IMG/VR virus record: IMGVR_UViG_3300009418_004726
Span: 1-51,118 of that record
Source of the DNA: a virus
Direction: 5' to 3' (one strand)
Length of the DNA: 51,118 nt
Within the stretch, counting starts at the first letter, position 1. Each line of letters begins with the position of its first letter. The position numbers were made by a program, and so were the translations under genes. Below the pieces are notes generated by a model. It saw only the letters and a program-made list of their open reading frames with translations. It did no database searches and was not told the DNA's origin. Of this stretch, positions 1 through 51,118 are shown piece by piece.

Positions 1-668
1 AAACTTCTCAAAGGAGAAGTATAGATGATATAGGAGAACATCATCTGGTTGGTGATGTTAATATCTTTATTAAAGATAACCTACCAGGAAATATTCAAAT
101 ATCCAACGTCATCCAACATCTTAGGAAATACATACCAGATCAACTTCTAAATTTATTAGATGTGGTATATATTGGGCATATGCCAGAATTTGATGAAAGA
201 AATATTAATGCTTTTACCCGCGACGCTGCTTTATTTGTTACCAACGAACAAGATAATGAAATAGACATGATCGATGATGTTATTCATGAATTAGCACACG
301 TAGTAGAAAATAATTATAATCAAATTATTTATGGTGATGACGAAATAGAAAAAGAATTCTTGAGAAAGAGAGAAGTTCTCCGGCGTGTATTAAAATATGA
401 AAATTATCCCGTTGGCGACTTCTATTTTAAGAAAGTTGAATTTGATTCTGAATTTGATTCTTTCTTAACAAACGCTGTTGGTTATACTAAACTGAGAGTA
501 TATTCACAACACATATTTGCATCTCCGTATGCAGCAACTTCATTGCGGGAATATTTTGCCGACGGCTTTGAAGATTATTTTTTAGGTAAAAGGGCTAGCC
601 TAAAAAAAATTAGCCCAATCTTATATTCTAAATTGGAGGAACTACACAATGAAATTCAAAATTACTGA
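1..668 (+). CDS. HExxH zinc metallopeptidase-like protein, 5' truncated by window edge
   Basis: The reading frame (codons in phase with base 3) is open from the left edge to the TGA at 666-668. It has no ATG, GTG or TTG codon before the GTG at 162, so the true start lies outside the window. About 221 residues are visible. They contain HELAH (visible residues about 95-99), a gluzincin-type zinc-binding helix, and near the C-terminus REYFADGFEDYF. The glutamate there has the position and context of the third zinc ligand in several HExxH families, including lethal-factor-like ones. No signal peptide can be judged because the N-terminus is missing. The gene overlaps the next one by 20 bases. The substrate is unknown. 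A virion- or host-directed peptidase is plausible, but the catalytic residues are the only firm evidence. Confidence 0.6.
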   Translation, partial: TSQRRSIDDIGEHHLVGDVNIFIKDNLPGNIQISNVIQHLRKYIPDQLLNLLDVVYIGHMPEFDERNINAFTRDAALFVTNEQDNEIDMIDDVIHELAHVVENNYNQIIYGDDEIEKEFLRKREVLRRVLKYENYPVGDFYFKKVEFDSEFDSFLTNAVGYTKLRVYSQHIFASPYAATSLREYFADGFEDYFLGKRASLKKISPILYSKLEELHNEIQNY

Positions 669-1035
669 AAAAGGAAACACAGTTACATTAAATGTCAAGC
701 TGTCTCAAAGTGAAATTAAAAGCGAAGATAATGTCAATTATGGCTGGAGAAAAGCAAAAGAAAAATTAAAACAAGAAGGGTATAGTTTAGGAAAAATGAT
801 TGAATATACCACTTTGATGAACAAATTTTCTGTTTATGAAGGGAATTTTATTTTTGTTTTTGAGCCTGCTAAAGTGACCAAACAAAAGACTACCCCTATT
901 GAAATCAAAACAGTAGAGGCTAACCTTGACAAAGTAGAAACTGTTCCTACGTTAAAGGAAGAAAAAATAAGTTCTCCTTACGCGACGTCAAAAGTAAAAC
1001 CAAGCACGAGAAGAACTTCTAAAAAAAAGAAGTAA
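649..1035 (+). CDS. Small basic protein of unknown function
   Basis: This is a 128-aa protein with an ATG start at 649. A strong GGAGG lies 10 bases upstream, inside the end of the preceding gene, which supports translational coupling. Residues 1-75 look like a compact alpha/beta domain containing a WRKAKEKLKQEGY helix. The remainder is Lys/Thr/Glu-rich and probably disordered, ending in a run of basic residues (SKKKK). Such a tail could bind nucleic acid, but that is inference. It lies 3 bases before the PD-(D/E)XK nuclease gene, so it may belong to the same functional unit. I do not recognise the family. Confidence 0.6.
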   Translation: MKFKITEKGNTVTLNVKLSQSEIKSEDNVNYGWRKAKEKLKQEGYSLGKMIEYTTLMNKFSVYEGNFIFVFEPAKVTKQKTTPIEIKTVEANLDKVETVPTLKEEKISSPYATSKVKPSTRRTSKKKK

Positions 1036-1038
1036 AAA

Positions 1039-1806
1039 ATGTCACACGTATCTTTTTCGGAAATTAAAAATTGGAATCAATGTGCTTATTATCATAAGCT
1101 AACCTACATTGACAAACTTAAAGGTTTCGAGGGCAATTTATATACTGCTTTCGGCTCTGCGTTACACACAGTATGTGAAAAGATTATTTTGAAAGAAATT
1201 GATGATAAAAAATCACTTTTTCAACTTTCATTCTCTGAAGAGATAAATAACCTTCCACAAACTATAAAAGAAAATATTGATATTAAAATGGCATCTGATA
1301 TGCGCAGACAGGGAGACATGTTAGTTGATTTAATCCTGCCAAAACTTAAAAAAGAATTTGGAACTTTCCAAGTTGTTTCTGTAGAAGAAAAACTATACGA
1401 GCCAATTAAAGATTACGACCTCAAATTTAAAGGGTTTATTGATTTGGTTATCAAAACAGAAGATGGCAAATATCATGTTATTGATTGGAAGTCGTGTTCT
1501 TGGGGCTGGAATTTTAAAAGAAGATCTGATCCAATGACAACCTATCAGCTTACATTTTATAAACATTATTTTGCTAAAAAGCATAATATAGATCCACAAG
1601 ATATCGAAACTTATTTTGCTCTTCTTAAAAGAACTGCAAAGAAAGACCATGTTGAGATTTTTCGTGTAACCAGCGGAAATCGTAAAACTGAGAACGCGCT
1701 TAACTTATTGAACAAAGTATTGTACAATATAAAGCGCAAGAATTATTTTAAAAATCGTCTTTCTTGCAAGAAATGTGAATTCTACAAAACAGAATATTGT
1801 ACATAA
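1039..1806 (+). CDS. PD-(D/E)XK nuclease, Cas4/AddB-like, with probable 4Fe-4S cysteines
   Basis: This 255-aa protein carries the RecB-family nuclease core. H43 sits in a GSALH motif and E117 in VEEKL. D135 follows in GFIDLV, and D149-x-K151 in VIDWKS forms the D-x-K half of the site. YQLTFYK (about 169-175) matches the Q-x3-Y helix of RecB-type nucleases. Four cysteines frame the domain (C15, then C243-x2-C246-x7-C254), the arrangement of the Fe-S clamp in Cas4 and AddB. There is no helicase domain and no neighbouring cas gene, so a stand-alone phage recombination or DNA-processing exonuclease is likelier than a CRISPR role. It starts 3 bases after the upstream gene. An 85-aa open frame on the opposite strand inside it is a shadow. 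Confidence 0.85.
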   Translation: MSHVSFSEIKNWNQCAYYHKLTYIDKLKGFEGNLYTAFGSALHTVCEKIILKEIDDKKSLFQLSFSEEINNLPQTIKENIDIKMASDMRRQGDMLVDLILPKLKKEFGTFQVVSVEEKLYEPIKDYDLKFKGFIDLVIKTEDGKYHVIDWKSCSWGWNFKRRSDPMTTYQLTFYKHYFAKKHNIDPQDIETYFALLKRTAKKDHVEIFRVTSGNRKTENALNLLNKVLYNIKRKNYFKNRLSCKKCEFYKTEYCT

Positions 1807-1823
1807 TCTTTTAAGGAGTAAAA

Positions 1824-3089
1824 GTGGATAATAAGATTAAGGTGCTTGTTTTAAGTGACCACCCGTTAAGCCCGTCGGGAGTTGGTACTCAAACAAGATA
1901 CATGATAGAAAGTCTTCTAAAGACTAACAAATTTAAGTTTTTCTGCCTGGCCGGCGCTATGAAACATGATGATTATAAAATATCTAATGTGGAAGGTTAT
2001 GGCAAAGATTGGGTTATAATGCCGGTAGATGGTTACGGGAGTCCTGAACACATGCGGACTATCATGCGTAATGAGAAGCCAGATATTGTTTGGTTTATGA
2101 CAGACCCAAGATTCTTCGGATGGTTATGGGAAATGGAAGATGAAATCCGTCCCATAGCACCAATGGTTTATTATCATGTATGGGACAACTATCCTTACCC
2201 AACATACAATTATCCTTTTTATGCTTCCAACGATGTTATCGCATGTATATCTAAGGTAACACATGATATTGTCCAGACCGTCGCTCCGGAGGTTCAAAGT
2301 CATTATTTACCACATTCAGTTGATACTGAGGTATTTAAGAAACTTGATATATCAGTTGTACAACAATTTAAAAAAGAATTCTTTTCATCTGATGATAAAT
2401 TTGTATTCTTTTGGAATAATAGAAATGCTCGTCGCAAACAAAGCGGCTCTTTGATTTTTTGGTTCAAGAAATTTTTAGATAAAGTCGGACACGATAAAGC
2501 TCAACTCCTCATGCACACAGACGTAAAAGATCCTCATGGACAGGATTTAGAGGCAATTGTACACCATTTGGGATTGATTAACGGCGAAGTAGTGTTTTCA
2601 CAACAAAAAGTTCCGTCTACTCATATGGCAATTATGTATAACGTGGTTGATTGTACAATCAATGTTTCAGATGCTGAAGGATTTGGGCTATCTACTTTTG
2701 AATCTTTAGCGTGCGAAACACCTATTATTGTTAATATGACCGGAGGTTTACAAGAACAAATAACTGATGGTGAAAAATGGTTTGGAGAGGGTATCAAACC
2801 AGCTTCAAAAGCTGTTATCGGGTCTCAAGAAATCCCTTGGATTTATGAAGATCGGGTTTCTGAAGAGGACGTTGTTGAGGCCATGTACAAAATATATAGC
2901 ATGTCTAAAGAAGAGAGAGATAAAATGGGTAAAGATGGAAGAGGACACGTCATGAAAAATTATAATTTTGAGCAATATACAAAAAGATGGGAAAAACTTT
3001 TATTGGATATACATGAAAAAATGGGTTCTTGGGAAACGAGAAAAAATTATAAGTCATGGGAATTAATTAATTTTGGAGAAGCAGCATAA
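1824..3089 (+). CDS. GT4-type glycosyltransferase (GT-B fold)
   Basis: This 421-aa protein starts at GTG 1824, with AAGGAG eight bases upstream. The N-terminal half has the acceptor-side glycine loop SPSGVGTQT (residues 16-24). The C-terminal half carries the donor-binding signature DAEGFGLSTFE around E285, followed by ETPIIVNMTGG. Both are typical of family GT4 retaining transferases that use nucleotide-activated sugars. No membrane segment is seen, so it is probably cytoplasmic. It opens the glycan island and its stop overlaps the start of the next glycosyltransferase by one base (TAATG), which implies coupled translation. Donor and acceptor cannot be read from sequence. Confidence 0.85.
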   Translation: MDNKIKVLVLSDHPLSPSGVGTQTRYMIESLLKTNKFKFFCLAGAMKHDDYKISNVEGYGKDWVIMPVDGYGSPEHMRTIMRNEKPDIVWFMTDPRFFGWLWEMEDEIRPIAPMVYYHVWDNYPYPTYNYPFYASNDVIACISKVTHDIVQTVAPEVQSHYLPHSVDTEVFKKLDISVVQQFKKEFFSSDDKFVFFWNNRNARRKQSGSLIFWFKKFLDKVGHDKAQLLMHTDVKDPHGQDLEAIVHHLGLINGEVVFSQQKVPSTHMAIMYNVVDCTINVSDAEGFGLSTFESLACETPIIVNMTGGLQEQITDGEKWFGEGIKPASKAVIGSQEIPWIYEDRVSEEDVVEAMYKIYSMSKEERDKMGKDGRGHVMKNYNFEQYTKRWEKLLLDIHEKMGSWETRKNYKSWELINFGEAA

Positions 3090-5185
3090 TGAGAAAAAAA
3101 GTTTTAATTAGAGGCCCTGTTTTAACACAATCCGGCTATGGCGAACATTGCAGGTTTCTTTTAAGGTCTCTTCGCAAATATGAAGATACAATTGACTTAT
3201 ACATTATTACCACCGGATGGGGAAGAACAAATTGGCAGTTTGAAGAAACAGAAGAAAGAATATGGATTGATAAATTAATAAGAAAAACATTAAACTATAT
3301 TGGAGAAAACAAAGGTCCGGTGGATGTTTCAATCCAGGTCACCATCCCAAATGAGTGGGAAAAACTAGCTCCATTTAATATTGGCGTTACTGCTGGTATT
3401 GAAACAGATAGAGTCTCTCGCGTTTGGCTTGAAAAAACTCAAATTATGGACAAAATTATTGTTGTTTCAGAACACGCAAAAAATGGTTTTGTTAAAACAA
3501 AATGTGAGATGGTTGATCAAAGAACTAGCACCACAATCAAAGATTGGGGCTGCACCGTCCCAGTCGAGGTTGTACATTATCCAGTTAAAAAGATTGGCAA
3601 AGTAAATATTGATTTAGATTTAAAATATGACTTCAACTTTTTAACTGTCGCTCAATGGGGCCCGAGAAAAAATATTAAAAATACAATTAAGTGGTTCTTT
3701 GAAGAATTCAAAAATGATGAAATAGGATTAGTGGTAAAAACTAATCTAGCCAAAAATTGTATTTTAGATCGCCTGACTATTAAAAATAAAATAAATTCAA
3801 TTGTGCATAAATTCCCAGAAGCTAAGTGTAAAGTTAGTTTATTGCATGGGTATATGACAGAAGAGGAAATGAACGGGCTCTATACACATCCAAAAATTAA
3901 AGCGCTGGTATCATTAACTCATGGCGAAGGTTTTGGGTTGCCTCTTTTCGAGGCTGCTTATAATTGTCTTCCTGTTATAGCAACAAACTGGAGTGGACAT
4001 CTAGATTTTCTTTATATGCCTCTAAAAAATAAAAAAGGCAAAGCTAAAAACAAACCTATGTTTTCTAGAATAGCTTATGAATTAAAAGAAATTGGCAAAA
4101 ACGCCGTCTGGCCCGGGGTTATTGATCCCGACGCGAAATGGGCTTATGCAGAGAAGGGATCTTATAAAATGAAATTAAGAGATGCCTTTAAAGATATTAA
4201 CAGATTAAAATCAAGAGCTAGAAAATTACAAAAACATTTGTTAGCTAATTTTACTGAAGAAAAACAAAATGAAGAATTTGCTGTTAAAGTTTTGGGCAAA
4301 GAAATAATGAATGCTGAAGAGGCTAAATATATTTTTGTAAGTGATTTCTTTTCAGATCAATTACAGGGCGGCGCCGAATTGAGTCTCCAAACATTAATTG
4401 ATAAAGCTGAAGAAAATAGTATTCGAATTAACTCTTCTGATTTGACAGCAAGTTTTGTCGACAGATATAAAGATAAAATATGGATAATTGGCAACTATAC
4501 TCAAGCACCAAAAGATGCCATAAAACAATTGACTGACAAAAAGTGTAATTACAATGTGATTGAATTCGATTACAAATTTTGTAAATATAGAAACTTAGAA
4601 TTACACGAAACTCTTGAAGGCGAGCCTTGTAATTGTATTGAAGGCGAACATGGTCAAGAAATTGAAAAATTTGTAGCTGGCGCCAAAAATGTATTTTTTA
4701 TGTCGGTAACACAGATGAATGTTTTTCTAAGCAAGCTTAAGACTCTTAAAAAATCTAGATGTATTGTTTTATCTTCTATTTTCAATGAAAAATTCTTTGA
4801 TATAATTAAACATTTGAGAGAAACATACAACGAAAAAGAGGAAACTTGGGTTGTATCTTCTTCTCCATCTTGGATAAAAGGATCAAAAGAAGCTGAAAAA
4901 TGGTGTGTTGACAATAATAAAGAATATAATAAAATGCATGGTTTAGTATATAAGGAAGCTCTAGAAACCTTAGCCAAATCAAAAGGCTTATGTTTCTTAC
5001 CTACCGGCGCCGACACATGTCCAAGATTGGTAATTGAGGCTAAATTATTAAATTGTGAACTTGAATTAAATGATAATGTACAACATATCAGCGAAGAGTG
5101 GTTTAACACAGATGATTTGACAATAACAGAAAACTACTTAAAAAGTAGGCCCGACGTCTTTTGGAAAAAGGTGAGTGGTGCCTGA
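3089..5185 (+). CDS. Tandem glycosyltransferase: GT4 half plus second GT-B-like half
   Basis: At 698 aa it is nearly twice a normal GT4 enzyme. Residues 1-410 form one complete unit with an SGYGEH loop near the N-terminus and HGEGFGLPLFE at about 278-288 (E280), the donor-site EX7E region. Residues about 415-698 start a second unit with FSDQLQGGAELS, an N-terminal glycine loop. They continue through a cysteine-bearing stretch (FCKYR, then PCNCIEG, about residues 486-520). They end in a C-terminal lobe reading LPTGADTCPRLVIEAKLL, which resembles a GT4 donor site but lacks the usual EGFG. The protein may be bifunctional, or the second half may be structural or acceptor-binding. It overlaps the next gene by 11 bases. 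Confidence 0.8.
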   Translation: MRKKVLIRGPVLTQSGYGEHCRFLLRSLRKYEDTIDLYIITTGWGRTNWQFEETEERIWIDKLIRKTLNYIGENKGPVDVSIQVTIPNEWEKLAPFNIGVTAGIETDRVSRVWLEKTQIMDKIIVVSEHAKNGFVKTKCEMVDQRTSTTIKDWGCTVPVEVVHYPVKKIGKVNIDLDLKYDFNFLTVAQWGPRKNIKNTIKWFFEEFKNDEIGLVVKTNLAKNCILDRLTIKNKINSIVHKFPEAKCKVSLLHGYMTEEEMNGLYTHPKIKALVSLTHGEGFGLPLFEAAYNCLPVIATNWSGHLDFLYMPLKNKKGKAKNKPMFSRIAYELKEIGKNAVWPGVIDPDAKWAYAEKGSYKMKLRDAFKDINRLKSRARKLQKHLLANFTEEKQNEEFAVKVLGKEIMNAEEAKYIFVSDFFSDQLQGGAELSLQTLIDKAEENSIRINSSDLTASFVDRYKDKIWIIGNYTQAPKDAIKQLTDKKCNYNVIEFDYKFCKYRNLELHETLEGEPCNCIEGEHGQEIEKFVAGAKNVFFMSVTQMNVFLSKLKTLKKSRCIVLSSIFNEKFFDIIKHLRETYNEKEETWVVSSSPSWIKGSKEAEKWCVDNNKEYNKMHGLVYKEALETLAKSKGLCFLPTGADTCPRLVIEAKLLNCELELNDNVQHISEEWFNTDDLTITENYLKSRPDVFWKKVSGA

Positions 5186-5900
5186 TGTTGTTCAAACGAT
5201 GTGGGTTGGAAACAAGCTTTCAACTATGGAAAGGCTTAGTTTAAATTCCTTCGTTAAAAATGGCCATGAGGTTCACCTATACACTTATTCTGATATTGAA
5301 GACGTACCTGAAGGGGTTGAAATCAAAGATGGGAACTCTATTCTGTCTGAAGATCTTATATTTATGTATAAGGATCATAAAAGCTATTCTGCCTTTTCAA
5401 ATTACTTCAGGTATAAATTGTTGTTTGAAAAAGGCGGATATTGGGTTGATACAGACGTTGTTTGTCTTAAGAAATTTGATTTTAAAACACCCTATCTTTT
5501 CTGTTCAGAAGAAGTATTACCCTTAAAACAAGGGAACACTCATGTTGGATCTTGTATTATAAAAATGCCAGCTGGCAATCCTATTGCTTTAGACTCTTTC
5601 GAGACATGTATGGAAAAGAAAAGAGAAATGCTCGTTTGGGGTGAAATCGGGCCTCGTTTAGTTAAACAAATGGTCGAAAAGTACAATATGTCTTTTTTCA
5701 TCAAACCACCAGAAACATTTTGTCCAATTCCTGGATGCTTGTGGAATCTTGTTTTAAACCCGGAACAAGAAATTAATTTTGGCGAAGAAACATATGCAAT
5801 TCATTTGTGGAATGAAATGTGGCGCAGGAGCAATACGGATAAGGACGCCACTTTTCCTTCAAATTCATATTACGAAAAGCTTAAAGCAAGGTATTTATAA
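5175..5900 (+). CDS. GT32-like glycosyltransferase with DxD motif
   Basis: This is a 241-aa protein of the DXD sugar-binding (Gly_transf_sug, GT32/Och1-like) type. The hallmark is FEKGGYWVDTDVVCLK, with D92-T-D94 as the metal and nucleotide-sugar ligand pair. It is preceded by the YSAFSNYFRYKLL helix typical of the family. The N-terminus VVQTMWVG is the usual first strand. The C-terminal HLWN(E) segment also fits. The start is one of two consecutive GTG codons (5175 or 5178). AAAGGTGA upstream is a modest ribosome site and the gene begins inside the previous one. It is a GT-A fold, unlike its neighbours, so at least two structural classes of transferase act in this island. Confidence 0.8.
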   Translation: MVPDVVQTMWVGNKLSTMERLSLNSFVKNGHEVHLYTYSDIEDVPEGVEIKDGNSILSEDLIFMYKDHKSYSAFSNYFRYKLLFEKGGYWVDTDVVCLKKFDFKTPYLFCSEEVLPLKQGNTHVGSCIIKMPAGNPIALDSFETCMEKKREMLVWGEIGPRLVKQMVEKYNMSFFIKPPETFCPIPGCLWNLVLNPEQEINFGEETYAIHLWNEMWRRSNTDKDATFPSNSYYEKLKARYL

Positions 5901-6889
5901 TGCTTAATATTTTGTATTTATGTGATAAGGATGTATGTGATACAAAAATGTCTCGTGTTCGTTTCCATGGAATGCGAGCTATTGGTAAGCGTAACGATGT
6001 TAACTTGATTTGGTCTGGGCCCAAATGGAATAATTATAATAATAATAAAACTGTAAATAAAAATATAGAAATAATTTATAAGGGCAAAAAACCAGATTTG
6101 GTTGTTGCTTATAAGCCTTTTAAATTAACAAAATTTCGTGAAGTTGATGTGCCAAAGTGTATACGATATAATGAGATGTATGATATTGATTGGACCAATA
6201 AAGAGATTTTAGATAGCAAATCAAATTTAATTATTTGCCATCACGAAAATGATATGTATCAGTATAAGAAGAAATTCTCTATGAGAAGTGACGATCATTC
6301 TATTCGATTTTATAATATCCCACATGCAGCGGAAAAAATCATTTATAGAGACTACGGCTTACCAAAAAAATATGATATATTATTGGCCGGCGCCGTAGAA
6401 ACGAGATCTCTTTTAGGCGATCATTATCCATTAAGAATTCGACTGGCCCGGGATATTCTGCCAAAAATGGTAAACAAATATAAATGTAATATTTTACAAC
6501 ATCCAGGTGGCAATATTTTTAATGCCACCTCAGATGAGAATAGTTTTTTCTATGCACAACAATTAAGTTCAGCTAAAATTTGTGTTACTTGCAGCGGTCA
6601 ACCACGATCTAGATTTGGGAAATATATTGAAATACCAATGTGTGGGTCAGCTCTGGCTGCGGATATGCCGGCCGAAGAACAAAATATATTTAAAGAATTC
6701 ATGATCGAGATTGATATGTCAATGAGCGACGAAGAAATAATTAATAAACTTTCTTATTATTTGGATAATGACGAAGAAAGGCAAATTCTCGTCAATAGGG
6801 GTCTAAAATACGCTGAAAACCACACGCAGGAAAAATATGCAGAACGGTTTGTACATATTGTAAAAGAATTTTTGGAGGAGACCAAGTGA
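5900..6889 (+). CDS. GT-B glycosyltransferase (CgeB/group 1-like)
   Basis: This 329-aa protein starts at ATG 5900, sharing one base with the preceding stop (TAATG). The first strand MLNILYLCDKD and a later KPDLVVAYKP segment form an N-terminal Rossmann-like lobe. The C-terminal lobe contains YDILLAGAV, then SSAKICVTCSG and YIEIPMCGSALAAD (about residues 240-256). That matches the donor-side EIxxCG pattern of CgeB/Glyco_trans_1_2-type transferases. It ends in a helical segment (NRGLKYAENHTQEKYAERF) typical of the final GT-B helix. It overlaps the sulfotransferase-like gene by four bases (GTGA). Donor and linkage are unknown. Confidence 0.7.
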   Translation: MLNILYLCDKDVCDTKMSRVRFHGMRAIGKRNDVNLIWSGPKWNNYNNNKTVNKNIEIIYKGKKPDLVVAYKPFKLTKFREVDVPKCIRYNEMYDIDWTNKEILDSKSNLIICHHENDMYQYKKKFSMRSDDHSIRFYNIPHAAEKIIYRDYGLPKKYDILLAGAVETRSLLGDHYPLRIRLARDILPKMVNKYKCNILQHPGGNIFNATSDENSFFYAQQLSSAKICVTCSGQPRSRFGKYIEIPMCGSALAADMPAEEQNIFKEFMIEIDMSMSDEEIINKLSYYLDNDEERQILVNRGLKYAENHTQEKYAERFVHIVKEFLEETK

Positions 6890-7587
6890 TCGTTATAAGT
6901 TCTACAGGAGGTTCAGGTTCCAGTTTTGTTGCTGATCAATTTGTGAAACATGGACATTCTGTATGTTTGCGTCCTGATGGTGGAAAACAAAAAGCAACAC
7001 ATACGCCTGCTCAAATATTTCATGAAAGAACGGTGCCTTTAATAGGTGAAACAAAAATTAATGATCAGTCAACTCAACAGGAAATGTTTGAGACAGCGTA
7101 CACTGAGCTTAAAAAAATAGATAATTCAAATTTAATGTTGCTGTGTATGACTTGGGGTGGCCTGGGTTTTTTAAATGATATTGAAGAAAAGACAATTTTT
7201 CTTGTTCGCGATCCCGTCTTTGCGTTCAATTCTTATTCCGGCGGAGGTTGGAGGCTTGAAGGCGGCCAGCGTAGAATAAAATATGCCGGCGCCCGCGGAC
7301 CAAATGATAAGAAATGGATCGATACTTGGATGGGTAATTTTTCACATTGGATCGATGGCGCAAAATACGCTTTAAAAGCTGTCGAAGAAGGCAAAGGACA
7401 TATTGTCAGATATCATAATTTTAAAGAGGATTGGTCTAAAATTGATAATGTACCACCAATTCATATGAATTTTGATTCTAAAGATAAATTGGAAAAAATT
7501 CAAAAAAAGGGTTATTTAGACATTGGGACAGTTGCTTATATTAAGAGCGAAACAAAAGATGTATGGTCTGAAATCCAAGCACTTTAA
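6886..7587 (+). CDS. Sulfotransferase-like protein (first of two)
   Basis: This 233-aa protein uses a GTG start at 6886 inside the GTGA overlap with the upstream stop. STGGSGSSF (residues 6-14) is the 5'-phosphosulfate-binding loop of sulfotransferases, which resembles a P-loop. IFLVRDPVFAFNSY (about 104-117) matches the 3'-phosphate-binding element, with Arg-Asp-Pro and a downstream serine. The length is at the short end for the superfamily. It would transfer sulfate from PAPS to a glycan or other acceptor. It differs from the second sulfotransferase at 9947, so the two probably modify different positions. PAPS could come from the APS kinase encoded at 12219 in the same island. Confidence 0.65.
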   Translation: MIVISSTGGSGSSFVADQFVKHGHSVCLRPDGGKQKATHTPAQIFHERTVPLIGETKINDQSTQQEMFETAYTELKKIDNSNLMLLCMTWGGLGFLNDIEEKTIFLVRDPVFAFNSYSGGGWRLEGGQRRIKYAGARGPNDKKWIDTWMGNFSHWIDGAKYALKAVEEGKGHIVRYHNFKEDWSKIDNVPPIHMNFDSKDKLEKIQKKGYLDIGTVAYIKSETKDVWSEIQAL

Positions 7588-7599
7588 AGGAAGGTCTAA

Positions 7600-9246
7600 A
7601 TGTCTAAAAAAATTAATTTTCCAATATTGGGTTCCCCAAAACAATTTCGGGGCCGAGTTAACAAAACTTTAGGTAATAATGAACTTCGTGATTATTTAGG
7701 TTCTAAAAGTGAAACGGGAAAATCAGGATTTTTTAAAAGAATCCCGGAACTTGTTGATTACAAAAAAATTGAAAATCCAAAAGTTCTCTTAATTGGTCCG
7801 TGTATTACCATTCCAAAATACATGCAAAAAAGATGTATTCCTCCTCTAGGAATTAGCTACGTAGCGGCTTCTCTAGAGAAAGCAGGTATAGATGTAGATA
7901 TGCTTGATCTATGCGTTGAAGGGTGGGATACTGAGCGTCCTAGCGGCAATCTGGTTACATATGGCAAACCACCTCAAGATATCGTTGAACAATTGAAAAA
8001 AAAACAATATGATATTGTTGGCTTGTCTGTGTTGTTTTCAACTGATTTGCCAAATTTATACGAAGCAACACAAGTTGTTAAAGAAACCTTGCCAGATTCT
8101 TTAATTGTAGTTGGCGGTTTACACCCTACAATTTATCCGAGAGAGATATTAGATCTAGATCTAGAATTTAACAATAAAAGAACAGTCGATTTTGTTATCC
8201 GCGGCGAGGGAGAATTTAGATTTGTTGATTTTATCAATAATTTAAAAGAAGGCAAAATTGATAAAAATGCTGACGGTTTGGTTGGGCTCATTAACAACAA
8301 ACTGTTTGTTAACGCACAAGTGGAAAATATTGAAAATATCGACGATATACCATATCCAGCCTTCCATATGCTGCCAATAGAAAAATATTTTGACATTAAC
8401 ATTCCTTTTTCTCCAGTCCCACAAGGCGAAAGAGTTCTTCCGATGCTAACAACACGTGGATGTCCTGTTGGTTGTTCTTTTTGTGCAAATACAAATACTT
8501 GGAAGAAACACCGGAAGCGCTCAATTGAAAATATTATGGGAGAAGTGCGTCATCTAAAAAAGATGTTTAATGTTGATGAATTGCAATTTGCAGATGATAA
8601 TTTAACTTATGATATGGTATATGCTTCTGAGAAATTTAAAGCATTGAAAGAAGAAAATTTGCTTTGGTGTACTCCTAATGGTACAATGATAAACAAATTA
8701 TCTGAAGGAATAATTGATTTAATGGCAGCTTCTGGTATGTACCAAATTACTTTATCTTTAGATAGTGCCAATGCCAGAACTCTTAAAGAACTGCACCACA
8801 AGCCTGTAAATTTAAATTCCATACCGGGTTTAATTAAAAAATGTAGAGAATTAAATGTTTTCACTCATGGTACTTTGGTTGTGGGAATGCCAGGAGAAAC
8901 CTTGGAAGAAATTCTAGAAGGATTTGAATATATTAAAGAAGAATTGGATTTTACTAGTATCTCTACTTTTATTGCAGCTGCTATCCCTGGATCCGAATTA
9001 TATCATGATATGTTAGAACAAGGAAAAGTAACTAAAAAAGCTGCTCGCGAAATAGATACAACAAAATCGAAGATTATGTTGGCCAACATCGATCCAAAAG
9101 AACTAGAAGAGGCTATAGAGGAATTCCAAACAGAGTATTTAAATATTGTTAAAAAAAGAGATCCGGAAGAGTATAATAGAAAATATAAAAAGTTAATTCA
9201 ATCTGGACGTTGGGATGAGAATCAGTGCGGTGGGAAATTAACTTAA
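7600..9246 (+). CDS. B12-binding-domain radical SAM enzyme
   Basis: This 548-aa protein has AAAGGAAGG upstream of ATG 7600. Residues about 60-190 form a cobalamin-binding-like Rossmann domain (PPLGISYVAASLEKAG, then IVGLSVLFST and VVGGLHPTIYP). The radical SAM core follows. TTRGCPVGCSFC supplies the [4Fe-4S] cysteines C288, C292 and C295, spaced C-x3-C-x2-C. QFADDNLTYD and later GTLVVGMPGET are core strands typical of B12-radical SAM proteins such as the BchE/P-methylase/HpnP group. Many members methylate unactivated carbon or phosphorus, but others do different chemistry, so the reaction is not assignable. Inside a glycan island a C-methylation or ring rearrangement of a sugar is a reasonable guess. 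The cofactor would come from the host. Confidence 0.85.
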   Translation: MSKKINFPILGSPKQFRGRVNKTLGNNELRDYLGSKSETGKSGFFKRIPELVDYKKIENPKVLLIGPCITIPKYMQKRCIPPLGISYVAASLEKAGIDVDMLDLCVEGWDTERPSGNLVTYGKPPQDIVEQLKKKQYDIVGLSVLFSTDLPNLYEATQVVKETLPDSLIVVGGLHPTIYPREILDLDLEFNNKRTVDFVIRGEGEFRFVDFINNLKEGKIDKNADGLVGLINNKLFVNAQVENIENIDDIPYPAFHMLPIEKYFDINIPFSPVPQGERVLPMLTTRGCPVGCSFCANTNTWKKHRKRSIENIMGEVRHLKKMFNVDELQFADDNLTYDMVYASEKFKALKEENLLWCTPNGTMINKLSEGIIDLMAASGMYQITLSLDSANARTLKELHHKPVNLNSIPGLIKKCRELNVFTHGTLVVGMPGETLEEILEGFEYIKEELDFTSISTFIAAAIPGSELYHDMLEQGKVTKKAAREIDTTKSKIMLANIDPKELEEAIEEFQTEYLNIVKKRDPEEYNRKYKKLIQSGRWDENQCGGKLT

Positions 9247-9261
9247 TTATAGGAGATACGG

Positions 9262-9945
9262 ATGTCAGGTGAAACAGAATTTACTTTAGATGATAGGAAA
9301 AAATTTAGCAAAATGCCAAAACCACAATTTGAGCAATTATGCACAAAATTGAGATTATGGGATAAATCTGGTATAAATGAGAAAAATGCAACCAGCGCAC
9401 TTTTTAAACTAGACGATATTTTAAAGCAAGAAAATTTAGGCTATTGGATTGTTTATGGTACTGCTCTTGGTTTCCACCGTGATGGAAATTTTATTCCATG
9501 GGATGATGATATCGATATCCACGTGCAAGCTAAAGAGTTTGAACCTAAGTTTGACAGCTACAAAGATAAATTAATTGAAGGTGGTTTTATTGTGAGAGCG
9601 GTCAAACGAGACGTATCAAGTAAGATGTCGTTGTTCTATCGCGGAATCAAAATGCAAATTCAAGGATTCTATAAAACAGAAAAAGAGCCACATCTGGTGC
9701 AGACAAAACTTTTTGTATACCCAGAAAAATATTATTATGAAGGCGCCTCTACTGTCGCTTATAAAGGCAGAGATTTTAGAACTCCTGGCCCGCCAGATGA
9801 ATATTTGACTTTTTGCTATAACGAAAATTGGAAAACGCCACAAAATATACCTGATTGGAGAGACTATATGAATGTTGATCAATTGAAAGATATTGGATGG
9901 ATCTCTGCTCACATACAACACAATAACCATAAAAAAAGAAAATAG
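9262..9945 (+). CDS. LicD-family nucleotidyl/phosphotransferase
   Basis: This 227-aa protein starts at ATG 9262 with TAGGAGA upstream. It shows the LicD/FKRP signature: YGTALGFHRDGNFIPWDDDID (residues 65-85). The G66-T-A-L-G70 loop and the D81-D-D-I-D85 metal site match the polymerase-beta-like nucleotidyltransferase fold. Known members attach phosphocholine, phosphoribitol or related phospho-alcohols to glycans. The substrate here is open. It sits between the radical SAM and second sulfotransferase genes, so it is likely a tailoring step that adds a phosphorylated group to the same product. It ends one base before the next ATG. Confidence 0.8.
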   Translation: MSGETEFTLDDRKKFSKMPKPQFEQLCTKLRLWDKSGINEKNATSALFKLDDILKQENLGYWIVYGTALGFHRDGNFIPWDDDIDIHVQAKEFEPKFDSYKDKLIEGGFIVRAVKRDVSSKMSLFYRGIKMQIQGFYKTEKEPHLVQTKLFVYPEKYYYEGASTVAYKGRDFRTPGPPDEYLTFCYNENWKTPQNIPDWRDYMNVDQLKDIGWISAHIQHNNHKKRK

Positions 9946-9946
9946 A

Positions 9947-10717
9947 ATGCCGACTTCCATTGAAAAAGAAATGCAAAGACTACAAGAGAAATATGGAATT
10001 ACTTTCGCCCACGCAAGCACTCTTTTAATATCATATCCAAAATCTGGAAGAACGTGGTTAAGGATGATGTTGGCTAAATTGATGATGTCGACTTATAAAG
10101 AAGCAAAAAACGACAGACATGAGATATTTCCATCGCTCCACGATTCTTATAAAGAAGTAAAAGCTAGATTTAAAGAAGATTATAAGGATCTAAATATTAT
10201 TTTTCTTCATAGACACCCCGCAGATACAGTTATCTCTTACTTTAAAGAAATGACAACTAACACCCTATCTGGCGTGTATTATGCCGGTACTATGAGTGAA
10301 TGTTTACGGAACGAAAGACATGGTTTGAACAGAGTTATAGAATATAATAATATGTGGGTCAGAAAACATAAGAACTTTAATCGCTTTTTAATGTTATCTT
10401 ATTATATGTTACATAAAAATCCCTTTGCTTGTTTAGCAGCAATCACCCAGGTGGTTGAATTACCGACCATCAAAGAGGCTATTGAAGAAGCTATTGAATA
10501 TAGTACCTTTGATAACATGAAAAAAATAGAAAAAGGCGAAGGAGATAATTTGCTCGAACATTATAAAGGAAATTTTGGCGTTGAACCCGGCCGCGTTCGA
10601 GTTGGAAAATACAATAATTATCATAATATTTTGAGCGAAGAAGATATAAAATATGTTGAAGAGTGCATGAAAAATAGTTTAATTAGTTATTCGTATGATG
10701 AAGAGCAAGATAAATGA
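9947..10717 (+). CDS. Sulfotransferase (second of two)
   Basis: The start is placed at ATG 9947, one base after the LicD stop. An in-frame ATG at 9893 would add 18 residues encoded inside the LicD gene and is less likely. The 256-aa product has a classical 5'-PSB loop, YPKSGRTWLR (residues 30-39), where the lysine contacts the 5'-phosphosulfate. The 3'-PB element IFLHRHPADTVISYF has the conserved Arg and Ser. A later GRVRVGKYNNYHN segment resembles the C-terminal PAPS-binding GxxG loop, and a following helix ends the domain. The family uses PAPS to sulfate hydroxyl or amino groups. Motifs are much clearer than in the 6886 gene. It overlaps the FkbM gene through ATGA. Confidence 0.85.
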   Translation: MPTSIEKEMQRLQEKYGITFAHASTLLISYPKSGRTWLRMMLAKLMMSTYKEAKNDRHEIFPSLHDSYKEVKARFKEDYKDLNIIFLHRHPADTVISYFKEMTTNTLSGVYYAGTMSECLRNERHGLNRVIEYNNMWVRKHKNFNRFLMLSYYMLHKNPFACLAAITQVVELPTIKEAIEEAIEYSTFDNMKKIEKGEGDNLLEHYKGNFGVEPGRVRVGKYNNYHNILSEEDIKYVEECMKNSLISYSYDEEQDK

Positions 10718-11589
10718 TGATTTATAGAAAAGAGGTGGATGGTTTTGATTGGGTTTTAAATATTTCAGACGGCGGCATCGGCTCAACCTTATATAACGCT
10801 AATACTCCAGGTAAAGATTACAAATTCGCCCGAGAAAGCATGTTTATGCAGCTTTTAGATACTGTTATAGGGGAAGGTATGACCTGTATTGATTTAGGCG
10901 CTAATATAGGCTATGCGACGATGTTTATGTTAAGAAATTCGGGTGATTCTGGAACAGTTTATGCGATTGAGCCAGATCCTCATAACCTACGCCTACTTAA
11001 AATCAATTTGGCCGAAAACGGATATAGGAATAAATGTGAAAAAACACAGTGTCTTATAACTGATAAAGATGGAAAGAGTGAATTTTGGATTGCCCGCCAC
11101 CCAAATCTTAATAGTGTTAGAAAAACAAGGCATAGTGTCCGACGTGAAATTATTGATTGTTTCACATTGAAAACATTTTGTTCCACAAGAAAATATCCTA
11201 ACTTTATTAAAATGGATATTGAGGGACATGAAGTAAAGGTGTTCGAAAGCGGTTATGAATACTTTAAAAATAATGAAGGAGAAACACATTTCCTTCTAGA
11301 AGTGCATCCACAGTATTATGATAGTAATAACAACTTCGCAAAAATTCTTAATAAATATTATGATATTGGTTTTAAAATAAAGTATTTGGTTGGGACTCCT
11401 TCTAAAACTCTGCCTCCTTTTAGGGATGCTGGTTATAAACCAATAAAACAAATTGAGTCTGATGGCTGGGTTCGGTCCCTATACGAGAATATTCCTCAAA
11501 AAGACGCTATTAAGTTTGCATGCAATTTGTTTAATAATGTTCATGGGAAAAAAACAGTTCGCAGCATTATGGTTTCAAGGGAGAAATAA
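10714..11589 (+). CDS. FkbM-family SAM methyltransferase (first of two)
   Basis: This 291-aa protein begins in an ATGA overlap with the upstream gene; the first two codons are both ATG. Motif I is CIDLGANIGYATM (residues 58-70) and the acidic end of beta-2 is YAIEPDP. FIKMDIEGHE (about 164-173) is the FkbM hallmark that follows the catalytic region. FLLEVHPQYY supports the fold. FkbM enzymes are mostly O-methyltransferases acting on sugars or polyketides. A second, shorter FkbM gene follows immediately, so two positions or two sugars may be methylated. Its C-terminal extension of about 80 residues beyond the FkbM core is unassigned. Confidence 0.85.
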   Translation: MMIYRKEVDGFDWVLNISDGGIGSTLYNANTPGKDYKFARESMFMQLLDTVIGEGMTCIDLGANIGYATMFMLRNSGDSGTVYAIEPDPHNLRLLKINLAENGYRNKCEKTQCLITDKDGKSEFWIARHPNLNSVRKTRHSVRREIIDCFTLKTFCSTRKYPNFIKMDIEGHEVKVFESGYEYFKNNEGETHFLLEVHPQYYDSNNNFAKILNKYYDIGFKIKYLVGTPSKTLPPFRDAGYKPIKQIESDGWVRSLYENIPQKDAIKFACNLFNNVHGKKTVRSIMVSREK

Positions 11590-11593
11590 TAAA

Positions 11594-12214
11594 ATGATAA
11601 AAGTTAATTTGTTTTACGGAGACGATTATGAAGGAGAACTAGTAGAATTTGAATTTAAAGACGGATCTGTCGCTATCGACTGTGGCGCGAATATAGGAGA
11701 GGTGACACATTTTCTGTCAGAAGCAGGCTTTGAAAAAGTATATTCATTTGAGCCAAATCTTTATGCATTCAACATTCTACAGAGAAGATTTGCAGATAAT
11801 CCTAAAGTTGAATGTTTGCCAAAGGCGGTTACAAATTCTTCAAAATCAGGACCAGGAAAGCTATATTTTCACAAAAAAGCAAACCAGAATCAAATAAAAT
11901 ATTCTAAAGGGTGTTCGACCGCACCAGATAAGCATAATGTTGATGAAAACAATTTTATGGTTGTAGAGATGGTGGGTATTAGTGATTTTATCAAAAGTTT
12001 AGATCGCCCGGTGGGGATGCTAAAAATTGATGTTGAAGGTACCGAAGCAGATATTTTAAACGACTTATTTGAATCTGGACTCATTAATGAGATTGGTCAA
12101 ATATTTGTTGAGACTCATGAAAGCAAGGTACCATCTTCACAAAATGATATGAAATTGATAAGAGAGAGGATAGAAAAAGAAGGAATTAAAAATATTCATC
12201 TAGAATGGGAATGA
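11594..12214 (+). CDS. FkbM-family SAM methyltransferase (second of two)
   Basis: The frame is open upstream to an ATG at 11453, but those 47 codons lie wholly inside the previous FkbM gene. ATG 11594 has GGGAG about 10 bases before it and gives a 206-aa protein starting MIKVNLFYGD, so I chose that start. Motif I is AIDCGANIGEVTH (residues 28-40), SFEPN is the acidic end of beta-2, and LKIDVEGTEAD (about 143-153) is the FkbM signature. IFVETHE follows. It is shorter than its neighbour and diverged from it, so this is not a recent duplication. The likely role is O-methylation of a glycan. Confidence 0.85.
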   Translation: MIKVNLFYGDDYEGELVEFEFKDGSVAIDCGANIGEVTHFLSEAGFEKVYSFEPNLYAFNILQRRFADNPKVECLPKAVTNSSKSGPGKLYFHKKANQNQIKYSKGCSTAPDKHNVDENNFMVVEMVGISDFIKSLDRPVGMLKIDVEGTEADILNDLFESGLINEIGQIFVETHESKVPSSQNDMKLIRERIEKEGIKNIHLEWE

Positions 12215-12218
12215 AACA

Positions 12219-12950
12219 ATGATTAGCACAAGAAAAAGAAATATATTAAAAGCAGCAAGTTGGAAAACTTTAGGATTTATCACACTTTCAGCTTTGACAT
12301 ATGTGATAACTGGCTCTTTAAAACAAATGACATATATTGCTATATTCTATCACCTTTTTATGCTTATGGCTTTTATGTTCCATGAAAGAATTTGGGACAA
12401 AATTCGATGGGGGAAGACAAAAGGATTGGCAATTCAAATGACAGGGATGTCCGGCGCCGGAAAAAGTACTTTAACAAAACTTGTTTCCCAACATTTAAAA
12501 AAGAAAGGTCTATTAGTTGAAATAATCGACGGGGATGAATATAGAGCTAATTTGTGTAGTGACTTGGGGTTTTCAAAGGAAGATAGAAATACGAACATCC
12601 GGCGCCTCGGTTTTGTTAGTAAAGTATTATCCCGCAATAACGTGATTACAATTATTGCAGCAATCAACCCTTACGATATCGTTAGGAAAGAATTAACTAA
12701 AAAGGATAAAAACTTAAAAACAGTTTATGTCAAATGTAAATTAGGGACGTTAATTAAAAGAGATACAAAGGGACTCTATAAAAGAGCGCTCCTTCCTGAC
12801 GGCCATCCAAACAAGGTTTATAATTTTACTGGTATTTCAGATCCGTTTGAAGAACCAATTAGCCCGGACTTGATTATAAATACTTCTGAACAAAGTATCG
12901 ACAAGTCTGTTAAAATATTGGAACAATTCATTTTAAGAGAGATCACGTGA
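12219..12950 (+). CDS. cysC: DUF2061 membrane domain fused to APS kinase (CysC-like)
   Basis: This 243-aa protein has two parts. Residues 1-65 match the DUF2061 pattern (KAASWKTLGF, two hydrophobic stretches at about 17-31 and 37-53, then HERIWDKIRWG) and should anchor it to the inner membrane. Residues 68-243 are adenylylsulfate kinase: Walker A GMSGAGKST (76-84), IIDGDEYR (102-109), GFSKEDRNTNIRRLG (117-131), KRDTKGLYKRA (180-190) and the APS-kinase-specific FTGISDPFE (203-211). It phosphorylates APS to PAPS, the sulfate donor for both sulfotransferases in this island. APS must come from host ATP sulfurylase. The usual SPYR-type motif reads NPYD here, which could affect activity. The next gene overlaps through GTGA. 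Confidence 0.9.
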   Translation: MISTRKRNILKAASWKTLGFITLSALTYVITGSLKQMTYIAIFYHLFMLMAFMFHERIWDKIRWGKTKGLAIQMTGMSGAGKSTLTKLVSQHLKKKGLLVEIIDGDEYRANLCSDLGFSKEDRNTNIRRLGFVSKVLSRNNVITIIAAINPYDIVRKELTKKDKNLKTVYVKCKLGTLIKRDTKGLYKRALLPDGHPNKVYNFTGISDPFEEPISPDLIINTSEQSIDKSVKILEQFILREIT

Positions 12951-13882
12951 AAGAAATAGACAATCATCATAAAGCAAACGCCCGGGATCTCCCCAAATGT
13001 CTTGTAACAGGCCACAAGGGCTATATCGGCGCCCATTTATTCAAAAGATTGAAAGAACTTGGTCATGAAGTTCAAGGTATTGATTTACAGGAAGAATATA
13101 GTAAAGATATCTGTGGTTTGGAGGGCTTAGTAGAAGATGAACAGGGTAATTTTCACCCACACTATTGGAATTTTAAGCCTGAATATATTTTTCATATGGC
13201 GTGTTTTCCTAGAGTTGGTTATAGTGTAGAAAATCCTGTCCTAACAATGAAGAATAATGTTATGATAGGCACACATGTACTTAATTTTGCAAGGAAAGTC
13301 GGAGCCAAAAGAGTAATATATTCTAGTTCTTCTTCTGTTAACGGCAATGGCCAAGGCCCTGAGAGCCCATATGCCCTCCAAAAAATGGTTACAGAGTTAG
13401 AATGCCAACTTTATTCCAAGTTATATGGTTTGGATACTGTTTCATTAAGATATTTTAATGTATACTCAGAAGACCAGAAAACAAATGGTTCATACGGAAC
13501 AGCAATTGCAAATTGGATGCAGGCAATTAGAGAAAAAAAGGTACCTTATATCACGGGCCGCGGCTCCCAAAGAAGAGATATGATACATGTACAAGATGTC
13601 ACGTCTGCGAATATTTTTGCAATGAATTTTAATAGATATACTTTTTCTGGAGATGTATACGATATTGGCACAGGTTCTAATATTTCTTTAAATGAGATAA
13701 AAGACATTGTTCAAAAACATTTTCCAGCTGTTAGTTTCGATTATGTCGATCCACGCGCTGGGGACGTTGATCGCACCCGCGCCCAAATAGAGGATTTAGA
13801 AAGTCTTGGATGGAAGGCGGAAATTTCTATTGAAAGTGGTATTAATAACTGTTTTAAGGAACTAAAGAATGAATTATCCTAG
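12947..13882 (+). CDS. NAD-dependent nucleotide-sugar epimerase/dehydratase (SDR)
   Basis: This 311-aa extended short-chain dehydrogenase starts at GTG 12947 in a GTGA overlap. TGHKGYIGAHL (about 21-31) is the G-x2-G-x2-G dinucleotide loop and GIDLQE is the acidic end of beta-2. YSSSSSVNG gives the catalytic serine region, and Y142-x3-K146 (YALQK) the catalytic pair. LRYFNVYS and GRGSQRRDMIHVQDVT are the substrate-domain signatures of UDP-glucose or UDP-GlcNAc 4-epimerase-type enzymes. Dehydratases and reductases of the same fold cannot be excluded. With the adjacent dehydrogenase it would supply an epimerised or oxidised sugar donor. It overlaps the next gene by 14 bases. Confidence 0.85.
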   Translation: MKEIDNHHKANARDLPKCLVTGHKGYIGAHLFKRLKELGHEVQGIDLQEEYSKDICGLEGLVEDEQGNFHPHYWNFKPEYIFHMACFPRVGYSVENPVLTMKNNVMIGTHVLNFARKVGAKRVIYSSSSSVNGNGQGPESPYALQKMVTELECQLYSKLYGLDTVSLRYFNVYSEDQKTNGSYGTAIANWMQAIREKKVPYITGRGSQRRDMIHVQDVTSANIFAMNFNRYTFSGDVYDIGTGSNISLNEIKDIVQKHFPAVSFDYVDPRAGDVDRTRAQIEDLESLGWKAEISIESGINNCFKELKNELS

Positions 13883-14723
13883 TACAGACAGTATTGGAAT
13901 TGTTGGCCAAGGATTTGTTGGGACGGCCCTTCGTGAAGGTTTAAAGAAGACTTTTGAAATTGAAACTTACGATAAATTTAAGACAGAAGATTCGACTTGT
14001 AAAAGTTTAGAAGAGCTTTGCGAAAAAACGTTTATTCTATTTTTATGTCTTCCAACACCTATGAGAAAAGATGGCTCATGTGATCTTTCAATTGTAGAAG
14101 GTGTTATAAGTGAGGTCGATATACTTTCCACAGGTGATCATATTGTTGTTGTTAAGTCAACAGTCCCACCAGGAACGACCAGGAAACTCAATCAAATATA
14201 TACAAATTTAAAAATTGTATTTTCACCAGAATTTTTGACAGAAGCAAATAGTATTGATGATTTCAAAAATCAAACCAGGATTATTGTTGGAGGCCCACGC
14301 CCTGCGTCGACGATTGTCAAAAATATGCTTAGGATCGCCTTCCCAAAAATTACAATTGTTAAAACTGGCTCGAATACTGCAGAAATGGTAAAATATTTCA
14401 CAAATTGTGTTTTGGCAACAAAAGTCAGCTTTGCAAACGAAATAAAACAAATATGCGATAAAACAGATATTGATTATGATAAAGTTGTTGAATACGCTCT
14501 TTATGATGAAAGAATTGGTAGAACCCATCTTTCTTCCCCCGGCCCCGATGGGCATCTGGGCTTCGGCGGCTCGTGCTTCCCTAAAGATATCAACGCTTTA
14601 ATCCATTTTGCAAATGAATCTGGCGTTTCGCCAATGGTTTTAGAAGCAGTATGGAAAAAGAATTTAGAAGTTAGACCTGAAAGAGATTGGGAAAATCTCA
14701 AAGGCCGAGCTGTCAGCGAATAA
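13869..14723 (+). CDS. UDP-glucose/GDP-mannose 6-dehydrogenase, short form
   Basis: This 284-aa enzyme has IGIVGQGFVGTAL (residues 8-20, Rossmann loop) and KSTVPPGTT. FSPEFLTEA, the Glu-bearing active-site loop, is also present. The central helix includes AEMVKYFTN, and FGGSCFPKD carries catalytic C236. It oxidises a nucleotide-sugar C6 alcohol to a uronic acid. The usual C-terminal UDP-binding Rossmann domain is absent: the protein ends at RPERDWENLKGRAVSE, while typical enzymes run to about 390-450 residues. The stop is clean and followed by AAAGGAG for the next gene, so this looks like a natural short form, not a frameshift. It is the last gene of the island. Confidence 0.85.
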   Translation: MNYPSTDSIGIVGQGFVGTALREGLKKTFEIETYDKFKTEDSTCKSLEELCEKTFILFLCLPTPMRKDGSCDLSIVEGVISEVDILSTGDHIVVVKSTVPPGTTRKLNQIYTNLKIVFSPEFLTEANSIDDFKNQTRIIVGGPRPASTIVKNMLRIAFPKITIVKTGSNTAEMVKYFTNCVLATKVSFANEIKQICDKTDIDYDKVVEYALYDERIGRTHLSSPGPDGHLGFGGSCFPKDINALIHFANESGVSPMVLEAVWKKNLEVRPERDWENLKGRAVSE

Positions 14724-14733
14724 AGGAGATAAT

Positions 14734-14976
14734 ATGAGTGAACTAAATACCAATTCAAATTTTCAAGAAATGAAACTTTCTAATCATGCCATCGGCGCAT
14801 TAATGATGTGCTTGCAAAGGTGTTTGTTGGAACAAAGTGACATCACTGGTATATTGGGGGATTTGATCTTTCTGGAGAAGGATGGAGAACTTTTTTGTAA
14901 AAACCCTCCTATTTTTAAGATAGAAGGAAACAATTTGTCCGAAGACGATTACAACATAGAGGACGAAGAATATTAA
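14734..14976 (+). CDS. Small acidic protein of unknown function
   Basis: This 80-aa protein has AAAGGAG seven bases before ATG 14734. Residues 11-48 are predicted helical (KLSNHAIGALMMCLQRCLLEQ, then DITGILGDL), followed by a short beta segment with NPP and an acidic tail (DDYNIEDEEY). I have an impression of similar short proteins next to late-transcription genes in marine T4-like phages but cannot verify it. A role as a small adaptor is only a guess. It ends two bases before the zinc-ribbon gene and starts the small-gene module that follows the glycan island. Confidence 0.6.
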   Translation: MSELNTNSNFQEMKLSNHAIGALMMCLQRCLLEQSDITGILGDLIFLEKDGELFCKNPPIFKIEGNNLSEDDYNIEDEEY

Positions 14977-14978
14977 AT

Positions 14979-15251
14979 ATGCCGCGTTATACTTACGAAT
15001 GTGAGTTATGCGATGAAGTATTTGATTTAATTCACTCAATGAGTCACAAACCATCTAATAAAGATGGCTGTGAACAAAAATGTGTTTTAAAAAAGATACC
15101 TTCGAATTTGACGATTTTAAAATCTAATAAAGGTTCGGAGACAAATTTTAAAGTTGGAAGCGTTGTAAAAAGCTCGATTGAGGACTTTAAAGGTGATTTG
15201 GAAAAAGAAAAGAAACGTTTGAAGGAAACACTATACGAAGAAGATGATTAA
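14979..15251 (+). CDS. FmdB-type zinc ribbon protein
   Basis: This 90-aa protein opens MPRYTYECELCDEVF, the FmdB/CxxC zinc-ribbon consensus (MPxYxYxC..C). C8-x2-C11 forms the first knuckle. The second is C31-x3-C35, one residue wider than the common CxxC. A charged coiled helix follows (EDFKGDLEKEKKRLKETL). The family is named as putative regulators, but its biochemistry is poorly known. It ends eight bases inside the membrane protein gene and lies two genes before the late sigma factor, so a link to late transcription is possible. Confidence 0.7.
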   Translation: MPRYTYECELCDEVFDLIHSMSHKPSNKDGCEQKCVLKKIPSNLTILKSNKGSETNFKVGSVVKSSIEDFKGDLEKEKKRLKETLYEEDD

Positions 15252-15636
15252 ATATTTACTAACAATATCTGCAGTGTTTAACTGTATATTAATAATTTCA
15301 TTGACAGGCATTATACCTTTTTTGCTATTTCTCTCGGTATGCTTAAGCGTCATGTTGTTATGGTATATTAAGACATTATTAAATAGAATCAATGATATCA
15401 ATAGTGAAATAGAGGATATGTTTAATATGTTTAATGATTTTACAACACACGTGGAAAGCATTTATCAGTTAGAAATGTTTTATGGTGATAGCACTATAGA
15501 ATCTATGATTAAACATTCTAGGGAAGTTTTGGATGAATTAAACATCTATAGACAAAAATTCTTTTTGGATAGTGAGATAGTCGACGTCGTAGAAAAGGAA
15601 GAAAACATTGAACCAGAAGAGGAAGAAGGGCACTAG
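15244..15636 (+). CDS. Small membrane protein with cytoplasmic coil and acidic tail
   Basis: This 130-aa protein begins with two adjacent hydrophobic segments (about residues 4-21 and 24-42), predicted to cross the membrane as a hairpin. An amphipathic helix follows (LLNRINDINSEIEDMFNMF), then a distinctive YQLEMFYGDSTIESMIKHS block. The C-terminus is very acidic (EEENIEPEEEEGH). There is no signal peptidase site. The ATG overlaps the zinc-ribbon stop by eight bases and the ribosome site is weak, suggesting coupled translation. The sigma factor gene starts within its last 29 bases. Function is unknown. Confidence 0.6.
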   Translation: MIKYLLTISAVFNCILIISLTGIIPFLLFLSVCLSVMLLWYIKTLLNRINDINSEIEDMFNMFNDFTTHVESIYQLEMFYGDSTIESMIKHSREVLDELNIYRQKFFLDSEIVDVVEKEENIEPEEEEGH

Positions 15637-16294
15637 ATATTTTACTCAAGAACATGAAGATGCAATAGTTAATTACGCCCTAACTGACAGTTTAAAAATA
15701 AGAACAGAATTATATAGTAAATTTATTGGACCAGTGTTTGATCAAATGGTTGATAAAATTGTTTACACATATAAATTTACAAATTTACCCAATATTGAAT
15801 CTCTTAAAGATGAATGTAAAGTTTGGTTAACAACCATTTTAGATAAGTTTGAGCCAGCAAAGGGTTCAAAAGCTTTTTCTTATTTTAGTGTTATAACTAA
15901 AAATTGGTTTATTCATAAAGTTAAAAAGAATACTAAGATGCTTCAAAGAGAGATTCAATATGATACTCTTCCGCTCGACGTCGAAAGAAAATATATGGTT
16001 ACATATAATCCATATGAGAAAGACCGCGAAAAATTTGAATTTTGGTTTCTTCTTAATGAAGAAATTGATAAATGGGATAACATCAAATTAAAAGAAAAAG
16101 AACAAAAAGTATTAAATGCAATAAAGATATTGATGGAAAGCGTCGATCAAATTGAAATTTTTAACAAAAAAGCTATTTATCTATACATGAGAGAAATTAC
16201 TGGCCTTAACACAAAACAGATCGTAAATAATCTAAACAAAATTAGGTCTAAGTATAAACAATTCAAGAAAGACTGGGAAAATGGGAAAATCTAA
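15608..16294 (+). CDS. gp55: T4 gp55-like late RNA polymerase sigma factor
   Basis: This 228-aa protein starts at TTG 15608, with AAGGAAG about eight bases upstream inside the previous gene. The next in-frame ATG would remove 46 conserved-looking residues. Residues 82-107 (EPAKGSKAFSYFSVITKNWF onward) match the sigma region 2 core of T4 gp55-like late factors. Residues 194-213 (MREITGLNTKQIVNNLNKIR) look like a helix-turn-helix in the place of region 4. T4 gp55 is 185 aa and ends in a sliding-clamp-binding LDFLYE; here the end is KKDWENGKI with no such motif. It should direct host polymerase to late promoters, consistent with the TATAAATA motifs before structural genes downstream. Confidence 0.8.
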   Translation: MNQKRKKGTRYFTQEHEDAIVNYALTDSLKIRTELYSKFIGPVFDQMVDKIVYTYKFTNLPNIESLKDECKVWLTTILDKFEPAKGSKAFSYFSVITKNWFIHKVKKNTKMLQREIQYDTLPLDVERKYMVTYNPYEKDREKFEFWFLLNEEIDKWDNIKLKEKEQKVLNAIKILMESVDQIEIFNKKAIYLYMREITGLNTKQIVNNLNKIRSKYKQFKKDWENGKI

Positions 16295-16583
16295 AAAAAT
16301 AGATATTAATAATTGCATCGAAGATGCGATAGAGAATATAAATAATGATAGAGCGATTGCTATGACACTCTTAACAGACCTTATGGAATATATAAGAGGG
16401 CAAGAAGAACGCCATCAGACGGTAGGTCACGTTGCTGCAAAATATCTTGAGACTCTTCAAAGATCAAATGAACAATTGGTTAAAATTTCCTCTCTGGTAC
16501 AGAAAAAATCAAACAACAACTTCAAATTAACTGGTGATGATAAAGAAGAAATTTATTCTTTGATCAATGATAAAGAGGAATAA
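16281..16583 (+). CDS. Possible terminase small subunit (gp16-like)
   Basis: This 100-aa helical protein starts at ATG 16281, overlapping the sigma factor by 14 bases. Its core runs from DAIENINNDRAIAMTLL through LMEYIRG to YLETLQRSNEQLVKISSLVQ (about residues 13-72). The pattern is two long helices, the second ending in N-x-L-x-K/L-x2-L-x-KK. This resembles the central oligomerisation hairpin of T4 gp16, which also reads as a helix pair around a His-x6-A segment. It lacks the longer tails of T4 gp16 (164 aa). A generic small helical phage protein is the alternative, and I see no large terminase in this window to support the call. Confidence 0.35.
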   Translation: MGKSKKIDINNCIEDAIENINNDRAIAMTLLTDLMEYIRGQEERHQTVGHVAAKYLETLQRSNEQLVKISSLVQKKSNNNFKLTGDDKEEIYSLINDKEE

Positions 16584-16585
16584 TA

Positions 16586-18856
16586 ATGGCGTCAGAAAGT
16601 GAATTGAGAAAAAAGTTTGCTTCTCTCATAAGAAATGAGGGCGCTAATGTCCATTCGAGTGACCAAAATCCTAACCCGCCGGCTGATTATGGCCAAGCTA
16701 GTGATCTTTTCAAACGAGCCGCAGCGTTGGAATACGCTGCGCTGCAACCAAAACATCTTGCCAAAGGTAAGAAAGAATACGATGCAATTGTAGCAAAAGT
16801 TGTTACTAATAAATCAGTTACAGATGATAATTATGTACCCGGCACAAATAACGCTTTTAAAGGTAGAGAGCAAGATTCCTTTAATATTGGTACAGAAAGC
16901 GCAAATTATCATATTGCAGCATTTGTACCTGATATTCATTCGGCACTTTATGGTTTCACCCTTCCTGGCGCCACAGGGGACTTAGCTGAATTATATGAAA
17001 ACGAAGGCTTGGTGCAATGCATACCAGAAAACGATAAAGTGACAAAAACTTATGGTGTGCCCAATGAAGGAGATGAAATAGTAATTTATTATGACCCAAT
17101 GCAAGAAAATGATCTGGCGCTGTATAGAAGAAAAAAATCAACTGGCGTTGATATCAGGCCGGCCCTGGATCAGTTTAAAGGACAATTTAATGCATTGGCA
17201 ACAAGAAATATGAGCGGAGGTCAATTTTTTAGTCCCCCCATACTTGCAGAAAAATATCATTTTTCTTTAGAACTAGGTAGCGCCACCGACGTGGGTACCT
17301 CAAAATTTATTAAAAAAGCTCCTTCTGAATGGTTAAAAGCATGTGCACAAAATAATAATTGGGGAGCACATTTAGTTGAATCTCCTTATGTGCCTCTTCA
17401 AAAGTCGACTATAGTCGAAGGTGACACGTCAAGAGTAAAACAATTTTTTGAGCCTCGTGTGTTTACTAATACAAAAGCTATTGCAGCGGAGGCTTCGGCC
17501 AATGATAAATTATTTGGGATTGTCTTAAGTGATGGCGCCACGAACCTGAAATCTATGTGGGTTGAATTTGAAAAACAAGCTGGTAGCACACACTATGGAA
17601 TCGATCATTATGGCAAGGTACACGAATTTGTAGATTCTTCAATGGTTGCTTATCATTCTTTTGCAGGTTCTTGCCCAGGTAACAATCTTTTGTCTATCGG
17701 TATTAGTTATTGTCAGTTTGGGTTTGATTTCGAGACAGCTTTCAATGATAATGATATTAACAGTGGCCTCCGGACTAGTTTCAGAAAATTACTACAAGGC
17801 GGTTACTTGCCTATAGGAAACCCGGATTTTATAGGAATACCCAGTAACATTCTTGCTAAATCTTCCGTAGGGTTTGCAAAAGATACTTATATGTTAGCAA
17901 GTAAACTCGGCCTGGAAAATAGTTGGAAACTTGTTTCATGCTTGGCTTCAAAATACGGTATGCCTTTAGACGCTCCGGCAATTGTTAAATATTTAAGAAG
18001 TAATTCAAACAACTCAGAATTCAAAGATCCAAATAAAACACCGTATGTATATGATTTTTTTGATTTATCGAATTCAACAAAAAATAATTTTCTTTGTGGG
18101 TATGATGGACTAATAAAATATCCTGGGATCCGTGCTCGCAACTGGATGACAGCTGGCAGATCAGCTGGTGGTTCCGCTGCTGAATACTATATGTATTGTA
18201 GAATGTCTGGATTAAATTCAGACGAATCTTATTATGCTACTATAGCCTCATTAATTCTACCCGGCGCGACGAAAGGATCAAAATTAGATTCTTCTATTTT
18301 TATTGATTTAGAATCATACGCTAAAACTTTTGGTCTATCTTATTTGACGAAATCTTTTGTTCCGAATCCTTCCCGAGCTAGTTCATTTTTGGTTGAAACT
18401 GGCAAAAAAGTATTTAATATTGTTGACCCATTACGCCGAGATCTCCTTATAAAGGATACGTATTCTTCAACCGACGGTACCACACCAATCACTTTTACTG
18501 GTCTTGCTGGCAAGGAAAAACAAGATGCCCACCAAGAATTCCTGTATGAAAAAGATAATTATTTGGGTATCGAGCCGAGCACAGAACATTGTATGTATAT
18601 TGTAGACGCTGCCCGGAAAAAAGTTTTTAGCGAATATAAATATATTAATAGTAATATTTCTGATTCAAAATACGAAGAATATAATACACCTTTTGGGCAG
18701 ATGCTAACAAGAATAGCTGTTAACATGTTTCATACTTCTGCAAAATATGTAGATTTAGTAACCCCAGTTACTATTATGTGCGCCGGAAAAACCGATTTTG
18801 AAAAAAACTTTTCAGATAAATATAAAATGAACTTTAAAGAGATTATAAATATATAA
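16586..18856 (+). CDS. Virion protein with OB-like and degenerate amidase domains (hub/spike candidate)
   Basis: This 756-aa protein starts two bases after the previous stop. Residues about 142-175 (CIPENDKVTKTYG, then PNEGDEIVIYYDP) have the cadence of a baseplate hub OB-fold. Residues about 312-425 resemble an amidase_2/PGRP fold: HYGIDHYGKVHEFVD, then VAYHSFAG (H357), and NNLLSIGISYC. In active enzymes the first zinc His lies on the strand before this block, but here that strand reads GIVLSDGATN without His, and no clear third ligand is visible. It may be a catalytically dead or diverged wall-binding domain. The position before a spike-like gene fits a tail-tip or cell-puncturing role. Confidence 0.6.
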   Translation: MASESELRKKFASLIRNEGANVHSSDQNPNPPADYGQASDLFKRAAALEYAALQPKHLAKGKKEYDAIVAKVVTNKSVTDDNYVPGTNNAFKGREQDSFNIGTESANYHIAAFVPDIHSALYGFTLPGATGDLAELYENEGLVQCIPENDKVTKTYGVPNEGDEIVIYYDPMQENDLALYRRKKSTGVDIRPALDQFKGQFNALATRNMSGGQFFSPPILAEKYHFSLELGSATDVGTSKFIKKAPSEWLKACAQNNNWGAHLVESPYVPLQKSTIVEGDTSRVKQFFEPRVFTNTKAIAAEASANDKLFGIVLSDGATNLKSMWVEFEKQAGSTHYGIDHYGKVHEFVDSSMVAYHSFAGSCPGNNLLSIGISYCQFGFDFETAFNDNDINSGLRTSFRKLLQGGYLPIGNPDFIGIPSNILAKSSVGFAKDTYMLASKLGLENSWKLVSCLASKYGMPLDAPAIVKYLRSNSNNSEFKDPNKTPYVYDFFDLSNSTKNNFLCGYDGLIKYPGIRARNWMTAGRSAGGSAAEYYMYCRMSGLNSDESYYATIASLILPGATKGSKLDSSIFIDLESYAKTFGLSYLTKSFVPNPSRASSFLVETGKKVFNIVDPLRRDLLIKDTYSSTDGTTPITFTGLAGKEKQDAHQEFLYEKDNYLGIEPSTEHCMYIVDAARKKVFSEYKYINSNISDSKYEEYNTPFGQMLTRIAVNMFHTSAKYVDLVTPVTIMCAGKTDFEKNFSDKYKMNFKEIINI
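18844..18851 (+). promoter_or_regulatory. Candidate T4-type late promoter
   Basis: An exact TATAAATA, the T4 late promoter core recognised by gp55, covers the last codons of the upstream gene. It ends 43 bases before ATG 18894. Initiation about 10 bases downstream would leave a leader of roughly 30 bases in the second-longest intergenic gap. The sequence TATAAT at about 18873-18878 lies in the same gap. The octamer is expected several times by chance in DNA this AT-rich, so position is the main support. Confidence 0.4.
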
Positions 18857-18893
18857 AAAAATAATTATTGTTGTATAATGTAGGTGGAAAAAT

Positions 18894-19931
18894 ATGCCAA
18901 TTGGTCAAAAAAAGAAAGACGTTAATTTTAATTTCTGTCCTGAAGATAAAGAAGTTGTAGAAAAATATTCTACTGAACAGATGGCCAAGTACCGTGGTCT
19001 TGACAACGAACAGTGTTTAGAAGGATTTTGTGACTGGCTGCCGTCCACCAGCGAACGTATCATAAACCATGACAACAATCAGTTTATTGTTTTAGGGAGA
19101 GACCGAACTGGCCCACGGGATACTGGTTATGGAGGTAAAGGGCATACACAAGCTGGCAAAATTGATATTGTTGTAGGCCTCGGAGGTCCATATGCAGAAG
19201 ATTTTCATTGTGACAAGAAAGGAAACCGTCTGGCTTTAGATCCAACTTTACGTGACGAACCAAAACCTATTAAAAAAGAATGGGGCCAATATTATATTGT
19301 CTCTGATGCTGCAAGAATTTATATAAGTCAAAAAACAGATATTGATGAAGCATTTGGATTAAAAAGGGTGTATCTTAAATCCGGCGCGCCAAGTTTGGAC
19401 CCAAGATCTGGTATAGGTATTAAAGCAGACACTATTAGAATCATAGGTAAAGAGGGAGTTAGTATACGAACTTCTCCACTAGGTGTTTATAACTCTATGG
19501 GAGGCAAAATAGAATCAGTAAAAGGTGTTGATTTGGTTGCAGGGGATAAGGTAAAAGATTTAGAACCGATGGTTAAAGGAAACAAATTAATTTTAGCATT
19601 TGAAAATTTAACGGAAAGATTAGACAAACTAAGTGGTGTTGTTGCTAATATAGTTAAAATTCAATTAGACCTTAATGTAACACTTATGTCTCACGTGCAT
19701 AGTATTCCTCTTAGCGCCGAAGCTGCAGCAACGTTAGGTACAGCCGGCGCAAAATTAATTACTTTACCTTCTCGTCCAGTGCTACAAAAGGGGGTTTCGG
19801 CAAGTAAAGATTTAGTTGGCATTACCAGTGATTTATTCAAATGGAAAATCAATATAAACCAATGGTTTGCCAATTATACAACCCAAGGTAAACCAGGTTA
19901 TATCAACAGCGGATTCCACAACCTAAACTAA
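18894..19931 (+). CDS. Beta-rich baseplate/spike-like structural protein
   Basis: This 345-aa protein has GTAGGTGG before ATG 18894. The middle (about residues 135-205) is a run of short strands with alternating hydrophobics and glycines (YYIVSDAARIYISQKT, GIGIKADTIRIIGKEGVSIR). That pattern is typical of triple-stranded beta-helix spikes like T4 gp5 C. The N-terminal part carries several cysteines and histidines (for example FCPEDKE, CLEGFCDW, DFHCDKK) that could bind metal. A helical segment (ENLTERLDKLSGVVANIVKI) and MSHVHSIPLS follow. Its place between the amidase-like protein and the giant fits a central spike or hub component. No enzymatic motif is seen. Confidence 0.55.
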   Translation: MPIGQKKKDVNFNFCPEDKEVVEKYSTEQMAKYRGLDNEQCLEGFCDWLPSTSERIINHDNNQFIVLGRDRTGPRDTGYGGKGHTQAGKIDIVVGLGGPYAEDFHCDKKGNRLALDPTLRDEPKPIKKEWGQYYIVSDAARIYISQKTDIDEAFGLKRVYLKSGAPSLDPRSGIGIKADTIRIIGKEGVSIRTSPLGVYNSMGGKIESVKGVDLVAGDKVKDLEPMVKGNKLILAFENLTERLDKLSGVVANIVKIQLDLNVTLMSHVHSIPLSAEAAATLGTAGAKLITLPSRPVLQKGVSASKDLVGITSDLFKWKININQWFANYTTQGKPGYINSGFHNLN

Positions 19932-19946
19932 TTAAGATTATACAAA

Positions 19947-22900
19947 ATGGTAGAAATTTTAAAAAAACATGAAGTCAGTACGTTATATAAGATAACGGAA
20001 AACACCTTTGATTTAATGAAACAGGACAACAATGTCTGGCCAGGTGTTCCTTTTCATAAATTTCAATGGCCCGGGATGGAAACAGTGCCTGAATATAACC
20101 CATTGTTATTCGGCCTTCTTATCAACTCTTCTGATATGATTCAAGACTTTCTGAGACCAGGAGCTGTTGTAAAATTTGTTTCCAATATTGTTATCATAAA
20201 CACGAATGGCGACAAAGAAGTAAATAATGATTATATTCTTGTAAGATTAATCTACGCCCGGTCAGCAATAGAACATGTAATACCTGAGACTGACGAAGTT
20301 GTCTATCCTTTAATACCCACGCAAATGGCAGGTGAAAACGAAATGGCTTACATTGACGAGTATGTTGGTATCGTTAAAAAGAAATATTTTGAAAATTTCG
20401 TAATGGATCCTTCTCACACGTTTTATGATAAACTTCAAGAAGCACACAAACAAAACAAAGTCAATAAAGAATTAGAAGAGAAGATCCGGGCCAAACCGGT
20501 TTATACATTAAAAAATCTTAAAAAATTTTGGTGGCTTCCGTGGGGAAAAGAATCCAAATACCGGGGCACAGAAACTTTTAATAGAGATAACCTAGTAACA
20601 GCATTTCCCGACCAAGGTATTGTGTGGGATTCCAATATAACGTGGAAAGTTAAGATTATACAATATGCTAGTTACTTCGACAGATCGTCAGTATGTGGTG
20701 AAAACCCAGATAGCAGCTGTCCTTTGGCTCTGGTGGCCAGAATCGATGATAAACACCAACATGGCTCCGCAGCAGACTGGGCGAACGCCGATGACGAGTC
20801 TACATGGTTGCCTCAAAAAGATGTTGATGAAAAAGTAACGCCGAATGCAAGATATGGTTATGTTTTTCGATCATTATTAAAGGCAGCACAAGGCGAAGGA
20901 ACTTACGTTACACCCTCAAATCCACCAACTGCAGATCTTAGCCTCCCATCGCCTGCTAGTACTGGTCAACAGCCTCCAGGAGCCGCGATCGATAAAGCCG
21001 AATCGATTGGAAAAGATGAGAATAAATGTAAATATTATGTGAAAGTTAAGGTAACTTACCAGGGCACTGAAGAACAATTAAAAAATGATAAGCTTCTCGA
21101 TACTGCTTTAAGAATTTATGCTTTTGAAGAGTTGTTACGGAATTATAATAAGATAGCTGTTTATAATCCAGGGGCTTGGGCAACCAAAGACTCTGGCGAC
21201 ACTTCGTACAAACCAGAAGAAAAGAAAATATTGAATGAAGCTTACGTTAGCTGTCAAGTGGAAGAAAAGAAAAAAGTTACTAGCCCAAATGGGAAGGCTA
21301 CAGTTTTGATATCGGTATCTTCTGGTCTCTTTGACAAAATTCCAGATCGCCCTTCATTAACACCATGGGTTTCCCAATCCGCTAGTGATCTTAGATGCCG
21401 TCTTTTTCTTAAAAAGGAAGGTGTTACATTTGAAGAGATTATTACTAGTGAAAAAGATGCTTCTACTTATATTACTACTCGTTTTTCACTAGAAGATGTT
21501 GAACAGATGGCAGAAACTTATGTCAACGTTTTTCATCGGAGATATGTTTCTGAATATATGGAATATATAAATTTAGTAAGTATCGACTTCCAGATGGAAG
21601 CAGATTATTTAATGAAGTTTGTTAATGGGATTAAGAAGTTAGCGAGAGATAATAATTTAGATATAACTAACCGACCCGGCAAAAATTCGATTATTGATGT
21701 AATATTTGATAAAGATTATAGAGTAAAAAATGTTATATATTCTAAGGAGGGTCCCTGGAATGGTGAACTTTATCAATTTAAAATAGGTACTCCTTCTTTT
21801 ATAAGCAGCGCGAATAATAAGTCTACGAATAAGTTAATTTATGATTTGTGTTCTTCTTCTGTTGTTAACGATCCCGCCACTGGCCACGACAACCCAACGG
21901 TAGTACAGAGCCAGGCCGCTTCCAAACCCACCCTCGGTATACTTGGATACTTTCAGGTTCTTCATAAAACATTTTCGGACCCTCCTTCAACCATATTACA
22001 AGCACCTCCCCCCGGTAAAAATTCTTCCCAGCAGCCTCCAATTATATTTAATCTTAATGATTTCTTTAAAACAGTTTATCCGTCACCAAACCCAAGAGTT
22101 GAAATAAAACCAACAATATCTCGGCGTACCTATACCCCACCCGATACAGAAGAAGCAAAATTTCCCACGGGCCCGAAATCACTGGCGCAACGTCAACGCG
22201 AAGACAAATCTATTACTGCAGTGATTAAAAGAGAAGGAAAAAATTTAAAGAAAACAAAAGGCTCAATATTCCCTAAAGAAACCAATAAGTTTGTTGGGGA
22301 TCTCGTTAAATCGAAAAGCGCGTTCAATATGATATTACATTCAGAAACGTTTTTTGGACCTAAAGGGTTATACCAACAGCTTCTGAACAAAACAAATTTG
22401 CATGTCTGGCTTAAAAGTGTTTTTGAATGTGCCGGTTATGATTTGAAAGGTGATGATCTGTTTGAAGTTCTTTGTAATATTGTTTTGAAAAATCTTCCAT
22501 GGGAAAAAATTAAAGATGAAGTTCTGATGAACCTTAATGAAGCCACTGGAGAAGTCACTAACTGGTGCAACAACGCACTAGAAGATATCTACGAGGAAAT
22601 ATCATCTCCGATGGGCGCGCAAGATTTTGATCTGGACAAAGCGATGCAAGGCCTCGGCGATGTTTTAAAATATGCTGACCCCAAATGGTACCCTGGATTT
22701 GATAAAACAACACAATTATATAATTCTTTAAATATGGGGAAAACCCCTGTGGGTTCAGGTGGATCCTCTCCTACATTTGGAGGTAAATCTACAAGTTTAT
22801 CTAAGTGTGCTGACATGGCACCAGAGGAGCCAAAATTTCCTCCTGGAGTCAAGCCAAACCCGAATACACCCGAAATTGAAATACCATATTTAGCTCATGA

Positions 22901-25900
22901 GAGTTTCAAAGCCTCCCATCCGGGTGTCTATTCTTCCGGTACTGCTGTTTACAAATGGAAAATATTCTTGAATTATAAATTCAGCACAGCCGATCCCGCA
23001 GTCCTGGGAGACGCAGCAAAATATGCTTTTACAGAAGATGATTTTAAAAAATTTGGAACAAAATTTGATAAAAAGACGCAGTTAGCCACAGAAAAGTATT
23101 CTTATATTTTCCGCAGCAATTGGGTGCCAACAGACAACGACAAATTGGGTACGAATAACGGTATTGTATCACTTGCAGCTTTTAGGGAAGCTACCTCTTG
23201 GTGGGCGACAGTTTCACAAGAAGAAATACAAAAATATGAGTCTTCAGTTAAACAGAGTTATGTCGACGATTCTGAGCGCTTTGCTGTCGAAAAATTAAAG
23301 AAATTACTTAACGAAATCCCAGCAAAATTCGGCATTGACACGTTATCTTTGTTAATGGCCAACCACAATATTGTAATCAACCAAAACATTACTGCTAAAA
23401 GAATTATTGATGGCTCAAAAGTCATCACCACAATGGTTATGTTAAATGTTATTTCTAAATCTGCTAGTGTCAACACACCCTCTTCTCAAAATACGATACT
23501 TGGTGAACTTTTAATGTCGCCAGAATCACACGATGCTTCACTCAACCAACAGGCTGAAAGTATAGTAGAAAAACTTAAAGAAAATTTACAAGCAGCGTTT
23601 AAGGATCTTGGTATAAGCGATGCGGTAATCGACACAGACAATATCACTGTAACTTATGAATCATCAGACTTTGACAAACTTGTTTCTGGCATAAATCAAG
23701 AGACTGGAGAGACTGTTAAGTACCATTCGTTTTTATCTCAACCTCAAGTTCCTACCGATTTTCAATCATGGAAGAGTAATTTAAATGGTTATATCAATGC
23801 AGGCGCCTTCAGCAAAGAAGGACAAATTAGGTTAGTAACTAACGTAGTTAATAATTTTAATTTAAATTTAGCAACTCTTGTTACAAGCCATTGCAACCCA
23901 GAATTTTTATGTAAGCATTTAGAAAAATATATTTTGGACTTAATGGGCTTCTTCGAAACCGGAGATTTATCAAAATTAGGATTAGGAAAATTATCAGATT
24001 TTTTCAAAAACTTTAGTATTACGGACCTGTTAGGTGATATCGGAAAATTATGGGTCGCCGCCATATTAAAACAAATCGATCAATCTTTGTTAGAAACATT
24101 TAAATGGTTGGCGAGATACATCCAATTAAATTGTGAATTAATGATGTCAGAAGCCGGCCAAGAGGTCCAAGAGGCAATAAATAAACTTGATGATGGTATC
24201 GGAAAAGATTTTGCCAAGTTCGGTACGGGTTTATTCAATTTAAACACAGAGCCAGACCCAGAAGAAGCCAATAACGTAATAGAAATGGTTTTTCCTTACG
24301 TTGCTCCGCCACCAGAAGAAGCAACAATTGATTCTTATAATTTTGAAGGAGTCGATAATTTCAGAATCGAGGAACCAAGATATGATAAAGTTGATGTCAA
24401 CAAAGCACAAATGTTAAAAGAAGCAAGAAAATTTGTTGAATTACTTAGACCACAAGAGAAAGAATCGGTTGAAGCAGCTTTAAAAGAAATACAATCTTTC
24501 CTTTACAAAGTTTTGTTAACGCTTACTTCAAAGAAATTAGTTGCGCTATTTTCCGGCAATGGTTCGTTAGAACAGATGGAAGATCTTTTATTATTAATTG
24601 AAGATAAATATCCTTCATTAAATAAAATTCTTGATTCCCCGATGGCCGTTGGTTCTTTCTTTAATTTCATCGGTGCCACTGTTGATTTAGAATTGTTTAT
24701 TAATACTATGGTGTCAAGAAAAATCATTCAAGATTCGTGTGAATTAAAAGATCTTTCCGATGATATCAAAATACTTTCCTCGAAAGCAATTCTGGCATTG
24801 GAAGAACAAAATAGAATTAGAAATGAATATATTGCTAAAATAGCTGATTTGGCTATTGATAACGGAGCCCTCGGCGGTCCCCCAAAATCAATTGGTATTG
24901 ATTATGATTTAATTGGTTTCCCTGATAATATTCCTTATCTGGATTATACAATGACGACATTAAGAGATGGAATATTAGATTCAGTAGAAATGTCTTATAG
25001 GTCTGATATCAAAAATCTTAGAGCAATATTTTTGGAATTTAAAGTAACTTTAGATGATGGAGACGGGAATGTGTTTAATGGTTTCAGCGAATTAGCTGGA
25101 AGTTTAAACGCGAAAGGCGAAAGCGCTGCAGAAATATATGATTCTTATTTAAATGCACTTTCAGATCATATTGGACCTGGTAACAACGCTGGAGTGAACT
25201 TCGGCAAGGACGGTAAAGAATACACACTTTCCATGAAGATCCCTTCTGAACTTTATCCACAACTCCAAGAGGCGTTAGCTGGAAGTTTAGACGGAGTTCC
25301 AGAAAACGTTTATAAAATAGCTGGCGTTAACGGTCCAAATTCACCAAAAGAACAAAGAGTCGACATTTTTCCATCTTTAGATTACAATGCTGACGAATTC
25401 CAACCTTTGCACGAAACGTTTATAAAGTCTCCAGATGAACTTCAAGGAAATGTACAAAACGCAAATTTCGCTTTTGTAATGGCAATTGATACTGATCACA
25501 ATGAAAAGAGTATAAACTTCATAACACAATGGGAAACAATTAATTACAAAAATTACATTGTGCTAGATCCATTTAAGAATCATGCGACGATGGCCTCGGT
25601 TATTTCAAACGCCGCATCAGGAAAATATACAACCGCAGCTATAAATAATGAACACGTTATGTTTTCTTGGAAATCTGGTTTGTATACATCACCGGCTGAT
25701 ATGTTTAACACAGAAACAACCAAAACATATACATATGGGGATCCTTGTTCAATTGAGGATTTAAATATACCTCATGATATTCTTGAAGAAACTAATTTCA
25801 AGAAGTTGCCTGATGATGCATTCCCGGAAATCAAGGATCCTTTGTTAGGAAACATTGCAGAGAATTTCCCATTGGATGTGGGCGATTTTAATACTAATAA

Positions 25901-28900
25901 TAAAACATTGCCACAAGCTAGGATGTTCTCAAAATATGTTATGAACATTCTTTACAAAAACCTTTTTGAAGTAAGAAGAGGTGTATACGATTCGCCTCCA
26001 GACAATCTAATAGAATCTATAAAAAAGGTAAGGGATATACTAGAAATTTATGTTTTTCCAAGGGTTACAAATAATTTAATTCGTTCTTTAGGCGAGTATG
26101 TATCGCATTCAAAATATTTCGATACTAAGGAGATGTACAAATTAACACAAACATTGTGTGACCCAACAAAAATACCTTTTGATTTAATTGGTATTGGCGA
26201 AATTAAAGAACAAATTTCAAAACGCTATGTCCAGCATCGTAAAAGACTTCTCAAAGAAGAACAGCAAAATGAAAATAGTGAATTTGAAGATCCTCCCGGC
26301 AACGGACCTTTTGAATTCGCGATGATGGAAGGAACTGTAAAACTAATATTAAGAACATATTTGGCAGAATTATTAATACGTTCTATTTTTATATACGATA
26401 GATTCGTTTTTGAAGAAGTCATGGACAATGATATGTTTCTTGAATTGTTTGCAAAACAGTTTTTGATAGGCATAGAAAATTATATTGGTGAACAAGATCC
26501 TAAAGTATTCAAAAATATCTTTTTAAGAGAATGTAAATATCTAGCCAAATCTACATGGGATTCTGTTAGTCCAAAAAAATATCCAAAACAACAAGTTTTT
26601 AATGATAACACGGTTTTGATCAAACATCTTACTTCTATAGAAATTCAAGATATTGGGTCCAAAATCAATTCCTTATTTTCCCTCGATGCCGAGAAAATTA
26701 AGCCACTTAAAGAAGTATTCTTTGATGATTTAAAATATGGATTTTTAAGAAATTCTGGAATAAACTTTGGCCAAGACACTACGCCCACAAGTTATTATAT
26801 GTTCAATTATTCAGATTCATATAATTTAACGGAATTGGATCCCATTTCTGATATGGCTCAAAAGTCACAAATGACAATTGATCAAGCTTCAAAACAAGGC
26901 GCCGCTGGTCTTGACGACGCAGTTTATTTCGATGCAGACGAAAATGAGATGGATTTTCAAGCTTTTCCGTATGATAAAAACAAAACTACAAAGCTTGGTT
27001 TTGGTGAATTTGTTATTGAACCATATGTTAGGTTGGTTGACTGGGAAGTGGAAGAAGGCATTAATGCTGAGTTTCCTTTAACTGCTTTTGACAAAGCTTT
27101 CGGCCCGAATGGAAATTTAGAGGAGTTTGGACTTCCTGGATATACTAGAAAAGATTGGGCTAGAGGAGTACTTGGTCTTCGAGATTTACAAAAATTTGCA
27201 ATAGATTTGATGGAACACTTGAACCAATCAGCAGAAGATGCAGGTGACGGGGGTTGGGGCTTCTTACAACAATTCGGGCAACATAATTTTCCCCTAAGCG
27301 CCTTTTACAAAGAGTTGAAATGGGGTATACGACTTAACTTGATTATACCGGCTGATCCGGAATGGGATTCAGACCAAATTCCTTTTGAAAAATTAGAGGA
27401 AGCCTTTAATAAATTAATTAGCAGCACTGCTTACGAAAATCGATGGGTACCAGCAATACACAAATCCTATCGTGTTTGGCGCCAAAATAAAGAAAAGCTC
27501 AATAATCCAGATGCGGCCAAGGGAGGAGAAGACCCTTTTGTATGGGTAACCAAAAAAATTCCATACTTCGTTATGCCTTTGACTTATGAAGAAATGGATG
27601 CAGATGTCAATAAACCGGGCTCAGGAGCCGTCCTTGGTTTCGCAACCGATCTAGTAAGTCGTTCTTTCAAAGAATTAGCTGATCTAAAAGCCAAAAACTT
27701 TAATTTAGAGCTAGCAAGATACATTAAATATCCGTCAGACGCAGATGTATATAGAACCAAATTCAACATGGGTTACAGAGATCCAGCTTATCTTAAGTTT
27801 GAAGAAACAGTAGATATATATGACGGAGGTAAAGTAATTGGTGAAACAGCAGGTTCATTAGTACCAGTAGTTATACATAGTGATCGGCTGATGATGCCCG
27901 GGATCGCCGGCGATGTGTCAGATTTTGAGGGTATTACATCTGTCGAAGATTCATTAATTAATTATTATGGTGAAACATATGGCCTCGGGGCCAATCATGT
28001 TGCAAATTATTCATGGACAGATAAAGACGGCGACTTCCACCCAGCTGTTGGTAATGATCTCTTTGTATTAGGTAATTATTCCGAGAAAGCGTATGCGGAT
28101 CCTGATGGATACGGTGATAGTAAACGATGGACCAAGGCGCCCAATGGAAATGATAGCATCCACGATACATGGAATGCTCACGTTGGTTTATTAACAACAA
28201 AATACGCGAGAAATCAATTTGCACAATGGATGGGTATAGGCGTTGAATTAGACGAACAGCCTTTCACGAGAGACAACACAGAGATTTCAAGTATGCATCG
28301 AGAGCAGGACCGACCAGATTATAATCCTGCAAAACATCCTGGGCTGGTAGGCCGGCCAGATTTTAATGTAAAATTTATTATTGATTATGAAAGTAATATA
28401 CAAGAGGGAACATATCCACACGGAGCTTCCGACAATGCCGGTTGCAAAAAATTTACCTTTAAAGATTATCAAAAAATCTTTCCATCTATTGATGAAACAG
28501 CTTATTTGGATTACATATACAATTTCGGCATAGAAAGTACCGGGGTTAAAGTAGAGTATCTTGATTATGATTTTGAAAATGACGGCAAAAAATATGAAAA
28601 TATGCCACTAACCGATACTCACTTCAAGAACATGGCTGCATATAAAATGAGCAGGTGTAAAAAATCACCCTCTTGGAAACAAATCGGCGCGTCTTTTCCA
28701 GGCGGTAGCGAGGTTTCAAATTTAACCGAATGGTCAGCTGTTGGCCAAAAACAACTAATAAAGCCGGCCGGTATGACAATATATGATATTTATCCACCAA
28801 ATTATTACAATTGGAATCAGGTTGCCACTGATAATCAAGAAACATTTTTAAAGTACCTTATTAGCAAATTCGCCCAACCGGCCGACGGCGGGTCCTTAGC

Positions 28901-31784
28901 AACTCTTAATAAAGGCGTAATCCAGGACCAAATTAAATATTGTATAAATGAGGTGGTCGATGAGCCCATCAATACGCAAGCTGAATTTGAATCATGGAAA
29001 GAAAATAATAAGGTCAAGCTTGATCAACTTTTTGATTGTATTAATAACGGATTTGGTACCTTAAATGCAGTTTATGAAACTGCCTACAAAATGCATCCGT
29101 ATAAACACCCGGGTGGCATGCCCATGTCTGTTATCAACAGATCCGAGGATTACAACGCCGATATGATCGCCCAACATTTGTCGACGGGGTACCTTAACAC
29201 GCTATATTTACATACCGGCATTTTTACAAATCAAGTTTTTAGTGATTATAAAAAAACATCTTTATATGGCGATGGGGAATCTACAGATAACGTATTACAA
29301 GAATTTTATGGCTTTAATAGGGAAGAGTCCCTCAACAACCCGGAACTGGATTCTGTCTCTAGCCCCGCAGAATATCGACCACATTCAGATAATATTGATA
29401 CCCGTAGTCATCTCAAAGATTCGTATTGGTCGATGACCACCGCGGGCTATTCTTGGAGTAAATATCTTCGTTGGAGCCCAGGCTACAATTCGTTAGCCGG
29501 CTCAAACTTCAAAATTCCTGGCATTGGACCCGCAAGTTCTCTGGAGCCTTCACAAATATGGGTTAAACATGCAGATAGCATAGATTTTAGAGAATTAGTT
29601 AACAAGAAAACTGATTACCTTTTGGAGAGAGTCGGTTTTATGCCTTCTTTTTATTCCGGTTATAAAGTTCCTCTTTCGATTACAGAAGGTACCCAAAAAG
29701 AATTCCCAATTTTTGATGCAGCAAGTTCGACTTACAAGGATGAAGATGAAAATGATGAAGGTCTACAATCCAAATCTTCTTTGGTGGAAATATTACGTTC
29801 CGAAACTGATGTTGTTATCAAGTTCTTGGATCAAGAATGGAATGACGACCTCAACATCGCCAAGCCCGGGGACGGTATCATAGCAAGCAAAACACCTGAT
29901 GACAAAAAGAAATATCCAAGATCCAAGTTAGATATCTGGAGAGTCAAGATTGAACATAAAACAAAGAACCCATTCGTACCAGATTTTACAATTACTGAAG
30001 AAGATATTTTGTCTGGCAAAGTTAATGTTGTCACTGAGGAATATATCAAAGGTCCGAGCGGAAAGGTGTCTAAAGATATAGTCAATAGAACACTTCAAGT
30101 TGATGAAGACATGTTAATGTCTCGTCAAGGATCCATGTTCCGCAAACAAGAAGGCCTTCCGGCAAAGTTGGAAGACGAAACTCCATTATTTTTAGATGAT
30201 GACAACACTTGGGGTGGTGATACATATGTTGGTCTTTTCCCAGCGCAAGAGGACTTAGGAAAATTTAAAAAATTAATACAAGCGCTTAATGTGAACCACG
30301 TAACAACTACAAGAAAAGTTATGCAAGAAGCTTCCCAGCCTGAACCAACTAAAGATTATGTATACGTTGACACTGTTGCTAAAACACCTTTGTCGGAAGC
30401 AAACGAGTACACTGGTTTAAGTGTTGAAATTTTAGATCTTTTATTTGGTGGTTCTTCTACCGCCTCAAATAGTGTTATTAATCCCTTGGTAATTAATGAA
30501 TCTTCACAATTTGGTAAAGGAAACGCCGGCCCGTTCGACGGCGCCGGGAAAACGAAATGGGGCGCCCACGCAAAACAATTTTTAGCTAGTATATCATCTG
30601 CTCAAGATATTCTTAAGTTGTCTAAATTATATTATATTTCTGCAGGTTTGGGCCAGAGAGACATTTTGGGAAATTGGAGCCAACCCAAGCAGCAAGGAGA
30701 CATCTTTGAAAATTATATTGGAGAATACAAAGATCTACCACCCAGTGTAAAACAATATTATGTGGAAACAGTTTCGAACGATGAGGCAATAAATGGAAAA
30801 GCCGCTGTTGAACTCAAAATTAAGATGCGAAAAAGCAATTATGCAACGACCAATCAACCCGGGTTGGGATTTGAAAACGTTTATCTTGAGGAAGAGGACA
30901 AAGCAGAAGATGGCATAGAATTTAATATTAAATTATATCAAGTTAGACTCCGCTCCGCCAATGCGTTGAAACTGGGCGATATAGAGTATGGTTCCAAAAT
31001 GGAAATTAAAGAACTGGTTCAAGAAAACGATGGTTCAACTTTTATAAAAGAATTTTTTGTTGGTGATTTAATTGAAAAACAACAAAAAGAAAAAGCCGGC
31101 GATCTAACGGGAGTAACAAGCATATATGATTATTTGAAAGATAAAATGATAAATGGTCCTGATGGGAAAGGTTCACCACAATTTCAACTTCTGTTTAATT
31201 ATATCTTCCCGCTTAAACAATATGCATCATTTATTACCGTATACACGTTATTTTATAGTTTATATAGGAAAGGTACTGCCTTTGACACTAATCAAAAAAT
31301 GCAGAGACTCTTCACAAATACAAAAGTTGATTTATTTGATTTGTTTGAGCTTTTATCTTCAGGCGGAGACCCTTATAAAAAATTCGGTTTAAGCAACTTA
31401 GAAGAAAACGTGATTAACACTAGACAGGCGGATGCTTTCAAAAAGTATGGCTCAAAGGGCATCTCAGCCTTCCAAGAAAAACAAAATCAAATTCTTGAAC
31501 AAATAAGGTCTGAAGGACTAGAACCTGGCTTCTTCGCGCCATTCACTCAAAAAGATCATTCTGGTTTGGCACATGATAATATAAGAATGTTATTTGAAAT
31601 ACTGGCTAATATGATAGATCCGGGCTTTGATACTTTCCCGATTACTCCAATTGGCTGGGTGGCGCTCGCTATGCGCAGATCATCACGAGAATTAGAACAA
31701 GGAACAGAATTGGGCCCACCGACTTTTGACTCTCTTGATCCATCACAACCAATAACAGATACGGACCTATGCAAAAATGAATAA
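19947..31784 (+). CDS. Giant 3945-aa virion structural protein
   Basis: One uninterrupted frame fills 11.8 kb. It lies between the spike-like gene and the gp25-like gene, so a baseplate or tail-associated virion role is the best reading. I recognise no enzymatic motif. Features are a globular N-terminus (FQWPGMETVPEYNPLLFG, about 30-50) and proline-rich linkers (TPSNPPTADLSLPSP near 330, QAPPPGKNSSQQPP near 690). Helix-rich middle segments and long Tyr/Trp/Gly/Asp-rich stretches around 2600-3200 follow. No signal peptide or clear transmembrane helices are seen. It is too unlike a coiled-coil tape measure to call it one, and tape measures normally precede the hub genes. Many short antisense frames inside it are shadows. 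The start ATG 19947 has no strong ribosome site. Confidence 0.7.
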   Translation: MVEILKKHEVSTLYKITENTFDLMKQDNNVWPGVPFHKFQWPGMETVPEYNPLLFGLLINSSDMIQDFLRPGAVVKFVSNIVIINTNGDKEVNNDYILVRLIYARSAIEHVIPETDEVVYPLIPTQMAGENEMAYIDEYVGIVKKKYFENFVMDPSHTFYDKLQEAHKQNKVNKELEEKIRAKPVYTLKNLKKFWWLPWGKESKYRGTETFNRDNLVTAFPDQGIVWDSNITWKVKIIQYASYFDRSSVCGENPDSSCPLALVARIDDKHQHGSAADWANADDESTWLPQKDVDEKVTPNARYGYVFRSLLKAAQGEGTYVTPSNPPTADLSLPSPASTGQQPPGAAIDKAESIGKDENKCKYYVKVKVTYQGTEEQLKNDKLLDTALRIYAFEELLRNYNKIAVYNPGAWATKDSGDTSYKPEEKKILNEAYVSCQVEEKKKVTSPNGKATVLISVSSGLFDKIPDRPSLTPWVSQSASDLRCRLFLKKEGVTFEEIITSEKDASTYITTRFSLEDVEQMAETYVNVFHRRYVSEYMEYINLVSIDFQMEADYLMKFVNGIKKLARDNNLDITNRPGKNSIIDVIFDKDYRVKNVIYSKEGPWNGELYQFKIGTPSFISSANNKSTNKLIYDLCSSSVVNDPATGHDNPTVVQSQAASKPTLGILGYFQVLHKTFSDPPSTILQAPPPGKNSSQQPPIIFNLNDFFKTVYPSPNPRVEIKPTISRRTYTPPDTEEAKFPTGPKSLAQRQREDKSITAVIKREGKNLKKTKGSIFPKETNKFVGDLVKSKSAFNMILHSETFFGPKGLYQQLLNKTNLHVWLKSVFECAGYDLKGDDLFEVLCNIVLKNLPWEKIKDEVLMNLNEATGEVTNWCNNALEDIYEEISSPMGAQDFDLDKAMQGLGDVLKYADPKWYPGFDKTTQLYNSLNMGKTPVGSGGSSPTFGGKSTSLSKCADMAPEEPKFPPGVKPNPNTPEIEIPYLAHESFKASHPGVYSSGTAVYKWKIFLNYKFSTADPAVLGDAAKYAFTEDDFKKFGTKFDKKTQLATEKYSYIFRSNWVPTDNDKLGTNNGIVSLAAFREATSWWATVSQEEIQKYESSVKQSYVDDSERFAVEKLKKLLNEIPAKFGIDTLSLLMANHNIVINQNITAKRIIDGSKVITTMVMLNVISKSASVNTPSSQNTILGELLMSPESHDASLNQQAESIVEKLKENLQAAFKDLGISDAVIDTDNITVTYESSDFDKLVSGINQETGETVKYHSFLSQPQVPTDFQSWKSNLNGYINAGAFSKEGQIRLVTNVVNNFNLNLATLVTSHCNPEFLCKHLEKYILDLMGFFETGDLSKLGLGKLSDFFKNFSITDLLGDIGKLWVAAILKQIDQSLLETFKWLARYIQLNCELMMSEAGQEVQEAINKLDDGIGKDFAKFGTGLFNLNTEPDPEEANNVIEMVFPYVAPPPEEATIDSYNFEGVDNFRIEEPRYDKVDVNKAQMLKEARKFVELLRPQEKESVEAALKEIQSFLYKVLLTLTSKKLVALFSGNGSLEQMEDLLLLIEDKYPSLNKILDSPMAVGSFFNFIGATVDLELFINTMVSRKIIQDSCELKDLSDDIKILSSKAILALEEQNRIRNEYIAKIADLAIDNGALGGPPKSIGIDYDLIGFPDNIPYLDYTMTTLRDGILDSVEMSYRSDIKNLRAIFLEFKVTLDDGDGNVFNGFSELAGSLNAKGESAAEIYDSYLNALSDHIGPGNNAGVNFGKDGKEYTLSMKIPSELYPQLQEALAGSLDGVPENVYKIAGVNGPNSPKEQRVDIFPSLDYNADEFQPLHETFIKSPDELQGNVQNANFAFVMAIDTDHNEKSINFITQWETINYKNYIVLDPFKNHATMASVISNAASGKYTTAAINNEHVMFSWKSGLYTSPADMFNTETTKTYTYGDPCSIEDLNIPHDILEETNFKKLPDDAFPEIKDPLLGNIAENFPLDVGDFNTNNKTLPQARMFSKYVMNILYKNLFEVRRGVYDSPPDNLIESIKKVRDILEIYVFPRVTNNLIRSLGEYVSHSKYFDTKEMYKLTQTLCDPTKIPFDLIGIGEIKEQISKRYVQHRKRLLKEEQQNENSEFEDPPGNGPFEFAMMEGTVKLILRTYLAELLIRSIFIYDRFVFEEVMDNDMFLELFAKQFLIGIENYIGEQDPKVFKNIFLRECKYLAKSTWDSVSPKKYPKQQVFNDNTVLIKHLTSIEIQDIGSKINSLFSLDAEKIKPLKEVFFDDLKYGFLRNSGINFGQDTTPTSYYMFNYSDSYNLTELDPISDMAQKSQMTIDQASKQGAAGLDDAVYFDADENEMDFQAFPYDKNKTTKLGFGEFVIEPYVRLVDWEVEEGINAEFPLTAFDKAFGPNGNLEEFGLPGYTRKDWARGVLGLRDLQKFAIDLMEHLNQSAEDAGDGGWGFLQQFGQHNFPLSAFYKELKWGIRLNLIIPADPEWDSDQIPFEKLEEAFNKLISSTAYENRWVPAIHKSYRVWRQNKEKLNNPDAAKGGEDPFVWVTKKIPYFVMPLTYEEMDADVNKPGSGAVLGFATDLVSRSFKELADLKAKNFNLELARYIKYPSDADVYRTKFNMGYRDPAYLKFEETVDIYDGGKVIGETAGSLVPVVIHSDRLMMPGIAGDVSDFEGITSVEDSLINYYGETYGLGANHVANYSWTDKDGDFHPAVGNDLFVLGNYSEKAYADPDGYGDSKRWTKAPNGNDSIHDTWNAHVGLLTTKYARNQFAQWMGIGVELDEQPFTRDNTEISSMHREQDRPDYNPAKHPGLVGRPDFNVKFIIDYESNIQEGTYPHGASDNAGCKKFTFKDYQKIFPSIDETAYLDYIYNFGIESTGVKVEYLDYDFENDGKKYENMPLTDTHFKNMAAYKMSRCKKSPSWKQIGASFPGGSEVSNLTEWSAVGQKQLIKPAGMTIYDIYPPNYYNWNQVATDNQETFLKYLISKFAQPADGGSLATLNKGVIQDQIKYCINEVVDEPINTQAEFESWKENNKVKLDQLFDCINNGFGTLNAVYETAYKMHPYKHPGGMPMSVINRSEDYNADMIAQHLSTGYLNTLYLHTGIFTNQVFSDYKKTSLYGDGESTDNVLQEFYGFNREESLNNPELDSVSSPAEYRPHSDNIDTRSHLKDSYWSMTTAGYSWSKYLRWSPGYNSLAGSNFKIPGIGPASSLEPSQIWVKHADSIDFRELVNKKTDYLLERVGFMPSFYSGYKVPLSITEGTQKEFPIFDAASSTYKDEDENDEGLQSKSSLVEILRSETDVVIKFLDQEWNDDLNIAKPGDGIIASKTPDDKKKYPRSKLDIWRVKIEHKTKNPFVPDFTITEEDILSGKVNVVTEEYIKGPSGKVSKDIVNRTLQVDEDMLMSRQGSMFRKQEGLPAKLEDETPLFLDDDNTWGGDTYVGLFPAQEDLGKFKKLIQALNVNHVTTTRKVMQEASQPEPTKDYVYVDTVAKTPLSEANEYTGLSVEILDLLFGGSSTASNSVINPLVINESSQFGKGNAGPFDGAGKTKWGAHAKQFLASISSAQDILKLSKLYYISAGLGQRDILGNWSQPKQQGDIFENYIGEYKDLPPSVKQYYVETVSNDEAINGKAAVELKIKMRKSNYATTNQPGLGFENVYLEEEDKAEDGIEFNIKLYQVRLRSANALKLGDIEYGSKMEIKELVQENDGSTFIKEFFVGDLIEKQQKEKAGDLTGVTSIYDYLKDKMINGPDGKGSPQFQLLFNYIFPLKQYASFITVYTLFYSLYRKGTAFDTNQKMQRLFTNTKVDLFDLFELLSSGGDPYKKFGLSNLEENVINTRQADAFKKYGSKGISAFQEKQNQILEQIRSEGLEPGFFAPFTQKDHSGLAHDNIRMLFEILANMIDPGFDTFPITPIGWVALAMRRSSRELEQGTELGPPTFDSLDPSQPITDTDLCKNE

Positions 31785-31834
31785 AATATGTCAATATTTA
31801 TATGAATTTATAATTACGTATAAGGAGTTGTATT
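31785..31834 (+). promoter_or_regulatory. AT-rich leader before gp25-like gene
   Basis: This 50-base gap is the longest in the window. It holds TATAAT at 31809-31814 and a good ribosome site, AAGGAG, at 31822-31827 before ATG 31835. TATTTATA at 31795-31802 is TATAAATA read on the opposite strand, where no gene exists. No convincing -35 element or GC-rich terminator hairpin is present. A promoter for the wedge genes is possible but unproven. Confidence 0.25.
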
Positions 31835-32269
31835 ATGTCTAAAATTGGTTATTCTCCATCTTTGCCTTTAGATTATGATAAAGATAACGGCCCGTATAGC
31901 ATGTTGAATACTTTAGATGGGATCATAAAACAAAATCTTAAAATGCTTTTATTGACTGCTCCTGGCGAAAGAATAATGATGCCAGATTATGGCGTAGGGC
32001 TTAGAAATTATTTATTTATGGAAAATACTATAGTTGTGAAAGAAGACATTGAAAGTAGAATTTTACAACAAGTTGATATCTTTATGCCATTTTTAAAGAA
32101 TATAAATATTGATGTTAAAGATTCCAACAGTACCGATTCTAATGCGATTTCTGTGAGAGTTTCATTTTTTGTTGGGCCTCTAGGAAAAGAAGGCTATGTT
32201 GAATTAGTTTTGAGCCCAAGTATAACATCTTCAGGTGAGATAAAATCAATTTTAGACCAAACAATTTAG
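31835..32269 (+). CDS. gp25: Baseplate wedge protein, gp25/GPW-like
   Basis: This 144-aa protein has the length and signature of the GPW/gp25 family. LLLTAPGERIMMPDYGVGL (about residues 38-56) matches the consensus llT..GER.m.P.fG.gl, and the segment before it (DGIIKQNLKMLL) is the expected helix. In contractile tails this protein joins the sheath-proximal baseplate to the wedge and starts sheath polymerisation. AAGGAG precedes ATG 31835. It is followed 13 bases later by the gp6/J-like gene, the standard order in T4-like and P2-like baseplates, which strengthens both calls. Some members were once described as lysozymes, but no lysozyme active site is visible here. Confidence 0.9.
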   Translation: MSKIGYSPSLPLDYDKDNGPYSMLNTLDGIIKQNLKMLLLTAPGERIMMPDYGVGLRNYLFMENTIVVKEDIESRILQQVDIFMPFLKNINIDVKDSNSTDSNAISVRVSFFVGPLGKEGYVELVLSPSITSSGEIKSILDQTI

Positions 32270-32282
32270 GTGGAAATAAAAA

Positions 32283-34082
32283 ATGCTAAGTGGAAAAAAA
32301 CTAAATATAAAATATACTAATCGCGAATACGACTCAATTAAGGATGATTTGATTAGTTATGCAAAAAAATATTATCCCGAACAATTTAAAGATTTTAATG
32401 AAGGATCGTTTGGTTCCTTGATGGTCGATTTGATTTCGTATGTTGGAGATTCATTATCTTTTGCAGTGGATTATCATGTTAATGAAAGTTTTCTTCAAAA
32501 TTCTTTTGAACTTAAAAATGTTTTGCGCCATGCAAGACAATTAGGGTACAAGCATAAGCCAGTCGCAAATTCTTTTGGAGTCGTTGACTTGTTTGTTTTA
32601 GTAGATGCAGATTCGGGCGCCCACGCACCCGTTACAGATTACTTGCCGATAGTTAAACGCGGCAGTGCTTTCTCAACCCCCGCAGGCAAAAACTTTACTT
32701 TAACAGAGGACGTTAACTTCGCTTCCACTAATACTATTTTTAAAGTTGCTAAAACAAATGCTAACAAAATACCAACTCATTATGTGTTGAAGAATTCCGG
32801 TCAGGTAGTCTCGGGCCAATTAATAACAAATGAATTTACAGTTGGAGAATTTATTCGTTTTTATAAACTTTCTTTGGGTGATACAAATATAACAGAGATT
32901 GCATCAGTTTTTGATGAAAGCGGGAACGAATATTTCGAAGTAGAATATTTGTCCCAAGATGTGATTTATAGGACTTCTACAAATTCAGATCCATCTACTT
33001 TACTGGATGCTCCTTCAGTTTTAAAACCAATGGCCGTACCAAGAAGGTTTGTTGTTGAGCGCGACGAATTCAACATTCCGTATCTTCAATTCGGGACTGT
33101 TTCAAACAATGATGTGTTGAACAAAGAGTTTGTAGATCCAAATGAAGTTGTAATGCAGTTACATGCAAGAGACTATATATCAGATAATTCATATGATCCA
33201 AAGAACATGTTCGTTAATGATAAGTTTGGAATCGGGCCATCTAATACTACTTTAACAGTCACATATAGAACGACAGTGGTTGAAAATGTCAACGCTTCTG
33301 CAAATTCCATTACACAGATAACAAATGCAGAATTTTCGTTTAAAAATGAAACATCTATTCCTGCCGGCACTAGATCCTCTATTATTTCTAGTTTGGAGGC
33401 AAATAATCCTTCTCCTATTATTGGTGATATTAACGAAATAACAATCGACGAAGCCCGAACAATGGCATACGACAGTTTTTCTACACAGAATAGAGCTGTT
33501 ACAAAAAATGATTATATCAGCATAATTTATAGAATGCCCCGCGCCCTTGGCGCAATTAAAAGAGCGAATGTATTTCAAGATAATGATGCTTATAAAAGAA
33601 ACATTAATATTTATGTTCTTTCTGAAGACACAAGTCAAAACCTAATTCGAACTTCTTCAATTATTAAAAATAATTTGAAATCTTATCTTAATTTAAATAA
33701 AATGATAAATGATTCAATTGATATTCTTGATGCGCACGTTGTTAACTTGGGCATTAATTTTACGATTGTTTCACAAACAAGTGTTGATAAACATGATGCT
33801 CTTATTGCCGCTTTGAGTCATCTAAAGAAAGAATTATTATCTCCTAAAATGAACATTGGTGAACCTTTCTATGTTACAGAAGTGTATAGAATTTTAAAAG
33901 AAGTTGATGAAGTATTAGATGTGGTCGACGTAAAAATTGTTAATAAAACATCAACAAATCATTCTGGTGTGTATTATAATGTTAAACAGAATACTAGCCC
34001 GGATGGTCGTATTGTTAATTCAAAAGAAAATATATGCTTTGAGATCAAATTTGGGGATGATATTAAGGGAGCGGTCATATAA
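32283..34082 (+). CDS. gp6: Baseplate wedge protein, gp6/J-like
   Basis: This 599-aa protein has TAGGTGG before ATG 32283. The N-terminus (YTNREYDSIKDDLISYAKKY, then GSFGSLMVDLISYVGD) is typical of T4 gp6 and baseplate J proteins in marine myoviruses, as is the ELKNVLRHARQLGYKHKP helix. The central region has the J core, with TIDEARTMAYDSFSTQNRAV followed by NDYISIIYRMP. The C-terminal half has the repeat of ferredoxin-like strands ending in FEIKFGDDIKG. The family forms the dimeric ring that holds the wedges together. The stop overlaps the next ATG by one base. Confidence 0.85.
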   Translation: MLSGKKLNIKYTNREYDSIKDDLISYAKKYYPEQFKDFNEGSFGSLMVDLISYVGDSLSFAVDYHVNESFLQNSFELKNVLRHARQLGYKHKPVANSFGVVDLFVLVDADSGAHAPVTDYLPIVKRGSAFSTPAGKNFTLTEDVNFASTNTIFKVAKTNANKIPTHYVLKNSGQVVSGQLITNEFTVGEFIRFYKLSLGDTNITEIASVFDESGNEYFEVEYLSQDVIYRTSTNSDPSTLLDAPSVLKPMAVPRRFVVERDEFNIPYLQFGTVSNNDVLNKEFVDPNEVVMQLHARDYISDNSYDPKNMFVNDKFGIGPSNTTLTVTYRTTVVENVNASANSITQITNAEFSFKNETSIPAGTRSSIISSLEANNPSPIIGDINEITIDEARTMAYDSFSTQNRAVTKNDYISIIYRMPRALGAIKRANVFQDNDAYKRNINIYVLSEDTSQNLIRTSSIIKNNLKSYLNLNKMINDSIDILDAHVVNLGINFTIVSQTSVDKHDALIAALSHLKKELLSPKMNIGEPFYVTEVYRILKEVDEVLDVVDVKIVNKTSTNHSGVYYNVKQNTSPDGRIVNSKENICFEIKFGDDIKGAVI

Positions 34083-36022
34083 TGGGAATTAAAAGATATA
34101 CTGCATCAGAAGATAATACAATTACAAACGCCTTCAAACATAGTTTAACTTCCCGAGGCTATGACGCAAATATGGGAGCCTCAGATATATTGGAAGTGTT
34201 CTCTATTTATGGACAAGCTACTACAAGTTCCGTGGAGGCCACAAGAATTCTTGTTAGGTTTCCTATAACTGACGTTACTGCAGATCGAACTTCCGGCGAC
34301 ATCCCAGCTAAAGGTAATGTGAACTTCTATCTCAGAATGTATAATGCGAAGCATTCACAAACCCTCCCCCGCGATTATACTTTAAGTTTCGCACCTGTTT
34401 CTCAATCTTGGGACGAGGGCGCCGGCGTCGACATGGATGAATACAAAGACAAAGGATATCCAACAATTACGGGGTCTACTTGGATGACGGCTTCGTTTTC
34501 AAATCCATGGAACACCCCCGGAGGAGACTATTATACTGGCGCCACAGCGACAATAACGTTTACAGGTGGCTGCGCAACCAATCAAGTCATAACAATCATT
34601 TCGTCAGATAGCACTTCTAAAGCATATAAAGCTGCGTCGTCAACAAATACATCTGTTGACCCCCCTGAATTCAATCATAGTGGACCTGCTGACACAATTG
34701 CAGCCGCCCTAAAAACGTGTGTTGAATCTTCAAACGGCCATGCTGGAAAAATTACTGTATCTGCCGTAAAAACCGGCGCCATCACACTAACTCAAGTTAC
34801 TGCTGGCTCCGATGGGAATACAACAATTACTGAAAATCTTAATAATTGCACAGTTTCTACTAAAGAAGACGGCAGCACACTTGGTTTTCGAAGTGGGGGA
34901 TCCAACACTACACAAACGTTTACTGACGGACCAGAAGATGTTGAGGTTGATGTAACTACCATGGTTGAAGAATGGATAGCAAGTGCAAGAGATAATTATG
35001 GTATTCATGTCAAGTTGACTGATGCAAATGAGGCTTACGTTGAAGTGATTGACAAAACAGATTTATCCCCCGCTCCAGCTGTACAAACGAACGCAGGGGG
35101 AATAAAACGTTCATATTATACTAAAAAATTCCATGGAAGAAAAAGCGAGTTCTTTTTCAAGCGACCTGTACTTGAGGCTAGATGGGACAATAAAATCACA
35201 GACGATCGCACTAATTTTTATTATAGCAGTTCTCTGGCTGATAATGTCGATAATTTACATACCTTATATCTTTACAATTACGTAAAGGGTACCTTAAAAA
35301 ATATTAAAGGAATCGGCACTAAAGTAGCAATTTACACAAGCTTATATTCGGGCAGTGTCGATAACGCTGTTCCTGTTGGAAGCAAGCTTTCTGCTTCTGC
35401 TGATGTCAAATATTTAGATGCAACTATAGGAACAAATATTACAGGAGGTTACGCATGGCAAGGAACAGGCATTTATAGTGCCTCCTTCGCTTTAACCGGC
35501 AATACTAATGGTATCCTTACAAAAGTGTTCGATGTGTGGCACAACGGCTCAGGATCGGTTTTAAATGCTGGAACTGTTCAATATGCCACTGGATCTTTCA
35601 AACCTAATTTTATATCAGCATCAATGTCTAATCCAAATTCAAGGTATGTTGTGTCAATGCACCACAATCAAGATGTTTATGATAGTAACGAAACAACAAG
35701 ATTTAGAGTAAAAAATCGATTGAAAAATTGGAAACCAAATAATTATGTTGCCGTGAACTCAGCACCAGAAACTATAATTGTCGAGAGTTCTTCATTTAAA
35801 GTTTACAGGGTCAAAGACAATTTAGAAGTTATTAGACATAGCACTGGTTCTTCTGATAATGAAACATATATGTCATATGATGAAGAAGGTAATTTTTTCG
35901 ATTTAGATATGAAATTATTAGAACCCGATGTAGCATATGGTATTGAGTTAGCTTATTACGATGGCAACAAATGGGTTGTACAAAATAATAGATTTAAATT
36001 TAGAGTTGAGAAAAAACAATAA
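34082..36022 (+). CDS. DNRLRE-like structural protein with inserted Ig-like domain
   Basis: This 646-aa protein begins in a TAATG overlap with the gp6-like gene. Residues 1-150 and about 285-330 together look like one DNRLRE/CBM96-type beta sandwich. The first part has RILVRFPI and SQSWDEGAGVDM; the second has VEVDVTTMVEEWI and YGIHVKL. A roughly 130-residue domain (151-283) splits it; a related domain occurs in the 3182-aa protein downstream. Residues 330-646 are beta-rich and end in a conserved-looking domain (DVWHNGSGSVLNAG, DEEGNFFDLDM). The place after the wedge pair suggests a baseplate periphery or fibre-attachment protein. No enzymatic motif is seen. Confidence 0.65.
   Translation: MGIKRYTASEDNTITNAFKHSLTSRGYDANMGASDILEVFSIYGQATTSSVEATRILVRFPITDVTADRTSGDIPAKGNVNFYLRMYNAKHSQTLPRDYTLSFAPVSQSWDEGAGVDMDEYKDKGYPTITGSTWMTASFSNPWNTPGGDYYTGATATITFTGGCATNQVITIISSDSTSKAYKAASSTNTSVDPPEFNHSGPADTIAAALKTCVESSNGHAGKITVSAVKTGAITLTQVTAGSDGNTTITENLNNCTVSTKEDGSTLGFRSGGSNTTQTFTDGPEDVEVDVTTMVEEWIASARDNYGIHVKLTDANEAYVEVIDKTDLSPAPAVQTNAGGIKRSYYTKKFHGRKSEFFFKRPVLEARWDNKITDDRTNFYYSSSLADNVDNLHTLYLYNYVKGTLKNIKGIGTKVAIYTSLYSGSVDNAVPVGSKLSASADVKYLDATIGTNITGGYAWQGTGIYSASFALTGNTNGILTKVFDVWHNGSGSVLNAGTVQYATGSFKPNFISASMSNPNSRYVVSMHHNQDVYDSNETTRFRVKNRLKNWKPNNYVAVNSAPETIIVESSSFKVYRVKDNLEVIRHSTGSSDNETYMSYDEEGNFFDLDMKLLEPDVAYGIELAYYDGNKWVVQNNRFKFRVEKKQ
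34532..34930 (+). repeat. Shared inserted domain, copy A
   Basis: This segment encodes about 130 residues inserted into the DNRLRE-like protein. It opens ATATITFTGG and contains ITLTQVTAGSDGNTTIT near its end. The same layout occurs at 40408-40772. The DNA is richer in G and C than the flanks and favours C-ending codons. At DNA level the two copies are diverged, so this is protein-domain reuse, not a recent duplication. Confidence 0.55.
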
Positions 36023-36034
36023 TTGGTTTGATAA

Positions 36035-39000
36035 ATGTCTTACAATAGCTTAAAAAATTTATTTGAGAAAGATTCGCAAAAAATAATTGCGCAATCTTCT
36101 AGTTTGGATTCTTTGGGATCCAAAACCGAATCTGAAGAATATTTAAAAACTTATAAAATATTTAAAGAAAGAGTTACGCCTCAAGTTGACTTCTCACAGC
36201 CCAAAAATTGGGTGCGTTATGGTTCTGCCAAACAATATTATATTGATGCAGCTGCTAATGTTTATGATTCTTATCCTTATGATGGATCTGAAAAAGAAAA
36301 AATACAATGGCACAATAGTTCATCGTATTTCGAAAATTATGTTTTTGAGGATGAATATCCCAGGACAAATGGTTTTATTACTTTAAATATTGATGCAGCT
36401 ACACCAGGTTCGGGAAATTACGGTACTCCGTCATCGACTGCACAGTATATTTTAACAACTGGTTCCATGGCCGAAGATAATGTCTATGATTTGTCTAAGG
36501 CCCGTGCTGAGAACTTATTTTTTGATTTGTCGAAAAACGGAGCCACAGTAGAGTTCTGGTTAAAAAAGAATGGTTTTCTTGGGGCAGCTAAAACGAAAAG
36601 AGAAGTTATTTATGATTTGTGGAATCATGAATTAGTTTCGAGTACTGCTTATGGGCGCCTTCGAATTGAGATGGATTCAACAAGGGCTGATACAGTTTTC
36701 TTGTTAACGGCCACGTCAGGTACTAGTGGTGTGAAATTGGCTACGATTGGCGCCACTGGGTCTCACGGGCCCGGATACATAACCTCTAAAGTTGGAGACG
36801 ACAAATGGCATCACTATGCCTTTACTTTTAAAAATGCAGCATCAAATATTGAGTGCGAGCTATACCATAATGGCGAATATGTAGAAACAATCTTAACCGG
36901 CTCCGTGATTAACTGCGTCTCAGGAGGAATTTCTTGGGGACAGAACAAACCGATTGTATCTACTATTGGTGCACTGGCACACAGAACTTCTTTTAACGAA
37001 GACTCTATTGCCAAGCTCGGCCACGGCCCGCTGAGTGCGTCTATAGATGATTTTAGATTTTGGAAAACTCGTAGGACGGCTAAAGAAATTGGTATAAATT
37101 GGTTTGGTCAAGTAGCTGGTGGTTCGAATACTGACGATTCGAATACTAATTTAGGCCTGTATTACAAATTTAATGAAGGCATCACTGGCGAAGCAACAAC
37201 AGATGAGATAATTTTAGATTATTCTGGCCGCATATCAAATGGTATATTTTATGGCTACACCGCCACTAATCAAAGATCCACCGGCTCTGCTTTAACAAAC
37301 TCAGGGTATGCTAAATTTGAGTTTAGAGATCCTATAGTTTATAAAGAACACCCGGACGTGAGTTCATATATTACTAAGAAAAAACTTACAGGATCCATGT
37401 ACGATGATCAAAATACTTCGTACTTATATTATACATTCCCTCAATGGATTATCGAGGATGACGAAGGTGGCGAACTTCATAAATTAACTCAAATTATGTC
37501 AAGTTATTTTGATACACTTCACTTACAAATTTCTCAAATACACAAAATTAAAAGTATTAATTATCCAAGTGGAAGTCAGAAAGCATATCCATTCATGAAC
37601 CAATTGTTGCAGGACAAAGGTTTCTATGTATCAGAAATCTTTAATAACTCTGATTTGATAGAAAATTATATTAATCAAACAGAAGATTTTGTTATTAAAG
37701 ATAAGCTTCATGAAATTAAAAATAGAATTTATCAAAATATTTATAATAATTTATCACACATTTATAAAACGAAAGGTACAGAACAATCAATTAGATCACT
37801 GTTGCGGTGTCTCGGCCTGGGCGATGATCTGGTCAAAGTAAACTATTATGGAAATAACAATGAATATTTGTTTAGAGAAAATTTTAGACACGCCACTGTA
37901 AAGAAAAGAGTTGTAAATATATCTGATTCTAATTTTACTGGAACAATTTATCAGGATGCATCAAAATTTTTAGATGCAACAAATAAAAATCTTTATAATG
38001 CGAATGCCCTCTCTTATTTGCCAAACGGAAAAGCCTTAAAAGAAATACCATTAACACTTGAAGCAAATGTTTATTTTCCAAAAAAATTCCCAAAGAGCAG
38101 TAAATTTAGTGATGGATATACAGAAAATACGTCTTCTGTCGTTGGCATACATACTATAGACACTAGCGGCGACTTCGGCGTCAATTCAACAACTTGGGCA
38201 AAAGATGGTTTTAATACACCAGGTTCCTTTGAAGACGCTGCAAACTTACACATTCTTGTAGAAAAACATCCACAATTCAAACAGCATGCTCGCTTTCATA
38301 TTTCTGGGTCATATCGTGGTATTGTTGCGATGTCGAGTTCCTGGATTCAGGGAGTATATGATAATGAACATTGGAATTTGAGTGCAAGAATTCGACCTAA
38401 AAATTACAGCAACCACTATACTGTAACTGGTTTAGGAAAAGTTGGGGCAGCTGCAACAGCTACTTATACTAGCGCATCATATGAATTAATTTTCCACGGC
38501 GCGCATGCAAATCTTGGCACAATAGAAAAAGAATTTACTGTAACTAAAGACTTGACGTTTAATCAAGCAACCGCCTTTTTAACAAGCTCTAAAAAAATAT
38601 ATGTTGGTGCTCACAAAACAAACTACACGGGCAGTATTATTAATAAGAGTGATATAGATATAACATCAGTAAGATTTTGGTATAACAATTTAAGTGATGA
38701 TGAATTACATTCACACATTAAAGACATAACAAATTATGGAGTGGAAAAGCCTTATGGGAACTTTTTAATTTCTTTATCAGGAACAGCCCCGCATAATGAT
38801 CAAAAATATATGAACTCGTTATCCGGTGCTTACATACCGAACTATAAAACTTTGGCATTGCATTGGAATTTCGAAAATATTTCTGGCTCTGATTCAAGTG
38901 GGCAATTTAATGTTTTTGACTTTTCGTCTGGTTCATCCACGACAACAAACCTTGCATACAACGATTTCTCTTCATTTATTGATAGATATAACTCAGGCAT

Positions 39001-42000
39001 CGCCCTCGGCTTTGCGACAAGCAGTAATAATTCTGTTATTGAAAATTTTGTTTTTACATCAAAACAACAGCTTCCGGAAGTCATGAACAGTTCTGACCAA
39101 ATTGAGATAAGAAAGTTTGACGAGGATATATTCCTTAAAAGACAGCGGCCGATGACATACTTTGTAGCGATTGAAAAGAGTCCGTATCAAATCGTTTCAG
39201 ATGAAATGATTGATATGTTTTCAACAATATTGGAGTTCAATAATATAATTGGTCATCCCGTCCATCGCTACCGCCTTGAATATAAACAATTAAATAAATT
39301 AAGAGAACTATTTTTTCAGAGAGTCGGTAAATCAGTTGATTTTGATAAATTTTTAGAATTTTACAAATGGGTTGATTTCACAATTAATAAAATGTTGGAG
39401 AGTCTCGTACCTGTTTCTGCAAATATATCAGGAGATATTAGAACAGTGATTGAAAGTCACTTGCTTGAAAGAAATAAATACAAACATCCATTTGTTAGAT
39501 TAATTGATATTGATTTCGAACCAGAATTCAACCCATTGCCTCCACATCATGGAGTAAACAGTATTAATAATGATCTGCCCCCTGCTTATCGAAATCTGGC
39601 TGCGCAAGTCCATGGCGGTTTTTCTGATGGCGGCGATGAAAGAGCAAAAGAAGCCCAAGCCGGAGGCGGCGACGGCGGCCGAGGCCCAGTAGTTCAAGGG
39701 AGATCCCCTTTCCCTAGTCTGGAAAAGGGAATGCAAACATTACGCAATCATGAAATTATTAGTACCAATGTTAACACTATTGGAGTAGCAGATGTTGATA
39801 TTAATAGAGAACATCTTAGAAGAATAATAATGAACTCCGAGGTGATAAATAGACTAACACCAGGGATTTCTGCGGGCGTGTTAACACCGATTACACAAGG
39901 TCATAATCAGTATTATAATAAGAAAATAAATTTTGAAAAAGAAGTTTTGGCTTTTAAAGGCACTTCAGAAGATAACAGTGATCATGTTAAGATAGAAGCA
40001 GGAAAATTAAATCAAGACTACGGTTTGCAAGACGTTATTATACACCGCAAGGATAAAGAGAGATATAGCGGCGAAGCAGACTTATTTCAAAAAAATGAGG
40101 CTGGTACTTTTATAGAAGAACATAGTGTTTCAAAAACAGATATTGTTACACCATTTACAATTTACAGCCACAGCGGCCCAACAAACAGTCAAGTTAGCAC
40201 CGATTTTAAAACTAATTACGAATTTACTAACCTTCATCATGATAGTTACAATGCTGAATCGCCTTTGCAGGGACCATTTACTAACGAGCATGTCGGAGGA
40301 TTGGCTTATCGACACGCGCCAGTTAATGTTGTTAATACAATAAAAACTAGTACAGACACAGAACTCACCCGCCCAGAAGGCTGGAGGATACGTTTTGGAA
40401 ATGATGGTGTAGCTGCCACCGCAACAATAACCATCACGGCGTACACCGAACTCAACGCCGGCGACAAGGTGAACTTGGTTGCTACTGATGGTACTAATTA
40501 TGACTTTACACAAGGCGACCAAAGTTCTGTTAACGGTACATTTGAAGCCACGACCTCAAACAATGCAACAGCAGCTAACCTGATGAATGTTATCAACACC
40601 TCATCGGGCCCAGCAGGGACAAGGTTTACTGCCTCTGTTGATGGGGCAGTTGTGACTGTAACTCAAGCAACAGCAGGCGCGGACGGCAACACAACTGTTA
40701 CTTTAACAGATTCTGGTACTGCCGGTATGACTAAGACAAACTTTACCAGCGGCACAGATGATAAAACAGTCAAAGTATACGGACCCGGCGCCGATGGATT
40801 CCACAAGCCACGTGCATCATTTTACCGCGAAGAATTAGTTAAAAGACCAGTTAATATTAAAAATATTAAAACAGTAACTTCTTCAATCAACGGACTAAGA
40901 GTACTTGGTAATTACATTAACAATTATGAATTAGTTCAAACCGTTGGCGCCGACGTCAATAATTTATGGTTTATACACCATACAGGAAATTTACCTAGTT
41001 CTGGCTCTGATGCTAAATCTATAGTGTTCAAAGACTTATATGATTTTAAAGTAGACGAAAGAAAATATCTAAGAGATTTATCGACAAGGCAAAAAACTGT
41101 TATAAACGATAGGTTTTCAGCACCAGGCGGGCCTGAAGTTAATTCTCTTGGATTTTTAGACGAAGCGTCTAGAACATATAGTGTATATAATAATCTAAAC
41201 TATAGAAATTTATCGGTTAGACAGCCCTTAAAGACGCTCTTAAGCGAAGCCGAGGGTAAATATGAGGGTACCCCCGGGTTTAACCTTAGAAGGGCCAACA
41301 CGGCATCATATCATGAGGTACACAACAATCGAATAACATTACTCAAAAGGCCTGGCTCTACAGTTCTAACATCGTCAATCTATAATAATGGATTTGTTAT
41401 TACGCCAACTCCTTCTTCTGACCGGCAGTATGCGTGGATAACAGCGTCCTTAAGTACCCATGATTTGGGTGATTCGGCACCCATGGGATACGCGCACAGA
41501 AGTGGGGAAGAGAGAAAAGCCAAATCTGGTGGTTATATTTATACTCCATCAATAGCTTTCATGAGCGCTAGCGATATAAGCAGTTACATTGACGGAGACG
41601 ACGCCGGCACCCCAAGAAAGTTTGGTGGGTTTGACAAAGATAAAAAACCTTCTGGCTTCGCCGCAGGCTCTAGATTAACAACAGATTTTGTTGGTTTGAA
41701 CTTTCACATATTAGCTGCCGTCACTGCAAGCCAAAATTTCTTAAGTGCTTCCGGATTGAACACAAAACTGCTTACTCTTGAAAACACTTCATTTACTAAA
41801 GCAAATTTGTTGAATACTTTTTTGCTTAATTATAATGGTCCTTACCAATATCCATCATGGAAACAAACAAGAACAGGTGAACATCCCATTGTTAGGGATA
41901 TGAGAATAAATAATAGAATTTCTATACAAAAACCAGCAAGATTATTTACTGATGATCAGGGTAATCACTATAAAGAGATGCGTTCACCTCATTCGCGTTC

Positions 42001-45000
42001 TTTCACCGAACCAGCTGTTACTTCAAAATACAAGCCATTAACGCATCGTTTTTTATACAAGCCAGATAATTTAACAAATTTAGATGCTGCGAATGAAGGT
42101 CAAGGTATACAAACCCGGGTTAAAAGAGACCCAAATCAAATGGTCGCAGACCTGATTACTCTCGAACATACTTATGGTAATAAACTAGCAAGTTTTAGCA
42201 GAAATGAAATTGATAAATTATTAGATGTGAAAGTTAATACAGAAAATCTAGCGTATGATGATTTAACTGCAATATATCTTTATAGTGGTTTGACCGGTGA
42301 AAGTACCCCGGTCGAAAAATTTGTTTCACTAAACTATCGCGAAAGAATATGGCCGAGGGAAAAAAATGAATATCTCTCGAAGACTTACATGAGAAAGAAT
42401 TATTTTGTATCGTTCTGGAGAGAAAACAGAAATAATAGAGTTATCACAAACCCAGTACCTCTTGCAACTTGGGTGGAGGGCAACGCAAAAGGTTTTACTA
42501 ATGCATTTGATAAATCGTTAATCACTAAAAATGATGGATCAGCAATACGTCCAATGATCGGTGATACCGGAAGTATGTGGCCATTAGATGCGAGGACAAC
42601 AGACAATTTAGGCAATACATCTTTCGAAACTTCTATTACGATTAATGGTTTGGATACTACAGGTACTACTCATGCAACTGGAGCTGTAGCTCCAATGGTA
42701 TCTGGTGGTCTTGGTGAACTTTGGAGTATGTACCCGCAGTGGAGTATTATCGATACAAATTCTGGTAAAGCGCGCAAGTTTACTGCTCAAATGAGCCCGA
42801 TATACTCGCGACGTACCTTCGAAAACGTTTGGATTACTACAGGCGGCGCCAGTACTTTAACGTATATGCTTGCCGGCGATACAAAATGGGAAGCCGACTC
42901 GCAAGCTGATAAACAACCTTTCCCACAAGGAACATATGAAAACTGGGTAGAAGATTTAAGAAGGCAAGGAAAAGATTATTCTCTAATACCAGAATTTAGG
43001 ATTAGTGAACATATGGATTATTATGTAAACGTTAAAGCTTCAGACTTTCTAGCTGATCGAGAAGGTTTTCTAACTCTGACAGGTACTGTTGCATCAGATA
43101 GCGCAAATGATAATTTTTATAAAGATTATTCTCATAGTGATTTCCTTAAACATTTTAATATCATCGACGAACACAGGAAAACTACTTTTATGAATGGTAA
43201 ACAAATTCAAAGAGCAGAAGATACCTCATTAACTTTAAAATGTAGAGCACTAATGAAATTCCTGCCATATAGTGGTTTTTATCCTGTCTTAAGAACACTC
43301 GAACTAGCTAGTTTATTTTCAGCTTCATTTTTTGATACAGCTCAGGTTAAGAAAGTCTCGAAACAAGTTGCTGATAATTTTCTTGGATATAAGCGCCCGC
43401 TTATCACACCTTATTTCGCACCAGGTATAATGTATAACACAATAAAAGCTGGTATAGCTGTTGACTATCCGGTATACACGATACCCACACCGCGCTCGGC
43501 AGCCGTAAGTTATATAAATCATTACAAACCTAGTTATGAAGCTACTGGCTCATTTAAAACTGTTCAGGGAATAAATAATTATGGCTATAGATTAAATGAA
43601 AATTTTACTAAGAGACTTCAGTTTGAAAGCCTTCTAGAACCTTCAGAGTTTTACCGTGGGTTACAAATTTTGGATCAAGAAATACATCCTTCAGCGTCAG
43701 TCCATCAAGCTGCAGCATCTGAATTACCTCCTACTGCATCATTTAGTGAAACAAAAGATAAAAGATATAAATTAGCTATGCACAATTTCTTAGCAGAAAC
43801 AATGCAATTTTTTGTTGATAAAACTCCAATTAAATCAGATTTTGGAGATTTAGATCCAAGATTCGGTCAAATGTCGGGCACTACACCGTATGAAATGTTC
43901 ATTATTATGAAGAAAACTGGTTCTTTCTCAATGTATGACAGGCCATCTGCATTCGGCCCACCTGTGGTTAACGCATTTTCACGTTCATCAGGGATTCCTA
44001 CAACGCTTTACACGAATGAAGTTAATGCATCCAATGCGGCGCCAACTGCTGCTCAATATGGAAAGGCTAGTGGATATTCTCCGTTTACACCTCCTTACGA
44101 ATCTTTGGAGCACGATTACTCTTATCAAAGCCCACACAGCGGATCTTTAATCAAAATTGAATTTAATCCTGTTAAATTTGATGCATCATTAGACAACTCT
44201 AGGTACGATCTACTTACAATTCTTTCTGGAGCAACAGTAACTTATGCACGCAATGGGTTTGTTCCTTTTGCAGCTCTTGCCACCGGCCAAACTAAAAATA
44301 TTGATAATGCTATGCAGGTTAGCGCTTCTATTAACTTTACTGAAACAATATTTGATTTTGAAAAAACTGCTAAAGAAACACGAGATGGATTAAAATTTGG
44401 AGCCCCGGTGCTTGATTTTGATAAAGCAGGACGGAAACTTGTTATTGAAACAAAATTTGAGACTCCGATGTTGAATTTTAAAGACGTCGCAACCACCTTA
44501 CCAAAATATGGATCAGGTTCCGTAGCAAAAGGCATGTGGCACCAATATGGTACTTTGCCCGCTAATCCAGAAGAAGGAGTAGTTATTGAAATTGCGGATG
44601 GTTTAAATAAACCTTCACTTGCCGACGCACTTGGTTTAAGGAAAGGTAATCATAAAATTGGCAAAGTACCATCTAAAAAGAAGGTAAAAGAATCAATTAT
44701 CGCAATCCCTTTTAGAACTATAAAAAATAAAAAAGTATTTTTCTCAATTGACAGAGAAAGAATTGATGCTGCTATATTCTATGATAGGGAAGCTAGTGAG
44801 ACAGAAAGAGAAAAGATACTTACAATCGCTGGCCAAGATGTTATTGATATGGTTAAGAAAATGAGGACGTATGTTTTACCTCCCAAATTTGACTTTTTAA
44901 CTTTCCATGGTAAATTTAATACACCAGAAGTAAAGCCATTTGCAATGCATATTTTTGAATTTGAACATGAATTTAGCCAGCAAGATCTCATAGATATGTG

Positions 45001-45583
45001 GCAAAATCTTCCACCTGATTTAGGTACCAATATCAAAGAACCAAGAGAGAGTGTATCTACTATAACTCATCCTCTTTTAGCGCAGGCAATAAGAGAATAT
45101 TCTGAAGAACACGAAGAAAACCAAAAGAAGTCCGGGTTTGTTACACTCCATGAAGACTTGCGTTGGATAATATTTAAAGTTAAGCAGAAAGCTGAATGGA
45201 ACTACTATAAATCTTTAAGAAAAACTAGGGGAGATTTATTATTACAAATTGAAGATAACCAAAAATTAGACATTGCTTCTGGTAAGTTAGACCCAAAAGA
45301 GGCTGTGCAATTAAGTTCAAAAGAAGTTGAACCATTATATAGTTATAATTGGCCATATGATTTCTTTTCTATGGTTGAGTTAGCACAAATAGAAGCTGAC
45401 GTTAAAATAACGCCACAATTAGTTGAAGAAACGGAGGACGATATGCCAGCACCAGCAAAAATTATTGGCCAAGCACTAGCTAGTGCAGCAACAAAAGAAG
45501 GTATGTCCTCCACCGCCGGCGGCACAAACACAACCACCGGCACAAGCACAACCGGAGGCGGAAGTACAACCGGAGGGAAATAA
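36035..45583 (+). CDS. Giant 3182-aa tail/baseplate protein with LamG-type domains
   Basis: One 9.5 kb frame. Residues about 150-410 form a laminin-G/concanavalin-like domain (TVEFWLKK, DDKWHHYAFTF at about 255, SIDDFRFWKTRRTAKEIG). A second, shorter LamG-type domain lies at about 775-955 (SVRFWYNNLSDDELHSHI, LALHWNFEN). Between them, residues about 470-605 resemble tail protein I/gp7-type baseplate proteins (HIYKTKGTEQSIRSLLRCLG, then DDLVKVNYYG). A Gly/Asp-rich hinge (1169-1229) and the Ig-like insert (1458-1580) follow. The C-terminus is low-complexity Thr/Gly. LamG domains often bind glycans, so host-surface recognition is likely (inference). Its position after gp25 and gp6 fits a wedge- or fibre-level component. 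Confidence 0.7.
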   Translation: MSYNSLKNLFEKDSQKIIAQSSSLDSLGSKTESEEYLKTYKIFKERVTPQVDFSQPKNWVRYGSAKQYYIDAAANVYDSYPYDGSEKEKIQWHNSSSYFENYVFEDEYPRTNGFITLNIDAATPGSGNYGTPSSTAQYILTTGSMAEDNVYDLSKARAENLFFDLSKNGATVEFWLKKNGFLGAAKTKREVIYDLWNHELVSSTAYGRLRIEMDSTRADTVFLLTATSGTSGVKLATIGATGSHGPGYITSKVGDDKWHHYAFTFKNAASNIECELYHNGEYVETILTGSVINCVSGGISWGQNKPIVSTIGALAHRTSFNEDSIAKLGHGPLSASIDDFRFWKTRRTAKEIGINWFGQVAGGSNTDDSNTNLGLYYKFNEGITGEATTDEIILDYSGRISNGIFYGYTATNQRSTGSALTNSGYAKFEFRDPIVYKEHPDVSSYITKKKLTGSMYDDQNTSYLYYTFPQWIIEDDEGGELHKLTQIMSSYFDTLHLQISQIHKIKSINYPSGSQKAYPFMNQLLQDKGFYVSEIFNNSDLIENYINQTEDFVIKDKLHEIKNRIYQNIYNNLSHIYKTKGTEQSIRSLLRCLGLGDDLVKVNYYGNNNEYLFRENFRHATVKKRVVNISDSNFTGTIYQDASKFLDATNKNLYNANALSYLPNGKALKEIPLTLEANVYFPKKFPKSSKFSDGYTENTSSVVGIHTIDTSGDFGVNSTTWAKDGFNTPGSFEDAANLHILVEKHPQFKQHARFHISGSYRGIVAMSSSWIQGVYDNEHWNLSARIRPKNYSNHYTVTGLGKVGAAATATYTSASYELIFHGAHANLGTIEKEFTVTKDLTFNQATAFLTSSKKIYVGAHKTNYTGSIINKSDIDITSVRFWYNNLSDDELHSHIKDITNYGVEKPYGNFLISLSGTAPHNDQKYMNSLSGAYIPNYKTLALHWNFENISGSDSSGQFNVFDFSSGSSTTTNLAYNDFSSFIDRYNSGIALGFATSSNNSVIENFVFTSKQQLPEVMNSSDQIEIRKFDEDIFLKRQRPMTYFVAIEKSPYQIVSDEMIDMFSTILEFNNIIGHPVHRYRLEYKQLNKLRELFFQRVGKSVDFDKFLEFYKWVDFTINKMLESLVPVSANISGDIRTVIESHLLERNKYKHPFVRLIDIDFEPEFNPLPPHHGVNSINNDLPPAYRNLAAQVHGGFSDGGDERAKEAQAGGGDGGRGPVVQGRSPFPSLEKGMQTLRNHEIISTNVNTIGVADVDINREHLRRIIMNSEVINRLTPGISAGVLTPITQGHNQYYNKKINFEKEVLAFKGTSEDNSDHVKIEAGKLNQDYGLQDVIIHRKDKERYSGEADLFQKNEAGTFIEEHSVSKTDIVTPFTIYSHSGPTNSQVSTDFKTNYEFTNLHHDSYNAESPLQGPFTNEHVGGLAYRHAPVNVVNTIKTSTDTELTRPEGWRIRFGNDGVAATATITITAYTELNAGDKVNLVATDGTNYDFTQGDQSSVNGTFEATTSNNATAANLMNVINTSSGPAGTRFTASVDGAVVTVTQATAGADGNTTVTLTDSGTAGMTKTNFTSGTDDKTVKVYGPGADGFHKPRASFYREELVKRPVNIKNIKTVTSSINGLRVLGNYINNYELVQTVGADVNNLWFIHHTGNLPSSGSDAKSIVFKDLYDFKVDERKYLRDLSTRQKTVINDRFSAPGGPEVNSLGFLDEASRTYSVYNNLNYRNLSVRQPLKTLLSEAEGKYEGTPGFNLRRANTASYHEVHNNRITLLKRPGSTVLTSSIYNNGFVITPTPSSDRQYAWITASLSTHDLGDSAPMGYAHRSGEERKAKSGGYIYTPSIAFMSASDISSYIDGDDAGTPRKFGGFDKDKKPSGFAAGSRLTTDFVGLNFHILAAVTASQNFLSASGLNTKLLTLENTSFTKANLLNTFLLNYNGPYQYPSWKQTRTGEHPIVRDMRINNRISIQKPARLFTDDQGNHYKEMRSPHSRSFTEPAVTSKYKPLTHRFLYKPDNLTNLDAANEGQGIQTRVKRDPNQMVADLITLEHTYGNKLASFSRNEIDKLLDVKVNTENLAYDDLTAIYLYSGLTGESTPVEKFVSLNYRERIWPREKNEYLSKTYMRKNYFVSFWRENRNNRVITNPVPLATWVEGNAKGFTNAFDKSLITKNDGSAIRPMIGDTGSMWPLDARTTDNLGNTSFETSITINGLDTTGTTHATGAVAPMVSGGLGELWSMYPQWSIIDTNSGKARKFTAQMSPIYSRRTFENVWITTGGASTLTYMLAGDTKWEADSQADKQPFPQGTYENWVEDLRRQGKDYSLIPEFRISEHMDYYVNVKASDFLADREGFLTLTGTVASDSANDNFYKDYSHSDFLKHFNIIDEHRKTTFMNGKQIQRAEDTSLTLKCRALMKFLPYSGFYPVLRTLELASLFSASFFDTAQVKKVSKQVADNFLGYKRPLITPYFAPGIMYNTIKAGIAVDYPVYTIPTPRSAAVSYINHYKPSYEATGSFKTVQGINNYGYRLNENFTKRLQFESLLEPSEFYRGLQILDQEIHPSASVHQAAASELPPTASFSETKDKRYKLAMHNFLAETMQFFVDKTPIKSDFGDLDPRFGQMSGTTPYEMFIIMKKTGSFSMYDRPSAFGPPVVNAFSRSSGIPTTLYTNEVNASNAAPTAAQYGKASGYSPFTPPYESLEHDYSYQSPHSGSLIKIEFNPVKFDASLDNSRYDLLTILSGATVTYARNGFVPFAALATGQTKNIDNAMQVSASINFTETIFDFEKTAKETRDGLKFGAPVLDFDKAGRKLVIETKFETPMLNFKDVATTLPKYGSGSVAKGMWHQYGTLPANPEEGVVIEIADGLNKPSLADALGLRKGNHKIGKVPSKKKVKESIIAIPFRTIKNKKVFFSIDRERIDAAIFYDREASETEREKILTIAGQDVIDMVKKMRTYVLPPKFDFLTFHGKFNTPEVKPFAMHIFEFEHEFSQQDLIDMWQNLPPDLGTNIKEPRESVSTITHPLLAQAIREYSEEHEENQKKSGFVTLHEDLRWIIFKVKQKAEWNYYKSLRKTRGDLLLQIEDNQKLDIASGKLDPKEAVQLSSKEVEPLYSYNWPYDFFSMVELAQIEADVKITPQLVEETEDDMPAPAKIIGQALASAATKEGMSSTAGGTNTTTGTSTTGGGSTTGGK
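40408..40772 (+). repeat. Shared inserted domain, copy B
   Basis: This segment encodes about 120 residues inside the 3182-aa protein. It begins ATATITITAYTELNAGDKV and contains VTVTQATAGADGNTTVT. These match the ATATITFT start and ITLTQVTAGSDGNTTIT end of the copy at 34532-34930 in the same order and spacing. GC content is visibly higher than in the surrounding coding sequence, suggesting mobility as a cassette. Confidence 0.55.
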
Positions 45584-45588
45584 GATAA

Positions 45589-46809
45589 ATGGCATTTTTT
45601 AATCAAAAACAAGAAGTATTCGATATACAACTAACTTCCCATGGAAAAAAACTTTTATCCGAGGGAAGTCTAACACCAGAATATTATGCTTTTTTTGATG
45701 ATGACATCCTATATGATGCTCGATATACTGGTTCGCCCGATAACCATTTACCAGCCGAAGAACAGAATTATATTGCTACACGTATCAAAGAAGAAACTCC
45801 AAGATTGAAAACACAATACAACTTTACGCGATTAGAGAAAAAAGATAGAATGAATGTGGCTGGAAAAAATCAATTTTTTAAAGCAGGGTCTGGGCTTGTT
45901 GATTATGAAGATTTGGGCTTTGGCCCTGATTTTTATGATGCTGCAGCGCACGGAGAATGGTTAAATCTTGTACAAGAACAAGAGATGATAGAAACCGTTA
46001 GTCCGAATGTTTCCGCCGATATATCATCATGGGTCAAATTTCATTTGACCAACACTTATGAGTATAATAACGAATTTGGCATTCTTAACAATTATATTAT
46101 GCAAGAGCCAATTGGCACTTCAGATTTGGGAAACAGATATGCTCCTTCTTGGGATATGCAATGTTATAAAGGACAAATTAGCAGCTCTGTTGAGCAACTC
46201 TATACTAATCGTTTTCCTACTTTAAAAATTCCCCAAGTTGAAATAGAATGTAATTTTACTACTGTAGAAAAATATAATATGAACTTTGCTAAAGATATTA
46301 ATAATTCAATTGCGGTTAATAATGCTTTGGCTCATGTTGGAGCAGATGAAATTATTCCATTTGAAGATGGAACATATTACGAAGTTAAAAGAGGAGAAAT
46401 CTTGCTTGAGTTAACAGAAGAAAATGTTCCTTACGGTATTGATAATTATGAAGTTGAGGTCTTTTTTATAGAGGACTCTAATTTAGACACAGAACGCTGG
46501 ATTAAACTATATTTCAACCCAGAAGTTGAGGTAGAAAATGTTTTTTATGCTCCATATGTTAATGACGATGAAGAAAGAAAAACATATGCACCCCCCAAAC
46601 CAGAAAATATTTTAGCCAATTTTTTAGATATTAGTTTCGATGAAGAAATATCAGAAGATGTTATTTGTACCACTAGGGCTGAATTGAAAAACAGAAGTTT
46701 GTTTTCTGATGTAGAAATAAACTGTGAAGACTTGGAAATCATCTCTCCATCTCAGACAAATATAAATATGTATGGTGAAACTTTAGAAGATACAGGAGAA
46801 ATTTGCTAA
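45589..46809 (+). CDS. Conserved-type virion structural protein
   Basis: This 406-aa protein starts five bases after the upstream stop. The N-terminus is distinctive: EVFDIQLTSHGKKLLSEG, then YYAFFDDDILYDARY, then EEQNYIATRIKEETPRL. I recall this layout from structural proteins of marine T4-like phages, but no function is established to my knowledge. The middle and C-terminal regions are mixed alpha/beta without recognisable motifs, and a cysteine appears near the end (GEIC). The last bases contain a TATAAATA and the ribosome site AGGAGAA for the following gene, with which it shares one base (TAATG). Confidence 0.6.
   Translation: MAFFNQKQEVFDIQLTSHGKKLLSEGSLTPEYYAFFDDDILYDARYTGSPDNHLPAEEQNYIATRIKEETPRLKTQYNFTRLEKKDRMNVAGKNQFFKAGSGLVDYEDLGFGPDFYDAAAHGEWLNLVQEQEMIETVSPNVSADISSWVKFHLTNTYEYNNEFGILNNYIMQEPIGTSDLGNRYAPSWDMQCYKGQISSSVEQLYTNRFPTLKIPQVEIECNFTTVEKYNMNFAKDINNSIAVNNALAHVGADEIIPFEDGTYYEVKRGEILLELTEENVPYGIDNYEVEVFFIEDSNLDTERWIKLYFNPEVEVENVFYAPYVNDDEERKTYAPPKPENILANFLDISFDEEISEDVICTTRAELKNRSLFSDVEINCEDLEIISPSQTNINMYGETLEDTGEIC
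46761..46768 (+). promoter_or_regulatory. Candidate T4-type late promoter
   Basis: An exact TATAAATA lies inside the 3' end of the 406-aa gene and ends 41 bases before ATG 46809. This nearly equals the 43-base spacing at 18844-18851. AGGAGAA (about 46794-46800) sits between it and the start. The matching geometry before two structural genes supports late-promoter function, with the chance caveat given for the other site. Confidence 0.4.
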
Positions 46810-49800
46810 TGGTTATTAAACAAAATCGATTCGGCCAATCTGTACCAGATGTTTTTATTGGAAGTATAAGATTATCAAAAGGCTATGACCATTTAAAAGA
46901 AAGAGAAAATGCTCGTCAAAGTAATATTGTTTCTGATAGAATGACACAGAACAGATATAATAATGATTTTGTTGCAAGAGTTTCCGCCGGCGAAGGATCA
47001 CAACTTATTTCTACGGTAAGACTATACATAAAAGAAATTGTAGATTCATCCAACAAAACATCTTGGTTGAACGAATCTGGTGTCAATAAAAGAATGAAAA
47101 TAAGGATTGCACAAAGCCTGTCTTCTGGAGCGACGAAAGACATAACAAGAGCGCCAATTCAATTACTTCCAGGCGGTTATTATGACGATATTTCAAAGAC
47201 CGCACCCCATGGAGCCGCCACAAGTGTCATATGTAAAGATATAGATATTAATAACAGACCAGATAATTTTAGAATTGAAAATTATTTAACAACAGAAACA
47301 AAAAATCACAGAGTATATGATATACCTTATGAAATCATTTTTTCTTTACCAAATGATAACCCTCAACATCTAACATATTTTGCTGTTTGTTATTACGATT
47401 CAGATATAGAATCTCTTACTCGTGAAAAAAAGAAAAGAATTCCGCTAATCTCTTCCTTGGGCCGGCCCACAATCGAACAAATTATTGTTAGCAATAAACT
47501 TGTAAAGAACTCAAAACATTATTTGCTAGAAAAAAATAAGAGGCCGTATTTTGGTCCAATTCACCAAACATCAGACGGTCAAGTTAATACTGGTCTCTCT
47601 TCCGGGACAGGGAAAAACGAACGATTGATTACAACCAGCGTGCCGAATATCAAAACTATAGATTACAGAGTTATAGATAAATTCAAAAAAATTGATATTT
47701 CTTTTAAAGAAAATGATAAAGATGCCATAAAAGCTTCCAAGTCGCTGAATTTAAAAACAACATATAATAAGCAAAATGATGATGTATTCTTTACAGATTT
47801 ATTTTTGAATAGGGATCGTAATGGATCAACCAAATTTATTTTTGGGGTTAAAATAGAAAAAATATTTAGGAATTATAGTCATTATGCAAAATTGTTTAAT
47901 AATCCCGATCCAGCAATTGTAAATTCAATTCTTGATGCATCTAAAATAAGAAAATTAAGAATTTTAAGAAGAAGAATAAATGAAAACCAAACAGGTCTCG
48001 ATCGGTTAAACGGAAAGAAAATATTACCATTTTTTAATCCAAATGGCAGCCCGGATGAACACGTTGTTGTTGAATTATTTAACAGGCCGATGTTAACAAA
48101 AACTGGTGTCACTGATCTTAAAGGAGTTCGAGAAGACCAATATACTAAAGAGCCAATTGGTACTATAGAAAATATAAACCTATCTTTAAAAAATGCTGGT
48201 GATATATTATTTTTCCAAGTGGTAGATAAACAAATTGCTAAGGTGACAGAAGGTAGTTACCAATATGGTATTGAATTAGAGATAGAAGAAAGAACACAAA
48301 ATTATTTGATTTCTAATTTATTGGGTTTTGAACAATCAATTCAATTATATGACAATACAGCAATGGTAGCTCAAAAAGCCGGCTTTAATAATTTTAATAA
48401 AAAATACACTCAGTCATTCATGTCTTTGACAACGGTTTTAAGCGAAGATTCAAAATCAGGTACGCCATGGTCAAATCTTATAAAACAATTTATTAGAATT
48501 GTCAATTTATTTATGGGCCACAATCCTCAATTAACCGCAGAATTACAAAATAATTTAGCGAGAGTACTATATTCCCTTGCCTCACCGATAAGTAACAACC
48601 CAAAAGATATGGATTTTGTTAAAACAATGATGCTTGAGTATGCTAGTAAAATTAGAAATAAATTAACATATGAGTCTTCAATAACCAAGCGCAAGAATAG
48701 AACTGCTGCTTTATATACAAAAAAGGAGACAGAACCTAGAACAGCCGTTTTCAAATTAAATAAGTATTTTGGTTCTTCTTTCAAAGGTTACAGCAATAAT
48801 AATATTTCTGCTGAAATTGTTGATGCATCCCTGGATCCGAATTATGGTTACGAATATTTTGACGCAGACGCTACCTCCCTTGCGGGATTTAAAACATATG
48901 ATGCAGATGAAATAATAAGAAGGTCTAAAATAGAAACCTTGAGATATTTTAATAGCGAAAATCCTTCTTTAAACCTGCAAGTCGATGGTAAAATTTATTC
49001 TAACAGAGATTTTGTTGCTTCAAACAAATATCAATATTTTGCGCCATCTTTTGTTTCGTTAGGCGGAAATAAAAAAGTTAATTTGATTGATGAAGAAGAT
49101 AACATTTTTAATAAAAATAAGAATGCTGTTTTATTATTAGATGTTTTGGGCTATAATATGTCACAAATAGATAATAACATGACTGATTACACGCAATACT
49201 CTTTTTCACAAAAGTTAGATTCTTTTTTAGCTTTTAGGGACGTTAACAGAATATTACATAAAAATAATGAAAGGGAGTTGGAGAGTCCAAATTATGCTCT
49301 TGCAGATAATTATTTTGGCAAAACAACAAAAATTATAATTGATAGAAATATTTCTGATGACCAAGAAATTATTAATAGCATCAACAAACAAAGTGACAAT
49401 CGATATTCATCTCGTAGTAACAATATTAGACAAGTACCTGAAACCAACGCCGCAGGGAATGGGATAATGTTATCTCTCCTCGGGGCCCATTATTTAAAAA
49501 CATTAGAGCCGATTAAGGATCTCGAAAAATGGAATCTGAGAAACCCTGATAATATCATAACTTTTCTAGACAAAGTTGAGAGCAAAGACACTGCTAATTC
49601 GAGGACCGTAACAATTGATTCGGGAAACAAATTAAGAAAAAGACCAGCAAATCAAATTTCTGTAGAAAAACAAAAAATTATTAAAGAAATGCCGATGCAA
49701 CTTAAAGCTTTATTGCACCAAGGTGTCAGTGATATTAGCAAAAATAATTATCGAAAAGAGTTGTTGAATTCAAATTTCAACCCCCTGCAGGATGCAAGTA

Positions 49801-50405
49801 AATTTTTAATGTTTTGGCTGATGCATGGGCAACTTATAGAATTGCAAGCATGTACTGGGTATCCAACTAATAATAATGACATTAGTCTAAAACAACCTCG
49901 CTGGTCTCCCGTCACACCGGATGTATGGAACACTATTTTGAATAATAACACTACATTATGCAGATTGGTTAGATATAGAAATCCGATGTTGCTAGGTACT
50001 TATCCTGAATCTTTAGATCTTCCAATATACAATGAGTATTTTTTAATTAAAGGTAAATCTAATGTCGTTTCAAATGATAGTAGAAGTCCAGTTAAAAATA
50101 TAGAAAGAATTGACAGATTAATTAATGGTTCTGATAAACTTTATGCCACAGGTGTTCAGCCTGAATATATTTTTAACGCGCAACTGGGCTTCGCCCGCGT
50201 CGGTTCCGCTAATCCCACACCACGTCCACGCCCACAAGTTCCCGGTCCCGCCCGACCCCCACGCCTTAGCCGAAACCAGGCCCAAACTCCGTCGGCCGGC
50301 CCGTCGCAACAACTCAGAACACCACGCACCGAAATGGCGACCCCAAGCCCAGGAACTGGCCCGGGTACCAGGAATGGTGGTACTACCGGTAGAGGTGGCT
50401 ACTAA
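46809..50405 (+). CDS. Large virion structural protein with Pro/Gly-rich tail
   Basis: The frame is open from a TTG at 46803, but ATG 46809 shares a base with the upstream stop and is properly spaced from AGGAGAA. I chose it, giving 1198 aa. The N-terminal region (KQNRFGQSVPDVFIGSIRLS) and the body are mixed alpha/beta with many Asn/Lys and no enzymatic motif. The last ~68 residues (about 1131-1198) switch abruptly to Pro/Arg/Gly/Thr low complexity (PRPRPQVPGPARPPR, ending TTGRGGY), encoded by GC-rich DNA at about 50180-50403. That tail is likely a flexible, virion-exposed or assembly linker. The next gene begins in a TAATG overlap. Confidence 0.65.
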   Translation: MVIKQNRFGQSVPDVFIGSIRLSKGYDHLKERENARQSNIVSDRMTQNRYNNDFVARVSAGEGSQLISTVRLYIKEIVDSSNKTSWLNESGVNKRMKIRIAQSLSSGATKDITRAPIQLLPGGYYDDISKTAPHGAATSVICKDIDINNRPDNFRIENYLTTETKNHRVYDIPYEIIFSLPNDNPQHLTYFAVCYYDSDIESLTREKKKRIPLISSLGRPTIEQIIVSNKLVKNSKHYLLEKNKRPYFGPIHQTSDGQVNTGLSSGTGKNERLITTSVPNIKTIDYRVIDKFKKIDISFKENDKDAIKASKSLNLKTTYNKQNDDVFFTDLFLNRDRNGSTKFIFGVKIEKIFRNYSHYAKLFNNPDPAIVNSILDASKIRKLRILRRRINENQTGLDRLNGKKILPFFNPNGSPDEHVVVELFNRPMLTKTGVTDLKGVREDQYTKEPIGTIENINLSLKNAGDILFFQVVDKQIAKVTEGSYQYGIELEIEERTQNYLISNLLGFEQSIQLYDNTAMVAQKAGFNNFNKKYTQSFMSLTTVLSEDSKSGTPWSNLIKQFIRIVNLFMGHNPQLTAELQNNLARVLYSLASPISNNPKDMDFVKTMMLEYASKIRNKLTYESSITKRKNRTAALYTKKETEPRTAVFKLNKYFGSSFKGYSNNNISAEIVDASLDPNYGYEYFDADATSLAGFKTYDADEIIRRSKIETLRYFNSENPSLNLQVDGKIYSNRDFVASNKYQYFAPSFVSLGGNKKVNLIDEEDNIFNKNKNAVLLLDVLGYNMSQIDNNMTDYTQYSFSQKLDSFLAFRDVNRILHKNNERELESPNYALADNYFGKTTKIIIDRNISDDQEIINSINKQSDNRYSSRSNNIRQVPETNAAGNGIMLSLLGAHYLKTLEPIKDLEKWNLRNPDNIITFLDKVESKDTANSRTVTIDSGNKLRKRPANQISVEKQKIIKEMPMQLKALLHQGVSDISKNNYRKELLNSNFNPLQDASKFLMFWLMHGQLIELQACTGYPTNNNDISLKQPRWSPVTPDVWNTILNNNTTLCRLVRYRNPMLLGTYPESLDLPIYNEYFLIKGKSNVVSNDSRSPVKNIERIDRLINGSDKLYATGVQPEYIFNAQLGFARVGSANPTPRPRPQVPGPARPPRLSRNQAQTPSAGPSQQLRTPRTEMATPSPGTGPGTRNGGTTGRGGY

Positions 50406-51118
50406 TGTCAATTGAAAAACTGTATATAAATACACACTTTATAACAAAGAATAAACAAACCCCGACCCGCGTGGATCTCCTTGCGAAGCATCGTGGTTAT
50501 TTTTATAACTTGGAAGGAGGCATGCAAGGTGGCCAAGGTACTACGGAATTCAATGAAAAAGGAATTACCGTTTCTTTTGGAACACCAACAGAAGTAGGTG
50601 CTAACGCTTATGGAGGCTGCTTCGAGTTCAATGACATTTATAGATCATATCCAGTTTTTATAAGGTCCAGTGATGTTACAACAAAAGATCCAATTCAGGG
50701 CGCCCCCGATGGCCCGCCTAGAGACAAAGCCGGCAGGACATTAGGAATGTGGACCAAGCTTTTGTTTGGCACCGGGCCAGATGGAACAGATCCTTTGATT
50801 CCGGTGATGCTCGCCGGCGGTACAGAACTAATACCATTTGGCCAAGATGGTTTATTAACAAAAGCGTTTTTTAATACAAGGTATTATGATTATTCTTTTA
50901 AGCAAATGATACCAACAAGTCCACAAATGGCGGTACAAGGCGCAAACGGCATGGGCAGCGTCTTGAACCAGTTCTCGCCCTCTCACCAGCTTGCCTCATC
51001 ATACTCTTATTACGTAGAAGAATACGAAGACTATGTGGCGAATACAGAAATTGGTGAGATTTCTTTACCATACATATATAATTTTATTGATGAAATTCAT
51101 AATTCTAACTTAGATAAT
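50405..51118 (+). CDS. Virion structural protein, 3' truncated by window edge
   Basis: This frame opens at ATG 50405, sharing one base with the preceding TAA, and stays open for 238 codons to the right edge. The product starts MSIEKLYINTHFITKNKQTP. It contains aromatic and glycine-rich stretches (GGMQGGQGTTEFNEKG, FNTRYYDYSFKQM) and no recognised motif. Codon use and position match the structural block, so a virion protein is the default reading. A TATAAATA at 50425-50432 falls inside its coding start and is probably not a promoter for it. The C-terminal part and true length cannot be seen. Confidence 0.65.
   Translation, partial: MSIEKLYINTHFITKNKQTPTRVDLLAKHRGYFYNLEGGMQGGQGTTEFNEKGITVSFGTPTEVGANAYGGCFEFNDIYRSYPVFIRSSDVTTKDPIQGAPDGPPRDKAGRTLGMWTKLLFGTGPDGTDPLIPVMLAGGTELIPFGQDGLLTKAFFNTRYYDYSFKQMIPTSPQMAVQGANGMGSVLNQFSPSHQLASSYSYYVEEYEDYVANTEIGEISLPYIYNFIDEIHNSNLDN

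Follow-up and report, generated by a model that had tools for sequence, protein, structure and literature searches.

The closest described systems are cobalamin-type radical SAM enzymes of C-P metabolism and pathways that tailor cell surfaces with phosphonates. PhpK is a B12 radical SAM methylase that acts in C-P metabolism, and P-methylation of the PhpK type needs an H-phosphinate. The NCBIfam family NF038361, "Sden_1168 family B12-binding radical SAM P-methyltransferase", bears a name that we take to rest on a Shewanella denitrificans enzyme (SD_1168) acting in vitro on demethylphosphinothricin; Allen and Wang are said to have found in 2014 that it P-methylates (N-acetyl-)demethylphosphinothricin in vitro. 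Fom3, from fosfomycin biosynthesis, acts on a CMP-phosphonate, 2-hydroxyethylphosphonate-CMP, which is methylated at carbon (PMC8992657), and a Fom1 fusion has been described (PMC6697681). In cell-surface tailoring by the Pnt and 2-aminoethylphosphonate (AEP) pathways, capture of a CMP-phosphonate by carbohydrate or lipid has been proposed (Rice 2019, PMC6697681; Acker 2022, PMC8931226). Among cultured phages, Vibrio phage Va2 (MW073017) has an annotated phosphoenolpyruvate mutase with a TPP-binding protein nearby (101695-118402). A search of the open-access literature for phage PepM or SD_1168 yielded nothing relevant.

The window analyzed here (51,118 nucleotides, positions 1-51,118 of IMG/VR virus record IMGVR_UViG_3300009418_004726) harbors on its plus strand a gene at 7600-9246 that opens with ATG and encodes a 548-residue B12-binding radical SAM protein (rSAM) of the NF038361 rSAM_Sden_1168 family. 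A clear ribosome-binding site, AAGGAAGG, lies a few bases 5′ of the start codon. Residues 79-208 (7834-8223) make up the B12-binding (Rossmann) domain (PF02310, 81.5 bits, E 5.5e-23) with the motifs PPLG, DIVGLS, VGGLHPT, and RGEGE; the family as a whole conserves the Rossmann-loop motifs (PPLG, GxS, GGxHxT, RGEGE). The radical SAM domain spans residues 283-442 (8446-8925; PF04055, 76.9 bits, E 2.6e-21), and both matches are far over their cut-offs. The C-x3-C-x2-C [4Fe-4S]/SAM motif, read directly as CPVGCSFC at 8461-8484 (C288, C292, C295), is intact and conserved across all aligned relatives. The pairing of a B12-binding domain with an intact cluster motif, the starting point of the preliminary description, is confirmed by these features.

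The setting of the gene within a glycan cluster, also proposed there, holds as well, and the cluster genes share its strand. Upstream are four glycosyltransferase genes found by profile search (1824-3089, 3089-5185, 5175-5900, and 5900-6889) and a gene for a 233-residue P-loop protein (6886-7587) with a GGSGSS P-loop and an FLVRDP segment. This protein is sulfotransferase-like by eye only, has no significant Pfam match, and gives a predicted structure (pLDDT 42) too poor for use. The gene after rSAM encodes a LicD-family transferase (9262-9945; PF04991, E 4e-13) that scores 50.3 bits against a gathering score of 22.6, the best stretch being the N-terminal motif only. Next come a sulfotransferase gene (9947-10717; PF00685, E 1e-15; the ORF opens with TTG at 9893, and 9947 is its first internal ATG), two FkbM-type O-methyltransferase genes (10714-12214; PF05050), an APS kinase gene for PAPS supply in sulfation (12219-12950; PF01583, E 3e-42), and genes for an NAD-dependent sugar epimerase and a UDP-sugar dehydrogenase homologue (12947-14723; profile search). 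The cluster sits upstream of baseplate wedge genes, and the window is therefore assigned to a phage. Bacterial contamination of the contig was considered and is ruled out, with glycan and baseplate genes on one contig and a gene order that recurs in other viral records.

Several other features of the window stand apart from rSAM. The APS kinase, which carries an N-terminal DUF2061 segment, and the sulfotransferase ORF (9893-10717), perhaps with the P-loop protein, suggest phage-made PAPS and glycan sulfation. The UDP-sugar dehydrogenase homologue (13869-14723) matches the NAD-binding domain profile only from position 69, so its N-terminal nucleotide-binding part seems to be missing, and the protein may be inactive or partner-dependent. 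A 127-residue ORF lies between the APS kinase and epimerase genes in three related phage contigs, L002 (13424-13807), L003, and L004, and is absent from the window (junction at 12940-12960). Two giant ORFs, 19947-31784 (3945 residues) and 36035-45583 (3182 residues), flank the baseplate genes and presumably encode tail or adhesin proteins. At 162-668, two Pfam families of zinc metallopeptidases (Peptidase_M90 and another named after a toxin domain) match weakly, below their cut-offs; the product is probably just a small metallopeptidase fold.

In a search of 18,950 NCBIfam models, NF038361 is by far the best match to the 7600-9246 protein (2.5e-173, residues 26-531). The score of 577.7 bits lies only 2.7 above the equivalog cut-off of 575, and the rSAM of the related phage L005 falls just under it at 570.5. 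This narrow pass counts against a phosphonate-related function, as does the transfer of phosphocholine and other phosphodiesters by LicD enzymes. The next family, HpnJ (1.4e-40), reaches 139.6 bits against a cut-off of 577.6, BchE 120.9 against 481, and PhpK (TIGR04479) 85.7 against 600; HpnJ, BchE, the RiPP methylases, and PhpK all score at most 140 bits.

An AlphaFold2 model of rSAM from a 24-sequence alignment (pLDDT 88.2, pTM 0.89) has the two-domain fold of TsrM, TokK, and CysS. Its best Foldseek matches in the PDB (E 3e-23 to 1e-18, with query TM-scores of about 0.55-0.65 across >425 columns) are TsrM, AprD4, CysS, MgmA, TokK, and OxsB, most of which are cobalamin radical SAM methylases. 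AprD4 is not known to use cobalamin, and the fold alone is thus no proof of cobalamin binding; cobalamin use by rSAM is predicted. With its B12 motifs conserved and a fold like that of TsrM and TokK, the modeled cobalamin pocket does not look collapsed, a defect that had been raised beforehand as grounds for doubt. Non-methyl chemistry such as the ring closure, ring contraction, or rearrangement performed by BchE, HpnJ, and OxsB might be invoked on the grounds that HpnJ and BchE rank next among the families and that OxsB and AprD4 are among the fold matches. However, HpnJ and BchE score 4-5 times lower than NF038361 and fall far short of their cut-offs, and the neighboring genes suggest no ring substrate, so that such a reaction appears very unlikely. 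The protein is most likely a cobalamin-type radical SAM methyltransferase, which supports the earlier suggestion of a chemistry beyond the reach of FkbM O-methyltransferases.

Four further viral contigs (L002-L005) encode rSAM at about 70-91% identity, giving five phage copies in all, and a scan with an alignment of the wider clade A described below returned only these four. The dN/dS of rSAM against close phage copies is 0.05-0.07, indicating strong purifying selection, and together with the four further viral copies it marks a maintained gene rather than a chance one. In all five phages, rSAM is adjoined by LicD and keeps the P-loop protein as its upstream partner. A B12-binding radical SAM gene that is only very remotely related (22% identity) is present in the cultured Streptomyces phage SF3, and enzymes of this type are therefore found in phages more than once.

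Cellular relatives were found by scanning genomes with a degenerate fixed-spacing DNA pattern (DDNLT...WxTPNG); a scan based on the phage-only alignment, with patterns that were phage-specific, found none. In the resulting tree, the five phage proteins group together with 100/100 support and are sister to proteins of an Omnitrophota genome (58%) and of Cyanobacteria bacterium SZAS LIN-3 (59%). These, followed by Verrucomicrobia and one Planctomycete, constitute clade A, while clade B comprises enzymes of Shewanella, Streptomyces, SUP05, SAR116, Parabeggiatoa, and a second Omnitrophota copy. The phage clade and the Shewanella-type enzymes form separate sister clades at 43-47% identity, and PhpK is very distant (branch 5.5). 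Kinship with PhpK was considered as a basis for the P-methyl label and is ruled out by the tree. The family is rare (one of 384 Omnitrophota and one of 392 Planctomycetota genomes), which limits the neighborhood statistics.

The gene neighborhoods of the cellular relatives point to phosphonates. At 58-59% identity, bacterial rSAM genes lie within 3 kb of genes for PepM, phosphonopyruvate decarboxylase, and cytidylyltransferase. In SZAS LIN-3, rSAM is <3 kb from the only PepM gene of the genome, which is fused to a CTP-transferase, and from Ppd and another cytidylyltransferase-like gene. The Omnitrophota order is rSAM(A), CDP-alcohol phosphotransferase, PepM::NTP-transferase, NTP-transferase, Ppd, rSAM(B), PhyH dioxygenase, and class V aminotransferase. 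In Shewanella, a PepM::NTP-transferase gene lies about 8 kb from rSAM with kinases in between, and rSAM is also PepM-linked in four Streptomyces/Kitasatospora genomes. SUP05 rSAM adjoins a CDP-alcohol phosphotransferase gene and verrucomicrobial rSAM an NTP_transf_3 gene. The Planctomycete enzyme is encoded in a polysaccharide cluster, 1.3 kb from the only LicD gene of that genome. No canonical PepM was found in two clade-A genomes (Verrucomicrobia and Planctomycetes), a point against the phosphonate reading. Linkage to PepM, seen in phage L005, LIN-3, Omnitrophota, Shewanella, and Streptomyces and absent on the window contig, G006, and G007, is a frequent association of NF038361 and not a formal criterion of the family. 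The Omnitrophota PepM cluster (L050:8654-19901, G008:C27) thus holds two NF038361-type genes, one per clade, besides those for the CDP-alcohol phosphotransferase and the PhyH dioxygenase; it may make a phosphonolipid or phosphonoglycan that is modified twice, and the presence of one enzyme of each clade suggests that clades A and B perform different steps.

These contexts bear on methylation of a sugar or lipid carbon within the phage glycan cluster, with no phosphonate involved, which is the kind of substrate that the preliminary description had suggested. The glycan setting and lack of PepM on the window contig are in keeping with it, as are the polysaccharide cluster of the Planctomycete relative and the CDP-alcohol phosphotransferase beside that of SUP05. 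Yet the best family match is not any sugar-methylating B12 radical SAM family; the nearest relatives lie beside PepM, Ppd, and cytidylyltransferase genes, where chance adjacency is very unlikely in those genomes; and more than one phylum shows the link to LicD, PntC-like, or CDP-alcohol transferase genes. A sugar or lipid carbon is thus disfavored and unlikely, and family, tree, cellular neighborhoods, and one phage neighborhood point instead to a phosphonate-derived head group. Membership in a subgroup with a known non-glycan function had been named as an argument against a glycan role; the subgroup is indeed one of phosphonates and phosphinates, but in the Planctomycete and in the phages the setting is one of glycan tailoring.

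The phage neighborhood in question is that of L005, a 78 kb phage contig with an rSAM 69-70% identical to that of the window. Its gene row reads PepM, PpdA, PpdB, PhnW-like, cytidylyltransferase, P-loop protein, rSAM, and LicD, such that a five-gene cassette at 4224-7311 (variant PepM, split Ppd, AEP-transaminase-like protein, and cytidylyltransferase) lies upstream of rSAM. The best match of the cytidylyltransferase is human ethanolamine-phosphate cytidylyltransferase (1.4e-38). PepM genes are present in 12 viral contigs (L005, L060, L061, and L063-L071), the cassette is seen wherever the contig is long enough, and LicD genes are next to it in L060. In all 12 viral copies, EDNPSPKRCSFYG replaces the EDK(X)5NS loop, which is kept in 30 of the 30 Streptomyces PepM loci checked. 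The L005 protein, with the loop EDNPSPKRCS, scores 219.3 bits against the TIGR02320 cut-off of 319.55 and thus departs from canonical mutases in both score and catalytic loop; the closest solved structures to the viral variant are still PEP mutases. A 2022 marine survey required the EDK(X)5NS motif for PepM (PMC8931226) and would for this reason have dropped the viral variants. Vibrio phage Va2 differs in having the canonical loop EDKNPSAKINS, and the region of its genome that was read shows neither an annotated rSAM nor a glycan cluster around the mutase gene.

Taken together, the family assignment, the tree, the neighborhoods of cellular relatives, and one phage relative support the reading that rSAM methylates a phosphonate-derived head group, of the AEP type and probably CMP-activated, that LicD puts on the glycan of the phage cluster, with a host-derived donor in phages of the window type. 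We assign this reading a probability of roughly 0.55. In L005, PepM would convert PEP to phosphonopyruvate, which would be taken to phosphonoacetaldehyde, then to AEP, and finally to CMP-AEP, an enzyme order drawn from the known AEP and Pnt pathways (PMC6697681). rSAM would then place a methyl group from methylcobalamin on the head group, at P or at C, and LicD would transfer the methylated head group to the glycan built by the phage cluster. The main weakness is that the PepM cassette occurs in only one of the five rSAM phages and rSAM, within the stretches read, in only one of the 12 cassette contigs. The window, L002, L003, and L004 keep the P-loop protein, rSAM, and LicD, and neither PepM nor a PF01467 or PF12804 cytidylyltransferase was found on these four records. 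The activated head group would accordingly be host-made in such phages, unless the records are incomplete, as they may be.

The position of the methyl group divides the phosphonate reading in two. P-methylation would yield a methylphosphinate, with a C-P-C linkage, from an H-phosphinate head group, in line with the name of the best-matching family and with the activity reported for its founding Shewanella denitrificans enzyme. Against it, the neighborhoods read contain no recognized phosphinate branch that could supply a P-H substrate, since PepM, Ppd, aminotransferase, and cytidylyltransferase follow AEP logic. Furthermore, the phage clade is only sister to the Shewanella type, the Omnitrophota cluster with both clades suggests different jobs, and PhpK, a true P-methyltransferase, is a very distant relative; P-methylation therefore appears doubtful. 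Alternatively, rSAM may methylate a CMP-activated phosphonate at carbon, by analogy with Fom3. This chemistry requires no P-H source and fits the cytidylyltransferase and Fom1-like PepM fusion genes that adjoin rSAM in close relatives, but the one assayed family member reportedly methylates phosphorus. Fom1-type fusions were absent from the Streptomyces PepM loci searched. C-methylation is hence a possibility that we hold tentatively.

Compared with the described systems, the phage enzymes share with NF038361/SD_1168 the domain order, the CxxxCxxC, DDNLT, and WCTPNG motifs, and, in several members, linkage to PepM. They differ in forming a separate clade that is LicD- and glycan-linked, and P-methylation is reported for the Shewanella enzyme and not for the phage clade. 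The likeness to Fom3 is one of context: a B12 radical SAM gene by cytidylyltransferase and PepM fusions in close relatives, and the substrate type proposed; the phage product would go to a glycan, that of Fom3 to an antibiotic. PhpK differs in its cysteine motif (CAFxCxFC/CSFGCAFC versus CPxGCxFC in the phage-type family). The PepM-Ppd-transaminase-cytidylyltransferase logic of the Pnt/AEP pathways recurs here, but its genes belong to phages (L005 and 11 further contigs), the PepM loop is non-canonical, Ppd is split, and L005 adds a radical SAM methylase.

With moderate confidence, the substrate to be considered for these enzymes shifts from a sugar carbon to a phosphonate. In a fuller form, which we regard as speculative, phages encode a C-P pathway that begins with a non-canonical PEP mutase and attach phosphonate to glycans of the virion or of the host surface; some of these phages would also methylate it through a cobalamin-dependent radical SAM enzyme, and the resulting methylated phosphonate or phosphinate on a glycan would be a modification new to the literature. 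Vibrio phage Va2 might serve as a laboratory model for studying phosphonate genes of phages. According to one proposal, marine phosphonates are carried by surface glycoproteins of bacteria and protect against phages and grazers (PMC8931226). If phages do carry phosphonate-glycan genes and a B12-requiring modifier, this interaction would be two-sided, and viruses would join the sources of organic C-P compounds.
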